64,000 nt of DNA. Source: Bradyrhizobium cosmicum. GTDB lineage: Bacteria; Pseudomonadota; Alphaproteobacteria; Rhizobiales; Xanthobacteraceae. Shown here piece after piece: positions 1 through 64,000 of the stretch (the first letter of the stretch is position 1; every line of letters begins with the position of its first letter). The notes beneath the pieces are model-generated. The model did not search any database. It had not been told where the DNA came from and worked only from the letters and a program-made list of their open reading frames with translations. Location: assembly GCF_007290395.2 (NCBI RefSeq), contig NZ_CP041656.2:2852001-2916000 (forward strand), given 5' to 3'. The translations under genes were made by a program, and so were the position numbers.

Positions 1-1371
1 GGCCTGGAGCGTCGTAACCGCGAGCTCGCCGAGGCCGTCAAGGGCCTCGAGCGGACTGTCGACTATGACGATGCCGAGCAAGTCTCGAGCTTCCGGCAGC
101 GCATCGCTCAGTTCATCGATTTTCGCCAGGAGCTGGTGCGACGCGGGCTGGAGATCAGCCCGGCGGCAGCGCGCGAGTGGGGCGACAATGACGCCAACCG
201 GACGCTGCGGGCCAAGCTCAACGGCGATCTCGAGTCGCTCGTATGGATCTACGGGCAGCGTGCCCGCGAAGCGGACGACCTCGCCGACTCGAACCGCTAT
301 GCCGCCGCCTATCTGTTCGTCCTCGGGCTCGCGTCCCTCGTTCTCGCGGGTCTGAACGTCGTCGTCATGCGGCGTTCGGTGGTCGGGGCGCTCGCCGAGA
401 TCACGCTTGCGACCGACCGGATCGCGGACGGCGACGTCAGGAGCAAGGTGCCGCATCTGGGCCGCAACGACGAGATCGGGCGCCTTGCGCGCGCGGTCCA
501 GCATTTTCGCGATGCGGTGGCGCGCATCTTCGAGCTCGAGGAGCTCGAACTCGGCACCGCGCAGGCGCGCGATGCGGCGATGACCGAGCGCGACAAGTTC
601 AACGACAAGTACCAGGCCAAGAAGTGGCAGCTCTCCGCCGCGATCAACAGCATGCCGCAGGGCCTGATCATGCTCGATGGCAAGGCCAACGTGGTCGCGA
701 TGAACGGCAACTACCGGCAGATCTACAATCTGCCCGAGACGATCCAGTCGGGATCGACGCTCGGCGAGATCCTGCAGCACCGCGTCAAGAGCGGTTTGTT
801 CAGCGGCGACATCGCGGCATATCTCGCCGCCGTGCTCGCCCGGATCGCCAAGCGCGAGCCCGCCGCCTATGAGATCACCTTGAACGACGGCCGCACCATC
901 AGGATCCACGAGCGTCCGATGGACGGCGGCGGCTGGGTGTCGGTCCAGGAGGACGTCACCGAACAGCGCCAGCGTCAGCGCATTCTCGAGCGGATGGAGC
1001 GTTTCCTCGCCACGATCATCGAGAACGTCACCGAGGGCATCATCGCCAAGGATGCGCGCAACCAGCGCTACGTCTTCGTCAACAGGGCGGCCGAGCAGAT
1101 GATCGGCATGTCGCGTGGCGAGATCATCGGCAAGACGGCGCGGGAATTGTTCTCCCCGGATGCGGCGGAATTGATCGAGCGGCGCGACCAGCAGCTCCTC
1201 GCGCAGAAGCAGCAACTCGAGCCGATCCTCGATACGATCGACAATCCGACTCGCGGTCGCCGCGTCATCTCCGCCCGCCGGATCCAGGTCGGCGGTGCCG
1301 GCGAAGAGTCCCACATGTTCGTGACCATGATCGAGGACCGGACCGGAAAAATCGAGGCGGTCGCAGCCTAG
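1..1371 (+). CDS. HAMP-PAS-PAS membrane sensor, 5' end outside window
   Basis: The reading frame is open from base 1, so the true start lies upstream. The visible part holds a helical, probably periplasmic sensor segment, one hydrophobic membrane span (around bases 300-365), a HAMP linker (about 370-530), a helical connector, and two PAS domains (about 620-970 and 1000-1330). It stops with TAG shortly after the second PAS. No histidine kinase, GGDEF or EAL domain follows in any frame before the next gene. By family it would be a signal sensor whose output module is missing or supplied by a partner. Bradyrhizobium-type genomes often carry HAMP-PAS-GGDEF-EAL proteins, so this could be a truncated relative. 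The domain calls come from sequence pattern only. Confidence 0.75.
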   Translation, partial: GLERRNRELAEAVKGLERTVDYDDAEQVSSFRQRIAQFIDFRQELVRRGLEISPAAAREWGDNDANRTLRAKLNGDLESLVWIYGQRAREADDLADSNRYAAAYLFVLGLASLVLAGLNVVVMRRSVVGALAEITLATDRIADGDVRSKVPHLGRNDEIGRLARAVQHFRDAVARIFELEELELGTAQARDAAMTERDKFNDKYQAKKWQLSAAINSMPQGLIMLDGKANVVAMNGNYRQIYNLPETIQSGSTLGEILQHRVKSGLFSGDIAAYLAAVLARIAKREPAAYEITLNDGRTIRIHERPMDGGGWVSVQEDVTEQRQRQRILERMERFLATIIENVTEGIIAKDARNQRYVFVNRAAEQMIGMSRGEIIGKTARELFSPDAAELIERRDQQLLAQKQQLEPILDTIDNPTRGRRVISARRIQVGGAGEESHMFVTMIEDRTGKIEAVAA

Positions 1372-1386
1372 CCTCCGCGCGATGCG

Positions 1387-1551
1387 TCAGCTGCCCTCGG
1401 ATTCCTGCGCTTCAATTGCGCCCGCGACCTTTTCGTGGCCTGCGGACCACAGTGCATGCTCGTCGCTGCCGCTTGAATAGGGATTGGCCTCGGCCGGAAT
1501 GTTTTCGCGCGCGGCGCGTTCGCCCTCCGCAAAAGGATCGTGGTCGGTCAT
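1387..1551 (-). CDS. 54-residue RMF/CrpP-like small protein
   Basis: The short frame starts with ATG at 1551-1549, which overlaps the stop of the upstream gene as ATGA, so the two are probably translated together. The product starts MTDHDPFAEGERAARENIPA. It contains a spaced G-x2-AA, NPY and W-x2-G pattern that resembles the ribosome modulation factor/CrpP family, which binds ribosomes or acts as a small stress protein. The resemblance is weak because the protein is so short. Coupling to a CopG-like gene is the main reason to accept it as real. Confidence 0.55.
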   Translation of the reverse strand: MTDHDPFAEGERAARENIPAEANPYSSGSDEHALWSAGHEKVAGAIEAQESEGS

Positions 1552-1778
1552 CGTGATCTGGCCTTTCTGGTTTTGGGACGCGCGGTCGTCTTGGCCGCTT
1601 CGCCGTCAAGCCTGGCGCTCTTGCGCAGGGCGTCCTTGAGATCGACGGGGATGCCGTGCTTCTTCAAGAGGTCGGCGAAGGCTTCGTCCGCGAGCTCCTG
1701 CAGCGTCCCCATCCTGTCGCGTCCCAATTGCTTCAGCTTGTCGAACGTGTCCTCGTCGAACGCGATCAGTTTACGCAT
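1548..1778 (-). CDS. CopG/ribbon-helix-helix-like small protein
   Basis: The 76-residue product starts MRKLIAFDEDTFDKLKQLGR, the usual layout of a ribbon-helix-helix strand followed by a first helix, and ends in a Lys/Arg-rich tail. The ATG at 1778 is preferred over an upstream start because GGGAGG lies about 9 bases before it. Its stop overlaps the start of the next leftward gene (ATGA). A DNA-binding or antitoxin-like role is possible, but the partner does not look like a known toxin, so the function is unassigned. Confidence 0.65.
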   Translation of the reverse strand: MRKLIAFDEDTFDKLKQLGRDRMGTLQELADEAFADLLKKHGIPVDLKDALRKSARLDGEAAKTTARPKTRKARSR

Positions 1779-1874
1779 GATCGTGCCAGCCTCCCTTTTC
1801 TCAAGCTGATGCAGCGGCATTTGTTCCGGAACCGGCCTGAGCCGCAGCGGTTGACTGCCAAAGGAGAATTTCCG

Positions 1875-2180
1875 ATGGCCAGTTCGGCTGCAACCGTTTC
1901 AACGAAGATATTGATCGTGATCCTCAGTCTTGCGGCGATGCCGGCGGTGTCGTTCGCGCAAGCGACCGGCGGCGCAGCCGGCTCGAGCGGATCGACCGGA
2001 GGTGTCGCCAACGCTCCGTCGTCACCGTCCGGCACCAACAGCCTGGGCACGGCCCAATCGTCCGGCGCGTCTGGCGGGGCCACCACCGGCACCGGCGCAG
2101 GCGGGTCCTCTGATGCCGCCGTCAATGCAGAAAACCGGATCCTCGACAAGAAGCTGAAGAGCATCTGCCGCGGCTGCTGA
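1875..2180 (+). CDS. small secreted Gly/Ser/Thr-rich protein
   Basis: The 101-residue product begins with a clear signal peptide: a short polar start, a hydrophobic stretch (TKILIVILSLAAMPAVSFAQ) and a likely cut after residue 29. The mature part is a low-complexity Gly/Ser/Thr/Ala segment ending in a charged tail with two cysteines (SICRGC). The ATG at 1875 is preceded by AAAGGAG at a good distance, whereas the longer frame to 1656 would overlap the opposite gene and disrupt the signal peptide. Small exported proteins of this kind are common in Bradyrhizobium and have no defined function. Confidence 0.7.
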   Translation: MASSAATVSTKILIVILSLAAMPAVSFAQATGGAAGSSGSTGGVANAPSSPSGTNSLGTAQSSGASGGATTGTGAGGSSDAAVNAENRILDKKLKSICRGC

Positions 2181-2283
2181 CGCTCTCGCGGAAGTGAGAC
2201 AGCTTGGCTGTCACGAATGCCCTGATGACGCTAGCTTGGTCCTGCTTTGAAGCGTGGAGCGTGTCCACGCGGAGGATCAAGTG

Positions 2284-2640
2284 ATGTTACGTAAGACGAT
2301 GATGGCGGCGCTGGCCGTTGCGACGATCGGGCTGTCGGTGCCCCAGGCGGCACAGGCGGGCGGTCATGGCGGTCACGGTGGCTGGGGCCACGGCGGTGGC
2401 GGCTGGGGCCATGGCGGTCACTGGCATGGCGGCGGCTTCTGGCCCGGTGTCGCGATCGGGGCTGGTCTTGCCGGCGCGGGTTACTATGGCGGCTATTACG
2501 GCTACGGCTATGGTTACGGCGGCCCCTATTACTACGGTACCGGCTATGACGATGGCGGCTATGGTGGCTGCTACGTGGTGCGGAAGCGCGTCATGACGCC
2601 GTCAGGCTGGCGATACCGTCGCGTGGATGTTTGCGAGTAA
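2284..2640 (+). CDS. exported Gly/His/Tyr-rich small protein
   Basis: The product is 118 residues long, with a signal peptide ending at AQA-GG, a Gly/His/Trp-rich block and then a Gly/Tyr-rich block. It ends in a short charged tail with two cysteines (GGCYVVRKRVMTPSGWRYRR and a final VDVCE). The tail resembles the end of many rhizobial surface or envelope proteins. The ATG at 2284 follows GGAGG at about 8 bases. A structural envelope role is a guess from composition only. Confidence 0.7.
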   Translation: MLRKTMMAALAVATIGLSVPQAAQAGGHGGHGGWGHGGGGWGHGGHWHGGGFWPGVAIGAGLAGAGYYGGYYGYGYGYGGPYYYGTGYDDGGYGGCYVVRKRVMTPSGWRYRRVDVCE

Positions 2641-2662
2641 TCGCGACGCTGGGCGAGGCCGT

Positions 2663-2705
2663 TAAAAAACAAGGCCGTTGACGCAGTATACCGTCAACGA
2701 CCTTG
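2663..2705 (-). terminator. Rho-independent terminator for the leftward coiled-coil gene
   Basis: Read on the minus strand, arms of about 14 bases (CAAGGTCGTTGACG and CGTCAACGGCCTTG, one mismatch) enclose an 8-base loop and are followed by six T residues. It lies downstream of the gene at 2832-3326. Confidence 0.75.
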
Positions 2706-2831
2706 CCAGCCCCGGACATTGAAATCGGCTCACGCCATCCGGTAACCGCTACCATCGCGCGGAATCATACGGGCAAATGTGATCCAGTTCACAAGCGGCG
2801 AAAATAATAGTCCAATTGCGTCGATGTCCGG

Positions 2832-3326
2832 TCAGCTGCGCGATTTGCCGCGTTTTCGCGCGCTGGCATGATGCCTGGCAGGTTTCCTGCGGGTAACCGA
2901 GGGCGTTTCGGCCTCGCTCGTCCGGGCGCTGGCAAAGGATTGCCGCAGATTGTCGATGGACTCATTCAGTGTGGTGACCTGCTCGGACAGCCGCTTGGTA
3001 TCGGCTTGCTGCGCCGCCATCAGCCGTCTCATCGTCTGAAGCTGGTCCTGCACGACCTGCAACTGGTCGATTGATTCCTGCTGTGTCGCCTCCAGCCCCT
3101 TGGTCTTCTCGACCAACTGCTCGGAGGCCTGTGCGGTGCGGGCCTGAAGCTGCCGCGACGCCACGACCCGATCAGGCTCAGGAGCAGCCCCCGTGTAGGC
3201 ACGCCAGATCGCGATCGAGGTCACGCCGGCGATCAGCAGGAGAAGGGCGGCGGCGGTCAGCGCGATGGGCTGGGCGCCAAGGCGCAGGAGGGGGTGGGAC
3301 CGTGAGTCTTCTGCGAGATCGATCAT
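2832..3326 (-). CDS. membrane-anchored coiled-coil protein
   Basis: The 164-residue product has one membrane span near the N-terminus (ALTAAALLLLIAGVTSIAIW), then about 90 residues of heptad-like helix rich in Gln, Leu and Glu, and a basic tail (RRKPARHHASARKRGKSRS). The ATG at 3326 is chosen because the upstream extension has no plausible protein character. The layout suggests a bitopic membrane protein whose coiled coil self-associates and whose basic tail could bind nucleic acid or phospholipid. I do not recognise a named family. Confidence 0.65.
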   Translation of the reverse strand: MIDLAEDSRSHPLLRLGAQPIALTAAALLLLIAGVTSIAIWRAYTGAAPEPDRVVASRQLQARTAQASEQLVEKTKGLEATQQESIDQLQVVQDQLQTMRRLMAAQQADTKRLSEQVTTLNESIDNLRQSFASARTSEAETPSVTRRKPARHHASARKRGKSRS

Positions 3327-3502
3327 CGCTGACAAAACCCAAATTGAAACTTGGTGAGTGGCGAAGACCGGCCGCCGAAGCAGCCGGGGGCGTCCCGAAA
3401 GTGTTACTGGTCGGCAACAAATGGGACCAAAAAGAGGCCAAGGCCAAAAAAACCAGTAATCAGCGGGCCTTGAGGGCGCCAATACTCCGAAAGCGGCAGG
3501 GC

Positions 3503-4234
3503 TCAGGGCTGAAACTGCGAAAACGGCCCGGAATAGGTCTTCGACCGCGGCGCCGCATACGGTCCGAGGCGTGACGTCTTCAGCCCCAGCCGCACCAGTG
3601 ATTCCGCAAGCGTCACCGCTGCGGCGACCCCGTCGACCACGGGCAGGCCGTGTCGGGTGGCAAGTTCGGCGGCGAGATCGGCCATGCCGGCGCAGCCGAG
3701 CACGATGGCCTCCGCGCGGTCGTCGTCGATTGCGGCCGTAATCTCAGTGGAGATCCGTGCCAGCGCATCGGTATCGCGCTCCTCGAGCGCGAGCACGGGG
3801 ACCTCGGCGGCGCGGACGCGGGCGCAACGCTCGGCGAGACCGTATTTCCGCAAATTGTGCTCGATCGGCACGATGGAGACACCGAGCGTCGTCACCACCG
3901 CAAAGCGCGCCGCGATCAGGCTCGCCAAGTGGAAGCCGGCCTCGCCGATGCCGATCACCGGTGCCTTCGCGGCGGCGCGCGCGGCGTCGAGGCCGGTGTC
4001 GTCGAAGCAGGCGATGATGTGGGCGTTCGCGCCGTCGTGGTCGGCGTCACGGATGCAGCCGAGCATGCCGGGGACGGCAAAGGCCTCGTCGTAAAAGCCC
4101 TCGATCGAGACCGGCCCCATCGCGGGCTGGCGCGCGTCGATCTCGGTGTCAGGCAGCGCGACGCCGCGCGCCGCAGCGGCGATCTTCGCCGTCATCGACG
4201 CGGTGGTGTTGGGATTGACGACGTGAAGTCGCAT
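3503..4234 (-). CDS. Asp/Glu/hydantoin racemase family protein
   Basis: The 243-residue product starts MRLHVVNPNTT, the usual opening of hydantoin racemase-type enzymes. It keeps the two catalytic cysteines, C76 in IIACFDDTGLDA and C181 in VLGCAGM, so cofactor-independent racemisation by a two-base thiol mechanism is expected. A longer upstream frame runs into the permease gene and is rejected. The gene follows the ABC importer operon after only 38 bases, which suggests that the imported compound is a hydantoin, an amino-acid derivative or a precursor. Maleate isomerase-like activity in the same superfamily cannot be excluded. Confidence 0.85.
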   Translation of the reverse strand: MRLHVVNPNTTASMTAKIAAAARGVALPDTEIDARQPAMGPVSIEGFYDEAFAVPGMLGCIRDADHDGANAHIIACFDDTGLDAARAAAKAPVIGIGEAGFHLASLIAARFAVVTTLGVSIVPIEHNLRKYGLAERCARVRAAEVPVLALEERDTDALARISTEITAAIDDDRAEAIVLGCAGMADLAAELATRHGLPVVDGVAAAVTLAESLVRLGLKTSRLGPYAAPRSKTYSGPFSQFQP

Positions 4235-4272
4235 CGCGATCAGACGAGCCCCAATGTGAGACGAGTCTCTTT

Positions 4273-5151
4273 TCAGACAAGCCCTTTGCCGGCGTCCGAG
4301 CCTTTGGCCGCCTGCCGCTTGTTCAGCACGTGGATGGTGCCGAGCGCAAGGGTGATTACCGTGAACGAGACGGCCGAAATCACGGTGCCGAGCGCATAGA
4401 TGTCGGGGTTCGTCACGGTGGTGGTGAGGCCCTGCAGATCCAGCGGCAACGTATTCACGGCCCCGATCGCCTGGCTGGAGCGCGCCAACTCGTCCCAGGA
4501 CAGCGTGAAGCCGAACAGTCCAATGCCGATCACGGAGGGCAGGATGATCGGCAGCACGACATGGCGGAAGGCCTGCCATGGCGTCGCACCGAGATCGCGC
4601 GCGGCTTCCTCGAGCCGTGGGTCGAAGCGGTTGAAGATCGCGAACATGATGAGCAGGCCGAACGGCAGCGTCCAGGTCAGATGCGCGCCGAGGCCCGAGG
4701 TGAGCAGGCCCATCGAGGTCTCGAAATTCTCGTTCCAATGCGCCTTGATCAGATCGTCGATGATGCGGAATTCAAGCGAAATGCCGAGCGAGGTGATGAT
4801 CGAGGGCACGATCAGGCTGGCGATCGCCGAGTAGAACAGGATGCTTTGCGCCCTGAACTTGCGGCGGAACGCCATGCCGGCGGCGACCGACAGCACGACG
4901 GTGACGATCATCACGATGATGCCGAGCAGCAGCGAGCGGCGGAACGCCGCACCGAGATCGACGATGCCGGTGCCCTGGAACAGTTTTGCGATCCAGAACG
5001 TCGACACGCCGTTCATCGGGAAGGTGAGGCCGCCCTGCGGGCCCTGGAACGATAGCACGTAGATCGCGATCATCGGACCGTAGAGGAACAGCACATAGGC
5101 CGCGAAGAAGATCGCGAGCACGTAGAACGAGCGCGAGCGTCCTTCCTTCAT
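4273..5151 (-). CDS. ABC transporter permease, PotC-type
   Basis: The 292-residue inner-membrane protein has about six membrane spans and the permease EAA loop (EEAARDLGATPWQAFRHVVL) that docks on the ATPase. It belongs to the spermidine/putrescine-type permease family. Its start lies 3 bases after the stop of the other permease gene, so the two are co-translated and probably form the heterodimeric channel. Confidence 0.9.
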   Translation of the reverse strand: MKEGRSRSFYVLAIFFAAYVLFLYGPMIAIYVLSFQGPQGGLTFPMNGVSTFWIAKLFQGTGIVDLGAAFRRSLLLGIIVMIVTVVLSVAAGMAFRRKFRAQSILFYSAIASLIVPSIITSLGISLEFRIIDDLIKAHWNENFETSMGLLTSGLGAHLTWTLPFGLLIMFAIFNRFDPRLEEAARDLGATPWQAFRHVVLPIILPSVIGIGLFGFTLSWDELARSSQAIGAVNTLPLDLQGLTTTVTNPDIYALGTVISAVSFTVITLALGTIHVLNKRQAAKGSDAGKGLV

Positions 5152-5154
5152 GCT

Positions 5155-6117
5155 CTAGAGCTCCTTCTTGATGTCGACGATGCGCGACATCATGGAGATG
5201 ATCAGGAAGGTGATGATCAGCAGGATCACGGCGTTGGCGGCTGCGGCCGGGAATTGCAGCGCGTTCACCCGCGTCTCGATAATCTTGCCCGCGGCCGCGA
5301 TCTGCTGGCCGCCCATCACGCCGATGGTGATGAAGTCGCCCATCACGATGGTGATGACGAAGATCGAGCCGATCACGATGCCTGGTTTTGCGAGTGGAAT
5401 GATGACGTTGACCAGCGTCTGGAAGCCGGTGGCGCCGGCGTCGTAGGCGGCCTCGATCAGCGACTTGTCAATGCGCACCATCGAATTGAAGATCGGCACC
5501 ACCATGAAGAAGGTGAAGAGGTGGACCAGCGCCAGCACCACGGAGAATTCGGAGAACAGCAGCCATTCGACGGGATGGTTGATCAGACCCGTCTTGACCA
5601 GGCCGGAGTTCACGAGGCCGTTGCGCCCCAGCAGCGGGATCCAGGCGATCATGCGGATCACGTTGGAGGTCCAGAACGGGATCGTGCAGAGCAGCGACAA
5701 TCCCATCTGCCAGGTCTTGGACTTGACGTGGAAGGCGAGGAAGTAGGCGACCCAGAAGCCGATGAAGAGGGTGATGGCCCAGACCATGAAGCACAGCTTC
5801 AGCGTCATCACATAGGTACGGCCGATCGTGCAGAGCTCGGGCAGCTTGTCGATGCAGCCCTCGAACGTATCGGTGTAGCCGCGGCCGGAGAAAGCCGGCA
5901 GCAGCTGGTATTCGTTGTAGTCCCAGAAGGAGACGATGACGACGAAGACGAGCGGAATGAGGAAGAAGGCGAGAAACACCAGCATCATCGGCCCGGCCTG
6001 GAGCCAGGAGATGACGGACGGCGATAGGCGCGTCGGCTTTGCGGCGCGCGCCGTGCCCGACCCCGGGATCAATCCCGGGGATGCCTGTTGCAGAACCTCT
6101 TCCGACATGTCCATCAC
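5155..6117 (-). CDS. ABC transporter permease, PotB-type
   Basis: The 320-residue product has a polar N-terminal extension, about six membrane spans, and an EAA-like loop (IEAAYDAGATGFQTLVNVII). The first ATG at 6117 overlaps the stop of the binding-protein gene (ATGA), which supports it, although ATG codons at 6114 and 6108 are also possible. It is the partner permease of the polyamine-type importer. Confidence 0.9.
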   Translation of the reverse strand: MMDMSEEVLQQASPGLIPGSGTARAAKPTRLSPSVISWLQAGPMMLVFLAFFLIPLVFVVIVSFWDYNEYQLLPAFSGRGYTDTFEGCIDKLPELCTIGRTYVMTLKLCFMVWAITLFIGFWVAYFLAFHVKSKTWQMGLSLLCTIPFWTSNVIRMIAWIPLLGRNGLVNSGLVKTGLINHPVEWLLFSEFSVVLALVHLFTFFMVVPIFNSMVRIDKSLIEAAYDAGATGFQTLVNVIIPLAKPGIVIGSIFVITIVMGDFITIGVMGGQQIAAAGKIIETRVNALQFPAAAANAVILLIITFLIISMMSRIVDIKKEL

Positions 6118-7403
6118 GCCGCGATGAACTCATTCCACTTGCGGACCATGTAGTCGTTCTCGTCCATCACGGCGTTCCAGCAGGCGACGCCGCCCATGCG
6201 GTCCTCGTAGGAGCCGCCGTCCCGCACGGCGCCGGCCTTTTCGAGCAGCGAGCCGTCGGGCGCCTTGATGTCCTTCTCGGCGGGCTTGCCTTCCATCCAG
6301 TACGCCCACTCGTAGGGCTCCATGTGGGCCTTCGCGGTCGAGAGCACGGCGGAGTAGTAGCCTTGGCGGTTGAGATAGGCGCCGGCATAGCCGGACAGGA
6401 ACCAGTTGACGAACTCATAGGCCCATTCGAGCTTCGGACCGGACACGCCCTTGGAGACGCAGAAGCCCGAGGCCCAGGAGCGGTAGCCTTCCTTCAGCGG
6501 CTGGAAGGTGCAGGGAATTCCCATCGAGCGCACCTTCGTCACCGCGGGCGACCACATCGACTGAATGACAGTCTCACCTGATGCCATCAGGTTGACGCTC
6601 TCGTTAAAATCCTTCCAGAACGCGCGGAACTGGCCGGCCTTCTTGGCTTCGGTCATCACCTTCATGGTGAGATCGATCTCTTCCTTGGTCATGTTGCCCT
6701 TGTCGGCGTATTTGTACTTGCCGGAGGCTTCCACGACCATCGCGGCATCCATGATGCCGATCGAGGGAATGTTGAGGATCGAGGCCTTGCCCTTGAATTC
6801 AGGATTGAGCAGTTCCGACCACGAGTTGATCGGCCGCTTGATCAGGTCGGGCCGGATGCCGAGCGTGTCGGCGTTGTAGACCGTCGGGATCAGCGTGACG
6901 AATTCGGTGGCCGACGTCGCGAACTTCTTGGAGTCCTTGCCTTCGAGATAAAGCACCTTCCAGGGCGCGGTGCCCTGGCCGCCGATCTTCTTGCCGCCGG
7001 GCGTCTCGCCCTTGGTGAAGACGGGTGTGATGTTGCCGAACTCCTTGATCTTCCTGGCATCGAGCGCAAGGATGTTGCCCGACGGCACGATCTTCTTCAG
7101 CGAGAAATATTCGGTGTCCAGCACGTCGAACGAATTCGGCTGGGTCATCACGCGCTTGGTGACGTCGTCGGTGGTCGCGGTGATGTATTCGATCTTGATG
7201 CCGGTGTCCTTCAGGCACTGCTTGGAGATGTCGTCGCCCTCGTTCACGGCGGTGCCGAGATAGCGCAGCACCTTGGTCTCGGCCGACTTCACATAGGGAA
7301 AGCCGGTGATGGCGCCGGAGCCGGCGGCGAGGCCGGCGAGACCCGCGGTGCTCTTCAATAGCGTGCGGCGGCTGACGCCGGTCGTCTTGGTCGTCTCGGT
7401 CAT
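6114..7403 (-). CDS. Tat-exported ABC substrate-binding protein, PotD-like
   Basis: The 429-residue product begins with a twin-arginine signal (VSRRTLLKSTAGLAGLAAGS) and continues as a family 1 extracellular solute-binding protein, so it should fold in the cytoplasm and capture the ligand in the periplasm. ATG at 7403 is preferred to the GTG at 7412 because AGAGGAG sits 8 bases before the ATG and abuts the GTG. The polyamine-type family is clear, but the real ligand is unknown. The downstream racemase argues for an amino-acid-like or hydantoin-like substrate. Confidence 0.88.
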   Translation of the reverse strand: MTETTKTTGVSRRTLLKSTAGLAGLAAGSGAITGFPYVKSAETKVLRYLGTAVNEGDDISKQCLKDTGIKIEYITATTDDVTKRVMTQPNSFDVLDTEYFSLKKIVPSGNILALDARKIKEFGNITPVFTKGETPGGKKIGGQGTAPWKVLYLEGKDSKKFATSATEFVTLIPTVYNADTLGIRPDLIKRPINSWSELLNPEFKGKASILNIPSIGIMDAAMVVEASGKYKYADKGNMTKEEIDLTMKVMTEAKKAGQFRAFWKDFNESVNLMASGETVIQSMWSPAVTKVRSMGIPCTFQPLKEGYRSWASGFCVSKGVSGPKLEWAYEFVNWFLSGYAGAYLNRQGYYSAVLSTAKAHMEPYEWAYWMEGKPAEKDIKAPDGSLLEKAGAVRDGGSYEDRMGGVACWNAVMDENDYMVRKWNEFIAA

Positions 7404-7446
7404 ATCGCTCACTCCTCTGTGTTGTGCATTTTCTAGGATGACGGCG

Positions 7447-8433
7447 CTATTGCAGGCGCTGCGCCTTGGCAGGATCCCAGGTGGCCAGCACGCGATCGCC
7501 CGGACGGAATGGGTGAACGTCGAAGGCGGCCTCGGGGAGGTGGGAAAACAGGGCGGTGCCGTCGTCCAGCGTGAGCGAGACGGCGATGTAGGAGCCCTGG
7601 TACTCGGTCTGGGTCAGCAGCGCAGGCGCGCCATACGCGCCGTCAACGAACGGCACGATGCCGAGCTGATCGGCGCGCACGGCGATGAGTTTGCCGGCGT
7701 CGCTGAGGACGTTGTGGCCGCCGATGAAGCGCGCCACGAATTCGGTGCGGGGGTGGTGGAAGATCTCGCGCGCGGTACCCTGCTGCTCGATCCTGCCCTG
7801 GTTCATCACCACGATGTGGTCGGCGAGGGCCATCGCCTCTTCCTGGCCGTGGGTGACCTGGATGAAGCTGATGCCGAGCTCGCGCTGCAGCCGCTTCAGT
7901 TCGCCGCGCATCTTCACCCGCAGGAACGGGTCGAGCGCGGAGAGCGGCTCGTCCAGCAGCAGGATCTGCGGCTCGGTGATCAGCGCGCGGGCGAGCGCCA
8001 CGCGCTGCTGCTGGCCGCCGGAGAGCTGCGCCGGAAGCCGGGCCGCATAGGGTGTCATCGCCACCAGCTCGAGCAATTCGCCGGCGCGCTTGTGCCGCGT
8101 CGCGCGATCGACGCCGCGCATTTTCAGGGCAAACGCGACGTTGTCGAGCACCGTCAGGTGCGGAAACAGGGCGTAGGACTGGAACATCATCGCCGTGCCG
8201 CGCTTGGCGGGCTCGAGATCGGTGACGTTCTGCGCGCCGAGGATGATGTCGCCCTCGCTGACCGCCTCGTGGCCCGCGATCATGCGCAGGGTCGAGGTCT
8301 TGCCGCAGCCGGAGGGGCCGAGCAGGCAGCAATAGGTGCCGGCCGGGATCTTGAGGTTGACGTTGTCGACGGCCAGCGTCGTGTCGTAGCGCTTGGTGAC
8401 GGCGACCAGTTCGAGGGCGGCAGGAGTGGCCAT
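7447..8433 (-). CDS. ABC transporter ATPase, PotA-like
   Basis: The 328-residue product shows Walker A (GPSGCGKT), the Q-loop (MMFQSYALFPHLTV), the signature LSGGQQQR, Walker B (ILLLDEPLSALD) and the switch histidine (QVTHGQEEA), followed by a TOBE-type C-terminal domain. ATG at 8433 gives the usual family start; the longer frame adds an unconserved N-terminus. It is the first gene of the five-gene leftward operon and energises the importer. Confidence 0.92.
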   Translation of the reverse strand: MATPAALELVAVTKRYDTTLAVDNVNLKIPAGTYCCLLGPSGCGKTSTLRMIAGHEAVSEGDIILGAQNVTDLEPAKRGTAMMFQSYALFPHLTVLDNVAFALKMRGVDRATRHKRAGELLELVAMTPYAARLPAQLSGGQQQRVALARALITEPQILLLDEPLSALDPFLRVKMRGELKRLQRELGISFIQVTHGQEEAMALADHIVVMNQGRIEQQGTAREIFHHPRTEFVARFIGGHNVLSDAGKLIAVRADQLGIVPFVDGAYGAPALLTQTEYQGSYIAVSLTLDDGTALFSHLPEAAFDVHPFRPGDRVLATWDPAKAQRLQ

Positions 8434-8596
8434 GGCGTGTCCGAGGCGAGGGCGATGCGTCCCGCCTCTCTCCGCAAGGTCCGTGCCAACCGTCCGTGGC
8501 CGCTCAAATTCCAAAACTGTGAAGCGGAGTCAGATTGTTAGATCGAATCCGGCGCATCGAGGCGGCTTGCCGCGTGAGCACTAGTCTGCACACAAA

Positions 8597-8627
8597 ACAG
8601 GCGTAGATTGTATAATGTTTCGCCTGT
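8597..8627. promoter_or_regulatory. inverted repeat around a TATAAT box, candidate GntR operator
   Basis: Seven-base arms ACAGGCG and CGCCTGT are separated by 17 bases that contain a perfect TATAAT (8611-8616). The site lies between the divergent regulator and the ABC operon. A regulator bound here could block its own promoter. I see no convincing -35 box, so this is only a candidate. Confidence 0.35.
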
Positions 8628-8698
8628 GATTGGATACAGCTCGTCGACTAACATCCGCCGATATCGCCGATCGAGCCCTCAAACCCAATCTCAGACTG

Positions 8699-9406
8699 AT
8701 GGCCGCCAAGACCCGACCGAAATCCGAAGCCCCCGACGTGAGCGATCGCGTCGGCCGGATCAGGGAAGGCGTGACCGCGGCGATCCTCGAGCATCGCCTG
8801 CTGCCGGGCACCAAGCTCGGCGAGGACGAGATCGGTGAAATCTATGGCGCGAGCCGCACGCTGGTCCGCACGGCGCTGCAGCAACTGACGCACGAGGGCA
8901 TCGTCAACATCGAGAAGAACCGCGGCGCCTTCGTCGCGCGGCCGACGCCGGCCGATGCCCGCGAAGTGTTCGAGGCGCGCCGCCTGATAGAGCCCACCAT
9001 CGTCGACCATGCCGTCGACGCGGTATCGCCGGCCTGGATCGATCGGCTCCAGCGCCATCTCACCGAGGAGCGCGACGCCGAGCTGCGCGGCGACGCGCGC
9101 GCCTCGGTCCGGCTCTCCGGCGAGTTTCATCGTCTCGTCGCCGAGATGAGCGGCCACAGCATCTATCTTGGTTTCCTGAAAGAGCTGATCGCGCGCTCCT
9201 CGCTCATTATCCTGCTCTACCGCCGTCACGACACGCCGGCCTGCGGCACCGATCATCATGCCGGCATCGTCAGCGCGATCCGCGAGCGCGACAAGAAGGC
9301 CGCACGCGCGCAAATGCTGTCGCATCTTCGCGAGATCGAGGCCGAGCTGTTCCTGAAGGATCCCGCCGCCGACGAGTTGCGGCTCGCGGACGTGCTGGGC
9401 GCGTGA
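8699..9406 (+). CDS. GntR-family transcriptional regulator, FCD subfamily
   Basis: The 235-residue product has an N-terminal winged helix-turn-helix (RIREGVTAAILEHRLLPGTK through EIYGASRTLVRTALQQL and the wing NRGAFV) and an all-helical FCD ligand domain with conserved His residues (FHRLVAEM, HHAGIVSAI) that usually bind a metal. ATG at 8699 is chosen; a TTG at 8630 would add 23 residues. It is divergent from the ABC importer/racemase operon and probably represses it until a carboxylate-type ligand binds. Confidence 0.85.
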   Translation: MAAKTRPKSEAPDVSDRVGRIREGVTAAILEHRLLPGTKLGEDEIGEIYGASRTLVRTALQQLTHEGIVNIEKNRGAFVARPTPADAREVFEARRLIEPTIVDHAVDAVSPAWIDRLQRHLTEERDAELRGDARASVRLSGEFHRLVAEMSGHSIYLGFLKELIARSSLIILLYRRHDTPACGTDHHAGIVSAIRERDKKAARAQMLSHLREIEAELFLKDPAADELRLADVLGA

Positions 9407-9670
9407 GCACGCGCAAACGGAACCGCAACAGGCCGCACAGAGCCTGTCACAATCGCGGGCGTTCATCTCGGTTTCGAGAAAGGTAGGATTCGCTACGAAT
9501 TCGATCTCTTGCGGCGCGCGACGGCAATTTAGTTCGCAAGGTCACGGCCGATTGTGACAATCCTTGCCTGATCTCAGCGCCTCGTGGGGATGATCGCGCG
9601 CTGCGGCGTAACGTGACTATTCCTCGCCGGCTGCACCGGCTATAGGATGTGGCTCTGTCATTGAACTGTC

Positions 9671-11443
9671 ATGTCACCAGAAATGCTGAAATCAGGCGCA
9701 AGCCCGGCTCGCAAAACTCCAAGCGCGCCGGAAGGGAACCCTGTCGCCAGGGACAACAACAGGACGCAAGTCGTCGCCGGCTTCCTCAGGCAGATTGAAC
9801 CGGCCGCCCCCGGCGCGGAACCTGCGATCGCCGAGGGCGCCGCGGCTGATCAGACGCCATCGCAAGACGCGCCGGCTGCATCTGAGAAGGTCCGGTCGAA
9901 CGCCGCCGCGCGGCCCGCCGGTGAAATCGAGCTCAAGCTTCTCGTCGATGCCGATCGCATGGCGCATTTCAACGCCGCGCCGGTCATCGCGAGCAACGCG
10001 CGTAACAAGGGTTCGCGAAGGCATCTCAAATCCGTCTACTACGACACGCCGGACCGCGCGCTGCGGCGTAACGGTCTGAGCCTGCGCGTGCGCCAGAGTG
10101 GCGCGCGCTTCGTGCAGACCGTGAAGACTGACGCAGTGGATGATCCGCTGCGCCGTGGCGAGTGGGAGGCGAACGTCGCCTCGCTTGCGCCCGATCTCGC
10201 TTTGGCGTTGCCTTTCATTCCGGAGAAGCTTCGCGGCCACCTCGAAGCGCAGCCGCTCGAAGCCGTCTTCACCGCCGACGTCCATCGCCACGCGCGAATG
10301 ATCGACCTACCGGCCGGCAGCGTCGAGATCGCCTTCGACCACGGCGTGTTGACCGCCGGCGAGCGGTCCGTGCCAGTGAGCGAGATCGAGCTGGAATTGA
10401 AGAGCGGCAGCGCCAGCACGATCTACGAGATCGCGTTGCGGCTGGCGGAGCACGGGGCGGTGAAACCGTCGATCCGGACCAAGTCGGCGCGTGGCTTCGA
10501 CCTCGCTGCCGATACGCCGCCATCGGCCCGCCGGCCGGGCAAGCTTCGCCTTGATCCGTCCGTGACGCTCGACGAGGCCTTCTCGACGATCCTGCGCTCC
10601 TGCTTCCTCCATCTGCTGCAGTCCCTGCCTGCGGCCGAGGACGGCCGCAATCCGGAAGGCGTGCATCAACTGCGTGTTTCGCTGCGCCGGCTGCGATCGG
10701 CGCTCGATCTGATGCGATCGGTGGGGGCGCTGAGCAATCTCGACGCGTTGCGATCGGAAGCCAAATGGCTGGCGCAGGACCTCTCCGCCGCGCGTGACTG
10801 GGACGTGTTCCAGCTCGAAACCTTGCCGACGATCGCAAGAGCCTGTCCTGCGGTCGCCGGCTTCGATGCGCTCGGCCGGGCCGCGGCCAGTCGACAGTCC
10901 GCTGCCTATCGCAAGGCGCATGATGCGCTCGGCGATCGCCGCTGCGCCATGTTCCTGATCGGCCTCGGCGGATGGATCGAGACGCGGGGCTGGCGCAACG
11001 ACGTTGCCGCCGAAGATCTCGGCCAGCTCTCCGAGCCCGCCGTCAACTTCGCCCAGCGCATCCTGTCGGAGCAATACGCGAAGGTGCTCAAGCGCGGCCG
11101 CCGCTTCAAGTCGCTTTCGGCGGCGGAGCTGCACCGGGTGCGGCTCGCGACCAAGCGGCTGCGCTATCTCAGCGAGTTCCTGCTGCCGCTGTTCGCCGAT
11201 CGCAAGTCCGCGCGGAAATTCTCGCGCCGGCTTGCCGCCTTGCAGGAGGAGCTCGGCGCCTTCAACGACATGGCGGTCACGGCATCGTTGCTCGACGGGC
11301 TCGGCGCCGGGCCTGACAGCGCCATCGCGGCGGCGGCGATCGCCGGCTGGCAGGCGCGCGCATCGGTGGGGGTGCAGCCTGCCTTGCGAGGCACATGGCG
11401 CGATTTCACCGCCGCGCGCGTGCCGTGGTCGTCACAGGGCTGA
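9671..11443 (+). CDS. CYTH-CHAD domain protein, putative inorganic triphosphatase
   Basis: The 590-residue product has a long unstructured N-terminus, then a CYTH domain starting with the family signature EIELKL (residues 85-90), which supplies acidic metal ligands for triphosphate hydrolysis. A CHAD domain follows (about 300-570) with the conserved helices EGVHQLRVSLRRLRSAL and ELHRVRLATKRLRYL, whose His and Arg residues are known to bind polyphosphate. Its stop is only 12 bases before the prophage attachment core, so phage integration left it intact. The 264 bases upstream (9407-9670) show no other gene. Confidence 0.85.
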   Translation: MSPEMLKSGASPARKTPSAPEGNPVARDNNRTQVVAGFLRQIEPAAPGAEPAIAEGAAADQTPSQDAPAASEKVRSNAAARPAGEIELKLLVDADRMAHFNAAPVIASNARNKGSRRHLKSVYYDTPDRALRRNGLSLRVRQSGARFVQTVKTDAVDDPLRRGEWEANVASLAPDLALALPFIPEKLRGHLEAQPLEAVFTADVHRHARMIDLPAGSVEIAFDHGVLTAGERSVPVSEIELELKSGSASTIYEIALRLAEHGAVKPSIRTKSARGFDLAADTPPSARRPGKLRLDPSVTLDEAFSTILRSCFLHLLQSLPAAEDGRNPEGVHQLRVSLRRLRSALDLMRSVGALSNLDALRSEAKWLAQDLSAARDWDVFQLETLPTIARACPAVAGFDALGRAAASRQSAAYRKAHDALGDRRCAMFLIGLGGWIETRGWRNDVAAEDLGQLSEPAVNFAQRILSEQYAKVLKRGRRFKSLSAAELHRVRLATKRLRYLSEFLLPLFADRKSARKFSRRLAALQEELGAFNDMAVTASLLDGLGAGPDSAIAAAAIAGWQARASVGVQPALRGTWRDFTAARVPWSSQG

Positions 11444-11455
11444 AGCGCATCCCCA

Positions 11456-11482
11456 AAAAAGTTGCGGCCAGGCTTTGGGGGA
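11456..11482. repeat. attL core, 27-bp direct repeat
   Basis: The same 27 bases recur at 54264-54290. The core starts with five A residues and carries one arm of a GC-rich hairpin (GCGGCCAGGCTT). The integrase gene ends 34 bases to the right. Confidence 0.92.
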
Positions 11483-11515
11483 TGAAAGGCCGCGCATTGA
11501 ATTCAAAAGCGAATT

Positions 11516-12616
11516 TCAGTCGTTGACCGCTTTTCCCCGTTTAGTCCCCATTGCGGGCAGGCTGTCGACGCGATCCCATTCGTCGCGCGGGACCACGTGC
11601 GAGTAGCGCATCGCGCTGCGCGGGTCGCGCCAGTTCTGGGTCGCGACCAGGCCCTGCACGTCGGCGCCGCCATACATGCGCATCCAGGTCGCCCAGGTGT
11701 GCCGGAAGGTGTGGAAGGTGACGAAGGCGTATTTGAACGCCGGCTTTTTCCAGCCGGTCGGGCGGCGCTTGGGGCAGGGAAGGCCTGCCGCGGCCATCGT
11801 GGCGCGCAGCAGCAGGTGTTTGAAGTGCCCGCCCTCCTTGAACCGGAACAGCCGCTCGCGCCCCTGGATGGCCTGCAGGTGCGTCTGCAGGCGTACTGCG
11901 ACCTCCTCCCGCAGGCGCAGCATGCGCGGGTCTCCGTTCTTGGAGGTCTTCAGCCATAGGGCGAAGTCGGCCGGCCTTGTATCGGCCGCGCGCGCATTGA
12001 GGCCCTCGCCCTTTCGGATTCCGGTGTAGAGCAGCAACAGCAGATAAAGCTCGAGCTCCTCGTCGATCGACCTGGCGGCGTCCAGAATTTCGAACGCGGC
12101 CTCCGGCCACATGAATTCCTTGCGCTGGCGGCCCTTGGAGCCCTTTGGCCGCTTGAATGTCGGCGCCTTGTCGCCGAGCGCATGGCGGATGATCGCGATC
12201 GCCGGCACGTAGACCGCGCGGTTTTTATAATCGGGGGCGCCGTGCGGCAGCAGGGTATTGGCGGCGGCGTCGATCGCGGCCTGGTCGATCGCCTCGATCG
12301 GTGTCTCCCGGAAGTGCCGCAGCAGCTTGGGGACATGGCGGCGTTCGCCGCCGGCCTGCATGTAGGCGTTGGCGGCCGTCAGGAATGTCGGCCGCCCGGG
12401 ATCAGGCTTAACGTCCGGGGCTGGATATTGCCTGTGTTCTTCGATGCATCGCTCGATCTCGTCGAGCTTTTCAAGAGCGATGCGTCGTTTGTGAGTGCCG
12501 CTGCTAACTTCCACGCGGACTCCGAGGTAGGTTCCTCGGATCTCGAAGTTCGGCGTCTTGCCCTTGCGCGGCGGCCGGAGCTTGAGGGGCACTTGAGCGT
12601 CTCCCGTAACGCACAC
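11516..12616 (-). CDS. int: tyrosine-type phage integrase
   Basis: The 366-residue product has an N-terminal arm/core-binding part and a C-terminal catalytic domain with R201 (LLLYTGIRKGEG), K223 or K226, H302 and R305 (FHTFRHTWATW), a W329 at the usual His/Trp position and the nucleophile Y338 (SAMRYSHV). It would integrate the phage at the 27-bp core beside it. Its first 238 bases overlap the excisionase-like gene in another frame, and the ATG at 12616 or a slightly later start is possible. It is the last gene of the leftward integration operon. Confidence 0.93.
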   Translation of the reverse strand: MCVTGDAQVPLKLRPPRKGKTPNFEIRGTYLGVRVEVSSGTHKRRIALEKLDEIERCIEEHRQYPAPDVKPDPGRPTFLTAANAYMQAGGERRHVPKLLRHFRETPIEAIDQAAIDAAANTLLPHGAPDYKNRAVYVPAIAIIRHALGDKAPTFKRPKGSKGRQRKEFMWPEAAFEILDAARSIDEELELYLLLLLYTGIRKGEGLNARAADTRPADFALWLKTSKNGDPRMLRLREEVAVRLQTHLQAIQGRERLFRFKEGGHFKHLLLRATMAAAGLPCPKRRPTGWKKPAFKYAFVTFHTFRHTWATWMRMYGGADVQGLVATQNWRDPRSAMRYSHVVPRDEWDRVDSLPAMGTKRGKAVND

Positions 12617-12786
12617 TCGATGCGGGCTATGTCGTCGGAGCGGAATACCTTATCGCGGCCGATCGGCGTGTAATAGGGCTCGCCGTGGTTATCCCGGGGG
12701 TGAGCGCGGAGCCATTCGGCGAGCCAACGGGTCGACGGCGCCTTCAGTTCGGCGGCGGCTTCGGCAAGCGTGAAGCGCTGGGTCAT
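12379..12786 (-). CDS. excisionase-like helix-turn-helix protein
   Basis: The 135-residue product begins with a MerR/Xis-like fold pattern (FTLAEAAAELKAPSTRWLAE, then YTPIGRDKVFRSDDIARIECAL), which suggests a DNA-bending directionality factor. The second half, rich in Ser and Arg, is read from DNA that also encodes the integrase N-terminus. Xis-like proteins with such tails occur beside rhizobial integrases, as far as I recall. The start overlaps the stop of the upstream gene as ATGA. Confidence 0.7.
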   Translation of the reverse strand: MTQRFTLAEAAAELKAPSTRWLAEWLRAHPRDNHGEPYYTPIGRDKVFRSDDIARIECALRETLKCPSSSGRRARARRRTSRSEEPTSESAWKLAAALTNDASLLKSSTRSSDASKNTGNIQPRTLSLIPGGRHS

Positions 12787-12944
12787 GGCCGCGGTCCCTC
12801 CAGCCCCGGATAGGCCAGTGCCGCCGCGGCGGCGACGCCGTCGGCATGGCCGCGGCGGTAGGCGATGCGTGCGGCGAGGCGCCAGACCAGAGCGGCCTCG
12901 GTAATCGCGCCGAGCGCCAGGACGAGCAGCAGCGGCGCGTTCAT
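12783..12944 (-). CDS. small membrane protein
   Basis: The 53-residue product has one hydrophobic segment (APLLLVLALGAITEAALVW) followed by a basic stretch and a short tail. Both ends overlap neighbours by the ATGA arrangement, which fixes the ATG at 12944. Function is unknown. Confidence 0.6.
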   Translation of the reverse strand: MNAPLLLVLALGAITEAALVWRLAARIAYRRGHADGVAAAAALAYPGLEGPRP

Positions 12945-13030
12945 GGCTTCGTGCTCCGCGGCCACAATACCCATGCCATCGCGATCGCGTTGCAGATCAG
13001 CCAGATCATGGTCGCCTGGTACAGCGTCAT
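12941..13030 (-). CDS. 29-residue membrane peptide
   Basis: The tiny frame reads MTLYQATMIWLICNAIAMAW and ends in a short basic tail, so it is one predicted membrane helix. It is linked by ATGA overlaps to the genes on both sides, which makes chance unlikely. Function is unknown. Confidence 0.5.
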   Translation of the reverse strand: MTLYQATMIWLICNAIAMAWVLWPRSTKP

Positions 13031-13323
13031 GTCGCCTCCGCGTGATGCAGCTGCCCGCCGCGGATCTCCGCGCGGCCGCTGGCGATCAGGCTGTCGACAA
13101 GCGCATCGCTGATGCGCTTGGTGCCGAACCGCCAGCCGCCGCGCGCGCGCCGCTCAAGGGGCTGGATTTTGAGCAGGCGCAAGACGATGGGCTGGTTGCG
13201 ATTGATCGAGGGCCGCGGACTGCGCGGCGGCCTGGCGCGGCGGGCGCAGGCGGGCGAGCAGGATTTCTGCCGCTGCCTCGGCAGAAACTTCGCGCCGCAA
13301 TGGCATGTGCGCAGGCGCGTCAT
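13027..13323 (-). CDS. small zinc-ribbon-like protein
   Basis: The 98-residue product opens with a cysteine motif (CHCGAKFLPRQRQKSCSPAC) like a short zinc finger, followed by a basic linker and a helical C-terminus ending LHHAEAT. The ATG at 13323 overlaps the upstream stop. DNA or RNA binding is an inference from the cysteines and basic residues. Confidence 0.6.
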   Translation of the reverse strand: MTRLRTCHCGAKFLPRQRQKSCSPACARRARPPRSPRPSINRNQPIVLRLLKIQPLERRARGGWRFGTKRISDALVDSLIASGRAEIRGGQLHHAEAT

Positions 13324-13565
13324 GGCCGGAACGCCGGGCGGCCGAGCAGCGGCGCCTCGAGGGCGCAGGCAACGCGCAGCGCGACCGCCTCCGGCGCGAA
13401 GGCGCGCGCCACCATCAGCTCGCCGATGCGGCGCTGGCGCGCCAGTGTGAAGCCGATGCCGGGCCGCGTCCGGTCTGGCAGCGGCAGCGGCAATTCCCGG
13501 TCGACGCAGACCCTGCAGTCGGGACAGCCGCAAACGGGCGCGAGGTCGGGGAAGAAAACGCACAT
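13320..13565 (-). CDS. small Cys-rich protein
   Basis: The 81-residue product begins MCVFFPDLAPVCGCPDCRVC, a run of five cysteines near the N-terminus, followed by an Arg-rich helix. Start and stop both overlap neighbouring genes in the leftward operon. A metal-binding role is possible; no family is recognised. Confidence 0.55.
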   Translation of the reverse strand: MCVFFPDLAPVCGCPDCRVCVDRELPLPLPDRTRPGIGFTLARQRRIGELMVARAFAPEAVALRVACALEAPLLGRPAFRP

Positions 13566-14038
13566 CAGACCGCCGCCCCGTTCTGCCTGGAATAGGCGAG
13601 GTTGCGGGCGGCGTCGGTGTGCTCGAACACCTGGCTTTTGCGCCAGCCCATCCGCAGCAGGTCGGGCAGGGCGGCGCCGTCGCTGCGGGTGGTGAGCACG
13701 ATGAAGTCGTCGGCGAGCTGGGCGATCGCCTCCGCACCGTCCAGGCTGGCGCGGGCCGGCGGCATCGCGACGGGCGCGATCAGTGAGGCGACGCGCTCGC
13801 GCTCGATCTGAACCGCCTCGGTGGCGGCGGCGGCCTCGGCGCGGGCGTTGCGGGCGGCGAGCAGCGCGGCGAGCGTCGCCTGGCGGTCGATCCGCTTGCC
13901 GCGCATCACCGGCTCGGTGCGCGGACATCCCTTGGCGCGGACGTCGGCGAAGCGGCCCTCGGCGCGAATATGGAAAAAGCCGTGCAGCTTCAGCTGCTGG
14001 TCAAAGGCGGTGGCGGTGAGGTCGGTGGGGCGCGGCAC
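13565..14038 (-). CDS. unknown protein, first gene of integration operon
   Basis: The 157-residue product starts with GTG at 14038, preceded by GGGAGAT at a good distance. The first part (FDQQLKLHGFFHIRAEGRFA) is followed by a helical Ala-rich stretch and a conserved-looking C-terminus (LPDLLRMGWRKSQVFEHTDA). Its stop overlaps the next start. It follows the operator/promoter at 14078-14112 and leads the operon that ends in integrase. I do not recognise a family. Confidence 0.6.
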   Translation of the reverse strand: MPRPTDLTATAFDQQLKLHGFFHIRAEGRFADVRAKGCPRTEPVMRGKRIDRQATLAALLAARNARAEAAAATEAVQIERERVASLIAPVAMPPARASLDGAEAIAQLADDFIVLTTRSDGAALPDLLRMGWRKSQVFEHTDAARNLAYSRQNGAAV

Positions 14039-14077
14039 GTGGGATCTCCCGTGGACGAGGTCCGCGGAAGATGGGTC

Positions 14078-14112
14078 TCAACACGTATTATGTCAACATG
14101 ATTGATGTTGAA
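14078..14112 (-). promoter_or_regulatory. integration-operon promoter with repressor-type half-sites
   Basis: Reading leftward, TTCAAC (14112-14107) and TAATAC (14090-14085) are spaced 16 bases apart as -35 and -10 candidates. Three half-sites overlap them: TCAACA at 14078-14083 and 14093-14098, and TGTTGA at 14106-14111. The same half-site occurs between the repressor and Cro-like genes. Confidence 0.5.
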
Positions 14113-14481
14113 CTAGCATTTCACCTGGACCAGATACTCGATCATTGGCTTGGTGCCGCCAAGGTAAGTCCCTGTGGTGATTTGACTTTCTCCAACAACT
14201 TTAGGGTTGGCGCATTGTTTGCTCAGGAGCCTGAGGGCCATCCCGTCTCGCACGTCCTTGTTTTCCGGGTTGTATCCTAAGTCGACCACGTTCTTGATTC
14301 TGGCGACGTAGTCATAGGGCGCGCCGGGAGGCGCGGGATCGACGCGCAGATCGCCATAGCGCTGCTCTGTTGCCATCCAGACATCGGAGTTTGAACAGCC
14401 GCCAAGCAGGCTCGAAATCAGGAGGAGCGCAGCCGTGTATTGATTAAGCGGCGTTTCCCGGCCGCATCTAGCCTGCGCCAT
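14113..14481 (-). CDS. lipoprotein co-transcribed with the phage repressor
   Basis: The 122-residue product has a signal peptide with a good lipobox (LLGGC, lipid-modified C29), so it should be anchored in the envelope. The only usable start, ATG at 14481, overlaps the repressor gene by 64 bases. Being expressed with the repressor makes it a candidate lysogenic-conversion protein, for example one that blocks adsorption or DNA entry of related phages. That role is inferred from position and localisation; no family is recognised. Confidence 0.7.
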   Translation of the reverse strand: MAQARCGRETPLNQYTAALLLISSLLGGCSNSDVWMATEQRYGDLRVDPAPPGAPYDYVARIKNVVDLGYNPENKDVRDGMALRLLSKQCANPKVVGESQITTGTYLGGTKPMIEYLVQVKC

Positions 14482-15089
14482 TGCCCCCTCCTGACGACCG
14501 AGTGGATCTCGGTTGCGTTCTGTATCTTCACATTCCGCATGGGCGGGGCGTTGAAGCTTTCGAGGTCAAATGACCCCTTGCGGGCGCCGCCGACGATTCG
14601 CTTCAGGTATCGATTGCCGTCCAGCGTAGTCACTAGGCTTTCGAAATTGAGGAGTTCGCCGGGAGACTGCGGGCGTTTCAGCACGATGATCACGTCGCCA
14701 TCGTCATAGCGCGGGAACATGGAGTCGCCGCTGACCTGATAGGCCGCTGCATTGTCGGGGAGCGGGAAGGGCACTTCGATCTCGTCGAGTTCGTCGCCGG
14801 CGCTGTCGTTTTCAGCACTGGTCTCGATTGCGCCGCCGGCCCCTACTAGGCCTTCAATCCGGACCACGTTCTTTCTGGTCGGTTCGCCGTCGCCTGACAG
14901 GAGCCAGCCGGCGGAGACCTTGAAGGCTCGGCCGTACCGCTCTGCGGCGTCCACAGGAAATCCGTTCTGCCCGTTCTCATGGGCGCCATAGGTCGAAGTC
15001 GGCCAGCCAAACCGCTTGGCTGCCGCCATTGCCGAGGAAAAACCAGCCTTTTCGCGCGCTCGGCGCAGTCGATCGCCCATCGTCTCCAT
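14418..15089 (-). CDS. CI/LexA-type phage repressor, S24 peptidase
   Basis: The product is 223 residues from the ATG at 15089 (another in-frame ATG is at 15080). An N-terminal helix-turn-helix (RLRRAREKAGFSSAMAAAKR and TYGAHENG) is followed by an S24 domain with the catalytic Ser123 (GDSMFPRY) and Lys163 (NRYLKRI). An Ala-Gly pair at 84-85 (LVGAGGA) is a candidate autocleavage site, which would allow RecA-dependent induction. It faces the Cro-like gene across an operator region and is the likely master repressor. Confidence 0.9.
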   Translation of the reverse strand: METMGDRLRRAREKAGFSSAMAAAKRFGWPTSTYGAHENGQNGFPVDAAERYGRAFKVSAGWLLSGDGEPTRKNVVRIEGLVGAGGAIETSAENDSAGDELDEIEVPFPLPDNAAAYQVSGDSMFPRYDDGDVIIVLKRPQSPGELLNFESLVTTLDGNRYLKRIVGGARKGSFDLESFNAPPMRNVKIQNATEIHSVVRRGQWRRLDAAGKRRLINTRLRSS

Positions 15090-15107
15090 CGGGCAATCAT
15101 CACAAAT

Positions 15108-15143
15108 CGTGTTGACACAAGTCATGTTGACGACATCAACACG
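15108..15143. promoter_or_regulatory. repressor operator region between cI and cro
   Basis: Half-sites CGTGTTGA (15108-15115), TGTTGA (15125-15130) and TCAACACG (15136-15143) lie in the divergent gap. The last two form an inverted repeat with a 5-base centre. A TTGACA hexamer at 15112-15117 is a possible rightward -35 box inside the site. The arrangement is typical of a phage immunity region. Confidence 0.65.
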
Positions 15144-15162
15144 AATCATGTAGGCGGCTCAT

Positions 15163-15423
15163 ATGGTTGAGGGGTCGCCCAAAAAAACGGTGTCCGACGT
15201 GTTCGAGGCCTTTGGTGGCCCGACTGCCTTCTCACGCGAGTTCGAGTTGAGGGGGGCATCAACCGCCTCCGAAATGAAGCGTCGCGGCCGGATCGCGCTC
15301 CCGCTTTGGCCGCGCATCGTGCGCCGCGCCGCCGAACGACGGATCGAGTGGCTGACTTACGAGAGTCTCGTCCTGATGCACGTAGGCGGGTCCGAGGAGG
15401 CTGTTCCATGCGCGGAACACTGA
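15163..15423 (+). CDS. Cro-like helix-turn-helix regulator
   Basis: The 86-residue product carries a helix-turn-helix pattern (VSDVFEAFGGPTAFSREFEL, then SEMKRRGRIALPLWPRIVRR) like Cro/YdaS-type phage proteins. It is divergent from the S24 repressor and opens the rightward early operon, so it probably shuts off repressor synthesis during lytic growth. Confidence 0.75.
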   Translation: MVEGSPKKTVSDVFEAFGGPTAFSREFELRGASTASEMKRRGRIALPLWPRIVRRAAERRIEWLTYESLVLMHVGGSEEAVPCAEH

Positions 15424-15656
15424 CTCGATCGCTGTGCCCGGCGCGATGGCTGCCGCTGCCCGCGCGCGGTGATTTTTTCGGCCTGTGGATAACCCGCCTG
15501 CATCGAGGGGCGGTCGGCCTCCTGACGGAGCCGGGCCTGCCCTGTGGACGCGTGTGGAAAACCCACGCAGGGCCTGCATTTCAAGGGGTTTTTGCCAAGG
15601 CGGCAAGAGGGGGAGGGGCCAATGTCAGACATCACCGCACGCATCGCGGACCCTGA
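15408..15656 (+). CDS. possible small early protein
   Basis: The ATG at 15408 is preceded by a perfect AGGAGG at 7 bases and overlaps the end of the Cro-like gene. The 82-residue product is basic and has no recognised domain (MRGTLTRSLCPARWLPLPAR at the start). The strong ribosome site is the main support; its 3' end overlaps the next gene by 35 bases in another frame. Confidence 0.45.
   Translation: MRGTLTRSLCPARWLPLPARGDFFGLWITRLHRGAVGLLTEPGLPCGRVWKTHAGPAFQGVFAKAARGGGANVRHHRTHRGP
15484..15561. other. cluster of DnaA-box-like nonamers
   Basis: TGTGGATAA (15484-15492) is an exact complement of the DnaA box TTATCCACA. Two relaxed copies, TGTGGACGC (15543-15551) and TGTGGAAAA (15553-15561), follow in the same orientation. 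They could be chance or mark a host-DnaA-dependent element. Confidence 0.25.
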
Positions 15657-15789
15657 CGATCTGCGCGTGCTGATCATGCTGGCGGCCGTGCTGATCGTCG
15701 GGCTGCTGGCCGCGGTCGCCGCCGGCAGTCAGCCGTTCATGCACCGGCAGGACGCGGGTTTCGGCTTTCGCTGGGTGAAGCGGCAATGA
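15622..15789 (+). CDS. small single-span membrane protein
   Basis: The 55-residue product has one membrane span (LIMLAAVLIVGLLAAVAAGS). ATG at 15622 follows GGGAGGGG. Its stop overlaps the next gene as ATGA, and it opens an unbroken chain of overlapping early genes. Function is unknown. Confidence 0.6.
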   Translation: MSDITARIADPDDLRVLIMLAAVLIVGLLAAVAAGSQPFMHRQDAGFGFRWVKRQ

Positions 15790-16010
15790 TCGCCGCGCGC
15801 GCCATCCTGTTCGGGCTCGACCGCCGCGTCATCGTCGGTGCCGTCCGCGTCGTCGTCGCCGAAGGCGATGCGCCCAAAATCATCATGTTCGATGGCGAGC
15901 CGTTCCTGCAGATGCCGGTGCCGCCGGCGTGGGACGCAAAGGCCGTGCTCGCTTACGGCCAGGAGCGGCCCTATCGCGCCGACGACGGGCTGCTCGAGGT
16001 CGCGTCATGA
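15786..16010 (+). CDS. unknown early protein
   Basis: The 74-residue product has a beta-rich look (RRVIVGAVRVVVAEGDAPKI) and no recognised motif. Both ends overlap neighbours by ATGA, which supports it as a real gene of the early operon. Confidence 0.6.
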   Translation: MIAARAILFGLDRRVIVGAVRVVVAEGDAPKIIMFDGEPFLQMPVPPAWDAKAVLAYGQERPYRADDGLLEVAS

Positions 16011-16168
16011 GCACCACCGAGCACACGCGCCGGCTCCTGCTCGAGCGCAGCGCCAAGCGCAGCTATTTCCCCAACAATCGCGGGCCGTCCAAGGCCGACC
16101 TGCAGCGCGAGCTGGCCGAGGCGGTGCGCAACACGGCGGCGTTGCAGCCGGAGGAGCGCGCCGAATGA
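16007..16168 (+). CDS. small charged early protein
   Basis: The 53-residue product is mostly charged helix (LLLERSAKRSYFPNNRGPSK, then LQRELAEAV). ATGA overlaps at both ends place it firmly in the operon. Function is unknown. Confidence 0.55.
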   Translation: MSTTEHTRRLLLERSAKRSYFPNNRGPSKADLQRELAEAVRNTAALQPEERAE

Positions 16169-16641
16169 CCGACCAGCTGGCACATACCTCGGCCCGCGAG
16201 GAGCTGAAATCCTACATCGAGCGGATTGAGCGCATAGTCGAGGAAATCGTCGCGCTGAAGGATGGCCAGCGCGTGCTGTTCGCCGAGGCCAAGGCCAAGG
16301 GCTACGACACCAAGGCGATGCGGCGCATCATCAAGCGCCGGCAAAAGGGCCCGAACGAAATCGCCGAGGCCGAGTCGATCGACGGCACCTATATGCACGC
16401 GCTCGGCATGCAAGCGGACAACCCGCTGCACGTCCAGGTCGCGCGCCTGGTCCGCGACGGCATGTCCCGCGACCAGGTGATCGAAGCGTTCCAGCTGCTG
16501 ATTCCGCGCAGCGGCGAAATCATCGCCAGCGTCGGCGGCACGCCGATGCGGCTCTGGCGCACCGAGGACGGCAAGGCCTGCGCCGAGGACTACGTCCCGC
16601 CGCTGTTCGAGCAGTTCATGTCCAAGCGGAAGCCGACATGA
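16165..16641 (+). CDS. GapR-like (DUF2312) DNA-binding protein with C-terminal extension
   Basis: Residues 10-85 match the GapR/DUF2312 pattern (REELKSYIERIERIVEEIVA, AEAKAKGYDTKAMRRIIKRR, then YMHALGM). Caulobacter GapR is a chromosome-structuring protein that clamps overtwisted DNA in front of polymerases. Here about 70 extra residues follow the region where GapR normally ends (from QADNPLHVQVARLVRDGMSR), which is unusual. In a phage it could assist replication or chromosome packaging. ATGA overlaps occur on both sides. Confidence 0.75.
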   Translation: MTDQLAHTSAREELKSYIERIERIVEEIVALKDGQRVLFAEAKAKGYDTKAMRRIIKRRQKGPNEIAEAESIDGTYMHALGMQADNPLHVQVARLVRDGMSRDQVIEAFQLLIPRSGEIIASVGGTPMRLWRTEDGKACAEDYVPPLFEQFMSKRKPT

Positions 16642-17135
16642 TGCACGCGCCGGTCGACGTCACCAATGCGCGCGCGGTCGCCTTCGACCTGCCAGACCTA
16701 TTGGCGACGCCGTGCCGCAGGATCTGGCTGTCGCAGCGCGAGCCGGTCTGGACGCTGGTCGATGCCGTCGACTTCGTCTGGCTCTCCGAGAACATGTGGA
16801 ACGTCTGGCACGCCGGCAGCGGCCGCGGCGACAGCTGGATGCTCTACGCCAAGCGCAACGTCGGGCCGGCGCGCTCCACCGTTCGCATGCATCGCGAGAT
16901 CATGATCGCGGCAGATCCCGGTCGGGATGATGCGTTCCTCGCCGCCCATGTCGTCGACCACATCAACGGCCAGACGCTCGACAACCGGCGCTGCAACCTG
17001 CGCTGGGCCACCAAGCGCGACAACGCCATCAGCCGCCGCACGCGCGGCACTGCGCCGACGCTCGACGCGATCGTGCGCCAGATCGTCGCCGACGCCCTCG
17101 CTGCGGCGTCCCAACTGGAGGAGATGCCGTTTTGA
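16638..17135 (+). CDS. HNH endonuclease, homing type
   Basis: The 165-residue product has an HNH core (HVVDHINGQTLDNRRCNLRW followed by AT) as in phage HNH-3 enzymes, preceded by a beta-rich region that may bind DNA. It sits inside the early operon with ATGA overlaps, so it is either a captured homing nuclease or a phage nuclease that acts in replication or packaging. Confidence 0.8.
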   Translation: MMHAPVDVTNARAVAFDLPDLLATPCRRIWLSQREPVWTLVDAVDFVWLSENMWNVWHAGSGRGDSWMLYAKRNVGPARSTVRMHREIMIAADPGRDDAFLAAHVVDHINGQTLDNRRCNLRWATKRDNAISRRTRGTAPTLDAIVRQIVADALAAASQLEEMPF

Positions 17136-17428
17136 GCCGCGTAACCACTCGCATTCGCACGGTCATCCGCGATGGTCGCATCATCCATCACGACCGCACC
17201 ATCTCATGGGCGCGGGCTGACCGGATTGCTGGCCGGCGTTTAGATCGCCGCAAGAATTATTGCGTGATCGAGGGGCATGTGTGCTCGGCGGTGACGTGGA
17301 CGCAACGTTGCTCGGGCTGCTCGGAAGGGCTTCTGGATGATCGTGGCGGCGGCTGCGGCGAGTGCGGCCATCACGGCGTCGTGCGCTGCTCGCAGTGGTT
17401 GCCCGACGACGGGAGCGAGCCGCGATGA
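17132..17428 (+). CDS. Cys-rich zinc-binding-like protein
   Basis: The 98-residue product starts with TTG in a TTGA overlap with the previous stop. The C-terminal half has paired cysteines and histidines (CSGCSEG, CGECGHHGVVRCSQW), consistent with zinc binding. The N-terminal half is basic, so nucleic-acid binding is possible. Confidence 0.55.
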   Translation: MSRVTTRIRTVIRDGRIIHHDRTISWARADRIAGRRLDRRKNYCVIEGHVCSAVTWTQRCSGCSEGLLDDRGGGCGECGHHGVVRCSQWLPDDGSEPR

Positions 17429-19461
17429 CGCTCTCGTTCCATCCCTATGCCAACCTGTTCCCGTTGATCGAGGGGCAGGAATTCTACGATCTCGCGGAGG
17501 ATATCCGCGTCAACGGGCTGCGCGATCGGATCGATACGCTCGGCGACCAAATCCTCGACGGTCGCAACCGCTACCGCGCCCTGGTCTGGCTGATCACGAC
17601 GGGCGAGCTGCTCGGCAGCGGCTGGGGCGAGGGGTCGGAATGGGAGGCGCTCGGCCTTGAGGGCGAGGCGCTGCCAGCGCATCTGCTCCGGGTCGATAGT
17701 TGGTTCTTTTATCCGTTCCAGCCGGACATCCATGGCGATCCGCTGGCTTACGTTCTGTCCAAGAATCTCAGCCGTCGGCACCTGACCGACGACCAGCGTC
17801 GCATGATCGCGGCTGAGCTGGTCACCATGGGCAAGGGCCGCCCGGGGAAAATGCCGCAATCTGCGGGATTTTCGCGGGAGCGGGCTGCTGCTGCGCTGTC
17901 GACCGACGCCGCCGGCGTCGAGCGGGCGCGCACCGTCATCAAGCGGGCGGCGCCGGAGGTGGTCGAGGCCGTCAAGTCGGGCGACATGTCGGTCGCGGCC
18001 GCGGCCGAAATCGCCGCGCAGCCGGTCGAGCGCCAGGCCGAGATTGCCAGGGCGCTAACGCGGGATGCCTCCGGCAAGCTGACCGACGAGGCCAAGAAGG
18101 CGCTGGCGCCGCTGGTGCGCGAGATCCGCGCCGACAAGATCGCGGCCAAGAGGGGGCGGCGGGTCGAGCGCGAGCAGACCTTCGGCCGCAAGGTCCAGGC
18201 GCTGCCGGGGGATTTCTACGGCGTCGCGATCGAGGACTTTGAGTGGCATCACGCGGCCTGGTCGGAAGAGACCGGCAGCGAAAAAAGCCCGTCGATGCAC
18301 TACGAGACCGCGCTCGACGCGCAGACGCCCGAGGCGATCGTTGCCCGTTGCGCCGACCGCTTCGCGTGCCTGGCGCCGGACTGCATCCTTTTCAAGTGGG
18401 TGACGATTCCGCACCTTGCGATCGGCATCAAGGTGCTCGAGCTGCAGGGCTTCAACTACGTCACCAGCCTGGTCTGGAACAAGGAGCGGGCAGGGGCATC
18501 GCGCGGGCCGGGCTACTGGGTCACGGGCGAGCACGAAATCGTGCTGGTCGGCGTTCGCGGCAAGGTCGTGGCGCCAGCAACGGCGCATTTCCGCAGCAAC
18601 TTCTCGGCGCCGGTCGGCGAGCATTCGGAGAAGCCCGACAACCTGCACGACATGATCGAGTTTCACTGGCCGAACGTGCCGAAGGTGGAATTCAACGCGC
18701 GCCGGCGCCGTGATGGCTGGGCCGCATGGGGCTTTGATGCGCCCGACGTCACTACCCTCCCGGTGCCCTCCGGTGAGACCGAGGTGGCCGCAGCGGAAGC
18801 AACGGACGGGGCCAGCGCCGCTGCGGCCGTCGAGGCTTTGGACCGCGCGCCCTATGACGCCGGCGACACCATCGTGATCGACCAGCTCGCGGGCTCCGAA
18901 TGGCTGGCGCCGGCCGCGGCCGAGCCGTTCGATCCCGCCTCGATCGACGAGCGCGAGGCGCTCAAGATCCTGTCCGACTTCTGCCACAAGCGCCGCGACA
19001 TCGCGCCAGCGCTCGGCGAGTTCTATCTCGCGCGCGGCTACACGCATCAATCCGGCGATCAATGGGCGTTGCGCGGGCAGGGCTGGGACCGCCTGCGCGA
19101 GCTGGAAGCCGCGGTGGCGCCGCCGGCGCCGGCCGTCGCTCTCACCGAGCCCTATCGCGCGGCGCAGCCGAGCCTGTTCGATGTGGCGCGCCAACTCGAC
19201 GACGCACCAAAGGCCGAGGTCGTCGACGGCGTGCTGCAGACGCGCCTGCCGGTCGACGACGACGAGCTCGCCGAGCAGCTCGCGCTGCTCGCGGTCCGCG
19301 CGGGCGAGGCGATCGACGGCGACATGGCGCGCCACCTGGTCGGCAAGGATCTGGCGCACGCAACCACCAAGGCTCTCAAGATCACCGAGCGCGGCGAGGC
19401 CTTCCTGGCGCAGCTGGTCGCGCCGGCAACCTTTCAACAGCAGAGGGTAGGGGCGCGATGA
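17425..19461 (+). CDS. ParB-N domain / MT-A70-like methyltransferase fusion
   Basis: The 678-residue product begins with a ParB-type N-terminal domain (IEGQEFYDLAEDIRVNGLRD, then ILDGRNRYRAL), followed by a helix-turn-helix-like stretch. An MT-A70 adenine methyltransferase-like domain spans about residues 260-450 (CILFKWVTIPHLAIGIKVLE, VWNKERAGASRGPGYWVTGE). The site expected to read DPPW reads DFEW (271-274), so the two prolines are absent and activity is uncertain. The C-terminal 200 residues look like two extra helical domains. Such fusions occur in alphaproteobacterial phages and may protect phage DNA from restriction. Confidence 0.8.
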   Translation: MTLSFHPYANLFPLIEGQEFYDLAEDIRVNGLRDRIDTLGDQILDGRNRYRALVWLITTGELLGSGWGEGSEWEALGLEGEALPAHLLRVDSWFFYPFQPDIHGDPLAYVLSKNLSRRHLTDDQRRMIAAELVTMGKGRPGKMPQSAGFSRERAAAALSTDAAGVERARTVIKRAAPEVVEAVKSGDMSVAAAAEIAAQPVERQAEIARALTRDASGKLTDEAKKALAPLVREIRADKIAAKRGRRVEREQTFGRKVQALPGDFYGVAIEDFEWHHAAWSEETGSEKSPSMHYETALDAQTPEAIVARCADRFACLAPDCILFKWVTIPHLAIGIKVLELQGFNYVTSLVWNKERAGASRGPGYWVTGEHEIVLVGVRGKVVAPATAHFRSNFSAPVGEHSEKPDNLHDMIEFHWPNVPKVEFNARRRRDGWAAWGFDAPDVTTLPVPSGETEVAAAEATDGASAAAAVEALDRAPYDAGDTIVIDQLAGSEWLAPAAAEPFDPASIDEREALKILSDFCHKRRDIAPALGEFYLARGYTHQSGDQWALRGQGWDRLRELEAAVAPPAPAVALTEPYRAAQPSLFDVARQLDDAPKAEVVDGVLQTRLPVDDDELAEQLALLAVRAGEAIDGDMARHLVGKDLAHATTKALKITERGEAFLAQLVAPATFQQQRVGAR

Positions 19462-19991
19462 GCCGTTACGCGGGGTGGATTCAAACCTATACCGGGCGGC
19501 AATTTTGGCCGCTCGATCCACGGCCGGATGATGTCGTGATCGAGGACATCGCGCACGCGCTGGCGATGCAGTGCCGATTTGGCGGGCATTGCTTGCGGTT
19601 CTATTCGAACGCCGAGCACTCCGTCATCGTCTCTCGCTTCAGTGGTGACCACGCGCTCGCGGGTCTGCTGCACGATGGCAGCGAGGCCTACCTGCTGGAC
19701 ATGCTGGCGCCAATCAAGGCGTACATGCCGGATTACAAGGCCGCCGAGAAGCGCTGCCAGGCTGCGGTTTACAAGGCCTTTGGCCTTGCCAATGTCACGC
19801 CACCGGCTGTTAAGCGCGCCGATGTGCGCCTGCTCAAGACCGAGCGCATGCAGGTGATGGCGCAGACAAACGATGATTGGGTCGTCGACAAGGAGGCTCC
19901 TCTCGACGTGCAGATCGTCGGCTGGTCGCCTTCGGTCGCCGAGGTGGCATTCATCGATCGCTTTCGCAAGCTGACACGGGGGCGCAAATGA
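19458..19991 (+). CDS. HD-domain phosphohydrolase
   Basis: The 177-residue product has the HD metal-binding signature: H54 (NAEHSV) and H72-D73 (LLHDGSEAYLLDM). It is of the YfbR-like small phosphohydrolase type found in phages, where it may dephosphorylate deoxynucleotides or signalling nucleotides. ATG at 19458 overlaps the previous stop. Confidence 0.8.
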   Translation: MSRYAGWIQTYTGRQFWPLDPRPDDVVIEDIAHALAMQCRFGGHCLRFYSNAEHSVIVSRFSGDHALAGLLHDGSEAYLLDMLAPIKAYMPDYKAAEKRCQAAVYKAFGLANVTPPAVKRADVRLLKTERMQVMAQTNDDWVVDKEAPLDVQIVGWSPSVAEVAFIDRFRKLTRGRK

Positions 19992-20296
19992 TCGTCGTGC
20001 GCGTCGAGTTGCACTCTGCCATCACGCGCAAGGTCACCGAGATCGCACGCATGCATATCCGCAACCGCGGCGGGACCAGGGATCTCGGCGACTACGCCGT
20101 CGATACGGTTCGCGGCCGCTCGCGCGAACAGCTCGACCGCGGGCCTTGCGTGCGGTCCGGCGAGGTCAAGGCTTACCCGCGCTTGCGCATCCACGTCTGG
20201 CACCTCGTCGCGCGGGCCTTGATCGCAATGAATTACGCCGGTGCGCGCGAGCTGGCGCAGGAAACCGATCTGTTTGGGGAGCAAGAGGGGCAATGA
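19988..20296 (+). CDS. unknown early phage protein
   Basis: The 102-residue product starts MIVVRVELHSAITRKVTEIA and contains a well-formed alpha/beta pattern. Similar small proteins seem common in rhizobial phages next to metabolism genes, but I know of no function. ATGA overlaps lie on both sides. Confidence 0.65.
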   Translation: MIVVRVELHSAITRKVTEIARMHIRNRGGTRDLGDYAVDTVRGRSREQLDRGPCVRSGEVKAYPRLRIHVWHLVARALIAMNYAGARELAQETDLFGEQEGQ

Positions 20297-20532
20297 TCAC
20301 CATCAGCACCAACGTCGCCGTCGGCGCCGGCTCCATCATCGCGGCCGCCGGCTTCCTGCTCGGCTACGCCATCGCCTGGCGCCAGCGCGGCAACTACGAC
20401 GCGCGCTCGCTGGCCGAGGTGATGCAGTCGGCGCCGGCCGCGCTGCTGCCCTGTGACATGCCGCTGACCGCGGACGAGCTGGAGCGCCTGCGCTTTTTCC
20501 GCCTGATGAATCCCACGGAGATGCATCCGTGA
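20293..20532 (+). CDS. small membrane protein
   Basis: The 79-residue product has one N-terminal membrane span (GAGSIIAAAGFLLGYAIAW) and a charged tail. Start and stop overlap neighbours. Confidence 0.6.
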   Translation: MITISTNVAVGAGSIIAAAGFLLGYAIAWRQRGNYDARSLAEVMQSAPAALLPCDMPLTADELERLRFFRLMNPTEMHP

Positions 20533-20744
20533 GGCGCCACAAATGGAGCGAAAAGGTCCGTCAGCCGAACGGCGACAGCCGCAGGATCTGCACGCGCGAG
20601 GGCTGCGACATCGTCTGCGTCTCCTGCCACGGCATCGATGCGCACGGCCGCCAGGATCACTGGAAGGAATGGTGGCGCGGCAGCGAGAAAATCCAGGTCG
20701 GTGGCCTGACGCCGGCGTGTGAGCCCGTCGAGGTCGACGCATGA
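20529..20744 (+). CDS. small Cys/His protein
   Basis: The 71-residue product starts with GTG overlapping the previous stop (GTGA). It has CTREGCDIVCVSCHG, which looks like a small zinc site, and several tryptophans. No family is recognised. Confidence 0.55.
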   Translation: MRRHKWSEKVRQPNGDSRRICTREGCDIVCVSCHGIDAHGRQDHWKEWWRGSEKIQVGGLTPACEPVEVDA

Positions 20745-21625
20745 ACGCGATCACCCGTCCGCCGGTCCGCTGGCATGGCGCAAAGTTCCTGATGTCGCGC
20801 CAGATCCTGCCGCATCTGCCGTCGCATCGGCTCTACACCGAAGTGTTCGGCGGCGGCGCCGGCGTGCTGCTGCACAAGCCGCGCAGTCATGCCGAGGTCT
20901 ACAATGACCTCGACGACGACATCGTCGGGCTGTTTCGCGTGCTGCAGGACGAGTCCGCGGCGGCGCGGCTGATCGAATTGCTGCGGCTGACGCCGTTCGC
21001 ACGGGCCGAATTCGAGCTGGCCTATGAATGGTCGCCGGATCCCATCGAGCGGGCGCGGCGGCTGGTGATGCGGTCGTTCATGGGGTTCGGCAGCAACGCG
21101 CATTCATCGACGCAGCGCGGCCACCAGTCGACCGGCTTCCGCTCCAATTCCAACCGCGGCGGCACCACGCCGGCGCACGATTGGGCCAATCTGCCCGATG
21201 CTTATCCCGCCATCGTCGATCGCTTCCGCGGCGTCGTCATCGAGCATCGCGATGCTCTGGAGGTGCTGCAGCGGCATGACGGCGAGGGCTCGCTGCACTA
21301 CGTCGATCCGCCCTACGTTCACGACACCCGGTCGATGTTCAAGGGCGGCAAGTCTGCCTACAAGCACGAATTGGACCTGGCCGGACACAACCGGCTGATG
21401 GGTGTGCTGCGCGGCCTCAGGGGCATGGTGGTGCTTTCCGGCTATGCCCATGGCCTCTATGACGCCGCGCTGAGCGACTGGCGCCGGGTCGAATTCAAGG
21501 CCTATGCCGACGGCGCGCGCGAGCGCGAGGAGGTGCTCTGGATCAATCCTGCGGCGACTGCCGCGCTCGACCGTGAGCGCGCCGGCATCGGCGTGACGCC
21601 GCTGTTCGCGGGGAGGGTGGCATGA
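20741..21625 (+). CDS. DNA adenine methylase, Dam/D12 class
   Basis: The 294-residue product has the SAM-binding FGGGAG (36-41) and the catalytic DPPY (189-192) in the alpha-class order, with a long target-recognition region between them. It should transfer a methyl group to N6 of adenine in phage or host DNA. Together with the MT-A70-like gene it suggests that phage DNA is modified against restriction. ATGA overlaps occur on both sides. Confidence 0.9.
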   Translation: MNAITRPPVRWHGAKFLMSRQILPHLPSHRLYTEVFGGGAGVLLHKPRSHAEVYNDLDDDIVGLFRVLQDESAAARLIELLRLTPFARAEFELAYEWSPDPIERARRLVMRSFMGFGSNAHSSTQRGHQSTGFRSNSNRGGTTPAHDWANLPDAYPAIVDRFRGVVIEHRDALEVLQRHDGEGSLHYVDPPYVHDTRSMFKGGKSAYKHELDLAGHNRLMGVLRGLRGMVVLSGYAHGLYDAALSDWRRVEFKAYADGAREREEVLWINPAATAALDRERAGIGVTPLFAGRVA

Positions 21626-22074
21626 TCCGGCGCTCGCATTGGACCGAAGCTGACCAGGCGAGGCTGTTGAAGCTGCGCGACGACGACGGGCTGGACTGGT
21701 CGGCGGTCGCAGCGGCGATGCCGGGCCGCACGTTGGCGGCTTGCAAGGTCCAGTATTACGACCGGCTGCGGGATCGCTGTCGCGCTCGGCGCAACAACGC
21801 GACGCGGCAGCTGCCGCCCGCGCCGCCGCGTCCTGCGCCGGTTGCTCCGCCCGCTGTCACGCCGGCGCCGGTCGTCGCGCGCGAGGCCTGCGGCGGGTCG
21901 CTGGCTGGCCTGCGCGAGGCGGCCGAACTGCGCCTGCGCATCGCCGAGCGCGGCCTTACGGGCGGTGTGTTCGGAGATCCGCCGCCTGGCCGGTCCGCGC
22001 TCGACGCGCGCGCCAGGCCCGCTGCGGCGGCGCCTGAGCTGCCTTACAAGCGCGGGGGCCTGGATGGCTATTGA
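21622..22074 (+). CDS. Myb/SANT-like DNA-binding protein
   Basis: The N-terminal 50 residues form a Myb/SANT pattern with spaced aromatic residues (WTEADQARLLKLRDD, DWSAVAAAMPGRTLAACKVQ). The rest is a Pro/Ala-rich linker and a short C-terminal helix. A small DNA-binding regulator is likely. Confidence 0.65.
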   Translation: MIRRSHWTEADQARLLKLRDDDGLDWSAVAAAMPGRTLAACKVQYYDRLRDRCRARRNNATRQLPPAPPRPAPVAPPAVTPAPVVAREACGGSLAGLREAAELRLRIAERGLTGGVFGDPPPGRSALDARARPAAAAPELPYKRGGLDGY

Positions 22075-22396
22075 TCTTGTCCTGCGCACGCTGGCCGCCG
22101 GCGGCGAGCCCGCGGTCAAGCTTGCGAACATCATCCAGAAACTCGTCAATGAGGCGTCCAAGCTCGGCGAGCTGGACATCGCCATCCGCGTCGTCTCGAC
22201 CGGCCAGATCCTGACCGAGGAGGAGGCGGACGATCTGCCGCCCGAGCAGCTCGCTGCCGTGAAAGATCACCTTGTCCGCATCAAGCACTTTCCTGTGCGT
22301 TGGCTCGACCGGCTCGAGGATGCAATCGAGCGCGGGCTGCTGTGGGACCGATCCGACGACGACATCGTCCGGATCATGCTGGTGGGACCGCGATAA
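22064..22396 (+). CDS. unknown acidic early protein
   Basis: The 110-residue product (MAIDLVLRTLAAGGEPAVKL at the start) is acidic and helical. Its ATG overlaps the end of the SANT-like gene by 11 bases. It is the last gene of the continuous overlap chain that starts at 15622. Confidence 0.6.
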   Translation: MAIDLVLRTLAAGGEPAVKLANIIQKLVNEASKLGELDIAIRVVSTGQILTEEEADDLPPEQLAAVKDHLVRIKHFPVRWLDRLEDAIERGLLWDRSDDDIVRIMLVGPR

Positions 22397-22453
22397 CGAA
22401 ACCAGTTCTGTTGCTTACCGCGTCCAGTTGAATCGAAAAATTAAGAGCATCAC

Positions 22454-23638
22454 ATGACAACCGCGAAACGGCGAGCCCGCCGCATCGCCGCCGATGAGGC
22501 GCACGCATGGGCACGAAACCTCAAGCTCCGCAATCTGCAGGCCTCGATCCTCCTGCGCAGTTTGTCGCTGTACGTCGACGGCGATGGCGTCGCGTTCGCT
22601 GCGATCCCGACGCTCGCCGAGGACTGCGACGGGCTGTCGATCGACACGGTGCGGCGCCGGCTGGTCTGGCTGGAGCAGGTGGGTGCGATCGCGCGGCAGC
22701 CGCAATGGCTCGACGAGAACGGCGTCCGCAATGGTGCGGGTCGGGGCAAGCGAACGACCGATGAAATCCGCTTGCTGTTCGATGCTGATCCGGAGCTGAT
22801 CGAGGCGCGGGCGCAGGGGCGTGAACCTCATGTCGATGCTTACGAAAACCCTGCAAAAACAACGGCGATTAGCCCTAGCAGCCAGCTAGGGCTAAATCCG
22901 GACGTTAGCCCTGCGCCAACCCTCGGCCAGCACTCGGTTAGCCCTAGCAGTACTTGCGACCAGCTAATCTCTGAACCTGAACCTGAACCTGAATCCCCCA
23001 AAGCCCCCGAGGGGGGCGAGGGTGAGCGCTGCGCTGTTGAGGAAAGCGAACCGGATGGCTTCGCTGCAGCGTGGTCGGCATGGCCTGGTCGCGAGGTGCA
23101 GGGGCATCGCCGCGATCTCGCCGCGACCGAGTTCCGCCTGCTCTCGCCGGAGCAGCGCTTGCACTGCTGCGCGGCGGTCCCGTTGTTCGCTGCGGCGTTG
23201 TCCAGGGCAGGGCGCACCAAGCCGCCGAATTTCCATCTGTGGATACGCAACCGCGGCTTTGAGGAATTTCCGTATCGGCCCGACGGCGCGTCGCCGGTTG
23301 CAACGGGACCGATCGAGGAAAACTCCGAGGCGGGCCGGGCCATCGCTGCGCTCTACGCGGTCGCCAGAACGCGGCCCTATGTCAGCAATGGCAGGGTCGT
23401 CTATCCCGGCGCCGTCAGCGCGCAAATTCTGGCCTTCGCGCATGTGGCCGACAAAGCGGCTTGGCGGTGGATCACCGATCGGCAGCAGATCGCCGCATGG
23501 CAGGCGTTCATCGGCGCGCACGTGTTCGGCGGCCGATCGCCGCTGCTCGAAAAGCGCGGCGACGAAATGGGCTTCTACGCGCCGGCCAAATGGCCGCCGC
23601 GCAAGGACGGCGGCTGGCCGGAATCGGACGCCGCGTAA
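22454..23638 (+). CDS. winged-helix replication-initiator-like protein (lambda O type)
   Basis: The 394-residue product has an N-terminal winged-helix region (LASILLRSLSLYVDGDG-type segment, PTLAEDCDGLSIDTVRRRLV, WLEQVGAI) like phage O or RepA N-terminal domains. A low-complexity linker encoded by repeated DNA (22869-22993) follows, and then a C-terminal helical domain. Replication initiation is inferred from the fold and from repeat sequences inside the gene, as in lambdoid phages. No helicase or loader gene is visible nearby, so host helicase would be recruited. Confidence 0.6.
   Translation: MTTAKRRARRIAADEAHAWARNLKLRNLQASILLRSLSLYVDGDGVAFAAIPTLAEDCDGLSIDTVRRRLVWLEQVGAIARQPQWLDENGVRNGAGRGKRTTDEIRLLFDADPELIEARAQGREPHVDAYENPAKTTAISPSSQLGLNPDVSPAPTLGQHSVSPSSTCDQLISEPEPEPESPKAPEGGEGERCAVEESEPDGFAAAWSAWPGREVQGHRRDLAATEFRLLSPEQRLHCCAAVPLFAAALSRAGRTKPPNFHLWIRNRGFEEFPYRPDGASPVATGPIEENSEAGRAIAALYAVARTRPYVSNGRVVYPGAVSAQILAFAHVADKAAWRWITDRQQIAAWQAFIGAHVFGGRSPLLEKRGDEMGFYAPAKWPPRKDGGWPESDAA
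22869..22950. repeat. iteron-like repeats inside the O-like gene, candidate phage origin
   Basis: TTAGCCCTAGC (22869-22879) and its exact complement GCTAGGGCTAA (22885-22895) form an 11-bp inverted repeat with a 5-base centre. TTAGCCCT recurs at 22905-22912, and TTAGCCCTAGCAG at 22938-22950. The direct copies are spaced 36 and 33 bases. They encode the protein repeat ISPSSQL/VSPAPTL/VSPSST. A CTGAAC tandem repeat follows at about 22971-22992. Confidence 0.55.
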
Positions 23639-23661
23639 GCATCACAGGCAGGGGGAGACGA

Positions 23662-24324
23662 ATGAACATGCATTACGAAATCGGGCAGTTCGTCGGTTAC
23701 GAGACGATCGCCGAGCCCGTCGCTGTGCCAGTGATGCCGGCGCGCTGGTTCATGCTCAGTGTTACGCCTGGCCGCGATGCGCGCGTCGTGAGGCGGCTGC
23801 TAGAGCGCGGCATCTGCGCCTATTCGCCGACGATCGTTCGTTACATCAATCGGCAGACCAGGATCGAGACGCGCAAGTCGCATCTGGGCAAGCGCGTCGA
23901 TCGACCGTTTCTCGCGGGCATGATCTTTGTGCCCGACTTCGATGCGCGCAATCCAGCGATCAAGCGGGTCGATGACGTCGGCGAGTGGGTGACGATCGTT
24001 GAGGACGATGGGCCGCGCTTCGCCTCATTGAGGCCTGCCGACATGGCCGTGGTGCGCGGCCTTGTGGCTGCCGAGAATGCGCCGATCGGCGTGCGCGCCT
24101 ATGCCTTGCAGCAGATGGTGCAGATCGTCGACGGTCCGCTCGCGGGTTTCGTGGCGCAAGTCGGGCGGCTTGACTCCCATAGCCGACTCACCGTCTTTGT
24201 CGACGCACTGCGCGGCGCCTCGGTCCAGTTGTCCGAGACGCAGGTCGAGCCGGTCCCTGCAGGCCAGTCCTGTAGCACGGCGGGCCGTCGGAAGCGGAAA
24301 CGCTCTGAGCGCCACTCGGCTTGA
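23662..24324 (+). CDS. NusG/RfaH-like processivity factor, phage-encoded
   Basis: The 220-residue product has a NusG N-terminal domain (about 27-120, with ARWFMLSVTPGRDARVVRRL and a GMIFVP beta strand) and a KOW-like C-terminal part (VQIVDGPLAGFVAQVGRL). NusG paralogues bind RNA polymerase and reduce pausing or termination. It is the last gene of the early region, just before two hairpins and the late genes, so it may let transcription enter the late operon. ATG at 23662 follows GGGGGAG. Confidence 0.75.
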   Translation: MNMHYEIGQFVGYETIAEPVAVPVMPARWFMLSVTPGRDARVVRRLLERGICAYSPTIVRYINRQTRIETRKSHLGKRVDRPFLAGMIFVPDFDARNPAIKRVDDVGEWVTIVEDDGPRFASLRPADMAVVRGLVAAENAPIGVRAYALQQMVQIVDGPLAGFVAQVGRLDSHSRLTVFVDALRGASVQLSETQVEPVPAGQSCSTAGRRKRKRSERHSA

Positions 24325-24352
24325 TCGCCGAGAAGCGAAGCTTTCGGAAAAT

Positions 24353-24368
24353 CGTTTCACGTGAAATA
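24353..24368. other. parS-like palindrome
   Basis: The bases CGTTTCACGTGAAATA match 14 of 16 positions of the bacterial ParB-binding site TGTTTCACGTGAAACA and contain a perfect 12-bp palindrome TTTCACGTGAAA. The site lies between the NusG-like gene and the terminator. Confidence 0.55.
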
Positions 24369-24393
24369 AGCCCGGCCATCGCGCCGGGCTTTT
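24368..24393 (+). terminator. Rho-independent terminator after the NusG-like gene
   Basis: A nine-base stem (AAGCCCGGC and GCCGGGCTT) with a 6-base loop ends in four T residues. It lies downstream of the last early gene. Confidence 0.75.
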
Positions 24394-24471
24394 GCATGCG
24401 TAGGGTGTGCGGCATCCGTCAATGGGTTGGCTGTTGCCGCTGCCCTCCTTGGGCGTTTCCTCCCTAGACTT

Positions 24472-24506
24472 GGGCCGCTTGTGGCAACGCAAGCGGCCCT
24501 TCCTTT
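24472..24506 (+). terminator. second hairpin before the packaging genes
   Basis: A perfect 10-bp stem (GGGCCGCTTG and CAAGCGGCCC) with an 8-base loop is followed by TTCCTTT. It may be a second terminator, or part of the packaging (cos) region, since it lies just upstream of the HNH and terminase genes. Confidence 0.5.
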
Positions 24507-24512
24507 GTGTAG

Positions 24513-24965
24513 ATGCCCTCACGTCCTCAACAGTTTCGCGCTCGACCGATGCCAACGCGTGCCGAGCAGAACGCAGCGGTCGACGCAGAGCGTGGTTCGT
24601 CACGCGAGCGAGGCTATAGCGCGCAGTGGGACAGGGCCTCTCGGCTGTTCCGTCTGCACCATCCCATCTGCAGGGGGTGCGAGGCTGTGGGGTTGGTGAC
24701 GCCGACCGAGGTGACGGACCACGTCGAGCCGCACAAGGGCGATCGCGTTCGCTTCTGGGACAGGGCCATGTGGCAGCCTGCCTGCGCGTGGCACCACGAC
24801 GTGGTCAAGCAGAAGCTCGAGGTCATGTTCGCCAAGGGCGAGATCCTCGTCGCTGATCTGTGGCTCGACAGTCGCGTCGCCGTCCGCCTGACGCTCGCCG
24901 AGCTGCCGGTGGGGGTGGGGGGTGGTCAAAAGTCTAGCGACCCTTCTCAGGGACCGGCTCTCTAG
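24513..24965 (+). CDS. HNH endonuclease of the packaging module
   Basis: The 150-residue product has the HNH pattern CRGCEAVGLVTPTEVTDHVE...WQPACAWHHDVVKQ-type, found next to terminase in many HK97-like cos phages, where it is needed for cos cleavage together with the terminase. The gene lies 42 bases before terS. Confidence 0.85.
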   Translation: MPSRPQQFRARPMPTRAEQNAAVDAERGSSRERGYSAQWDRASRLFRLHHPICRGCEAVGLVTPTEVTDHVEPHKGDRVRFWDRAMWQPACAWHHDVVKQKLEVMFAKGEILVADLWLDSRVAVRLTLAELPVGVGGGQKSSDPSQGPAL

Positions 24966-25007
24966 AACGGCATTTTTTGCCGCGAAATTCGCTGGAATTT
25001 ATTTTTT

Positions 25008-25676
25008 ATGGGTCGACATCCCGACAATCCGCTCGATCAGGCTGCCAAGGGGTTCCCTGGTAAGCGAAAGAGCAAAACCGAGAAGGCGATCGCCGAGGCC
25101 GAGCGCCTGGCGGGCCTGCTCGTCGCGGTGCGGACCGAGACGCCGTCCGACAACAAGCCCGGCTATCTGCAGGATCTGCGGCTCAAGGCGGCGAGCGTCA
25201 TGTGGGACGATTACGCGCCGCGGCTCGACCGGCTGCACCTGCTGTCGCAGCTCGACCTGCACCTGTTCGCGATGTTCTGCATTTACGCGGCCGAATTCGT
25301 CGCTGCGAACGAGGAGATCCTGACCAAGGGCTATTCGGTCATGGTCAAGACGATCTCCGGCGACAAGATGCCCCGCGAAAATCCCGCCGTGGGGCGCCGC
25401 GACCACGCCGCCAAGATGACGATCGACCTGTCGAGCAAATTCGGGCTGTCGCCGCAGGACCGTCATCGGCTGCTGGCCGCCGGCGCGATGCATTTCGACG
25501 ATGACACGCTGTTCGGCCGCGCCGTGCAGCGTCCCGCGCTGGCCGGTGTTGCGGCTGAAGATGCCAGCGAGAGCGCGCCGGCCGCGGAGCCCATCCCGGC
25601 GCCGGTTGTGGAAGGGTCTGCGATCGGCTCGCTCTCGGCGTTTGACTCGGTCCCGCCAGGCACAAAGCCGAACTGA
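25008..25676 (+). CDS. terS: terminase small subunit, P27 family
   Basis: The 222-residue product ends its core with the P27-type signature KFGLSPQDRHRLL after a helical DNA-recognition part. It should bind the packaging site and present phage DNA to the large subunit. The C-terminal tail is Pro/Ala-rich and probably disordered. Its stop lies 6 bases before terL. Confidence 0.82.
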   Translation: MGRHPDNPLDQAAKGFPGKRKSKTEKAIAEAERLAGLLVAVRTETPSDNKPGYLQDLRLKAASVMWDDYAPRLDRLHLLSQLDLHLFAMFCIYAAEFVAANEEILTKGYSVMVKTISGDKMPRENPAVGRRDHAAKMTIDLSSKFGLSPQDRHRLLAAGAMHFDDDTLFGRAVQRPALAGVAAEDASESAPAAEPIPAPVVEGSAIGSLSAFDSVPPGTKPN

Positions 25677-25682
25677 CGATGC

Positions 25683-27449
25683 ATGCAGGACTGGAAACCG
25701 CAGACGGAAGCGTCCGCGCTCGCGATCGCGGCGGTCGCCGGGCCGCAGCTCTATCCGGAGCCGGAGTGGCTGACGCACGCGGTCGAGGAGCTGGGCTATT
25801 CCTGGGCGCGGATCGCGTGGCAGCGCGCGTCCGCGGTGCCGGGCGCCTGGTACGATGCGACCAAGGCGCAGGCCGTGGTCGACCGCTGGCCGACCTGGTT
25901 CAAACTGACGGTCGGTCGCTTTGCGGGTCAGCCGTTCCGCCTGTCGCCTTGGCAGGACGTCATCGTCCGGCTGCTGATCGGCTGGAAAGCGCCGACCGAG
26001 ATCCTCGATCCGGAGACGATGCAGCCGACGCAGGTGCACGTCCGGCTGTTCTGCGAGCTGCGGCTGTGGGTGCCGCGCAAGAACGGCAAGAGCGAGTTTC
26101 TGGCCGCGCTGGCGCTGCTGTTCTGGGCGATCGAGGGGCAGCGCCGCGGCGCGGGCTTCTGCTTTGCGCACGACGAGAGTCAGGCGCGCGAGGTGTTCGA
26201 CAAAATGGGCGACATGATCGCCTATGCGCCCGCCGTGTTTCGATCGCCGACCACGGGCGAGCCGATCAAGGTGTTTGCCAAGCAGCTCTGGAATGCGGAG
26301 CTGCGCTCGGCGTTCCGGCTGATGCCGGGCAAGGCCAAGGGCAAGCACGGGCGCGCGCCGTTCGTCACGGTCGGCGACGAGATGCACGAATGGGTGTCGA
26401 CCGAGCTGGCCGACACGCTGCGCCAGGGCGAGGGCGCCTCGCTGCAGCCGATCCGGCTCTATGCGTCGACCGCGGGTCTGAAGTCGCAAAAGACCGGCTT
26501 CAAGCTGTGGGAAGAGTCGCAGAAGATCCTCGACGGACGGATCGACGACCCGACCACGCTGGTCGTGATCTTCGCGGCGGACGAGGACGCCGACTGGCGC
26601 GATCAGAAGGCCTGGCGGCTGGCGAATCCGTCGCTCGGCCTGTCGCCGACCAAGGCGTTCCTCGAGCGCGAGATCTCAAAGGCCGTGACGCCGGCGGCCG
26701 AGGCCGCGTTTCGCCGCTACCATCTGAATCAGTGGGTCGAGGAGTTCGCGCGCTGGATCTCGGTGCGCAAATGGGATGCGGCGACGCCCGACGCCAATGC
26801 GTGGAAAACTCAGTACGACACGCTGAAGGGCCGCGAGTGCATCCTCAGTTTCGACTCCACGAAATCGTTCGACCTGGCGTCGATGTGTCTGCGTTTCCCG
26901 CCGGTCGAGCCGGGCGAGCGCACCAGATTCGTCTGGCGGTTCTGGTTGCCGACCGAGACGATCGAGGCGCGGACCAAGGCCGAGCGGACGCCGTTCGATC
27001 AATGGGCGGAAAACGGCGCGATCACGCCAATCCCGGGCGGTGTGTTCGAGCTGGACTATGCGATCGAGGCAGCGCTGCAGGCCTGCGCCGACTTCCGGGT
27101 CACCAAGATCGGCTGGGACGCCTGGAATGCGCTCGAATTCTACAACCGGATGGTCAAGCGCGGCCAGCCGGAGGATCTGTTCGTCGAGATGCGGTTCGGC
27201 ACCAAGTCGCTGGGGCAGGGCACCAAGGAATTCGAACGCAAGGTGTTCGGCGGCGAGATGGATCACGGCGGCCATCCGGTCGCGCGCTGGATGATCGGGC
27301 ACTGCAACGTGCGCTTTGACGAAAACATGAATTACGTGCCGGCAAAGAAGCGATCCGAGGACTCGATCGACGGCATCGTCGCCGCGGTCATGACCGAGGC
27401 GATTGCGATGACGCCGACTGCACCTGTTGCGGGGCTGGTTTTGCTATGA
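25683..27449 (+). CDS. terL: terminase large subunit
   Basis: The 588-residue product has a Walker A-like P-loop (PRKNGKSE, 131-138), a Walker B region (VTVGDEMHEW, about 228-237), and a C-terminal RNase H-like nuclease domain starting ILSFDSTKSFDLASM with a later acidic site (KIGWDAWNALE). It is the ATP-driven motor and nuclease for DNA packaging. ATG at 25683 is used; a nearby out-of-frame ATG at 25679 opens only a shadow frame. Its stop overlaps the portal start. Confidence 0.93.
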   Translation: MQDWKPQTEASALAIAAVAGPQLYPEPEWLTHAVEELGYSWARIAWQRASAVPGAWYDATKAQAVVDRWPTWFKLTVGRFAGQPFRLSPWQDVIVRLLIGWKAPTEILDPETMQPTQVHVRLFCELRLWVPRKNGKSEFLAALALLFWAIEGQRRGAGFCFAHDESQAREVFDKMGDMIAYAPAVFRSPTTGEPIKVFAKQLWNAELRSAFRLMPGKAKGKHGRAPFVTVGDEMHEWVSTELADTLRQGEGASLQPIRLYASTAGLKSQKTGFKLWEESQKILDGRIDDPTTLVVIFAADEDADWRDQKAWRLANPSLGLSPTKAFLEREISKAVTPAAEAAFRRYHLNQWVEEFARWISVRKWDAATPDANAWKTQYDTLKGRECILSFDSTKSFDLASMCLRFPPVEPGERTRFVWRFWLPTETIEARTKAERTPFDQWAENGAITPIPGGVFELDYAIEAALQACADFRVTKIGWDAWNALEFYNRMVKRGQPEDLFVEMRFGTKSLGQGTKEFERKVFGGEMDHGGHPVARWMIGHCNVRFDENMNYVPAKKRSEDSIDGIVAAVMTEAIAMTPTAPVAGLVLL

Positions 27450-28780
27450 GCTGGATCACTGACATCCTCGGCACGTCGGCGCCTGCGGTTCGCGTGCCGG
27501 AGGATTTTGAACCGCCGAAAAACGCGACGCAGATGGTGCCGCTGACCGAGATCGTGCGCGGTTCGCAGTCGTGGTCCGACATGTTCGGCCCGGCAATGGC
27601 TGGCGGCTTGCCGGCGCTGACCGAATATTCCGCCGCGACGGTGACGGCGATCTATGCCTGCTGGTCGCTGATTGCTGGCGCGATTCAGACGCTGCCGATC
27701 AACATGATGAACGTCGACATTCCGACCGGCGAACGCGAGCGGATCTTCGACGACCCCCTGCTGTGGGTGCTAAATGAGGAGATGTCGGAGCGCTGGCCGG
27801 CGCCGATCGGCTGGGAATACCTGGTCAAGTCTATCATGGCCGAGGGTGATGCGTTCGCGATCATCCGCCGCGACCGCATGTTCAAGCCGATCGCGCTCGA
27901 GCCCGTGCATCCGCTGCGCGTGATGAATGGTATCGTGCCGCAAACCGGTCGCATGGTGTATCGGATCGCGCCGGAGTATCTCGCCAACGGTCAGGTGATC
28001 GGCAGCGCGCGCGATTTCGACCAGGATGACATCATCCACATTCCCGGTTTCGGCTTCGATGGTTTGCGCGGCATGACGCCGCTGCGCTACTCGCTGCGCA
28101 ACGCCGGCGGCGTCGCGATCGCCGCGCAGGAATATGCCGCTCGGTTCTTCACCAACGGCGCGCGGCCCGACTACGCGCTATCGACCGATCAGAACCTTGG
28201 CGAGCCGCGCATCAAGGAATTGCAGGGCCTGATCGACGAGCGGCATCGGTCGACCGAGAACGCGCATCGGCCGATGCTGCTGCATTCTGGCCTCAAGCTG
28301 ACCAGCTTGCAGATCTCGGCGAACGACATGCAGCTGCTCGGCCAGCGCCAGTTCCAGATCGAGGAGATCGCGCGCGCCTATGGCGTGCCGCCCTTCATGA
28401 TCGGCCACAACGAAAAGACCACGTCATGGGGCTCCGGTGTCGAGGCCATGTCGATCGGCTTCGTCCGGTACACGTTGCGGCCGTACCTCAACAAGATCGA
28501 GCGCGAGCTTGATCGAAAGCTGTTCCGCACGCGCTCGCGGGTCACGGTGTTCGATACCTCGGACCTCGAGCAGGCCGACACCAAGAACCTGTACGAATCG
28601 TTGCGCGTCGGCGTCGGCCGCGCCGGCGAGCCGCGCATCCTCACGCCGAATGAGGCGCGCGCCAAACTGCGCATGCCGCGCAAGACAGATGCCGACTCCG
28701 ACAAGCTCGGCGTCAACGCCGGCGCCGCGCCCGCGGCCAAGGATCAGGGCTCAACCGAACCAAAGGACGCTGCAGCATGA
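27446..28780 (+). CDS. HK97-family portal protein
   Basis: The 444-residue product shows the HK97 portal pattern (TVTAIYACWSLIAGAIQTLP, GWEYLVKSIMAEGDAFAIIR, EEIARAYGVPPFMIGHNEKT). It forms the dodecameric vertex for DNA entry and tail joining. ATGA overlaps link it to terL and the protease. Confidence 0.93.
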   Translation: MSWITDILGTSAPAVRVPEDFEPPKNATQMVPLTEIVRGSQSWSDMFGPAMAGGLPALTEYSAATVTAIYACWSLIAGAIQTLPINMMNVDIPTGERERIFDDPLLWVLNEEMSERWPAPIGWEYLVKSIMAEGDAFAIIRRDRMFKPIALEPVHPLRVMNGIVPQTGRMVYRIAPEYLANGQVIGSARDFDQDDIIHIPGFGFDGLRGMTPLRYSLRNAGGVAIAAQEYAARFFTNGARPDYALSTDQNLGEPRIKELQGLIDERHRSTENAHRPMLLHSGLKLTSLQISANDMQLLGQRQFQIEEIARAYGVPPFMIGHNEKTTSWGSGVEAMSIGFVRYTLRPYLNKIERELDRKLFRTRSRVTVFDTSDLEQADTKNLYESLRVGVGRAGEPRILTPNEARAKLRMPRKTDADSDKLGVNAGAAPAAKDQGSTEPKDAAA

Positions 28781-29583
28781 GGGATCGTCGTCTGTTCAAC
28801 CTGTTCGCGGCCAATTCTAAGCGCGGCTCGTTCCGCGCCGATGCGGCCAGCAACACGATCGAGCTCTATGACCTGATCGTGTCGAGCGAGATCGAGGCCG
28901 AATGGTATGGCGGCGTCTCGCTGCAGGGCTTTGCCAAGGCCATGCGCGGCATGGCCGGCACGGTGCACGTGCGCATCAATTCGCCGGGCGGGGACGTCTT
29001 TGCCGGCGTCGGCATCGCGCAGATCATGCGCGAATACGACGGCGAGATCGTCGCGCATGTCGACGGCTACGCCGCTTCAGCTGCGTCGGTCGTTGCGATT
29101 GCCGCCGACAAGGTGGTGATGGCGCCGGCGTCGATGATGATGATCCACAAGGCCTGGACGTGGGGCATCGGCAACGCTGATGACCTGATGGCGACCGCCG
29201 AGCTGCTGGAAAAGATCGATGGCCAGCTCGCCGAGGGCTACGCCGCGCGCGGCAGCAAGGATGCTGCGACATTCATGAACCTGATGGCGGCCGAGACCTG
29301 GCTGACGCCGCAAGAGGCGATCGACTGCGGTCTGGCCGACGAAATGGCCGGCGAAAAGGACAAGGCCGCGACCAACGCGCGGGCGCGCTGGGACGTCTCG
29401 GCCTTTGAACGCGCGCCGGCGCCGCCGGCGGCGCAGGGCGATGACAAGATCCGCGCGGCAGTCGAGGCGGCGCTCGCTGAGCGCGATCGGCAGGATCGCG
29501 ACAAGGCCGCGGCGATCGTGGCTGCCGAACAAGAGCGGGGGCAGCGCCGGCGGCGCGCTCAGTTGCTCGCAAGGACTGCCTAA
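28777..29583 (+). CDS. ClpP-like head maturation protease
   Basis: The 268-residue product has a ClpP fold with INSPGGDVFAGVGI, the nucleophile S101 (GYAASAAS), H124 (MMIHKAW) and an acidic residue in the TPQEAIDCGLADE region. It should cleave capsid and scaffold during prohead maturation. The C-terminal charged helix may act as the scaffold. Confidence 0.9.
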   Translation: MRDRRLFNLFAANSKRGSFRADAASNTIELYDLIVSSEIEAEWYGGVSLQGFAKAMRGMAGTVHVRINSPGGDVFAGVGIAQIMREYDGEIVAHVDGYAASAASVVAIAADKVVMAPASMMMIHKAWTWGIGNADDLMATAELLEKIDGQLAEGYAARGSKDAATFMNLMAAETWLTPQEAIDCGLADEMAGEKDKAATNARARWDVSAFERAPAPPAAQGDDKIRAAVEAALAERDRQDRDKAAAIVAAEQERGQRRRRAQLLARTA

Positions 29584-29665
29584 GCGCGAGCCGCGCCGAG
29601 CAGAACAAGCGCCGTGGCCAATTCGGGCCAGGGCGGTCTCTAGCCATGTCATGAAAGGACAGCAA

Positions 29666-30913
29666 ATGGCTTCACTTCAGGAGTTGAGAGCGCAGGGCGC
29701 GGCCATCGTGGTCGCGATGCAGGCGATGGCCGACAAGCCCGCCGACAAATGGGATGCCAAAGTCGACGGACCGGAGTGGGATAAGCTCGACGCGCAGCTC
29801 GTCGATATCCAGGCGAACATCAAGCGCCAGGAGCGCGTGATTCAGGCGGCTGCCGACAACCTGCAGCGTGACTTGGTCGCCGACGCTGCTTCGCGCGTCG
29901 GCCAGGATCAGAAGTCGGAAGCCTCGACGATCTTCGCCAAATGGGTGCGCAACCCTGATGGGTTGTCTGCCGAGGATTGGACCAAGATCCGCGCAACCAT
30001 GTCGACCACGACGGGCAGCCAGGGCGGCTACACGGTGCAGACCGAAGTCCAGAAGACGGTGCTGGAAGCGCTCAAGGCGTTCGGCGGCATGCGTGCCGTC
30101 GCGACGGTGCTGCAGACGTCGCAGGGTAACCAGATGAACTATCCGACTTCGGATGGCACCTCAGAGACGGGTGAGATCATCGGCCAGAATACGACCGCCA
30201 CGGCGCTCGATCCCGCGTTCAACTTCGTGCCCCTGAATGTCTACAAGTTCTCGTCCAAGATCATGGCGGTGCCGTTCGAGCTGCTGCAGGATAGCGAGGT
30301 CGACGTCGAGGGCTTCGTGATCAGGCGTGCGACGCAGCGCCTCGGCCGCATCACCAATACCAAGTTCACGGTGGGTGCCGGCGATGGCTCGAACGAGCCG
30401 AACGGCATCGTCACGGCGGCCACGACCGGCGTCACGGCGGGCAACGGCACCAGCCAGGTCACGGCGATCGTCTATGACAGCCTGATCGACATGCAGCATT
30501 CGGTCGATCCCGCCTATCGCGAGACCGGCGAGTGCAAGTGGATGATGCACGACTCCAGCGTCAAGGTGATCCGCAAGATCAAGGACGGCCAGTCGCGGCC
30601 GATCTTCGTGCCCGGCTGGGATTTCGCGATCCCGACCGGCGGCAAGGCCGGCAAGATCCCGGATTCGCTGCTCGGCGATCCCATCCAGGTCAACCAGGAC
30701 ATGGCGGTGATGGCTGCGTCGGCGAAGTCGATCGCTTACGGCAAGCTCAACGAATACACGATCCGCGACGTGATGGACGTGACCATGTTCCGCTTTACGG
30801 ACTCTGCCTACACCAAGCTCGGCCAGGTCGGCTTCCTGGCCTGGCTGCGCTCCGGCGGCAATCTGATCGATGTCGGCGGTGCGGTGAAGCTGTTCGTCAA
30901 CGCGGCGTCCTGA
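29666..30913 (+). CDS. HK97-type major capsid protein
   Basis: The 415-residue product has an N-terminal coiled-coil scaffold part (about 1-100), followed by the HK97 capsid core (TTTGSQGGYTVQTEVQKTVL, AVPFELLQDSEVDVEGFVIR, FRFTDSAYTKLGQVGFLAWL). ATG at 29666 follows AAAGGA at 6 bases; another ATG is at 29651. The protease upstream probably removes the N-terminal part. Confidence 0.93.
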   Translation: MASLQELRAQGAAIVVAMQAMADKPADKWDAKVDGPEWDKLDAQLVDIQANIKRQERVIQAAADNLQRDLVADAASRVGQDQKSEASTIFAKWVRNPDGLSAEDWTKIRATMSTTTGSQGGYTVQTEVQKTVLEALKAFGGMRAVATVLQTSQGNQMNYPTSDGTSETGEIIGQNTTATALDPAFNFVPLNVYKFSSKIMAVPFELLQDSEVDVEGFVIRRATQRLGRITNTKFTVGAGDGSNEPNGIVTAATTGVTAGNGTSQVTAIVYDSLIDMQHSVDPAYRETGECKWMMHDSSVKVIRKIKDGQSRPIFVPGWDFAIPTGGKAGKIPDSLLGDPIQVNQDMAVMAASAKSIAYGKLNEYTIRDVMDVTMFRFTDSAYTKLGQVGFLAWLRSGGNLIDVGGAVKLFVNAAS

Positions 30914-30938
30914 TCGCCTTCAGGACGTATCGGGGGAG

Positions 30939-30969
30939 AAGGGCCGGGAGCGTTTTCCCGGCCCTTTTT
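30939..30969 (+). terminator. terminator after the capsid gene
   Basis: A GGGCCGGGA/TCCCGGCCC stem with a 6-base loop is followed by five T residues. It may trim expression of downstream genes relative to capsid. Confidence 0.75.
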
Positions 30970-31005
30970 ATGTAAGGCCCATTTTCCCCAAGGAGGTTGA
31001 GAACG

Positions 31006-31362
31006 ATGCGAGTCATCATGACGTCGTACCATACGCTTGCGGATGGCACGGAATTGAAACCGGGCGATCCTCACGATCACGACGACGCCGAGGCGCGCCG
31101 GCTGATCGGCGTCGGCGGCGCCCGAATGCCGACCAAGGACGACGAGGCGCGCCTCGAGGCGCATGTGCGCGCGCAGGCCAAAGCCGAATGGCGCGCCGAG
31201 CTGGACGCAAGCACGGTCGACGAGCTGAAGGCCGGCGCCGAGCGCAACGGTATCGACCTGAAGGGTGCGACCAAGAAATCGGACATCATCGCGGCGATCG
31301 TGGCCGCTGTGGATGCGCGCGAGGCCGAGGCCGTCGCAGCGCAGTCTGACGCCCAGAAGTAA
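31006..31362 (+). CDS. small head protein with Rho-N/SAP-like C-terminus
   Basis: The 118-residue product starts with ATG at 31006, 9 bases after AAGGAGG. Its C-terminal half (STVDELKAGAERNGIDLKGA, then TKKSDIIAAIVAAV) resembles the small helical Rho-N/SAP-like domain found in phage head proteins. Its role may be head completion. Confidence 0.6.
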   Translation: MRVIMTSYHTLADGTELKPGDPHDHDDAEARRLIGVGGARMPTKDDEARLEAHVRAQAKAEWRAELDASTVDELKAGAERNGIDLKGATKKSDIIAAIVAAVDAREAEAVAAQSDAQK

Positions 31363-31393
31363 CCACGTCCGGCCGCCGTCGAGGATCTCGCGC

Positions 31394-32098
31394 ATGTTCC
31401 GCAATAACGACATCAGCGATGGCGGCCGTCCGGTCTTGATCGAACCGGCGGACGACGAGGTGATCTCGCTCGCCGACTGCAAGAAGATGCTGGGCATTGC
31501 CTCGGCCAGCCAGGACCCGATCATCCAGGCGGCCATTTGGGCGGCGACGGACAATCTCGACGCCGCGTCCGGCGTGCTCAACCGCGCCTTGCGCGAGCAG
31601 ACCTGGGAGCTGCAGCTGCGCTCGTTCAACGATCGCCGCGCCGCCGTTGCGCCGTTCAACAACCCGATGGCGATCCCGCTGCCTTATCCGCCGCTGCTCA
31701 AGGTCGTTAGCGTCAAATATCTGGACCAGGCCGGCGTCGACCAGCCGCTCGCGCTCGGCAGCGGCTACCGCATTCTCGGCCTCGGCGCGCCGCTGGAAAA
31801 GCAGGCGATCGCGCCGCCGTTCCAGGGCGCCTGGCCGAATGCGCGCGTCGACGATGCCTCCGTCCGCATCCGCTTCACCTGCGGCTATGACGAGGACCAG
31901 AACGTCATGCCGCGCCAGCTCAAGATGGCTGTGTGCCTGGCTGTGCGCGACCTGATGCCGCTGATGTCGCGCGACCAGATGGTTTTCGAGGACCGCGTCG
32001 AGGGCGTCGGCTCCAAGCGCTACCAGAGCAATCCGGAATTCGCGGCCGTGACGCAAAAGGCGATCGCGAGCCTGCTGGCCAATCTCCGCGTCGAATAG
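31394..32098 (+). CDS. head-tail connector protein, gp6-like
   Basis: The 234-residue product fits the HK97 gp6-type adaptor: an N-terminal helical region starting ISLADCKKMLGIASASQDPI, a central beta region (PPLLKVVSVKYLDQAG) and a C-terminal helix. It would attach below the portal. Confidence 0.75.
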   Translation: MFRNNDISDGGRPVLIEPADDEVISLADCKKMLGIASASQDPIIQAAIWAATDNLDAASGVLNRALREQTWELQLRSFNDRRAAVAPFNNPMAIPLPYPPLLKVVSVKYLDQAGVDQPLALGSGYRILGLGAPLEKQAIAPPFQGAWPNARVDDASVRIRFTCGYDEDQNVMPRQLKMAVCLAVRDLMPLMSRDQMVFEDRVEGVGSKRYQSNPEFAAVTQKAIASLLANLRVE

Positions 32099-32137
32099 GC
32101 GCGGCGTCTCCCGCAACCCTAACGAGGATCTCCGCAC

Positions 32138-32545
32138 ATGAGCATTCAACTGTCCGTCGCCGCGCGCAACGCCCGGCTCGATGCGATCGAGACGGCGATC
32201 GGCACCGCGGCCAAGCTGCAAATGTACACCGGCTCGATGCCGGCGAGCTGCGCCACGGCTGCGAGCGGCACCAAGCTGCTCGAGGACACTCTGGCGTCGG
32301 ACTGGGCTGCGAATGCGTCGAGCGGCTCCAAATCGTTCAATGGCACGCCGATCGCGGGCACGGCGCTCGCCGGCGGCACCGCGGGCTATTTCCGCATCGT
32401 CGACAGCGCCGGCACCACCTGCCACATGCAGGGCACCATCACGGCGACCGGCGGCGGCGGCGACATGACGATCGACAACACCTCGATCGCCAACGGCCAG
32501 ACCGTCAACGTCACCAGCTTCACGCTGACCGACGGCAACGCGTAA
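32138..32545 (+). CDS. phage structural protein, unknown role
   Basis: The 135-residue product (MSIQLSVAARNARLDAIETA) has a short helix followed by Gly/Ala/Thr-rich beta sequence, typical of virion fibre or decoration proteins. ATG is preceded by GAGGATCT. It opens the inserted fibre block. Confidence 0.65.
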   Translation: MSIQLSVAARNARLDAIETAIGTAAKLQMYTGSMPASCATAASGTKLLEDTLASDWAANASSGSKSFNGTPIAGTALAGGTAGYFRIVDSAGTTCHMQGTITATGGGGDMTIDNTSIANGQTVNVTSFTLTDGNA

Positions 32546-32560
32546 GCCGGGAGCGCCGCC

Positions 32561-33439
32561 ATGACCAGCAACGTCCAGATTACGCCAGGTCTCGGCGTCG
32601 CCGTGGCGGCCGTCGACATCGGCGCGGCGACGGCGGCGACCGTGACGATGACGATCGCCTCGCCCTGCGTCGTGACGGACACCGGGCACACCTTCGCGGA
32701 CGGGCAGCCGATCGTGCTGACCACGACGGGCGCTTTGGCCACCGGACTGACCGCCGGCGCGACGGTCTATGTCAAGAATCCGGTCACCAACACCTACAAT
32801 CTGGCGGCGACGCCGGGCGGTGCGGCGATCAACACCACGGGCTCGCAGAGCGGCACGCATACGCGGACGGCGCAGGCGTTTGCGCAGGTGGTGCGGATCG
32901 ACAATGCCAACCCGAACGGGACGGCAGCGGACTCCGCGTCGGCGCCGGTCGCTTTCTCGACCGAGGGCAAGGCGCAGCTCGGCAGCTTGACCGAGACCGC
33001 GCCGGCGTCCGACACGGCATCGTCGGGCCTCAACGGTCGCCTGCAGCGTCTCGCGCAGAACATCACAACGCTGATCGGATGGTTGAAGCCGACGGCCAGC
33101 GCCAACGGCATGACGAAATCGCGGGTCAATTCGGCCGCGAGCACCAACGCGACCAGCCTGAAGGCAAGCGCGGGCGCGATCTACAGCATCCAGCTGTTCA
33201 ACAATGCGGCCTATACCGTGTTCCTGAAGCTTTACAACAAGGCGTCGGCGCCGACGGTCGGAACGGATACGCCGACCTGGACGATCCCGATCCCCGCGGG
33301 CGGCGGCTTCTCGCATTACTTCCCGCACGGCCGCCCCGACGCGACTGGAATCGCCTACGCGATCACCAAGCTGCAGGCCGACTCGGACACGACCGCGGTC
33401 GTCGCGGGCGATCTGACCGGCGAAATTCTCTGGATCTGA
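32561..33439 (+). CDS. phage structural beta-rich protein
   Basis: The 292-residue product is rich in Ala, Thr and Gly and beta strands. Its middle helix (SSGLNGRLQRLAQNITTLIG) may drive trimerisation, and its C-terminal sandwich-like part contains YSIQLFNNAAYTVFLKLYNK. A decoration or fibre protein is likely; no precise family is recognised. Confidence 0.6.
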   Translation: MTSNVQITPGLGVAVAAVDIGAATAATVTMTIASPCVVTDTGHTFADGQPIVLTTTGALATGLTAGATVYVKNPVTNTYNLAATPGGAAINTTGSQSGTHTRTAQAFAQVVRIDNANPNGTAADSASAPVAFSTEGKAQLGSLTETAPASDTASSGLNGRLQRLAQNITTLIGWLKPTASANGMTKSRVNSAASTNATSLKASAGAIYSIQLFNNAAYTVFLKLYNKASAPTVGTDTPTWTIPIPAGGGFSHYFPHGRPDATGIAYAITKLQADSDTTAVVAGDLTGEILWI

Positions 33440-33443
33440 CTTG

Positions 33444-34109
33444 ATGTGGAGCGCGGGCGCGAATTGGCAGCGTCAGAACGGATGGTACAGGCCAGCACCG
33501 ACCGGCGGCGGTGGTGGTGCTGCGACCTTCACGTCGCCGGCCGACACCGGCACCTGGACGTTTTCGAACGCAAACAAGACGGTCGTTTGCACCGCAGTCA
33601 CCAACACCGGAGGTGTGCAGACCGGCCAGGTGCTGACGTCGCCGGCGCTGTCGGGCAAGAAATTCTTCATCGCCCATGTCGACAGCATGCCGGCCGACTA
33701 CGCGGCGCTGGGCATTACCGATGGCGCCAACCGGGGTTGTCCGGGCTTTGCTGGTACGGGCAACGTCGGCTTTTTCAGCAGCTCGGCGGGCATCTGGGCC
33801 GCGGGATCGAATGTGGATTCGCTGCCGCCGAGCATGGGCTCCGGCGCGACCGCGGGGCTCTGCATCGACGCGACCGGCAAGCTCGCCTGGTTCACGATCG
33901 ACGGCGTGAATTTCTACGGCTCGGCCGGCACGGTGCGCACTGCGTCGGATGTCGCTGCCGGAACCGGCGGCTTCAATTTCGCAACGCAGATCTCGGGCTC
34001 GACCTTCTATGCCGCGGTCGGCGCGCTCGACGTCGCGGGGCAGGGCTACACCATCCAGACCGCGCTGCCCGGCGGCTGGACCATGCCGTCCGGCTATGGC
34101 CTTCTTTGA
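33444..34109 (+). CDS. SPRY/concanavalin-like structural protein
   Basis: The 221-residue product resembles a SPRY/B30.2-like beta sandwich: FSNANKTVVCTAVT, KKFFIAHVDSMP, a GATAGLCIDATGKLAWFTID stretch and a final GGWTMPSGYGLL. Such folds on virions usually bind surface ligands. A TTG at 33441 gives one extra residue. The stop overlaps the next gene by 14 bases. Confidence 0.6.
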   Translation: MWSAGANWQRQNGWYRPAPTGGGGGAATFTSPADTGTWTFSNANKTVVCTAVTNTGGVQTGQVLTSPALSGKKFFIAHVDSMPADYAALGITDGANRGCPGFAGTGNVGFFSSSAGIWAAGSNVDSLPPSMGSGATAGLCIDATGKLAWFTIDGVNFYGSAGTVRTASDVAAGTGGFNFATQISGSTFYAAVGALDVAGQGYTIQTALPGGWTMPSGYGLL

Positions 34110-35034
34110 AAGTGCGCTGATGGTTGGCCTGCTCAGCGTCTACGCGCCGATCGTGGTGCCAAGCACGCTATCGATGCCGAACGGCGTCGTGTTCTCCGGC
34201 GACAGCATCACGCAGGACATCGTCGGAAACGTCTCGTTTCCCGATCAATTCACGGCAAACACGGGAAGGGCGAACATCAATATCGGCCAGAGCGGAGATA
34301 CGGCGGCCGATGCCAACACCAATTACAGCAGCCAGATCGCGCCGTCCTACAACGCGTCGACCTCGAGTGTGATCGTGTTCCTTTATGGGACCAACGACAT
34401 CCAGGCGCTGGGGCACACCGACGTGCAACTGCGCTCGGATCTAACTTCCCTGGTCGGGAAGGCGCGCGCGACCGGTTATTACGCTGCGATCGGAACGCTG
34501 CTGCCGCGCAACGATGTCGGCAATGGCTGGAATTCGACGATGGAAGGCTACCGGGTGGCCCTCAACACCTGGCTGCGGGCCAACTGGCAGACCTTCGCCA
34601 ATGGCCTGGTCGATTTCGGCGCGATCGCCGAGCTGCAGGACCCGAACGATTTTCACTTTGCCGACGCGGTGCATCCGACTGATCGCGGCAAGCGGCCGAT
34701 GGCCGAATTGGTGCGGACCCGGTTCGGCATTGCCAATGTCAACGACACCACGCCGGCCTCGTACAGCTTCACGGCGGTCACGGGCGCGGCGCGCTCGACC
34801 GTGTTCACCTCTGGCGCTGTGGAGCTGAACGGCTTCACCGCGCCGGCGGCGATCTCGATTGCGGGCGGCACCTATTCGGTCAATGGCGGCGGCTTCACGT
34901 CGTCGCCCGGCACGGTGGCGCCTTACGACCAGGTGCAGGTGCGGCTGACCTCGTCGGCCGCCGGCGCGACGCAGGTGACGGCAACGCTGACTGTCGGCGG
35001 CGTCAACGGCGCCTATTCGGTCACGACGGCTTAA
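34096..35034 (+). CDS. SGNH/GDSL hydrolase with C-terminal beta domain
   Basis: The 312-residue product has the SGNH blocks: S37 (FSGDSIT), G67 (IGQSGDT), N100 (LYGTND) and D190/H193 (ADAVHPTDRGK). All four catalytic positions are present, so an esterase that removes acetyl groups from surface polysaccharide is likely. The last 100 residues look like an Ig-like or repeat beta domain (AISIAGGTYSVNGGGFTSSP). The location among head genes is unusual. ATG at 34096 overlaps the previous gene; ATG at 34120 is another option. Confidence 0.8.
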   Translation: MAFFESALMVGLLSVYAPIVVPSTLSMPNGVVFSGDSITQDIVGNVSFPDQFTANTGRANINIGQSGDTAADANTNYSSQIAPSYNASTSSVIVFLYGTNDIQALGHTDVQLRSDLTSLVGKARATGYYAAIGTLLPRNDVGNGWNSTMEGYRVALNTWLRANWQTFANGLVDFGAIAELQDPNDFHFADAVHPTDRGKRPMAELVRTRFGIANVNDTTPASYSFTAVTGAARSTVFTSGAVELNGFTAPAAISIAGGTYSVNGGGFTSSPGTVAPYDQVQVRLTSSAAGATQVTATLTVGGVNGAYSVTTA

Positions 35035-35040
35035 GAACAG

Positions 35041-36003
35041 ATGCTGCTGCTTCTCCTTCGCTCCACTTCGGCAGGCGCTGCCAGCGCGACCGCGTCGGTC
35101 GCTCTGGGCGCCCTGACGTCCTCGGCTGCCGCGGTCGCGATCGGCTCGGCCGCGGCCTCGCCGACGCTGGGCACGTTGACCAGCACGGCGACCGCCTCCG
35201 TGGTTGTCCAGGCGCAGGCTGCGGTCACGCTGGGCGCGCTGACGTCGTCGGCCACGGCGTCGACCGGCTCCGGCAATGCCGCCCTGGCGGCCACGCTGGG
35301 GGCGCTGACGGCCTCCGCGACGGCGGTGGTGATCGCGCAGGCGCAAGCCGCGCCAACGCTGGCGGCCCTCGCCAGCGCCGCCAGCGCGGCTGCGCCGGTG
35401 GCGGCGAGCGTCTCGGCGACGCTGGGTGCGCTGACGCTGGCGGCGACGGCTCAGAACGGCGCGGGCTTCTCCGCCAACGTCACGCTGGCAAGCCTGACGG
35501 TGGCCGCAACCGCGCAGGCACAGGTCCAGGCCAGCTGCAGCGCCACGCTGGGCGCGCTGACGAGCTCGGCGGCGGCGGCGGACCCGGTGGCCGCGACCGC
35601 CGGCGTCACGCTCGGCGGGCTCGTCGTTGTCGCCACCGCGACCACGGGGCCGACCGCGGCCCTGGCGGCCACGCTGGGCGCCCTGACGGCGAGCGCGCAG
35701 GCGAGGGCGATCGCGTCTGCCGCGGCGGCGCCGGTGCTGGGCGCGCTGACGATGGTTTCGACCGCAACCGCGCCGGTCGCGGCCAACAACAATTCGGCGC
35801 TGGGGGCGCTGACGGCGAGCGCGACGGCGACGGTGACCGCGCGCGCGGCCGCGTCCGTGACGCTCGCCAGCCTCACCTGCGCGGCGCGCCTCGGCTCGCC
35901 GAGCGGCAGCTTTGCGCTGTCCGAGCGGGTCGTCGCGGTCGATGCCGAGCGGCGCCGCGTCGCGGTCGACAGCGAAAGCCGGACCATCTCGGTTGCGGCT
36001 TAA
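35041..36003 (+). CDS. Ala-rich protein with 13 tandem LGALT repeats
   Basis: The 320-residue product has a short hydrophobic start, 13 tandem repeats of 21-22 residues built on TLGALTxxATA, and a distinct C-terminus (SERVVAVDAERRRVAVDSES). The regular repeat and small residues suggest a beta-solenoid or fibrous rod. The C-terminus may dock on the virion. It follows the GDSL gene by 6 bases. Confidence 0.65.
   Translation: MLLLLLRSTSAGAASATASVALGALTSSAAAVAIGSAAASPTLGTLTSTATASVVVQAQAAVTLGALTSSATASTGSGNAALAATLGALTASATAVVIAQAQAAPTLAALASAASAAAPVAASVSATLGALTLAATAQNGAGFSANVTLASLTVAATAQAQVQASCSATLGALTSSAAAADPVAATAGVTLGGLVVVATATTGPTAALAATLGALTASAQARAIASAAAAPVLGALTMVSTATAPVAANNNSALGALTASATATVTARAAASVTLASLTCAARLGSPSGSFALSERVVAVDAERRRVAVDSESRTISVAA
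35098..35880 (+). repeat. tandem 63-66-bp coding repeats
   Basis: About 13 degenerate copies each encode a 21-22 residue unit beginning TLGALT (variants LGTLT, LASLT, LGGLV). The codons differ between copies, so the array is old or under coding selection. Confidence 0.7.
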
Positions 36004-36015
36004 AGAGGGGCAGTC

Positions 36016-36363
36016 ATGAAAACCTGGCCGGCGAAAGATCCCGACGAGATCCTCGATTACGATCTCGACTGGACCATGCGGCTGTATTCCGCCGACGAGC
36101 TGGCCCTCGTTGCTCCCGATCTGCTGGGCCTTGTCCCCACCAGCGAGCTGGTGCCGCAGCCGGCGGACACCATCGCCAGCTCGAGCTTTACGCTGCCGTC
36201 CGGAACGCTGGTCGCCAACAGCTCGAGCTATACCTCGACGCACACCAAGGTGTGGCTGGCGGGCGGCGCCGAGGGCGAAAGCTACCTGGTGCAGAACCGC
36301 ATCACCACGGCCGGCGGCCGCACCATGGACCAGACCGTCAAGCTCAAGGTCAAGAGCAAGTGA
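36016..36363 (+). CDS. phage structural protein, fibre-adaptor-like
   Basis: The 115-residue product starts MKTWPAKDPDEILDYDLDWT, a pattern seen in small phage proteins that follow fibre or tail genes, with a beta-rich rest (TKVWLAGGAEGESYLVQNRI). It may be an adaptor for the preceding fibre-like proteins. This is an inference from memory of similar phage proteins. Confidence 0.65.
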   Translation: MKTWPAKDPDEILDYDLDWTMRLYSADELALVAPDLLGLVPTSELVPQPADTIASSSFTLPSGTLVANSSSYTSTHTKVWLAGGAEGESYLVQNRITTAGGRTMDQTVKLKVKSK

Positions 36364-36364
36364 C

Positions 36365-36772
36365 GTGGAGATCGAGCAGCTGGTCGAAAACGCGCATCGG
36401 CGCCTGGCGCTGCGCCGGCTGCTGATCGCGATCGAACGCAACCCGGATTTTTTGGAGGCTATCGACATGAACCGCACCATCAAGCGGCCGATCGAGCTGG
36501 CGGGCTTCGCCGGCCGGCTCAACCGCGCCGAAAAGCTCGAGAACGATCTCGCCGTCACCGGCCAGCGCTACGACACCGTACTGGCCGATATCGACGACCA
36601 GCACGCGGCGCTCAAGGGCCACGTGGGCTCGTTAGAGACCACGCGGGCCGCGCTCGACCAGGTCATCGGCCGCATGACTGCGAGCAATGGCGGCCCAAAC
36701 GATGGCTCGAGCGAGCAGGGCGGTTCATTTGGCACGTTCGATGGCCAGGTCATTGACGGAAAGCCGGTCTGA
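36365..36772 (+). CDS. unknown phage protein
   Basis: The 135-residue product starts with GTG one base after the previous stop. It is mostly helical with a likely coiled coil (LKGHVGSLETTRAALDQVIG) and a Gly/Ser-rich end (PNDGSSEQGGSFGTFDGQVI). Its stop overlaps the next start as TGATG. Confidence 0.6.
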   Translation: MEIEQLVENAHRRLALRRLLIAIERNPDFLEAIDMNRTIKRPIELAGFAGRLNRAEKLENDLAVTGQRYDTVLADIDDQHAALKGHVGSLETTRAALDQVIGRMTASNGGPNDGSSEQGGSFGTFDGQVIDGKPV

Positions 36773-37146
36773 TGACCGCCGACGAGGCGCTCGACATGCT
36801 TCGCCGTCAGCTCGACGAGCACGGCGAGGATGTCATCATTCGCCGCTGGTCGGGGCCTGCCAATGCGCGGGTATCGACTGAGGCCATCGTGCGCGGCCGC
36901 CCGGTCGGGCTCAAGGCCGAGCAGCTGGTTGGCAGCATCCGGGCGGGCGACTGCAAGGTGATCGTCATCAATGATCCGGCGGCCAAGGTTCTGTCCGGCA
37001 AGGTCGCGTTGTCGGCGCTGCTGCCATTGACCACCAACGACAAGATCGAGGTCGGCGGCCGCGAGCTGGCGATCAAGTATCCCGACGACATGACGCGGCG
37101 CGTCGCCGGTGTCGTGACCGGCCTGGACATCTTTGCGGGTGGCTGA
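36772..37146 (+). CDS. head-closure/neck-type protein
   Basis: The 124-residue product has a beta-barrel-like pattern (VIIRRWSGPANARVSTEAIV, KIEVGGRELAIKYPDDMTRR) similar to small neck proteins, and it precedes a gp10-like protein, which is the usual order. The assignment rests mainly on position. Confidence 0.6.
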   Translation: MTADEALDMLRRQLDEHGEDVIIRRWSGPANARVSTEAIVRGRPVGLKAEQLVGSIRAGDCKVIVINDPAAKVLSGKVALSALLPLTTNDKIEVGGRELAIKYPDDMTRRVAGVVTGLDIFAGG

Positions 37147-37775
37147 TGTTTGATGGCTCTGTCGACGGGCTCGACCTCGATTTCGAGGTCCTGATCGCCG
37201 AGGAATTCTCGCCGGCGGCGCGCTCGGCGCGGCTGGCGGAATTCGCGCGCGAGCAGCTCGCCGCGGCCGAGCAGACCAACCGAGCCGCGCTCGGCTACGT
37301 GCCGCCGCACACCACGATCGTCGACGGCGCCGTCGGCGTGCGCGAGGACCAGGTCCGGCCCGATGGCGTGATCGTCTATTCGTTCGAGCTGCTCGGCGAG
37401 CTGTTCGGCTGGATCTCCGAGCAGCTGCGCACCTTCGCGCCGGTGTTGACGGGCGAATTTCGGGACTCGTTCCAGTTCTTTGCCGATGGCGTCCTGGTCG
37501 ATCCGGCCGGGGAGGTGTCGCCAGCGCGGGAATACGTGTTCCTGTCGCCGCTGCCTTACGCGCGCAAGATCGAGGGCAGCTCTGGCAGGCCTCCGGAATC
37601 GCGCCAGGCGCCGCACGGCGTTTTCGAGGCCGTCGCCGCGCTCGCCGCAAAGCGGTTCGGCAACCAGGCCGTGATCCGTTTCTCGTTCCGGGCGCCGCTC
37701 GGAGGCGAGCTGATCTCCGGCAAGGCCGGCAACGATCTGCGCGTGCCGGCGATCGTCATCACGCTGCGAGGGTAG
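37146..37775 (+). CDS. HK97 gp10-like neck/tail-completion protein
   Basis: The 209-residue product contains a conserved FAPVLTGEFRDSFQFFADG stretch and SPLPYARKIEG, as in gp10-type proteins (LxxSI...YA..hE). It would complete the head-tail joint. Start overlaps the previous stop (TGATG). Confidence 0.7.
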   Translation: MFDGSVDGLDLDFEVLIAEEFSPAARSARLAEFAREQLAAAEQTNRAALGYVPPHTTIVDGAVGVREDQVRPDGVIVYSFELLGELFGWISEQLRTFAPVLTGEFRDSFQFFADGVLVDPAGEVSPAREYVFLSPLPYARKIEGSSGRPPESRQAPHGVFEAVAALAAKRFGNQAVIRFSFRAPLGGELISGKAGNDLRVPAIVITLRG

Positions 37776-37776
37776 G

Positions 37777-38190
37777 GTGGCACGGCAAACCGTCATCGAT
37801 GCCGTCACGGCGCGGCTCAAGGCCAATTTTACGCTTTGTGCCGTGCTCGACCAGGACGAGGCAGCGCAGCCGCCGGCGGACGGCGCGACCTTCCTGACGC
37901 TGCAGTTTCCCGTCGCGATCGAGCAGCAGATCTCGATCGGCGCGCCCGGCAACAACGTCTGGCGCGAAAGCGGCGCGTTCCGCCTGGTGATGAGCGTGCG
38001 CATCGGCGATCCGATCTCGCTGCCGAACACATGGCTGGATCAGGCGCGCGCGCTGTTCCGCGGCAAGCAGTTTGCCGGCGTCACCACCTTCGCGCCGAGC
38101 CCTGGCGTGCAGGGAGACGCGCAATTCTCCAGCGGCACGCGCGTCGAGCTGTCCTCGGCTGTGCCGTATCAGTCGGATTTTTTCGCCTAA
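37777..38190 (+). CDS. tail terminator-like protein (DUF4128)
   Basis: The 137-residue product starts with GTG directly after the previous stop. It has the DUF4128 look (LQFPVAIEQQISIGAPGNNV, WRESGAFRLVMSVRIGD). Tail terminator proteins cap the tail tube before it joins the head. It lies just before the tube protein, as expected. Confidence 0.75.
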   Translation: MARQTVIDAVTARLKANFTLCAVLDQDEAAQPPADGATFLTLQFPVAIEQQISIGAPGNNVWRESGAFRLVMSVRIGDPISLPNTWLDQARALFRGKQFAGVTTFAPSPGVQGDAQFSSGTRVELSSAVPYQSDFFA

Positions 38191-38215
38191 ACCCTAACCC
38201 TTTGGAGCTGTCACG

Positions 38216-39703
38216 ATGGCTGATCTTCAGTCTACGAACCGCGTTGCGCTGGCGAAAGTCCGCGAAGCCACCTTCGGCGTCATCCCGGCCAACCCGGCAT
38301 TCAAGGCGGTGCGCCAGACCTCGAGCAGCCTGGCCGCCAATCCGCAGACCAAGATCAGCGCCGAGATCCGCGGCGACCGCCAGGTGACCGACCTGATCCT
38401 GGTCGGCGAGGATGCCAGCGGCAATGTCGGCGGCGAGCTGGCGTTCGGCGTGGCGGATGACGATTTCGAGGAGGCGCTGCAGGGCACCTGGTCGAACAGC
38501 CCGTCGATCACGGTCGTGACCGCCGACACCGAGATCTCCGACGTCGCTGCCACGACGTTGACGGTCTCCGCCGGCGGCGCGCAATTCGTCGCGGGTATGC
38601 TGACGCTGACGCAGAACCTGCCGACCGCAGCCAACAACAAGCTCGCCAAGGTGGTCTCGTCGACCGGCACCTCGATCGTCTATCCGGCCGCGACCTATTC
38701 CGCCGATGCCGTCATTCCGGTCGGCGCCAGCGTGCGCCAGGTCGGCTTCGAGGGCGCCAGCGGCGACATCACCGCGGTCACCGCCGGCGGCAATGGCCTG
38801 GCCTGCACGGCGGCCGATTTCACCACCTTCGGCATGGTGCCGGGCGAATGGGTCAAGGTCGGCGATGGCGACAACGCCAACTGCTCGTTTGCCGGCACGG
38901 CGGCCAACAATGATTTCTGCCGCATCGCCTCGGTTGCCGCGAAGAAGGTCACGTTCGATCGCGTGCCGGCGGGCTGGGCCGCCGACACGGGCACGGGCAA
39001 GACCATCCGCGTCTTTACCGGCGATTTCCTGACCAACGCCTCGACCAAGCGCTCCAACACCATCGAGCGCCAGTATCTCGATCACTCGCCGGTCACCTAC
39101 GAATATCTGCGCGGCATGACGCTCAACACGCTGGCGATCGAGGCCAAGCAGCAGGACATCGCGACCTACACCAAGAATTATATCGGCCGCGACGCCTATC
39201 TGCCGTCGCCGATGGCGCGGGTATCAGGCGCGACCGATGTCGCCGCGCCGAGCTATGGCGTGCTCAACACCTCGACCAATGTCGGCCGTCTCGGCTTCGA
39301 TGGCTCGGTCATCACGGGGCCGAATTTCGTGATGCAGGCGACGATCAACATCAACAACAATCTGCGGGCGCAAAAGGCGATCGGCTCGATCGGCGCGGTC
39401 GGCATCGGCAACGGCGAGTTCAACGTCTCCGGTTCGCTGCAGACCTATTTCGGCGATCCGTCGATCTATCAGAAGATCGTCAACAACACGCTGACCTCTT
39501 ACGACCAGCGCGTCGGCCGCAGCGACGGCAACCGCGAGACCATCGTGATGGATCTGCCGGCGATCAAGATGTCCGGCGGTTCGCCGTCCGTCTCCGGTAA
39601 AAATCAGGACGTGATGATCGATGCGCCGTTCACGGCCATCCGCCATGCCACGCTCGGCTACACCATGTCGGTCGGCCGGTTCTGGTATCTGCCGACGAGC
39701 TGA
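38216..39703 (+). CDS. major tail tube protein
   Basis: The 495-residue product starts MADLQSTNRVALAKVREATF and has a TTP-like core (ETFEYLRGMTLN-type TYEYLRGMTLNTLAIEAKQQ, MQATININNNLRAQKAIGSI). Its large size suggests an added surface domain. Position before the chaperone and tape measure genes supports the call. Confidence 0.82.
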   Translation: MADLQSTNRVALAKVREATFGVIPANPAFKAVRQTSSSLAANPQTKISAEIRGDRQVTDLILVGEDASGNVGGELAFGVADDDFEEALQGTWSNSPSITVVTADTEISDVAATTLTVSAGGAQFVAGMLTLTQNLPTAANNKLAKVVSSTGTSIVYPAATYSADAVIPVGASVRQVGFEGASGDITAVTAGGNGLACTAADFTTFGMVPGEWVKVGDGDNANCSFAGTAANNDFCRIASVAAKKVTFDRVPAGWAADTGTGKTIRVFTGDFLTNASTKRSNTIERQYLDHSPVTYEYLRGMTLNTLAIEAKQQDIATYTKNYIGRDAYLPSPMARVSGATDVAAPSYGVLNTSTNVGRLGFDGSVITGPNFVMQATININNNLRAQKAIGSIGAVGIGNGEFNVSGSLQTYFGDPSIYQKIVNNTLTSYDQRVGRSDGNRETIVMDLPAIKMSGGSPSVSGKNQDVMIDAPFTAIRHATLGYTMSVGRFWYLPTS

Positions 39704-39793
39704 CGCGTAGCGGCATGCTCAACGCGACCGGCGCCGCAGCTTGCGGTCGCCGGCGCGCACCTCTCCACCCACGCAGCAAAACAGGAGGCACCT

Positions 39794-40207
39794 TTGAAGC
39801 TGTCAGCCGTCAAGAACGATTCCAGGCTCGCCGAGCAGGGCGATTGGGTCGACAAGATCCCGAACCTGCCCGGCGTCCGTCTCAAGGTCCGCGGTGCGCA
39901 CAACAGCGATTACCGCATGCTCGAGGCCAAGCTGACCCGCGAGATCCCGCGCTCGGACCGGATCGAGGGGCTGAAGCCGGCCGAGCAGGACCGCATCCTC
40001 GCGACGTTGCTGCTCGAGACTGTCCTGATCGACTGGGACGGCATGACCGAGGACGACGAAAAGACGCCGATCAAGTACACGCGCGACCTCGGCGAAAGCC
40101 TGCTGTTCGATCCGGATGCGCGTGACTTCCGCGAGGGCGTCGCCTGGGCGGCCGAGGTCGTCGCCAACCGCCGCAAGGCCGAGGGCGGGCTCGAGGTAAA
40201 AAACTGA
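39794..40207 (+). CDS. tail assembly chaperone, short (G-like) form
   Basis: The 137-residue product starts with TTG at 39794, preceded by AGGAGG. No ATG fits this frame so well. It lies between tube and tape measure genes, as gpG-like chaperones do, and ends EVKN at a TGA. The last codons read GTA AAA AAC TGA, so the stop directly follows a slippery site. Its job is to coat the tape measure protein during tail assembly. Confidence 0.82.
   Translation: MKLSAVKNDSRLAEQGDWVDKIPNLPGVRLKVRGAHNSDYRMLEAKLTREIPRSDRIEGLKPAEQDRILATLLLETVLIDWDGMTEDDEKTPIKYTRDLGESLLFDPDARDFREGVAWAAEVVANRRKAEGGLEVKN
40198..40204 (+). other. A_AAA_AAC -1 ribosomal frameshift site
   Basis: The heptamer A-AAA-AAC is in the correct phase for the short chaperone frame and is followed at once by TGA. 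Slippage by -1 enters an open frame of 114 codons that lacks its own plausible start. Confidence 0.85.
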
Positions 40208-40548
40208 TCGACGTCCTGACCTGGCAGCTGGATTGGGCGGACAAGATCGATGGCATCGTCGCGGCGGCGACAGGGGCAGGCATTCCGCTGTCCTCGCTGC
40301 CGTGCGTTGCCAGCCGGGTCGATCTTTTCCCGCATCTGGCTTTCGAGGCTTACGCGTTTCGTGAGCTGTCGACCGATCGCCCGGTTGGCTTCGATCGCGG
40401 CGTCATTCCCTGGCGCTCGATCGACGCTTTCGCCGAGCGTTACGGCCTGGTCGGTGACGAGTTCGATCGCCTGGTCGGCATCATCCGCGCGATGGATGCC
40501 GCCTATCTCGGCCACTTGAAAGCCAGAGAGCAAAATGCCGACGCTTGA
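40204..40548 (+). CDS. T-like extension of the tail chaperone, made by -1 frameshift
   Basis: This frame has no in-frame ATG, GTG or TTG near its 5' end but encodes a good protein (LIDVLTWQLDWADKIDGIVA and onward to LKAREQNADA). It is reached from the A_AAA_AAC site and gives a fusion of 251 residues with the short form. The N-terminal part resembles the T domain of gpGT proteins, which binds the tube protein. It overlaps the tape measure start by 14 bases. Confidence 0.82.
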   Translation: MIDVLTWQLDWADKIDGIVAAATGAGIPLSSLPCVASRVDLFPHLAFEAYAFRELSTDRPVGFDRGVIPWRSIDAFAERYGLVGDEFDRLVGIIRAMDAAYLGHLKAREQNADA

Positions 40549-43063
40549 CACCATCCGGACGGTTACGGTTCGCGGCCGCGACGAGGGTCTCGATCAAACG
40601 CGGGCCGCGCTCGACCGGCTGACGCAGTCGATCAACGCCGCCAACCAGAACCTGTCTCAGACGAGGTCGATCGCGAATGACAACCGCGAGGGCTGGTCGC
40701 TGACGGGCGAGGGCGCCGCGTCGGCTGCGAACCATCTGCGCCAGGCTGCCGAGGCCGCCTATGCATTCTCGCCGGCGTTCCGCGGCGTCGTCAACGAAAT
40801 GGCCGTGCCGGCGCTCAAGGGCGCCGGCGTGGCGCTGGAGGGCGTTGCGACCGGCATCGTGACGGCGACCAATGTCGCCGGCACGGGCCTGGTGCGGCTC
40901 GGCACGGCGGCCGAGACCTCGTTACCGGCCTTCGCCGCGCTCGCCGGCAACGTCAAGGTTGCCGGCGCAGCCATGGAAGCTTTCAGTCCGACGCTGGGCG
41001 GCGCCGCGACCTCGATCATCGCGCGCCTGCTGCCGGCGCTGTCTCTGCTCGGCAAGGGACTGCTGATCTATGACGGCATCAAGCTGGTCACCGAGGCCTG
41101 GCGTCTCGGCAATGAGAGGCTCGCCGAATATGTCGCGCTGTCTGAAAAGGCCGCGGCATCCGGTGTGTCGACCGAGTTCTATCAGCGTATCGCCAAGGCG
41201 GCCGAGGATGCCAAGACGCCGGTCGCGGCGCTGACCGAGGCATTCAAGCAGCTGAGCGCTGCGGCCGCGCCGGTGCTTGGCGGCTCGACTGCTCAGAACC
41301 GGCTGGACGAGCTGGTCAAGGCCGGCAACTTCTCCGGCAACAGCGGCGTTGGCGCGCTCAAGGGCGCCAATTCGAACGAGGAACGGCTGCGCGCGCTGTC
41401 GGACCTGTACGACCAGGCGCTCGAAAAGGGCCAGCGCCTGGCCGCGCTCGATATCGTCAAGGCCTTCGGCGGCGACCAGCTCGCGGCCAGTCTCGCCAAG
41501 GATTCCGGCTATCTCGACAAGATGCTGGAATCGGCCGACGAGATCTCGGCCAAGGAGCTGATCTCGGCGGGCGATATCCAGCGCGCCGTCGACCTGCAGA
41601 ACCGGCTCGACGCCGCCGAAAAGATACTCTCGCAACGCTGGCATCCGGTCCAGGATCTGCTGACGCAGCTCGGGATCAAGATGAAGGAGATCTGGGTCGA
41701 CATCGTCGAGGCCATCGCCAAGGCGGCCGATGCGGTTTTCAAGGTCGGCGAACGCATTGCGGCGGCGCTGGCGCCTCTGCTCGAATTCATCCAGACCGCC
41801 GGCCAGCTGATCGGCAAGGCGGCGCCCTATATTGCGCAGGCATCGCCTGTCGGCATCCCGCTGGCAATCGGCGCGGCCTCGATCGGCGCGCTGTCGACAC
41901 CGTCGAGCGGCGTTGACCAGGCCGAGGCGCAGCGCGCGGCGCTGATGGCGGACGCGCGCCGGCGCCTGGCCGAGGGCCTCAACCGCATGAACGATCGGTC
42001 GAAAGCGCCGCAGGACGACGTCGCCGGCGCCTACGATCGCGCCAAGGAATCTGTCCTCAAATATATCGAGGTCACCAAGGCTGCTGCGCAGACGGTCGGC
42101 GAGTCCGCGGCCGCGCAGGAACGCGCCAAGGTCGTTGCGCAGTTGACGGCCGCGGCAATGAAGGACGGGACCACGATCACGGCGTCGATGCGCGAGGAGA
42201 TGCAGCGCCTGTCCGAGCAGGCCGGCAACGCAGCCGAGGCGCTGGAAAAGGCCAAGATCGCGTCCGACATCAAGTTCGATCGCGCGACCGCGTTGCTGTC
42301 GCCGCAGGACGTCCAGATCGCGCGGCAGCTGCGGGGGCTGTACGGCAGCGACATTCCGGCTGCGCTCAATTCGTCCTATGCGGCGGAGATCCGCTTCAAC
42401 AGCGCGATCCGCGAGCTGTCCTCGCTCGGCCAAGAGGTCAACCGCGGTTTCCTGACGGAGTTGGGGCAGAACCTGCGGAACGGCCAGAATTTCTGGCAGG
42501 CGTTCGAGGCCGCGGGCCTGTCGGCGCTGGGCAAGATCGCCGACAAGCTGGCGGCGATGGCAGCCGACCAGCTGTGGCAATCCGCTTTCGGCGGCTCCGG
42601 AGGCGGCACCGGCGGCCTGCTGGGCCTGCTCGGTGGCGGGGGAGGGTCCGCAGGTAGCGGCAGCGTGGCGACCTGGTCCTCCGGCCTTGGCGCCGGCACC
42701 GGGGGGTTGTCGATCCCGATGTATGCGAGCGGCACCAATTCAGCGCCGGGCGGCCCGGCGATGATCAATGAGGATGGCGGCGAGATCCTCGACCTGCCGT
42801 CCGGCACGCGCGTCATTCCGCATGACGTCTCGATGGCGATGGCGGGGCAGGGGGCGCTCGGTGGTGGCGCCAGCAGTGGTGGTGCGCAGGCGGTGCATGT
42901 GTCGGTCGGCGTCACCGTCGATGACGACGGCAAGCTGCAGGCCTACGTCAAGAACGTGTCCCATGCGACCACGGCTCAGGGCATCAGTGCCTACGCTAGC
43001 AGTCCGCAATTCGTCGACCATGTCGGCGCGGCCGGCAACAAGGCGAGGGCGCGGCGGCTATGA
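40535..43063 (+). CDS. tail tape measure protein
   Basis: The 842-residue product has long helices, hydrophobic segments in the first half (PALKGAGVALEGVATGIVTA, ARLLPALSLLGKGLLIYDGI) and a Gly-rich C-terminus (GGTGGLLGLLGGGGGSAGSG) followed by a short domain. It sets tail length and assists DNA ejection. It is short for the family, which predicts a short tail. Confidence 0.88.
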   Translation: MPTLDTIRTVTVRGRDEGLDQTRAALDRLTQSINAANQNLSQTRSIANDNREGWSLTGEGAASAANHLRQAAEAAYAFSPAFRGVVNEMAVPALKGAGVALEGVATGIVTATNVAGTGLVRLGTAAETSLPAFAALAGNVKVAGAAMEAFSPTLGGAATSIIARLLPALSLLGKGLLIYDGIKLVTEAWRLGNERLAEYVALSEKAAASGVSTEFYQRIAKAAEDAKTPVAALTEAFKQLSAAAAPVLGGSTAQNRLDELVKAGNFSGNSGVGALKGANSNEERLRALSDLYDQALEKGQRLAALDIVKAFGGDQLAASLAKDSGYLDKMLESADEISAKELISAGDIQRAVDLQNRLDAAEKILSQRWHPVQDLLTQLGIKMKEIWVDIVEAIAKAADAVFKVGERIAAALAPLLEFIQTAGQLIGKAAPYIAQASPVGIPLAIGAASIGALSTPSSGVDQAEAQRAALMADARRRLAEGLNRMNDRSKAPQDDVAGAYDRAKESVLKYIEVTKAAAQTVGESAAAQERAKVVAQLTAAAMKDGTTITASMREEMQRLSEQAGNAAEALEKAKIASDIKFDRATALLSPQDVQIARQLRGLYGSDIPAALNSSYAAEIRFNSAIRELSSLGQEVNRGFLTELGQNLRNGQNFWQAFEAAGLSALGKIADKLAAMAADQLWQSAFGGSGGGTGGLLGLLGGGGGSAGSGSVATWSSGLGAGTGGLSIPMYASGTNSAPGGPAMINEDGGEILDLPSGTRVIPHDVSMAMAGQGALGGGASSGGAQAVHVSVGVTVDDDGKLQAYVKNVSHATTAQGISAYASSPQFVDHVGAAGNKARARRL

Positions 43064-43692
43064 GCATTTCGTTCCCGCTTACCGATCTGCAGACGCTCGT
43101 CCCGATCGCCAGCCAGAGTTTTCCGCTGGTCTCGCGTCAGGAACTGTCGCGGCTCGCCAGCGGCGTCACCATCGGCAAGGATCTCGGCTCTGCACTGTGG
43201 ATGCCGGAGTTCTCGACCGACACCATCGACAACGACGACGCCGTTGCCTATGAGGCGCGGCTCAATTCGCTCGACGGTGTCGTCAACATCTTCACCGCCG
43301 GCGATCTGCGCCGGCTCTATCCGCGCAGCCATGCGGATGGTGTCTTCAACGACACCGGCGTGCTGGCCTCGGTCAATGCCAACAACAAGGCGCTGGCGCT
43401 GTCGGGGCTCGACCCGTCATTTGCGCTGTCGATCGGCGACTATCTGGCGTTCGATTATTCCGGCGGCCGGGCCCTGCACCAGGTCGTCGAGGCCGTGACC
43501 GCCAATGGCAGCGGCACCACGGCGCAATTCGAGGTGCGCCCGCATATCCGGCCCGGCTTCTCGCTGTCGGCGGCGGTCACCCTGAAGAAACCGAAGGGCT
43601 ATTTCATGCTGGTGCCTGGCTCGGTGCAGGCCAGCACCAACGGGCCGGTCAGCTCGGTGATTTCGTTCAAGGCCGTGCAAGTTCTGCCATGA
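43060..43692 (+). CDS. distal tail protein
   Basis: The 210-residue product follows the tape measure gene with an ATGA overlap and has a beta-rich pattern (LGSALWMPEFSTDTIDNDDA, LQVVEAVT-type HQVVEAVTANGSGTTAQFEV). Position and fold pattern fit a Dit-like hub protein. Confidence 0.7.
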   Translation: MSISFPLTDLQTLVPIASQSFPLVSRQELSRLASGVTIGKDLGSALWMPEFSTDTIDNDDAVAYEARLNSLDGVVNIFTAGDLRRLYPRSHADGVFNDTGVLASVNANNKALALSGLDPSFALSIGDYLAFDYSGGRALHQVVEAVTANGSGTTAQFEVRPHIRPGFSLSAAVTLKKPKGYFMLVPGSVQASTNGPVSSVISFKAVQVLP

Positions 43693-44378
43693 CCCGCTCG
43701 CTCGCATCCGGCAACTACACCGCGTTGCAGGCGCGCCGCCTGATCGCGCGCGATTTCGTCTGGTTCGTCGTGCGCGACCGCTCGACCGGCAATCCCGTCA
43801 CGGATGGCTACTGGTCGGATGTCGGCTCGATCTCGGCCGACGTGATCGACCCTGAGACCGGCAGCACGGTGACGCGGACATTTGCCGGCGCGGCCGGGCT
43901 GGTCGAGATCTCCGACATCCCGGTCGTCTCCAACCTGACGGTGCAGACTATCACCATCACGCTCGCGCAAGCGGCGAGCCGCGTCAACGATCTGGTGCGC
44001 ACCTACGACTGCAAGCAGGGCAAGGTGCAGGTGTTTCGCGGGCTGTTCGATGCGTCGACCCGCGTCATGGTCGCGCCGGCGTTTCCGCGCTTTGCCGGCA
44101 CCATCGACGAGGCGCCGGTCACGACGCCGAAGGAAGGCGAGACCGGCGACGTCACGCTGACCTGCACCGGCAACACGCAGGAGCTGACGCGCTCCAATCC
44201 GGACACGCGCTCGGATGCCTCGCAAAAGCTGCGCGATCCCGCCGATGATTTCTATCTGCACACGGCGACGGTGTCGGAGTGGCAGCAATATTGGGGCAAG
44301 GATCCGGGCGTGCTTGGCGTCACCGGCGGCTCGCCTGGCCTGGTTGCGCTCACGCGCGGCGCGGGGCTGGTCCGATGA
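43689..44378 (+). CDS. phage tail protein, DUF2163-like
   Basis: The 229-residue product opens MTRSLASGNYTALQARRLIA and has a beta-rich N-terminal part, then a small helical/Cys-containing region (YDCKQGKVQVFRGLFDA). It resembles tail-hub proteins of GTA-like and siphovirus tails. ATGA overlaps lie on both sides. Confidence 0.7.
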   Translation: MTRSLASGNYTALQARRLIARDFVWFVVRDRSTGNPVTDGYWSDVGSISADVIDPETGSTVTRTFAGAAGLVEISDIPVVSNLTVQTITITLAQAASRVNDLVRTYDCKQGKVQVFRGLFDASTRVMVAPAFPRFAGTIDEAPVTTPKEGETGDVTLTCTGNTQELTRSNPDTRSDASQKLRDPADDFYLHTATVSEWQQYWGKDPGVLGVTGGSPGLVALTRGAGLVR

Positions 44379-44827
44379 TCCGTCCGGCGGTCATGGCCGA
44401 CGCGGCGCGGGCGATCGAGCTGTTGCATGCCTCGCACGATGCTGCCGGCTTCAACGGCGGCGCCGGCTTCGCCTTTCCGTTCGTGCCGCGTTACGCCGAG
44501 CGGCTGTTCGTGACCCATCTCGAGATGATGAACGCCTGCTGCCTGGCGCTCGACGTCGGCGGCGTGGCGCAGGGCCTGCTGCTGGCGGTCGCGTCACAGC
44601 ATCCGTTCGGTCCGGTCTGGCTGGCGCGCGAAACCGTCTGGTGGATCGATCCTGCCCATCGCGGCCGCGCGGCGATCGCCATGCTTGACGCCTATGAGGC
44701 CTGGGCCAAGGGCAAGGGCTGCGCCTTCACCGGCATGGCCGGGATGGGCGAGGACCCGGATGTCGCCAGGCTTTACGTGCGCCGCGGCTATCAGCGCGCC
44801 GAAACCCATTTCCTGAAGGCGATCTGA
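44375..44827 (+). CDS. GNAT acetyltransferase in the tail-tip module
   Basis: The 150-residue product has a GNAT-like fold: N-terminal IRPAVMADAARAIELLHAS, central beta strands, WWIDPAHRGRAAIAMLDAYE with an acetyl-CoA loop, and YVRRGYQRAETHFLK at the end. It takes the position where an NlpC/P60 peptidase is often found in siphoviruses. The substrate is unknown. Confidence 0.75.
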   Translation: MIRPAVMADAARAIELLHASHDAAGFNGGAGFAFPFVPRYAERLFVTHLEMMNACCLALDVGGVAQGLLLAVASQHPFGPVWLARETVWWIDPAHRGRAAIAMLDAYEAWAKGKGCAFTGMAGMGEDPDVARLYVRRGYQRAETHFLKAI

Positions 44828-44828
44828 C

Positions 44829-47792
44829 GTGGCGATTTTCACGGCTATTGCAGCGGCGATCGGCCTCACGGGGTTCTTTGCGGCGGCGTTCGTCACGGCC
44901 GCCTCGCTCGCGACCTCGATCGGCCTGTCCTATGCCGTCCGTGCGCTGTCCGGCCAGCCCAAGCAGTCGACCGACAGTTTCGGCGTGCAGGGCAAGCTCA
45001 CCGGCGGCGGCGACGTGCCGCGCTCGTTCGGGCTCGGCCGCCACGTCACGGCTGGCTCGCTGGTCTATGCCAACACCTGGGGCAACGGCTACGACACGCC
45101 GAACGCCTTCCTGACGCAGGTCATCGCGCTGTCGGATCTGCCCGGCGAGCGCCTGGTCGGCATGTGGGTGAACGGCGCCAAGGTCACGCTGGCCGAGGGC
45201 GATGCCAAGGCATCCGTGCTCGGCGCCGGCTCGCAGGGCTACGCCGTGCCGGAGTACATCCGCCCGCACAACGGCGAGGGTGCGGCGGTGCCGCATCTGT
45301 GGGTGAAGTTCTACGACGGCAGCCAGACCGGCGCCGACACCTTCACCTTGAGCGCGTCGTCGGCCGAGCGGCCCTATACCGCGGCCCATGTCGGCAAGGG
45401 TGTCTGCTACGCCGTCGTACATGCCTTCAACGACGAGAATCTGTGGAGCGGCTTTCCGACCCTCAAGTTCGAACTGTCCGGCGTGCCGCTCTACGATCCC
45501 TCCAAGGATTCGACGGTCGGCGGCTCCGGCGCGCATCGCTACGGCGATCCCTCGACCTGGGGTGGCGACGGCGACGATTTTCCGGTCGTGCAGATCCACA
45601 ACATCCTGCGCGGCTTCTCCTATAACGGCATCTGGCTGTACGGGCTGCAGAACACCTCCGCGGCGCGGCTGCCGGCCGTCAACTGGATCACGCAGATCGG
45701 CAAGTGCCGTACGACGGTCGTCGGCGCCGGCGGGCCGGAGCCGACCTATCGCACCGGCGGCCAGATCGATGTCAACGCGCAGCCCGCGAACGCGATCGAG
45801 GCCATCCTGACCGGCTGCCAGGGCCGCCTGTCGGAGATCGGCGGCTTCTACAAGATCCATGTCGGCGCGCCCGACACGCCGAGCTTTACGTTCTCCGACG
45901 ACGACATCCTGTCGACCGAGCCGCAGACCTATCGCCCGTTCTTTTCGCTGTCCGACAGCGTCAACGGTATCCAGGCGACCTATCCGGATCCGGCGCAGGG
46001 CTGGAACAGCGCGACGGCGCCCGCCTATTACCGGACCGACCTCGAGGCGCGGGACGGCGGCCGCCGGCTGATGGCCAATCCGGCGTTCGATTTCGTGCCC
46101 TATGCCGAGCAGGTGCAGCGGCTGCAGAAATCGGCGATCGAGGAGGCGCAGCGGGCGCGCACCCATGCCCTGACCTTGCCGCCGGCGTTCTGGATCGTCG
46201 AGCCCGGCGACGTCGGCGAATGGACGTCGTTGCGCAACGGCTACAGCGCCAAGCAATTCCGCGTCGACTCCGCGGTCGACAAGGCCAACCTCGACGTGAT
46301 GCTCGCCATCACCGAGGTCGATCCGTCCGATTACGACTGGAACACGGGAACGGATTTCACGCCGGTCACCGGCGGCGGCACCGTCTCCAATCCGCCGGCG
46401 CCGCAAGGCATCGCCAGCTTTGACGCGCTGCCCTATTCGCTGGTCGACGACAGCGGCATCATCCGCCGGCCTGCGATCCTGATCTCTTGGGACGGCTCGC
46501 AGCCCGGCATCAGCGGCGTGCAGTTCGAGGTGCGCCTTGCCTCGGACGGATCGAGCGTCACGCGCGGCCGCACCGATCGCGTCACCGCCGGCAATCTGAT
46601 CGTGACGCAGTCGATCCTGCCCGCCGTCACCTACCAGGTGCGCGGGCAATACATCCCGTCGGCGCCGCGCGACATGCTGTGGTCGGGCTGGATCACGGTG
46701 ACGACGCCTGACGTTCGCTTCACGCTGGCCGAGTTCGATGCCGCCGTCGCAGCGCAGGTGACCACGCTGCAGAACCAGCTCAACGACAATCTCGCGCTGG
46801 TCGAGCAGACCATCGCCAACGTCGCCGCCGGGCTTGCGGCCCGCGACTGGCGCGACAAGAAGGAATTGCGCTCGCAGCTCTCGGCGCGGTCCGATGATGC
46901 GCTGGCGCAGATCGACGACGTCCGCACGGTCGCGGTCGACACGCAGACGGCATTCGCATCGTTCTCGACGACGGCGACGGCGACCTTCGGCTCGACGACC
47001 GCCTTTGTCAGCCAGACCGCCGCGGCGATCGCAACCTATGACGGCTGGGGCGCGGCGCAATATGCCGTGACGCTCAACGTCGACGGCTACGCCACCGGCT
47101 TCAACCTGGTCAACGGCGGCAGCGGCACCTCGGCTTTTACGATCGTCGCCGACAAGTTCCAGGTGCAGCTGCCCGGCTACAATGGCAGCGCGCCGCAGCC
47201 GGTGTTCACCATCGGCACGCTCAACGGCGTCGCCGCGGTCGGATTGACCGGCAACGTCTATCTCGACGGAACGCTCAATGCGCGCGCGATCGTCGCGGGC
47301 TCGATCCTTGCGTCCAAGATCGCAGCCGGCGAGATCACCTCGGATTCCGGTGTGATCGGCGCGCTGGCGCTGAAGTCGCTGAGTATCGCCGACAATGCTG
47401 CGACGGTGCCGGCGATCCAGATCCTGGCCTCGAATACGTCGATCAGCGGTGGCACCAACTTTTTCAACTTCAATCTCAGTGTCGACACGACGGGGCTCTC
47501 CGGCAAGACCATCCCGATCTTTGCCAGCATCACGTTCAAATTCAGTTGCTCCTATGCCGGGGCAGGCACGCAGACGACGACATTCTATCTCTATGTCAAT
47601 GGAAGCATCGTCGATCGGCTCGACCTGCAGTGCGTCGCTGGGCTTTACATTCTCTCGATGTCCGGTGGGCGCAGCATCACGGGAACGGGTGGCATCGTTT
47701 CCGTGCCGATCGTGGTTCAGGGCTTCGCGGGCGGCGGCGCCGATGTCGTCAATGCCAATGCCTGCGTGTTTGCGATGGCGGCGAAGCGATGA
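44829..47792 (+). CDS. tail tip / host-specificity protein, J-like
   Basis: The 987-residue product starts with GTG. An N-terminal membrane-like hydrophobic part (AAAIGLTGFFAAAFVTAASL) is typical of J-like tail tips. The central hub region (VPRSFGLGRHVTAGSLVYAN, WITQIGKCRTTVVGAGG) is followed by a fibronectin-like part, a helical linker (about 640-700) and a C-terminal receptor domain (VNGGSGTSAFTIVADKFQVQ). It should recognise the host surface. Confidence 0.85.
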   Translation: MAIFTAIAAAIGLTGFFAAAFVTAASLATSIGLSYAVRALSGQPKQSTDSFGVQGKLTGGGDVPRSFGLGRHVTAGSLVYANTWGNGYDTPNAFLTQVIALSDLPGERLVGMWVNGAKVTLAEGDAKASVLGAGSQGYAVPEYIRPHNGEGAAVPHLWVKFYDGSQTGADTFTLSASSAERPYTAAHVGKGVCYAVVHAFNDENLWSGFPTLKFELSGVPLYDPSKDSTVGGSGAHRYGDPSTWGGDGDDFPVVQIHNILRGFSYNGIWLYGLQNTSAARLPAVNWITQIGKCRTTVVGAGGPEPTYRTGGQIDVNAQPANAIEAILTGCQGRLSEIGGFYKIHVGAPDTPSFTFSDDDILSTEPQTYRPFFSLSDSVNGIQATYPDPAQGWNSATAPAYYRTDLEARDGGRRLMANPAFDFVPYAEQVQRLQKSAIEEAQRARTHALTLPPAFWIVEPGDVGEWTSLRNGYSAKQFRVDSAVDKANLDVMLAITEVDPSDYDWNTGTDFTPVTGGGTVSNPPAPQGIASFDALPYSLVDDSGIIRRPAILISWDGSQPGISGVQFEVRLASDGSSVTRGRTDRVTAGNLIVTQSILPAVTYQVRGQYIPSAPRDMLWSGWITVTTPDVRFTLAEFDAAVAAQVTTLQNQLNDNLALVEQTIANVAAGLAARDWRDKKELRSQLSARSDDALAQIDDVRTVAVDTQTAFASFSTTATATFGSTTAFVSQTAAAIATYDGWGAAQYAVTLNVDGYATGFNLVNGGSGTSAFTIVADKFQVQLPGYNGSAPQPVFTIGTLNGVAAVGLTGNVYLDGTLNARAIVAGSILASKIAAGEITSDSGVIGALALKSLSIADNAATVPAIQILASNTSISGGTNFFNFNLSVDTTGLSGKTIPIFASITFKFSCSYAGAGTQTTTFYLYVNGSIVDRLDLQCVAGLYILSMSGGRSITGTGGIVSVPIVVQGFAGGGADVVNANACVFAMAAKR

Positions 47793-48250
47793 ACATCCAT
47801 TACGACACAGCGACCGGGCAGATCGTCTCCTACGGGTTCGGCGCAGACCATGGCGACGGGTTCGAGACGAGCCCGTACCCGAATTGCAGTGTGGCGATCA
47901 TTGACGACCAGCCGATCGACGCGCGCGCGCAGAAATTCGATCCCGTCACGTGGAAGGTCGTCGACAAGGACGTGCCGGACCCCGAGCCGGACCAGGTGTG
48001 GCGGATTCGCGAGCTGGTGCGCGCGGAGCTGGGGGCAACCGACAAGTTCGCGCTGCCTGATTATCCGGTCGCGGACGCCGATCGCGTCGCATGGGTGGCG
48101 TATCGCAAGGCGCTCAGGGATGCCTCGAAGGGCAACGCCACGGCCGCGGCGATGCTGGCAGCGATCCCGCTGCGGCCGGACGGCAGCGATCCGGCGGCGC
48201 AGCTGCGCGCGCTGCTGGCTGGCGGGAATGACAACGGGGTGACTCCATGA
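47789..48250 (+). CDS. fibre-associated protein, XkdW-like
   Basis: The 153-residue product has an N-terminal beta segment (YDTATGQIVSYGFGADHGDG), then helical parts (VWRIRELVRAELGATDKFAL, VAWVAYRKALRD). Small proteins like this lie between tail tip and fibre genes and may assist fibre assembly. Confidence 0.65.
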   Translation: MNIHYDTATGQIVSYGFGADHGDGFETSPYPNCSVAIIDDQPIDARAQKFDPVTWKVVDKDVPDPEPDQVWRIRELVRAELGATDKFALPDYPVADADRVAWVAYRKALRDASKGNATAAAMLAAIPLRPDGSDPAAQLRALLAGGNDNGVTP

Positions 48251-50160
48251 CGGCTCTTTCCAGCTATTCCACTGGCACGGTCGCGGTCTCCGCGGACGGC
48301 ACCGCCGTCACCGGCACCAGCACGCTTTGGCTCACCGCGGGCAACGTCAAGCCCGGCGACGAGCTGGCGATCGGGCATTTCCGCAGCCGGATCACCGACG
48401 TCACCGACGACACGCACATGGTCATCACGCCGTGGCCGGGATCGACGGTGAGCGGCTCGGCATACACTGTCTGGAAGGTGTCGCAGCAGCGCATCGTCGG
48501 CGAGACCTACGCGCGCGACGTCGACCGGATGGTCGGCGCGCTCAACACGTCAGGGTATTTCGTGTTCGTCGACATCGGCGCGACCGCACCTGATCCTTCG
48601 CTCGGCGATGACGGGCAATTCGCGTTCCAGCCGACCACGGGCAAGACCTGGGCGAAGTCGGCCGGCGTCTGGTCCTTTCTCGGGTTCTACAAGGCGTTCA
48701 ACCTGACCGGCGCCTATAACGGCGCGACGGTCTATTCCTACGGCGACGTGCAGGTGACGGCAGGCTCGTCCTACATCTACATCAACGCCACGCCGAGCGC
48801 CGGCCACACCGCGCCGAACCCGACCTATTGGCAATTGCTCGCCAGCATCGGCGCTACGGGCAATACCGGGGCGACCGGTGCGGGCTATGGCGGGACGTCG
48901 ACGACGTCGCTGGCGATCGGGACCGGCTCGAAAGTCTTCACCACACAGGCCGGGCTTGCCTACGCCAACGGCGCCCGGGTGCGGGCGTCCTCGGCCGCCA
49001 ACACCGCCAACTGGATGGAAGGGCGCGTCACCTACAGCGGCACCACGCTGACCATGACCGCCGACAAGACCGGCGGCAGTGGCACGCTGGCCGACTGGAA
49101 TCTCAACGTCACCGGCGAACCTGGCGCCGGCGATCTTCTCAGCACGAACAATCTGAGCGATGTTGTGTCGGCCGACCAGGCGCGGGCCAATCTTGCCGTG
49201 GCTGGAAGGAACTATCTGCTCAATCCATCGGGTGAGATCGATCAGGAGGGCGTCGGCGGCGGGGTTTCCCGGTCCGACGCGACTTATGACTTCGACCAGT
49301 GGTTGGCGCTGACGCAGTCAAATCCGATCACCGTCAGCTTGGTGGCGGATGCGGAGAACGGAACGCCGTTCATGATGCGGGGCCTGCAAGCCAATGCGAC
49401 CGCGCAGCGGTTCGGCCGTATCCAGTGGATCGAGTCCAGGGATTGCAAAGAGCTTCGCGGCCGCGCGGTCACACTATCGGCGAGGGTGCGGATGTCGGCA
49501 GCGACGACGCTGCGATACGCAATCGTGGAATGGACGGGAGCGGCGGACACCATCACCAAGGACGTCATTAACGACTGGACCAATAGTACCTTCACTGCTG
49601 GGCAGTTCTTTACATCGACGTCAACGACGGTCGTAGCGACCGGATCGCAGGCTCTCGCGGCTAACACCCTGGCGAACATCTCACTGAGCGGCACTATATC
49701 CGGCTCGATGAACAATCTGGCCGTAATATTCTGGACCGACAGCGCCCAAGCGCAGAACGTGACGCTCGACATAGGTAAGGCCAAGTTAGAGCCTGGTTCG
49801 GTCGCAACGTCGTTCGCTGCGCCACGCTATGAAGATGAACTGCTGCGCTGTTGCCGGTACTTCGTGGCCATTACAACTCAGTCGTTCTTTGGTGGTGGAA
49901 CCGTGCGTGTCGGTGGAACGGATATGTATGCTTACATGGCGATTCCGGCGCCAATGCGGGTGCTACCCACAGTCTCGATCACGGGAATGAACGTTGTGGT
50001 TGGCGATACGGTGACGGCTCTTGCGAGTCTGACCGCATCCAAGCAGACGGGCAACATGCTGACGCTTGTCCCTCACACCTCCACGTCGGCGGGCTCGACC
50101 GCTGCGGCGATGGTTTTCTATAATTCGACAACGCAGAATTCGTTGAACGCGCGGATTTAA
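48247..50160 (+). CDS. tail fibre protein
   Basis: The 637-residue product has an N-terminal virion-binding domain (SSYSTGTVAVSADGTAVTGT), a middle with a short collagen-like GATGNTGATGAG repeat, and a C-terminal part from about residue 318 (GRNYLLNPSGEIDQEGVGGG) like carbohydrate-binding phage fibre tips. DNA of the last 950 bases is visibly less GC-rich than the rest of the gene, as expected for an exchanged host-range tip. Confidence 0.82.
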   Translation: MTALSSYSTGTVAVSADGTAVTGTSTLWLTAGNVKPGDELAIGHFRSRITDVTDDTHMVITPWPGSTVSGSAYTVWKVSQQRIVGETYARDVDRMVGALNTSGYFVFVDIGATAPDPSLGDDGQFAFQPTTGKTWAKSAGVWSFLGFYKAFNLTGAYNGATVYSYGDVQVTAGSSYIYINATPSAGHTAPNPTYWQLLASIGATGNTGATGAGYGGTSTTSLAIGTGSKVFTTQAGLAYANGARVRASSAANTANWMEGRVTYSGTTLTMTADKTGGSGTLADWNLNVTGEPGAGDLLSTNNLSDVVSADQARANLAVAGRNYLLNPSGEIDQEGVGGGVSRSDATYDFDQWLALTQSNPITVSLVADAENGTPFMMRGLQANATAQRFGRIQWIESRDCKELRGRAVTLSARVRMSAATTLRYAIVEWTGAADTITKDVINDWTNSTFTAGQFFTSTSTTVVATGSQALAANTLANISLSGTISGSMNNLAVIFWTDSAQAQNVTLDIGKAKLEPGSVATSFAAPRYEDELLRCCRYFVAITTQSFFGGGTVRVGGTDMYAYMAIPAPMRVLPTVSITGMNVVVGDTVTALASLTASKQTGNMLTLVPHTSTSAGSTAAAMVFYNSTTQNSLNARI

Positions 50161-50243
50161 AGCCGACTATCGAGGCCGCCCTCGGCTCCGACGTCGGCTG
50201 ACGCACCAGCGTTTCTATTTGGACATCGATAGGGGTACATCAC

Positions 50244-51467
50244 ATGCTCGACCTGCATGGCATTTCGCGCGCGTCGTTCGATCTTGTCGTCGCCGAGGAG
50301 GTGACGAGCCAGGCCGTCTATGAGCGGAAATACCGCCACGCGCTGGAATATCCCGGCGAGCAGAGCGGCCCGACCGGCGGCATCGGCTACGATTTCGGCA
50401 CGCAGACCAAGCCGCAGATCCGCGCCGACTGGGCCGACAAGGTCGACGCCGCGATGCTGAGCATCCTGCTCGGCGCCTCCGGCAAGCGCGGCGAGGCGGC
50501 TGCCGCCTATTGCCGCGCGACCCGCGGGCAGGTCGACATTCCCTGGCTGGTCGCGCTCGACGTGTTCGCCAATCATGACCTGCCGCGCTATCTCGCCATC
50601 CTCGAGCGCTATTGTCCCGGCGCCGGCGAGCTGGGGCCGGACTGCAAGGGCGTGCTGTGGTCGATCGCCTTCAACCGCGACGCCGCGGGCTTTGTGAAGC
50701 CCGGCCCGCGCTACGCCGAGATGCGCGAGATCCGCGCCTGCGTCGCCGGCGGCGACCTTGCCCGCATCCCCGGCCTGATCCGCTCGATGCAGCGGCTCTG
50801 GCCGAAAACCTCCGGCCTCTATCGTCGCCGCGAGCTTGAAGCGCGGCTGTTCGAGAAGGGCCTGGCCGAGCACCATCCGGACCAGCATGAAAGACTCGAG
50901 CACGTCGCCCCGGCGCCGGATCCCGATGTCGTGGTGCAGGTGCAGGCGCGGCTGCGCGAGCTGGGCTATTACGACACGGGCGCCGTCGACGGCCAGCTGG
51001 TGCCGAAGGGGCGCACCGAGGCGGCGATCCTCAGCTTTCGGCATGAGCACGATCTGCCGTTGGTGCCCGGCATCGACGACGATCTGCTCGCCGCGCTGGC
51101 GCGGGCCGAGCCGCGGAAGGTCGCGGAGGTTCGCGCCAACGCCACGACGCAGGATCTGCGCGAGCAGGGCGTCGAGACCATCTCCATCACCGACCAGGTC
51201 AAGCGCTGGGCCGGCAGTCTGTTCGGCACGGGCGGCAGCCTGTCGCTCGCCGGTCTGCTGGCCTGGATCACCGACAAGGCGTCGGCGGTGTCGGGTGCAA
51301 AGGACGCGGTCGGCGGCCTCGGCATTCCGCCGCAGGCGATCGTCTGGCTGCTCGCGGCCGTGGTGGTGCTGGCGATCGTCGCCGGCCTCGGCGTGCTGAT
51401 CTGGTCGGTCGCGCACAAGATCGAGGTCAAGCGCCTGGCCGACTACCGCTCGGGCAAGAACACATGA
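50244..51467 (+). CDS. endolysin with peptidoglycan-binding domain and C-terminal membrane span
   Basis: The 407-residue product has an N-terminal lysozyme-like domain (EYPGEQSGPTGGIGYDFGTQ with E residues upstream), a PG_binding_1 domain (about 232-285; VQARLRELGYYDTGAVDGQL) and a C-terminal membrane helix (IVWLLAAVVVLAIVAGLGVL) with a basic tail. Muramidase activity is likely from the fold. The membrane anchor is uncommon and may tether the enzyme until the holin acts. ATGA overlap links it to Rz. Confidence 0.78.
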   Translation: MLDLHGISRASFDLVVAEEVTSQAVYERKYRHALEYPGEQSGPTGGIGYDFGTQTKPQIRADWADKVDAAMLSILLGASGKRGEAAAAYCRATRGQVDIPWLVALDVFANHDLPRYLAILERYCPGAGELGPDCKGVLWSIAFNRDAAGFVKPGPRYAEMREIRACVAGGDLARIPGLIRSMQRLWPKTSGLYRRRELEARLFEKGLAEHHPDQHERLEHVAPAPDPDVVVQVQARLRELGYYDTGAVDGQLVPKGRTEAAILSFRHEHDLPLVPGIDDDLLAALARAEPRKVAEVRANATTQDLREQGVETISITDQVKRWAGSLFGTGGSLSLAGLLAWITDKASAVSGAKDAVGGLGIPPQAIVWLLAAVVVLAIVAGLGVLIWSVAHKIEVKRLADYRSGKNT

Positions 51468-51973
51468 GCGGCGCGGTCATCGCTGCGATCGTGCAGCTGC
51501 TCGGCCTCGCCGGTGTCAAGCTGTCGCCGTTCAAAGCCGGCGCGCTTCTGGCCGGCGTGCTCGCGCTCGTCATCGGCATCGCGGCCGTCGCCGCGGGTTT
51601 CCACCTCTACAACGCAGGCTATGCGGCCGCGGACGGCGCCTGGCGCGAGAAGGCGCTCGACGCGCAGCTGGCGGCCGCGCGCAAGGATCTCCTCGAGGCC
51701 AACCGCGCCGCCGGCGATGCCGTGCTGCGGGCGAAGGCGATCGAGCAGCAGGCAGAGCAGGAAAGGGTGGGGACAGATGCCTATGTCGACCAATTGCGCA
51801 AGCAGAACGAGGCGCTCGCTGCGGCGGGCAAGCCGAACGTCTGTGGTCTTACTTGCGATGATCTGCGCGGGCTGCGCATCAAATCCGCTGCCTGCCCCGC
51901 TCCGGCGGGAGCTGCCGGCGGCGCCGGCGCAGATCTTCGCGCCCGTTGGCGATCCCAGCGCAAGCCTCAATAG
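51464..51973 (+). CDS. Rz-like i-spanin
   Basis: The 169-residue product has an N-terminal membrane helix (AGALLAGVLALVIGIAAVAA), then a long periplasmic coiled coil (ALDAQLAAARKDLLEANRAA, LRKQNEALAAAG), as in inner-membrane spanins. The Rz1-like gene is nested in its 3' part. Confidence 0.78.
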   Translation: MSGAVIAAIVQLLGLAGVKLSPFKAGALLAGVLALVIGIAAVAAGFHLYNAGYAAADGAWREKALDAQLAAARKDLLEANRAAGDAVLRAKAIEQQAEQERVGTDAYVDQLRKQNEALAAAGKPNVCGLTCDDLRGLRIKSAACPAPAGAAGGAGADLRARWRSQRKPQ

Positions 51974-52094
51974 CGACGCACGCGAGCGCCTGGCGCGCAC
52001 GCGCGATGCGCTGAAGGAAGCCAACCAACGGATCGAGGCCGGGCACGCCTGGTACGACGGCGTGCGGCAGAGCTACGGCGGCGAGGCGAAATAA
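51777..52094 (+). CDS. Rz1-like o-spanin lipoprotein
   Basis: The 105-residue product starts inside the Rz gene in another frame (ATG at 51777, or 51783). It has a basic n-region (RTRRSLRRASRTS), a hydrophobic core (VVLLAMIC) and a lipid-attachment C33 in CAGC; the -3 residue is Cys instead of Leu. A Pro/Ala-rich segment and a helix follow. Fusion of inner and outer membranes at lysis would need both spanins. Confidence 0.75.
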   Translation: MPMSTNCASRTRRSLRRASRTSVVLLAMICAGCASNPLPAPLRRELPAAPAQIFAPVGDPSASLNSDARERLARTRDALKEANQRIEAGHAWYDGVRQSYGGEAK

Positions 52095-52097
52095 CCG

Positions 52098-52466
52098 ATG
52101 CAGGAATGGTCAATCATCCTGTCGGCGATGGGGCTCGCCGTCGTCATCCTGTCCAGCGTCATCGGCCTGGTGTGGAAGCTGTCGCGGATCGAGCTGGCGC
52201 TGCGCTCGGAGTTCGGCAAGGCGGTCTCGGACTTCCAGGACGAGCACACGCGCGAGATCGGCGAGATGAAAGCGGCGCACGCCAAGGAAACCGCCGAGCT
52301 GCACGCCAAGGTCTACCAGGTCGAGATCTGGGCGCGCGACGAGTTCGTCCGCAAGAACAGCTTCGAGATCGTGGTCGCGCGGATGGAGCGCGGCCTGTCC
52401 GAGCTGCGCGGCGACATCACCGGCCGGCTCGACAAGATGTCGGAAAAAATGGATCGCCAGAAATGA
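52098..52466 (+). CDS. membrane protein of lysis cassette, holin or accessory
   Basis: The 122-residue product has one N-terminal membrane helix (IILSAMGLAVVILSSVIGLV) and a long charged coiled coil (AAHAKETAELHAKVYQVEIW). It follows Rz1 by 3 bases and overlaps the next gene by ATGA. It might be a holin partner or antiholin; the topology is not decisive. Confidence 0.6.
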   Translation: MQEWSIILSAMGLAVVILSSVIGLVWKLSRIELALRSEFGKAVSDFQDEHTREIGEMKAAHAKETAELHAKVYQVEIWARDEFVRKNSFEIVVARMERGLSELRGDITGRLDKMSEKMDRQK

Positions 52467-52699
52467 AAACCGAGCCGCAGATCCTGCGCCACGCGCTCGA
52501 CCAGGTCGCATTCAGTGCGGCCAGCATCAAGGTCCTGGTCGCGCTCGCGATCGGCATTGCGCTGATCGCGCTGTTCGGCGCCATCGCCGAGGCCCGGCGC
52601 CGGCCGACCTCCGCTGCGGCTTGGCTCGCCGGCGCCGCGATCGTGGCGGCGATCGTCGCAGCCGTCCTGGTCGGCAGCGTGACCGCGACCTACGCCTGA
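52463..52699 (+). CDS. holin-like two-span membrane protein
   Basis: The 78-residue product has two membrane helices (IKVLVALAIGIALIALFGAI and AAWLAGAAIVAAIVAAVLVG) separated by a short basic loop. Size, two spans and position in the lysis cassette fit a class II holin. Confidence 0.7.
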   Translation: MKTEPQILRHALDQVAFSAASIKVLVALAIGIALIALFGAIAEARRRPTSAAAWLAGAAIVAAIVAAVLVGSVTATYA

Positions 52700-52759
52700 C
52701 GGGTGTCTTGAGAGATCCGCGCCGGGCGGTTTCCCGGCATCACAAGCAGGAGAGCCAAG

Positions 52760-52987
52760 ATGGCTTCTGTCGATAGCGCGTCCGATCAGCGGACCGTCAA
52801 CAACACGATGCGGCATCAGTATCGCGTGCTGAGCGATGCCGAGAAAGCGAACATGAGCGCGATCAAGGACAAGGGGCTGGAGCTGCTCGAGCTGATCTCC
52901 GGCATGGGCAACAGCCGCGAGATTTCGATCGCCAAGACCAAGACCGAGGAAGCTGTCATGTGGGCGGTGAAGCACATCACTGCCTGA
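52760..52987 (+). CDS. Acb2/Tad1-like protein, candidate anti-CBASS nucleotide sponge
   Basis: The 75-residue product carries the short pattern of the Acb2/Tad1 hairpin family (DUF7681): YRVLSDAEKANMSAIKDKGL, a helical hairpin, then IAKTKTEEAVMWAVKHITA. Known Acb2 proteins form small helical oligomers that trap cyclic di- and trinucleotides made by CBASS, and Tad1 traps gcADPR made by Thoeris. Family membership is a pattern match from memory. Ligand type cannot be told from sequence. ATG follows AGGAGAG. The gene has its own short leader and a terminator after it. Confidence 0.7.
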   Translation: MASVDSASDQRTVNNTMRHQYRVLSDAEKANMSAIKDKGLELLELISGMGNSREISIAKTKTEEAVMWAVKHITA

Positions 52988-52992
52988 AGGGT

Positions 52993-53082
52993 GAGGGGAC
53001 CTCGACGTCCCCTCGCTTCACGGTTTGCGAGAACCTCCAAAGACTGGCCCGGCGCGAGGTGCCCCTCGCGGCCGGGCTTTTT
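52993..53082 (+). terminator. tandem hairpins ending the late region
   Basis: A GAGGGGAC/GTCCCCTC hairpin (52993-53014) is followed by a larger stem (53047-53077; GCCCGGCGCGAGG pairing with CCTCGCGGCCGGGC, one bulge) and a T-run (53078-53082). The second is a good Rho-independent terminator for the rightward late transcript. Confidence 0.75.
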
Positions 53083-53112
53083 GCTGTCTTTCGGTCGAGG
53101 GAGCCTAACAGA

Positions 53113-53286
53113 TCACCAGTTGGCGATGTCTTCGTCGCATTGCGCGTCATGGCGTCGGCGCTCGCTTTCCGACAGCGTCTTCCGATAGGCTCGCTCGGCG
53201 AGGATGGACCAGATGCAAAGCGCGGCGATCGGGCCGAGCACGGCAACGCTTATGCAGAGTTCAATCCAGGGGTTATGGAGGTCCAT
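53113..53286 (-). CDS. small single-span membrane protein
   Basis: The 57-residue product (MDLHNPWIELCISVAVLGPI) has one membrane span and a charged tail with DAQCDEDIANW at the end. ATG at 53286 is preferred to a GTG at 53328. It is one of three leftward genes in the accessory zone by attR. Function is unknown. Confidence 0.5.
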   Translation of the reverse strand: MDLHNPWIELCISVAVLGPIAALCIWSILAERAYRKTLSESERRRHDAQCDEDIANW

Positions 53287-53382
53287 CCGGCCAATACTCG
53301 CTGTAGGTGCGATTGGATTATCGCTCACGCAAAGCGGAGGCGCACTAGAATCCAGTTTGGCGCGTGCGTCCAGCCATATCTG

Positions 53383-53661
53383 CTACCGGATCAGGCGATA
53401 TCGCTTCACGGCCTTCTTCCGCTCGACGGCCGGCGCCGGCTTGCCGGCACTGAGCGCCTGCAGCATCCCGATCCGGGCCAGCATGGGATCGCCGTCGCGC
53501 TCGGCAACCAGCATCAGGGCCTCGGTGGCGGCCTGCCATTCCGGTCGCTTCTGCGTCGCCGCGGGCAGCGCGGCGATGTAGGCGCCGGCGTCGCGCAAGG
53601 TGACGAGTTCGCGGCGGCCGGGCAGCGCGATCGGCGTGTCGAACGGCGCGGACCAACCCAT
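53383..53661 (-). CDS. unknown small accessory protein
   Basis: The 92-residue product (MGWSAPFDTPIALPGRRELV) has a helical pattern with AAYIAALP-like text (DAGAYIAALPAATQ) and a Lys-rich end. It resembles small proteins seen widely in rhizobial genomes. Its ATG overlaps the upstream stop (TGATG), so it is coupled to the next gene. Confidence 0.6.
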   Translation of the reverse strand: MGWSAPFDTPIALPGRRELVTLRDAGAYIAALPAATQKRPEWQAATEALMLVAERDGDPMLARIGMLQALSAGKPAPAVERKKAVKRYRLIR

Positions 53662-54095
53662 CAGGCACCGATGCCGCGGTGAGCCGTGTGGATGTGCGCT
53701 TCGCAGGCGATGGTGATGGGCTCGCCGCAAAAGCAGGTCGACCGGCCGTCGATATTCTGGGTTGGCATCCGGCAGCCCTCGGCCCACATCCGGCGCTTCC
53801 ATGCGTGGAGGTCCCGATCGCGGCGCCACGTCTCGAAATGAGCCTCGGCCAGCCCCTGCGCGATCTGGTGCCAGGCCCGTTCAAATCCGGCCCGGGCGTC
53901 CTCGAAGGTCGGCGCCGAACTGGATCTGTGCAGGCCTACGTCGAGGCCAGGGTAAAAGCCGACGCTCCAGAACCATTGATCGCTGCTCGAGGGGACACCG
54001 GAGCATCGGCCGATGGTGCCGATCCGGACGTCCTCGCGGTAGACGTGCCAGGTGTCCGGATTGTCCGGGCTGCGGCGGCGGGTGAGGGCGGGCAT
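53661..54095 (-). CDS. unknown accessory protein common in Bradyrhizobium
   Basis: The 144-residue product starts MPALTRRRSPDNPDTWHVYR and contains conserved-looking WFWSVGFYPGLD and FERAWHQIAQGL. The C-terminus has CFCGEPITIACEAHIHTAHR, a possible metal site. I recall similar proteins in several Bradyrhizobium genomes, with unknown function. Being leftward at the phage end, it is not part of the late operon and may be expressed in the lysogen. Confidence 0.65.
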   Translation of the reverse strand: MPALTRRRSPDNPDTWHVYREDVRIGTIGRCSGVPSSSDQWFWSVGFYPGLDVGLHRSSSAPTFEDARAGFERAWHQIAQGLAEAHFETWRRDRDLHAWKRRMWAEGCRMPTQNIDGRSTCFCGEPITIACEAHIHTAHRGIGA

Positions 54096-54263
54096 GGGCG
54101 GATTATCGCATGGGAACGCGGCGTGAACAAATTCCCCCGCTTTTCCCCGTATCGGCATGTCGTGTTTGGGGAATGTTCCGTGTCGACGCGTATCGAAACG
54201 TCGTCAGTCATCTGGCTATACCGCTTTGATTCCACGGGAATTTAGCGGTTTTGCGCGCTTCCG

Positions 54264-54290
54264 AAAAAGTTGCGGCCAGGCTTTGGGGGA
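54264..54290. repeat. attR core, 27-bp direct repeat
   Basis: Identical to 11456-11482. To its right the host sequence completes the hairpin arm AAGCCTGGCCGC. Confidence 0.92.
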
Positions 54291-54301
54291 AGCCTGGCCG
54301 C
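54264..54301 (-). terminator. Rho-independent terminator of the BTLCP gene, containing the att core
   Basis: On the minus strand a 12-base stem (GCGGCCAGGCTT pairing with AAGCCTGGCCGC) with a short C-rich loop is followed by AAC and five T residues. It lies downstream of the protease gene that ends at 54381. The phage core supplies one stem arm and the T-run, so the terminator is still complete after integration. Confidence 0.75.
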
Positions 54302-54380
54302 GCGCGAACCGGTCTGGGACGGGGAGGGGTGGGGATGTGACCGGGTCGCGTAACCTGTTGTCTCGTTCCTACTGATCGAG

Positions 54381-55007
54381 CTACTGATCTCTTGCGCTGG
54401 CGGTGGAAACCGCCGGCTTGGTATCGCCCAGCGAGACCCAGACGTTGGGATCGCTCTGCGACTGGCGCTTGACGAAGCGGTAGCCGGTCTCCGTCCAGGC
54501 AACGACGCTCTCGTTCTGATTGTCGAGAACGAACTCGCCCTTGTCGGTCTTCACCGTCAGCACCGCGTGCCCTTCGCCCTTCTTGTCGCGCACGACGGTG
54601 ATGAGCAGGGCCTCGCGCGGCCATCCGGCATCGATCAGCATCTTGCGCTTCAACAACACGTAGTCTTCACAGTCGCCGTAACCGTCGGTCGGCAGCGACC
54701 ACTTCTCGATCACGCCCCAGTGCTCCTGGTCGGTCAAAGGCTTGACGGTCTCGTTGACCCAGCGATTGACCTTGATGAGGTCGCGCCATGCGGCCTGCGA
54801 CATCACGATGTCGCGCGGCTGCGTCGGTGCGCCCTGGCACTGCGCGGCGTTGTCCGCACAGAACTCGACCCAGCCGATCGGCGCACGCGTGGTGTCGCCG
54901 AGGCTCGCATAGAGCAGGCGGCTTTCACCGGCCTGCGCTGTCGCGCCGATCCCGAAGAGCATGACGGCCAGCGCCAAACCCTTCCCCTGTCCCCTGAAGT
55001 CCAACAT
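54381..55007 (-). CDS. transglutaminase-like cysteine protease, BTLCP family
   Basis: The 208-residue product has a signal peptide (LALAVMLFGIGATAQA) and the periplasmic BTLCP triad: C113 (GDCEDYVLLK), H147 (GHAVLT) and D162 (LDNQ). LapG-type relatives release surface adhesins under c-di-GMP control, and others have unknown targets. ATG at 55007 follows GGGGG. The next gene encodes a PilZ protein, which may hint at c-di-GMP signalling. Bases 55008-55337 hold no gene, only promoter space and the PilZ terminator. Confidence 0.85.
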   Translation of the reverse strand: MLDFRGQGKGLALAVMLFGIGATAQAGESRLLYASLGDTTRAPIGWVEFCADNAAQCQGAPTQPRDIVMSQAAWRDLIKVNRWVNETVKPLTDQEHWGVIEKWSLPTDGYGDCEDYVLLKRKMLIDAGWPREALLITVVRDKKGEGHAVLTVKTDKGEFVLDNQNESVVAWTETGYRFVKRQSQSDPNVWVSLGDTKPAVSTASARDQ

Positions 55008-55265
55008 TGCGGCCCCCGTTTCTTGTTGGGACCACAATGCGCATGGAGCTTTTGAGCTGCCGCTAAGTCAACCAAGTCAAGTCGAGACGAATGCAAGTAA
55101 AATGCGCGGCGAATACGATCTATACTTGATTCAAATACGCATAAAATTCGACATGACTCCATTTGATTCAAATTTTAGGAGTTAACTCGGAAACGCTGGT
55201 GGAGCCGCGGTTTCCGCACGCAAAGGGCCCCTCGTTAACGCGCGCGCGGTCCGCCACCAGGCATG

Positions 55266-55299
55266 AAAAAGGCGGCGTCCGCATCGCGGAGGCCGCCTT
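55266..55299 (-). terminator. terminator of the PilZ gene
   Basis: On the minus strand AAGGCGGC and GCCGCCTT close a long stem with an inner TCCGC/GCGGA pair and are followed by T residues. Confidence 0.75.
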
Positions 55300-55337
55300 C
55301 AGGGCTGGAATTCCCCTGGTTTTGAGGTCCTTGCGCT

Positions 55338-55949
55338 TTACCGCGCGGTAACGCTCTCTTCGAGAGTCTCGATCGGCTGCGAGTGCAAGAACTCCAGCGC
55401 GAAGCCGTCTTCGAGGTTTCGGACCACCCGGCCCTGGACCCGGCCGAGCAGAACCGTCGATTTCAGCGGCGGGCGGTTTTCCGCGGCAATGGCGGCGCCG
55501 GACAGCGAGAGGTCGATGATGCGACAGGTCATCTTGGTGCCGTCCTCGAGCGTGAGCACCGCGATCGGGTTGCGCGGCACGATACGGTCGTGGCGGCGGT
55601 CTTCCGGCAGATTGAGGATGTCGCGGTTGGCAAGCCAGGTCAGCTGCGCCGCGAGCTTGTCGCGCTTGCGGGGCGTCGCACCCACCGTCATGGCGAAGCC
55701 ATTGTCGATGATACGGGTGATCTTGCCCTCGACGCGGCCGATATGGTCGAGATAGGCGACCACGCGGTCGCCGACATTGCCGATGCCGGGCGCCAGCAGG
55801 GCGAGGCCGCCGGGTGACATGTTGATCACCTGGCAGGGGAATTCCCGGCGGTCCGGCAGCATGTAGCGGCCGAGCAGGTGAACCTTCACCCGCTGGAAAC
55901 GCCGACGTTCCTCGGCGGCCGGAAGAAATTTTTTGTTCGCCAACGCCAT
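55338..55949 (-). CDS. tandem PilZ-domain protein
   Basis: The 203-residue product has two PilZ-like domains. The first has RRRFQRV with NMSPGGLAL, and the second RHDRIVPRN with DLSLSGAAI, both matching the RxxxR and D/NxSxxG c-di-GMP-binding motifs. It is a likely cytoplasmic c-di-GMP receptor. ATG at 55949 is preferred because the upstream extension is not protein-like. Confidence 0.85.
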   Translation of the reverse strand: MALANKKFLPAAEERRRFQRVKVHLLGRYMLPDRREFPCQVINMSPGGLALLAPGIGNVGDRVVAYLDHIGRVEGKITRIIDNGFAMTVGATPRKRDKLAAQLTWLANRDILNLPEDRRHDRIVPRNPIAVLTLEDGTKMTCRIIDLSLSGAAIAAENRPPLKSTVLLGRVQGRVVRNLEDGFALEFLHSQPIETLEESVTAR

Positions 55950-56090
55950 TTTCAGCACCCGACTCCCCGCCCGGGCGGAGTCCGGGACGACCCTAAGGTG
56001 CACAGGGTTAATGCCGCGTTAGGATTGGACGCGTCGATGACGGACAGACACAATCCGTTCAAGAAACCACATCAAGGGCGGGCAGGCCGG

Positions 56091-57332
56091 TCAGGCCCGG
56101 CCTGCTCCCCGACGATACAACCACAGCAGCAGCGCCAGCAGAACCGCGGCCGACAGCCCGAGCGACCAGTGAATGCCGATCGCCGCGCCTGATACCCCGA
56201 CGGTGATGCCGCTGAAGGCCCGCATGCCGAGCCCGGCCATATTATAGAGCCCGACGACGCGGCCGCGAATGTCGTGCGGCGCGTTCAGCTGCACCAGCGC
56301 CTGCGCCATGGTGTTGAACGACAGCTCGAAGAAGCCCGCGAAGAACAGCAGCACGATCGCGACGGGATAGATCCGCACCGCCGCGAAGCCGAGCAGCGCC
56401 ACGCTCCACAGCATCGCGAGCGTGATCGCGGTGCGCGGCGTGCCCTTCAGCCGTCCCCAGGATTCCAGCGCGAGGCCGGCGAGCAGGGCGCCGCCGGCAT
56501 CCGCCGCCAGCAGCACGCTGTAGGAAACGCCGGGATCGCCATGGCCGAGATCGCCGGCAAAGCCCGGCATCTGGGCGTGATAGGCGTTGCCGATCATGAA
56601 GGAGGTGAGGCCGGCAAGCCACGTCATTGCGGTCAGCACCGGCTGGGTGCCGATGGCGCGGATGGTCAGCATGATGTCGGCGAAGCCGCGCACGGCAAAG
56701 CGCCTGATCGCGATGCTCTTGTCGCGCACCGGCGCCCAGAACAGCCAGATCAGCATCGGCAGATAGAACAGCGTGTTGAAGATGATGCCGTGCGAGGTGC
56801 CGAGTGTCAGCATGATGATGCCGCCGACCGCCGGCCCGACCAGGATGCCGAGATAGCGCGCCATCGCGTTCAGCCGCACTCCGCTCGGTAGGTCCGCCGG
56901 GGCGACGAGGTCGTAGAGCAGCAGCTGGTTCGGCGTCTGCCACAGCACGCCCGCGCAACCGTGGATCACCAGCAGCAGCATCGCGTGCCACATCTCGATC
57001 GTGTCGGTAATGAAGAAGAAGCCCCATCCCGCCGAGGCCACGATGAACAGCAGCATGCCGCACTGGATGATGCGGCGCGGATCGAACCGGTCGGCGAGCC
57101 CGCCGACCGCGACCGAGAACAGCAGGAACGGCAGCCAGTGCGACAGCACGGCAAATCCGCCCAGCGTCGGCGAATGGAATTTCTGGAACACCACCCAATA
57201 GCTGATCACATGCTCGATATTGTCGGCCATCATCGCCAGCACATAGGCGATGAACTGGAGCCGGTACGGCACGGACTTCATCGCCGCGAACGAGCCGGAC
57301 GCCGCGACGGGATTTTGGGGGAGGGGGTTCAA
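56091..57332 (-). CDS. MFS transporter, EntS-like
   Basis: The 413-residue product has about twelve membrane spans and an MFS loop (GGLADRFDPRRIIQ) between spans 2 and 3. It resembles the MFS-3/enterobactin-exporter type. The substrate is unknown. Confidence 0.82.
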   Translation of the reverse strand: MNPLPQNPVAASGSFAAMKSVPYRLQFIAYVLAMMADNIEHVISYWVVFQKFHSPTLGGFAVLSHWLPFLLFSVAVGGLADRFDPRRIIQCGMLLFIVASAGWGFFFITDTIEMWHAMLLLVIHGCAGVLWQTPNQLLLYDLVAPADLPSGVRLNAMARYLGILVGPAVGGIIMLTLGTSHGIIFNTLFYLPMLIWLFWAPVRDKSIAIRRFAVRGFADIMLTIRAIGTQPVLTAMTWLAGLTSFMIGNAYHAQMPGFAGDLGHGDPGVSYSVLLAADAGGALLAGLALESWGRLKGTPRTAITLAMLWSVALLGFAAVRIYPVAIVLLFFAGFFELSFNTMAQALVQLNAPHDIRGRVVGLYNMAGLGMRAFSGITVGVSGAAIGIHWSLGLSAAVLLALLLWLYRRGAGRA

Positions 57333-57439
57333 GCGGGCACCTGGGTGGGACTTGAGCCGTGCCTACACGCTCGCTGGTGAGTGCTCAAGACACCGGATGT
57401 GCTCGGACATCAGCCATGCACTGCGCGCCACACACGCTA

Positions 57440-57589
57440 CCGTCATCCCCGCGCAACCGCGACGCGGTTGTCGCTGGAGGTGCGAGCGAAGCGAGCCTCG
57501 AAGGATGAGCACGGGCGCCTGCGGCCCATCCTTCGAGGCTCCCCTTGCGACGCTGACGCATCGCAAGCCTCGCACCTCAAGATGACGGC
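57440..57589. repeat. nested palindromic intergenic repeat
   Basis: Inverted arms AGCCTCGAAGGATG (57494-57507) and CATCCTTCGAGGCT (57527-57540) are nested inside AGGTGCGAG/CTCGCACCT (57478-57486 and 57569-57577). It resembles dispersed Bradyrhizobium repeats. It lies in the 378-base gap 57333-57710, which otherwise shows no gene. Confidence 0.6.
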
Positions 57590-57710
57590 CGTGGTTGTGG
57601 TTGCTCCTTACGGGCTACAACGGCGTACCTTGGCAGCACCGCGCGTCTCGCATACGCTTCGCCTCAGCCCGCATCGCCAATCATAATAGACGGGCACTGA
57701 GGAAACAGCC

Positions 57711-58862
57711 ATGGATCAAATCCGCGTCTGCACCCACGCTGGGCCGGGCTCGGAGCCCGTCATCCGCACCGTGCCGTGGCCGAAGGTCGGCCGCAAGGCC
57801 GCGCTGATCAAGATCGGCGCCTGCGGCGTCTGCGGCACAGATCTGCACATCCTGAAGGGCCATTGGCCGAAGCCGCTGCCGTGGCCGTTCACGCTCGGCC
57901 ACGAGCTCGGCGGCGTCATCGTCGAATGCGGCGACGAATTCACCGAAGACTTCATGAGCAAGCCGCTCAAGGTCGGCTCGAAGGTGATGATCCCGCCGCT
58001 GATGCCGTGCGGGCGCTGCTACTACTGCATCCACTATCCGCAAACCGCCAACAAATGCCTGACGCCGGTCTATTACGGCCGCTATCTCGGCTTCGACAAG
58101 GCGCCGCACATGTGGGGCGGCTGGGCTGAATATGTCTATGTCGATCTCGACATGCTGCCGGGCACCAAGATCTACAAGCTGCCCGACGACATGTCGCTGC
58201 GATTGGGCGCGTTGTCCGAGCCGCTGACTTCCTGCATCCGCGCCTTCAACCGCGCCAGCCGGGCTGGCGGTTTTTCCTGGGGCAACACGGTGGTGATCCA
58301 GGGCTCGGGCCCGATCGGCATTCTGGCGGTCGCAGCCGCGAAGGAGATGGGAGCAGGGCGCGTGATCTGCGTCGGCGCGCCGGAGGAACCGCGGCTCAAG
58401 CTCGCGCGCGAGTTCGGCGCGGAGGCGACGGTCAATATCGAGGAGGTGACATCGCCGCAGCAGCGCATCGCCCGTGTGCGCGAGATCGTCGGCGGCTACG
58501 GCGCCGATCTGGTGATGGATTGCTCCGGCCACCCCTCGGCCGGCCCCGAAGGCATCGAGATGCTGCGCGACGGCGGTACCTATGTCGAGATGGGCCAGTT
58601 CACCGACGCCGGCTCGATCGACACCTCCTGGCATCGCATCTGCACCAAGGACCTCAATTTGCTCGGCTCCTGGGGCTTCACCGCCAACGATCTGCCGCTC
58701 GGCGTCGACATGCTCTACCGCACGCGTGACAAATATCCGTGGCTTAAGATGCAGACGATTTATCCGTTCACCGAGGCGGGCGTCGCGCAGGCGGTGAGGG
58801 ATGCGATGGCGATGAAGACGGTGAAGTCGACGATTGTGCCGTGGCCGGAGCTGGTGGAATAG
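57711..58862 (+). CDS. zinc-dependent alcohol/polyol dehydrogenase
   Basis: The 383-residue MDR-family product has catalytic zinc ligands C41 (ACGVCGTDLH) and H64-E65 (LGHELGG), structural zinc cysteines C100, C103, C106 and C116, and a NAD(P)-binding GSGPIG. It probably oxidises a secondary alcohol, polyol or amino alcohol. ATG at 57711 follows AGGAAA. The gene is followed after 2 bases by a DUF5680-like gene. Confidence 0.88.
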   Translation: MDQIRVCTHAGPGSEPVIRTVPWPKVGRKAALIKIGACGVCGTDLHILKGHWPKPLPWPFTLGHELGGVIVECGDEFTEDFMSKPLKVGSKVMIPPLMPCGRCYYCIHYPQTANKCLTPVYYGRYLGFDKAPHMWGGWAEYVYVDLDMLPGTKIYKLPDDMSLRLGALSEPLTSCIRAFNRASRAGGFSWGNTVVIQGSGPIGILAVAAAKEMGAGRVICVGAPEEPRLKLAREFGAEATVNIEEVTSPQQRIARVREIVGGYGADLVMDCSGHPSAGPEGIEMLRDGGTYVEMGQFTDAGSIDTSWHRICTKDLNLLGSWGFTANDLPLGVDMLYRTRDKYPWLKMQTIYPFTEAGVAQAVRDAMAMKTVKSTIVPWPELVE

Positions 58863-58864
58863 AT

Positions 58865-59347
58865 ATGCCGTCCATTCCGCACGATCTCGCGGCGTTCCTG
58901 GTCGAAGCCAAGCGGCGCACCTATGCGGGGCTCGATGACGACGCGACCGTGGTCACTCCGGTGCTTGCCGGGTCCAAGCAGCTTGAGCATCGCGCTGCGC
59001 CTTATGCCTATCGCGACATCTATTTCGGGATGGGATTTTTCGTCGGGCAGGAGACGGTGTCGCGGGCTGACCGCGTCATCTGGTCGATGAGCTACAGCGG
59101 CGGCGCCTGCGCGGACATCACGGACCGGGACACTTTCCTCGCGATCTACAAATTCCTGCGGCAGGCGCTGCTGGGCGTATCCACAGGGGAGCCCTATCGG
59201 GGACCGCGCCTGTTCGAGCAGGCGGGCCTGATCTACCGCAACGAGGTCGAAGGTTCGCTCGATCGCTTTCACGGCGTCGAGAGGATCGAGCGCCGTGATG
59301 GCGCGCTGCTCTACGAGCTGCAATATAGTGGCGGCCTGCTGCGATAG
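58865..59347 (+). CDS. DUF5680-like protein
   Basis: The 160-residue product (MPSIPHDLAAFLVEAKRRTY) has ARKNTYA-like and DIYFGMGFFVGQE segments matching the DUF5680 pattern. The start lies 2 bases after the dehydrogenase stop, so the two are co-translated. Function is unknown. Confidence 0.75.
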   Translation: MPSIPHDLAAFLVEAKRRTYAGLDDDATVVTPVLAGSKQLEHRAAPYAYRDIYFGMGFFVGQETVSRADRVIWSMSYSGGACADITDRDTFLAIYKFLRQALLGVSTGEPYRGPRLFEQAGLIYRNEVEGSLDRFHGVERIERRDGALLYELQYSGGLLR

Positions 59348-59358
59348 TTATTGAACTT

Positions 59359-59437
59359 GTAGCCCGGAGCGAGCGAAGCGTAATCCGGGATTCTCGCCCG
59401 TGGCTCTCCGTATTCCGCTTCGCTCCATATGGGCTAC
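59359..59437. repeat. GTAGCCCGG-type palindromic repeat
   Basis: An imperfect inverted repeat starts GTAGCCCGGAGCGAGCGAAG and ends CGCTCCATATGGGCTAC. It is of the GTAGCCCGGATGGAGCGCAG type I know from many Bradyrhizobium intergenic regions. Confidence 0.65.
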
Positions 59438-59467
59438 GATCAGGCGTTCGGAACGAAGGACACGACG

Positions 59468-59887
59468 ATGAACGAACAGACTTCCAAACCAAACAGGCGC
59501 TCGCCCTTCAGCGCCATCCGCGCGATCGACTACACCGTCATCTTCGTGCGCGACATGGCGGCGATGCGCCGCTTTTATGAGGGGATCCTCGCCTTATCCC
59601 TGTTGCGCGAGCTCTCGCCGAACTGGATCGAGTACGGGCTGGGCCCCAACACGCTGGCGCTCGCAAGACCGGGCCGGACCGCCGCCGATGTGCCGGTGCC
59701 GCACGGCACGGCCTCGCTGCAACTGGCCTTCAGGGTGTCCGCCGCGGAGGTCGACGCATGCGCCGACGAACTGGTACGGCAAGGCGTGACGCTGCTGTCG
59801 CCGCCGACGAACCGGTCCTTTGGACATCGGACACTGTTCTTTCGCGACCCCGACGGCAATCTGCTGGAGGTCTACGCGGAGATCTGA
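59468..59887 (+). CDS. VOC/glyoxalase-family protein
   Basis: The 139-residue product has the VOC layout: DYTVIFVRDMAAMRRFYEGI at the start and GHRTLFFRDPDGNLLEVYAE at the end, where Glu and other residues bind a metal. A small dioxygenase, lyase or resistance role is possible. ATG at 59468 is chosen over 59429, which lies inside the repeat. Confidence 0.82.
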   Translation: MNEQTSKPNRRSPFSAIRAIDYTVIFVRDMAAMRRFYEGILALSLLRELSPNWIEYGLGPNTLALARPGRTAADVPVPHGTASLQLAFRVSAAEVDACADELVRQGVTLLSPPTNRSFGHRTLFFRDPDGNLLEVYAEI

Positions 59888-59893
59888 GGAAAG

Positions 59894-60634
59894 CTATTTG
59901 ACGTATCCGGACAAAACCGCCTGTGCCCATTCCGGGCGGTTGTTGGCGAGCGCACGGGCCGAGGCGGCCTCCCAGTCGTATTCCAGGGCGAGGAGTTCGA
60001 CTTGCCAGACCTTCTTTCTTTTCGTGAGTACCGCATACCGCGCGTGAGGCGAGCGGTATTCCAGGCTTGCGGCAAACGGAATGTCCGCGAACACCGGGCA
60101 ACCGACGCTCCCCGGATTGAGAACCAGGCACTCGCCCGGCCCCTGAACGAGCGCCTGCCGGTGACTATGACCACACAGCACGACGCGAGCCGTCGGTTCA
60201 CGCGCGAGACGCGTCGCCAGCACGTCGCGGCGGGCCGGCACGAAGCGGCCGTCGTCGAGCGATTCCTCCAACAGGCACGTCGTATCGTCGTCCGGTGTGC
60301 CATGGCAGGCCAGAATTCCCTCGTCCAGCCGCAGTTGGGGAGGCAAGGCGTGGAGTGCGCGACGCTGCTCCGCAGTCAACGCGTTGCGCGCAAACAGACC
60401 TGCCGGCGAGAGCTTGTCGTCCGGAAACTCCTCGATCCAACGATCATGGTTTCCGCGCACGGTCGGCAACGATAGCGACTGCAGCGCTTCGAAAGTTTCC
60501 TTTGGCCACAACGGGCTGGTGACACAATCGCCCAGATTGACCGTCCCGTCGGCGCCGCGCGCCTTGATGTCCGCCAGCACGGCCTCCAAGGCAGCAAGGT
60601 TGCCATGGATATCGGAAATGACCGCCAATCGCAT
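59894..60634 (-). CDS. calcineurin-like metallophosphoesterase
   Basis: The 246-residue product has SDIHGN (7-12), GDC, GNHD (about 60-63), a later ILACHGTP and GHSHRQ, the full set of metal ligands. It is of the YfcE/MJ0936-like type and may hydrolyse phosphodiesters or phosphoproteins. It converges on the VOC gene. Confidence 0.87.
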   Translation of the reverse strand: MRLAVISDIHGNLAALEAVLADIKARGADGTVNLGDCVTSPLWPKETFEALQSLSLPTVRGNHDRWIEEFPDDKLSPAGLFARNALTAEQRRALHALPPQLRLDEGILACHGTPDDDTTCLLEESLDDGRFVPARRDVLATRLAREPTARVVLCGHSHRQALVQGPGECLVLNPGSVGCPVFADIPFAASLEYRSPHARYAVLTKRKKVWQVELLALEYDWEAASARALANNRPEWAQAVLSGYVK

Positions 60635-60988
60635 TGTCTTGCTCCCCAGACCGATGGCTCGAATTTAGCCCTCTTGCGCATCTCCGGCACGTCCAATCGT
60701 GTCCGATTCAAACGAGAAGGCCGCCAAACTTCTCTCTGCTTAGGCCCCAAATCCCGCTATATGCAGCAAACGGCCCCTAAATCGCTGGATGTAGTGGGTC
60801 CGGCCGGCGGTAAGCTTATTCTCGCTGGTGCCAAAGCCATGCATCATAAGCATGGTGATTTGCCCGCGCTTGGCGTAAAGAGCGTCCAAATCAAATCACC
60901 ACGCGTGCGGCTGGACCATTTTGCCGCGTACGCAGCTTCAGGTCGCGCGGCTCGACGTTCCGCGCCTGGACCAACCAAGGTTTATCCC
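60635..60988. other. long leader region of the helicase gene
   Basis: No gene is seen in these 354 bases, although a frame is open. They contain a small inverted repeat (CCATGC at 60837-60842 and GCATGG at 60850-60855). A long leader is usual for cold-induced helicases, so RNA-based control is possible. Confidence 0.35.
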
Positions 60989-62977
60989 GTGTCTTTCCCG
61001 ACCATGAGTGCGCCGCTCGCCCGAGCTTTGGCCGAGCGCAACTACGACCGTCCGACCCCCGTTCAGCTCGCCGTGCTCGCGGAGGAAGCTGCCGACCGCG
61101 ACCTCCTCGTTTCGGCCCAAACCGGCTCGGGCAAGACCCTCGCTTACGGGCTCGCCATGGCCAAGGACCTGCTCGGCGACGCCGAGCGGTTCGAGCGGGC
61201 GGGCGCACCGCTCGCCCTGATCGTGGCGCCGACCCGCGAGCTCGCCTTGCAGGTTCAGCGCGAGCTTGCGTGGCTGTATGAACATGCGGACGGACGCGTC
61301 GTCTCCTGCGTCGGCGGCATGGATCCGCGGCGCGAGCAGCGCGAGCTGGCAGCCGGCGCGCACATCGTCGTCGGCACGCCCGGCCGCTTGTGCGATCATT
61401 TGCGCCGCAACCGTCTCGACATTTCGGAATTGAAGGTGGTCGTCCTCGACGAGGCCGACGAGATGCTCAATCTCGGCTTTCGCGAGGACATGGAATTCAT
61501 CCTCAAGACGACGCCGGAGACGCGCCGGACGCTATTGTTCTCGGCGACATTTCCGCGCGGCATCGTCGCGCTGGCCAAGCAATATCAGCAGCAGGCGTTC
61601 CGGATCGAGGTCGCGGGCGACGAAGGCGGTCACGCCGACATCGAGTACCGCGCCATCCGCGTCGCCCCCGGTGATGTCGAGCATGCGGTCGTCAACGTTC
61701 TGCGCTTCTATGAGTCGCCGAGCGCGCTGGTTTTTTGCAGCACGCGCGACGGCGTCCGGCATTTGCAGGCGGCGCTGCTGGAGCGAGGCTTCTCCGTGGT
61801 CGCGCTCTCTGGCGAATTGACGCAGAACGAGCGAACCACGGCGCTGCAGTCGCTGCGGGACGGGCGCGCCCGCGTTTGCGTCGCCACTGACGTTGCCGCC
61901 CGCGGCATCGACCTGCCGAGCCTCGACCTCGTCATTCACGCGGACCTGCCCAACGACGCCGAGGTGATGCAGCATCGCTCGGGCCGCACGGGACGTGCCG
62001 GCCGCAAGGGAACGAGCGTCCTGCTGGTGGTGCCGGCACGGCGGCGGCGCGCGGAGCTGCTGCTCAATCTCGCTGGCGTCGACGCAAACTGGGGCACGGC
62101 GCCGCAGGCCGATGAGATCCGCAAGCTCGATCACGCGCGCATGAAGGACGTGCTGTTCACTGAGGAGACGACCGCCGACGATCTGGTGCTGGCGCAGGCG
62201 TTGCTCGCCGAGCGGTCGGCCGAGGATATCGCAGCCGCGCTGGCGCGGCTCTATCGCGCACGGTTGCCGTCGCCCGAAGACATCATCGATCCCGGCGAGC
62301 GAAGCAGCCGGCCGCGCGAGGATCGCGGCCGCAACGACGCCCGCACGCCGCGCGACGATCGGACTCCGCGCGACGATGTCCGAAGCTCGCGCGGCGACGA
62401 TCGCTCCGAACGGCTCCGGCCCAAACCCGGGAAAACATCCGCGAAACACGGCATGGCGGATGGCAGCGTCTGGTTCCGCGCCAACATCGGCCGAAAGAAG
62501 AATGCGGAAGCGCGCTGGCTGTTGCCGATGATCTGCCGTCGTGGCGGTATCGACAAGGGCGACATCGGCGCCATCAAGATCATGGACACGACGACCGAGT
62601 TCGAGATCTCCGAGCGCGTCGCGGAGTCCTTCGCCGCCAAGATCAAGCGCCCGGACAAGGAAGACAATATCCGCCTCGAGGCGATGGCGGATGCGCCGCA
62701 GCGACAGGCGCCTTCCGAGAAGCGGCCGCACGCGCCGCGGCGCGAGAGCGGCGAGGGCGATCATCGTGAACGCCGCGACGATCGCGCGCGCGAGCCGAGC
62801 GAATTCAAGCCACGCGGCAAGGGGCACGCCGAGCGCGCGCCGAAATTCGAGGGTGCTCCTTCTTTCGCGAAGAAAAAGCAGCACAAGAACAAGCCGGGAC
62901 ACGCAGAGCCCTCAGTCACGCCGTGGGCCGGGAAGGGCGCGCCGGGAAAGAAGCCCAAGAAGAAACATCGGGGCTGA
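60989..62977 (+). CDS. DEAD-box RNA helicase with DbpA-type C-terminal domain
   Basis: The 662-residue product has the Q motif (RPTPVQ, 21-26), AQTGSGKT (43-50), PTRELA, GTPGR, DEAD (about 154), SAT, RGIDLPS and HRSGRTGRAG. The C-terminal part has a DbpA RNA-binding-like domain (WFRANIGRKKNAEARWLLPM, FEISERVAESFAAKI) and a long basic, Arg/Gly/Lys-rich tail. It probably remodels rRNA during ribosome assembly or acts in cold response. GTG at 60989 and ATG at 61004 are both possible starts. Confidence 0.9.
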   Translation: MSFPTMSAPLARALAERNYDRPTPVQLAVLAEEAADRDLLVSAQTGSGKTLAYGLAMAKDLLGDAERFERAGAPLALIVAPTRELALQVQRELAWLYEHADGRVVSCVGGMDPRREQRELAAGAHIVVGTPGRLCDHLRRNRLDISELKVVVLDEADEMLNLGFREDMEFILKTTPETRRTLLFSATFPRGIVALAKQYQQQAFRIEVAGDEGGHADIEYRAIRVAPGDVEHAVVNVLRFYESPSALVFCSTRDGVRHLQAALLERGFSVVALSGELTQNERTTALQSLRDGRARVCVATDVAARGIDLPSLDLVIHADLPNDAEVMQHRSGRTGRAGRKGTSVLLVVPARRRRAELLLNLAGVDANWGTAPQADEIRKLDHARMKDVLFTEETTADDLVLAQALLAERSAEDIAAALARLYRARLPSPEDIIDPGERSSRPREDRGRNDARTPRDDRTPRDDVRSSRGDDRSERLRPKPGKTSAKHGMADGSVWFRANIGRKKNAEARWLLPMICRRGGIDKGDIGAIKIMDTTTEFEISERVAESFAAKIKRPDKEDNIRLEAMADAPQRQAPSEKRPHAPRRESGEGDHRERRDDRAREPSEFKPRGKGHAERAPKFEGAPSFAKKKQHKNKPGHAEPSVTPWAGKGAPGKKPKKKHRG

Positions 62978-63006
62978 GCTGCAGCCTGACAGCGTAGACA
63001 GGAAGC

Positions 63007-63035
63007 ATGCCGCCGGGTTGCACCGGCGGCATTTT
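63007..63035 (+). terminator. terminator of the helicase gene
   Basis: A perfect ATGCCGCCGG/CCGGCGGCAT stem with a 6-base loop is followed by a short T-run. Confidence 0.8.
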
Positions 63036-63056
63036 CATTTCAGTTCTCGGGTGGGC

Positions 63057-63359
63057 TCAGCGACCGCCGCCGCCACCACCTCCTCCGCCTCCGCCGCCAC
63101 CACCGCCGCCGGCATCACGCATCGACGAGCTGTAGCGCGGATCGGTCTGCTTCATGTAGGTGGGCGAGGTGTCATGATGGATGACACTGGTGCGGCTTCT
63201 GCCAGGCGAGGTCGGCATCTCGATCAGGACACCGCAGCCTTCGAAGAAGGCGGTGTCGCAGCCATAGGTCCGGAGCTGCGCGGCGTTGGCACTGGTCGCG
63301 GTGAACGCGGCCGTCGCAGCGAAGGCAATCAAGGCAACTTTCGACAATGTGAGTTTCAT
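63057..63359 (-). CDS. exported small protein with a 16-glycine tail
   Basis: The 100-residue product has a signal peptide (KVALIAFAATAAFTATSANA), a mature part with two cysteines (YGCDTAFFEGCGVLIEMPTS) and a tail of 16 consecutive glycines before a final Arg. ATG at 63359 has GGAGA at about 6 bases. Function is unknown. Confidence 0.7.
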   Translation of the reverse strand: MKLTLSKVALIAFAATAAFTATSANAAQLRTYGCDTAFFEGCGVLIEMPTSPGRSRTSVIHHDTSPTYMKQTDPRYSSSMRDAGGGGGGGGGGGGGGGGR

Positions 63360-63487
63360 GGACATTCTCCAGTCTCGTTTCGGCGAGACCGGAAACGGCC
63401 CGCACACATCTTCGACGGGAGCTGATCGAAGCCGGTTCGAGCGGATGGCTTCACGCCCGCGTGAGCCGCGCCGTTCGGGGAGGGACG

Positions 63488-63994
63488 TTACGTCGCAGCG
63501 AGGTCGCGCAGCATGTAGGTCGCGCTGTCGCCATAGGACGCGAGCTTTGCATGCAGTTCCGCATCCGCCATGACCGGCCGAAAGCCGAGACGTTCCCACA
63601 GCGGCCGCGTCGCGTAGACCGAGACCAGCGCGAGCGCCGTGATGTGTGATGCGCGGGCCAGCGTCTCGATCGTCGAAACATAGTCGCGCGCCACGCCGCC
63701 GCGAAAGTCGGGCAGCACGGCGACATCGTGGACGTAGAGGCAGTCCGCATCATCGGGCAATCGTTCGAGGAAGCCGTCGAGCGGTGGAATCCGGTGCTGC
63801 CTCCAGGGATGCGCGAGCCCGTAGCCGGCGATCGCATCGTCCGCGACGAGCACGCGGCAGCCGTCGGGATAGAGCCGCATCTTCTCCGCGAAGACGTCGG
63901 GACGTTCCGGAAGATCAGGATGAATCCGGGTCGCGATCGCGCTGATCGCGGGCAGGTCGGTGGTGCGCGCGGGACGCCAATGCGGCTTGCTCAT
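63488..63994 (-). CDS. GNAT-family N-acetyltransferase
   Basis: The 168-residue product has the GNAT layout (WRPARTTDLPAISAIATRIH, VHDVAVLPDFRGGVARDYVS with the acetyl-CoA loop, LWERLGFRPV at the end). The substrate is unknown. The start lies 7 bases before the window end, so the gene is complete. Confidence 0.82.
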   Translation of the reverse strand: MSKPHWRPARTTDLPAISAIATRIHPDLPERPDVFAEKMRLYPDGCRVLVADDAIAGYGLAHPWRQHRIPPLDGFLERLPDDADCLYVHDVAVLPDFRGGVARDYVSTIETLARASHITALALVSVYATRPLWERLGFRPVMADAELHAKLASYGDSATYMLRDLAAT

Positions 63995-64000
63995 GTCGAT

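Follow-up and report, generated by a model that had tools for sequence, protein, structure and literature searches.

A compact Acb2/Tad1-family hairpin protein, probably an oligomeric nucleotide sponge, encoded by an apparently complete Bradyrhizobium cosmicum prophage

The studied members of the Acb2/Tad1 family hold nucleotide signals and do not cut them. According to the review PMC12043709, Acb2 takes cyclic di- and trinucleotides, and Tad1 also takes gcADPR; Tad1 has an N-terminal antiparallel beta-sheet domain and loops around the gcADPR pocket. The same review places the action of Acb2 during induction rather than lysogeny and describes the major head protein as a possible trigger of Thoeris. 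With such a trigger, a late-expressed sponge would make sense. For Acb2 of phage T4 (Vs.4), the Y8A substitution is reported (PMC12657218) to disrupt cyclic dinucleotide binding and to have abolished the tested activity, the activation of Panoptes; F82 stacks on the ligand. The prophage described here encodes a 75-residue member of this family that is probably an oligomeric sponge, most likely for CBASS cyclic nucleotides, as judged by analogy with these proteins.

The window analysed is a 64,000-nucleotide stretch of contig NZ_CP041656.2, and coordinates of its features are those of the window (Table 1). An exact 27-bp direct repeat (at most 16 bp in 30 shuffles) brackets a 42.8-kb prophage at 11456-54290, which appears complete, from integrase through tail fibre and lysis. 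The original prediction had placed the hairpin gene in a prophage, after the lysis genes and with a terminator of its own. The repeat, the integrase and the phage structural genes confirm the first claim, and the spanin and weak endolysin matches (Table 1) agree with the second. The hairpin gene is the last convincing late-strand gene, with 1.3 kb of prophage left to its right; before it come, in order, genes for the lysin-like protein, the spanin and a pair of small membrane-type proteins that match no family. None of the three small open reading frames beside the spanin gene (51464..51973, 52098..52466 and 52463..52699) has a PHROG match; for the first, Pfam DUF2514 scored below the cut-off, and for the last, no Pfam family was found. 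The left half of the prophage encodes an MT-A70 domain in a 699-aa protein (17362-19461) and a D12 class methyltransferase (20741-21625), and these DNA methyltransferase-type genes possibly serve anti-restriction. A GapR-like DNA-binding domain lies within a 267-aa prophage protein (15838-16641).

Table 1. Features of the prophage and of the hairpin gene, in window coordinates
Feature	Position	Strand	Basis
Left attachment-site repeat, 27 bp	11456..11482		exact repeat
Tyrosine integrase	11516..12616	-	profile matches
HTH plus S24 peptidase repressor	14418..15149	-	profile match
Terminase large subunit	25683..27449	+	profile matches
Portal protein	27446..28780	+	profile match
Major head protein	29405..30913	+	profile match
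Tape-measure-like protein (weak)	40535..43063	+	E=7.6e-4
Tail fibre protein	44829..47792	+	profile match
Lysin-like protein	50244..51467	+	weak endolysin match E=2.4e-4; peptidoglycan-binding domain below cut-off
Possible inner-membrane spanin partner	51464..51973	+	inferred from position and N-terminal hydrophobic stretch; overlaps 51513..52094
Rz-like spanin (phrog_456)	51513..52094	+	E=2.5e-9
122-aa protein, N-terminal hydrophobic stretch	52098..52466	+	no family over cut-off
78-aa small hydrophobic protein, holin-like by eye	52463..52699	+	directly 5' of hairpin gene; inside longer ORF
AGGAG, likely ribosome-binding site	52748..52752	+	read from sequence; ends seven bases 5' of ATG
Acb2/Tad1 hairpin protein gene (PF24729)	52760..52987	+	75 aa, ATG start; ORF and profile match
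Likely intrinsic terminator	53046..53082	+	14-pair hairpin and TTTTT
Right attachment-site repeat, 27 bp, identical	54264..54290		exact repeat

The family had originally been proposed on the motifs YRVLS, IKDKG and IAKTKTEEAVMWAVKHIT, all of which are present in the product of an open reading frame whose position was confirmed exactly. Pfam PF24729 (Acb2/Tad1 hairpin) matches residues 21-74 (E=2e-19; 69.9 bits, cut-off 27) over profile positions 2-57 of 58, and a whole-genome search found it once in the single-contig, 7.27-Mb host genome. All 3422 of the 3422 candidate relatives in the protein database stood at E<=1e-3. PF24729 is present in each of the best 120 of them, which include two proteins (P0052 and P0097) named by their sources as Acb2/Tad1 domain proteins. 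Among candidate stretches of viral contigs, 103 of 116 contained a confirmed relative (80 kept, 64-100% identical); among those of genome contigs, the figure was 13 of 207 (55-82% identical). By title, these 13 are 12 alphaproteobacteria and one Arenimonas metagenome bin. Because a pairwise search of the PDB gave matches that were too weak (E of 0.8 and 1), a profile-against-PDB search was needed, and it matched Vs.4, Acb2 and Tad1. An NCBIfam search of the protein gave no family, and the best PHROGs matches were to families without a named function, phrog_1454 (E=2.3e-6) and the C-terminal part of phrog_717 (E=1.3e-6). It is positions 207-281 of the 289 in the phrog_717 profile that match the hairpin, which suggests that the hairpin is fused to a larger domain in some phages.

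Structure prediction for a single chain returned two antiparallel helices (residues 26-47 and 53-74) with pLDDT of about 97. Acb2 has a short N-terminal helix ahead of its hairpin; in the prophage protein, residues 9-12 are predicted to be helical, within a stretch of low pLDDT, about 56-60. In a Foldseek comparison with the PDB, Acb2 and its T4 homologue Vs.4 account for the first seven chains, with Tad1 chains placed below Acb2; other PDB entries, a tRNA methyltransferase and coiled coils, were taken as common hairpin shapes. The original assignment is thus borne out by the Pfam profile, the profile-against-PDB search and the fold comparison: the protein belongs to the known family PF24729 and is of a kind already known.

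The gene itself is under purifying selection. Among 54 loci compared, 23 have the same length; after removal of one identical and one with saturated synonymous sites, dN/dS against the 21 remaining relatives was 0.07-0.48. The open reading frame is therefore real and maintained, given this ratio, the profile match and the relatives, and the same ratio, the PF24729 E-value and the full set of database candidates rule out a chance reading frame. The predicted terminator, a hairpin followed by TTTTT, is strong (-30.4 kcal/mol, z -2.73; 2 of 200 shuffles equally good). The output of a simple terminator scan did not include it and consisted of a single site, on the opposite strand; the hairpin was perhaps overlooked because of a bulged base. 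A sigma-70 promoter scan found none at the gene, which is therefore probably transcribed with the genes preceding it.

Residues Y21, K36, R53 and T60 align with Y11, K26, R67 and T74 of PaMx33 Acb2, and Y21 also with Y8 of T4 Acb2. Y11, K26 and R67 have roles in Acb2 function. Each of 36 chosen relatives has the same residue as the prophage protein at Y21, K36, R53 and T60, and also at R11, N14, R18, H19 and others; in all, 22 alignment columns do not vary among the 36 chosen sequences. T74 of the 75-residue protein occupies the position of T4 F82, which does not exclude binding because PaMx33 Acb2 has alanine there. By analogy with known members, in which six copies assemble, the small hairpin protein would form an oligomer whose inter-protomer pockets would bind cyclic nucleotide signals and leave them uncut; the likeliest of these signals are the cyclic di- or trinucleotides of CBASS. 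Production with the lysis and late genes, on prophage induction or phage growth, would keep effector proteins from switching on until virions are finished.

The host genome has no SMODS or ThsB_TIR match. It gave no SAVED match either, but that search was negative in its controls too and shows nothing. Matches to SMODS in 43 and to ThsB_TIR in 46 of 248 host-family genomes indicate possible targets among likely hosts. PF24729, other subtypes included, occurs in nine of the 248, and five of the nine also have SMODS or ThsB_TIR, versus 80 of 248 overall, numbers too few for meaning. Contig C35 of genome G119 (locus L104) has a match to PF24729 that is more distant (31932-32078) and, 21 kb away, one to a SMODS nucleotidyltransferase (10591-11073).

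The ThsB_TIR matches also count in favour of an alternative in which the protein would act mainly against Thoeris, sequestering gcADPR or related cADPR isomers in the manner of Tad1. Such a role seems unlikely. Over 20 positions, the second helix is nearest Tad1 of the three proteins compared, with 11 identities to SBSphiJ7 Tad1, 10 to T4 Vs.4 and five to PaMx33 Acb2, and it bears the pattern RE..A.TK.EEA.MW; however, the N-terminal half (YRxLS, K, G) resembles Acb2, and Foldseek puts Tad1 chains under Acb2. Moreover, the N-terminal beta domain that PMC12043709 describes for Tad1 is absent, since the predicted structure of the 75 residues contains no strand.

The relatives occur in mostly unrelated phages, indicating that the hairpin gene behaves as a mobile accessory. 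Across the 54 loci, the hairpin proteins have a median pair identity of 69%, yet a protein in common within 4 kb occurs in 52 of the 1431 locus pairs; a fixed neighbour gene was sought over that distance and was not found. When 13 window proteins were searched against 93 loci, a match was found only in L002, and the 78-aa upstream protein had the same outcome. Matches to head genes were not to be expected, as these loci have only about 6-8 kb of flank. For a survey of neighbours, 171 downstream and 171 upstream ORFs were called at 57 loci, and 105 and 116 of them were compared with PHROGs. Four duplicate loci, all but one of the opposite-strand genes and some further genes were left out by hand, and the neighbour families considered are the best 25 of 105 and the best 25 of 187. 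Terminase, portal, head morphogenesis and endolysin are the commonest named families among the matches listed, each with at most five members, and DNA primase (five downstream, two upstream), polymerase/primase and RNA ligase also occur among the matches listed. In Sinorhizobium phage Aussie the hairpin gene lies between the head-tail adaptor and the stopper, and in SI2 virus between hypothetical genes that come after a virion protein and a holin. One record named as a Dunaliella (alga) virus (NC_023841.1, 5989-6219; L099) has the hairpin gene among tailed-phage genes, and its true host may be bacterial.

These neighbourhoods raise the alternative that evolution has put the hairpin to another use than as a sponge, in a late accessory or morphogenesis role. 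The flanking genes in phage Aussie, the predominance of terminase, portal, head and endolysin among the named neighbours listed, and a number of unvaried columns above expectation for an arms-race protein are consistent with such reuse. It is nevertheless quite improbable, since there is no fixed partner (even among locus pairs with hairpin proteins at least 80% identical, only 19 of 133 share any neighbour within 4 kb), replication genes are neighbours too, and the pocket tyrosine is unvaried in the 36 chosen relatives. The hairpin gene is an accessory gene, often but not always among late genes, and the preferred reading of its product remains a sponge.

The original prediction further proposed an alphaproteobacterial subtype with a shortened N-terminus. 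The genome-contig relatives and a survey of 18 PF24729 loci, drawn from 17 further genomes in the phylum, are consistent with the subtype. The RHxY form occurs in six loci (L101, L102, L109, L112, L113 and L114), all from the host's own class in this small sample, and in none of the five loci of other classes. Among those five, L108, L110, L116 and L117 resemble PaMx33 Acb2, and L111 has a Tad1-like second helix with an unrelated N-terminal part. Host-class loci L105, L115 and L100 read as a further form, GYRP- or tail-bearing, and L103, L104, L106 and L107 are without a clear reading as to form. The N-terminus itself is extended instead, with 20 residues before the conserved tyrosine compared to 10 in PaMx33 Acb2 and seven in T4. 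It is the hairpin tip and the C-terminal tail that are short: the aligned Lys-Arg interval has 24 residues fewer than in PaMx33 Acb2, and the tail is short in the alignment with PaMx33 Acb2, T4 Vs.4 and Tad1.

The compact subtype, marked by a conserved RTxNNxxRHxYR segment at its N-terminus, may be new. A literature search, which covered few subscription papers, found no study of alphaproteobacterial Acb2; a search pairing Acb2 with Rhizobium, Bradyrhizobium or Sinorhizobium found no Acb2 either, although it matched loosely and tests little. Within the literature searched, the compact branch appears to be without a published test. A tentative and somewhat doubtful extension is that this subtype is a distinct sponge class, in which the RTxNNxxRHxYR segment would take the place of the absent tip and C-terminal tail in building the pocket, on a second helix nearer Tad1 and T4 Acb2 than PaMx33 Acb2. 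Such a class would hold a different signal from those of the studied Acb2 and Tad1, perhaps from a defence common in alphaproteobacteria.

An apparently intact prophage is thus confirmed to carry a sponge-family gene, and the gene points to a large branch of the family, tightly conserved among alphaproteobacterial phages, on which no study was found in the literature searched. A ligand unlike that of known members would show which nucleotide signals count in these hosts, and with the same ligand the protein would demonstrate how small a sponge can be.

Among known systems, Acb2 homolog 43 (PDB 9ptq, 76 aa), on which the literature search found no paper, shares the compact size and RE.S..KTK.EEA, but its pairwise score is weak (E=1). 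Tad1 (SBSphiJ7, CbTad1) has the likeness in the second helix, whereas the prophage protein is without the N-terminal beta domain and has 75 residues compared to 142 in SBSphiJ7. Acb2 of Pseudomonas phages PaMx33/PaP2 (p26; PDB 8h2j, 8ixz) belongs to the same hairpin family, has the four corresponding residues and is likewise encoded by the final gene ahead of an annotated terminator in PaMx33. However, its identity with the prophage protein is 26%, and the latter has 10 extra residues before the tyrosine, the shorter Lys-Arg interval and no C-terminal PDSF tail. T4 Acb2 (Vs.4; PDB 7uq2) differs in its N-terminal segment, has no arginine at the R53 position, and has F82 and a tail beyond it that are absent here, yet it is the best structural match, and its TIAKTK..EA.MWA aligns with SIAKTK..EAVMWA of the prophage protein.
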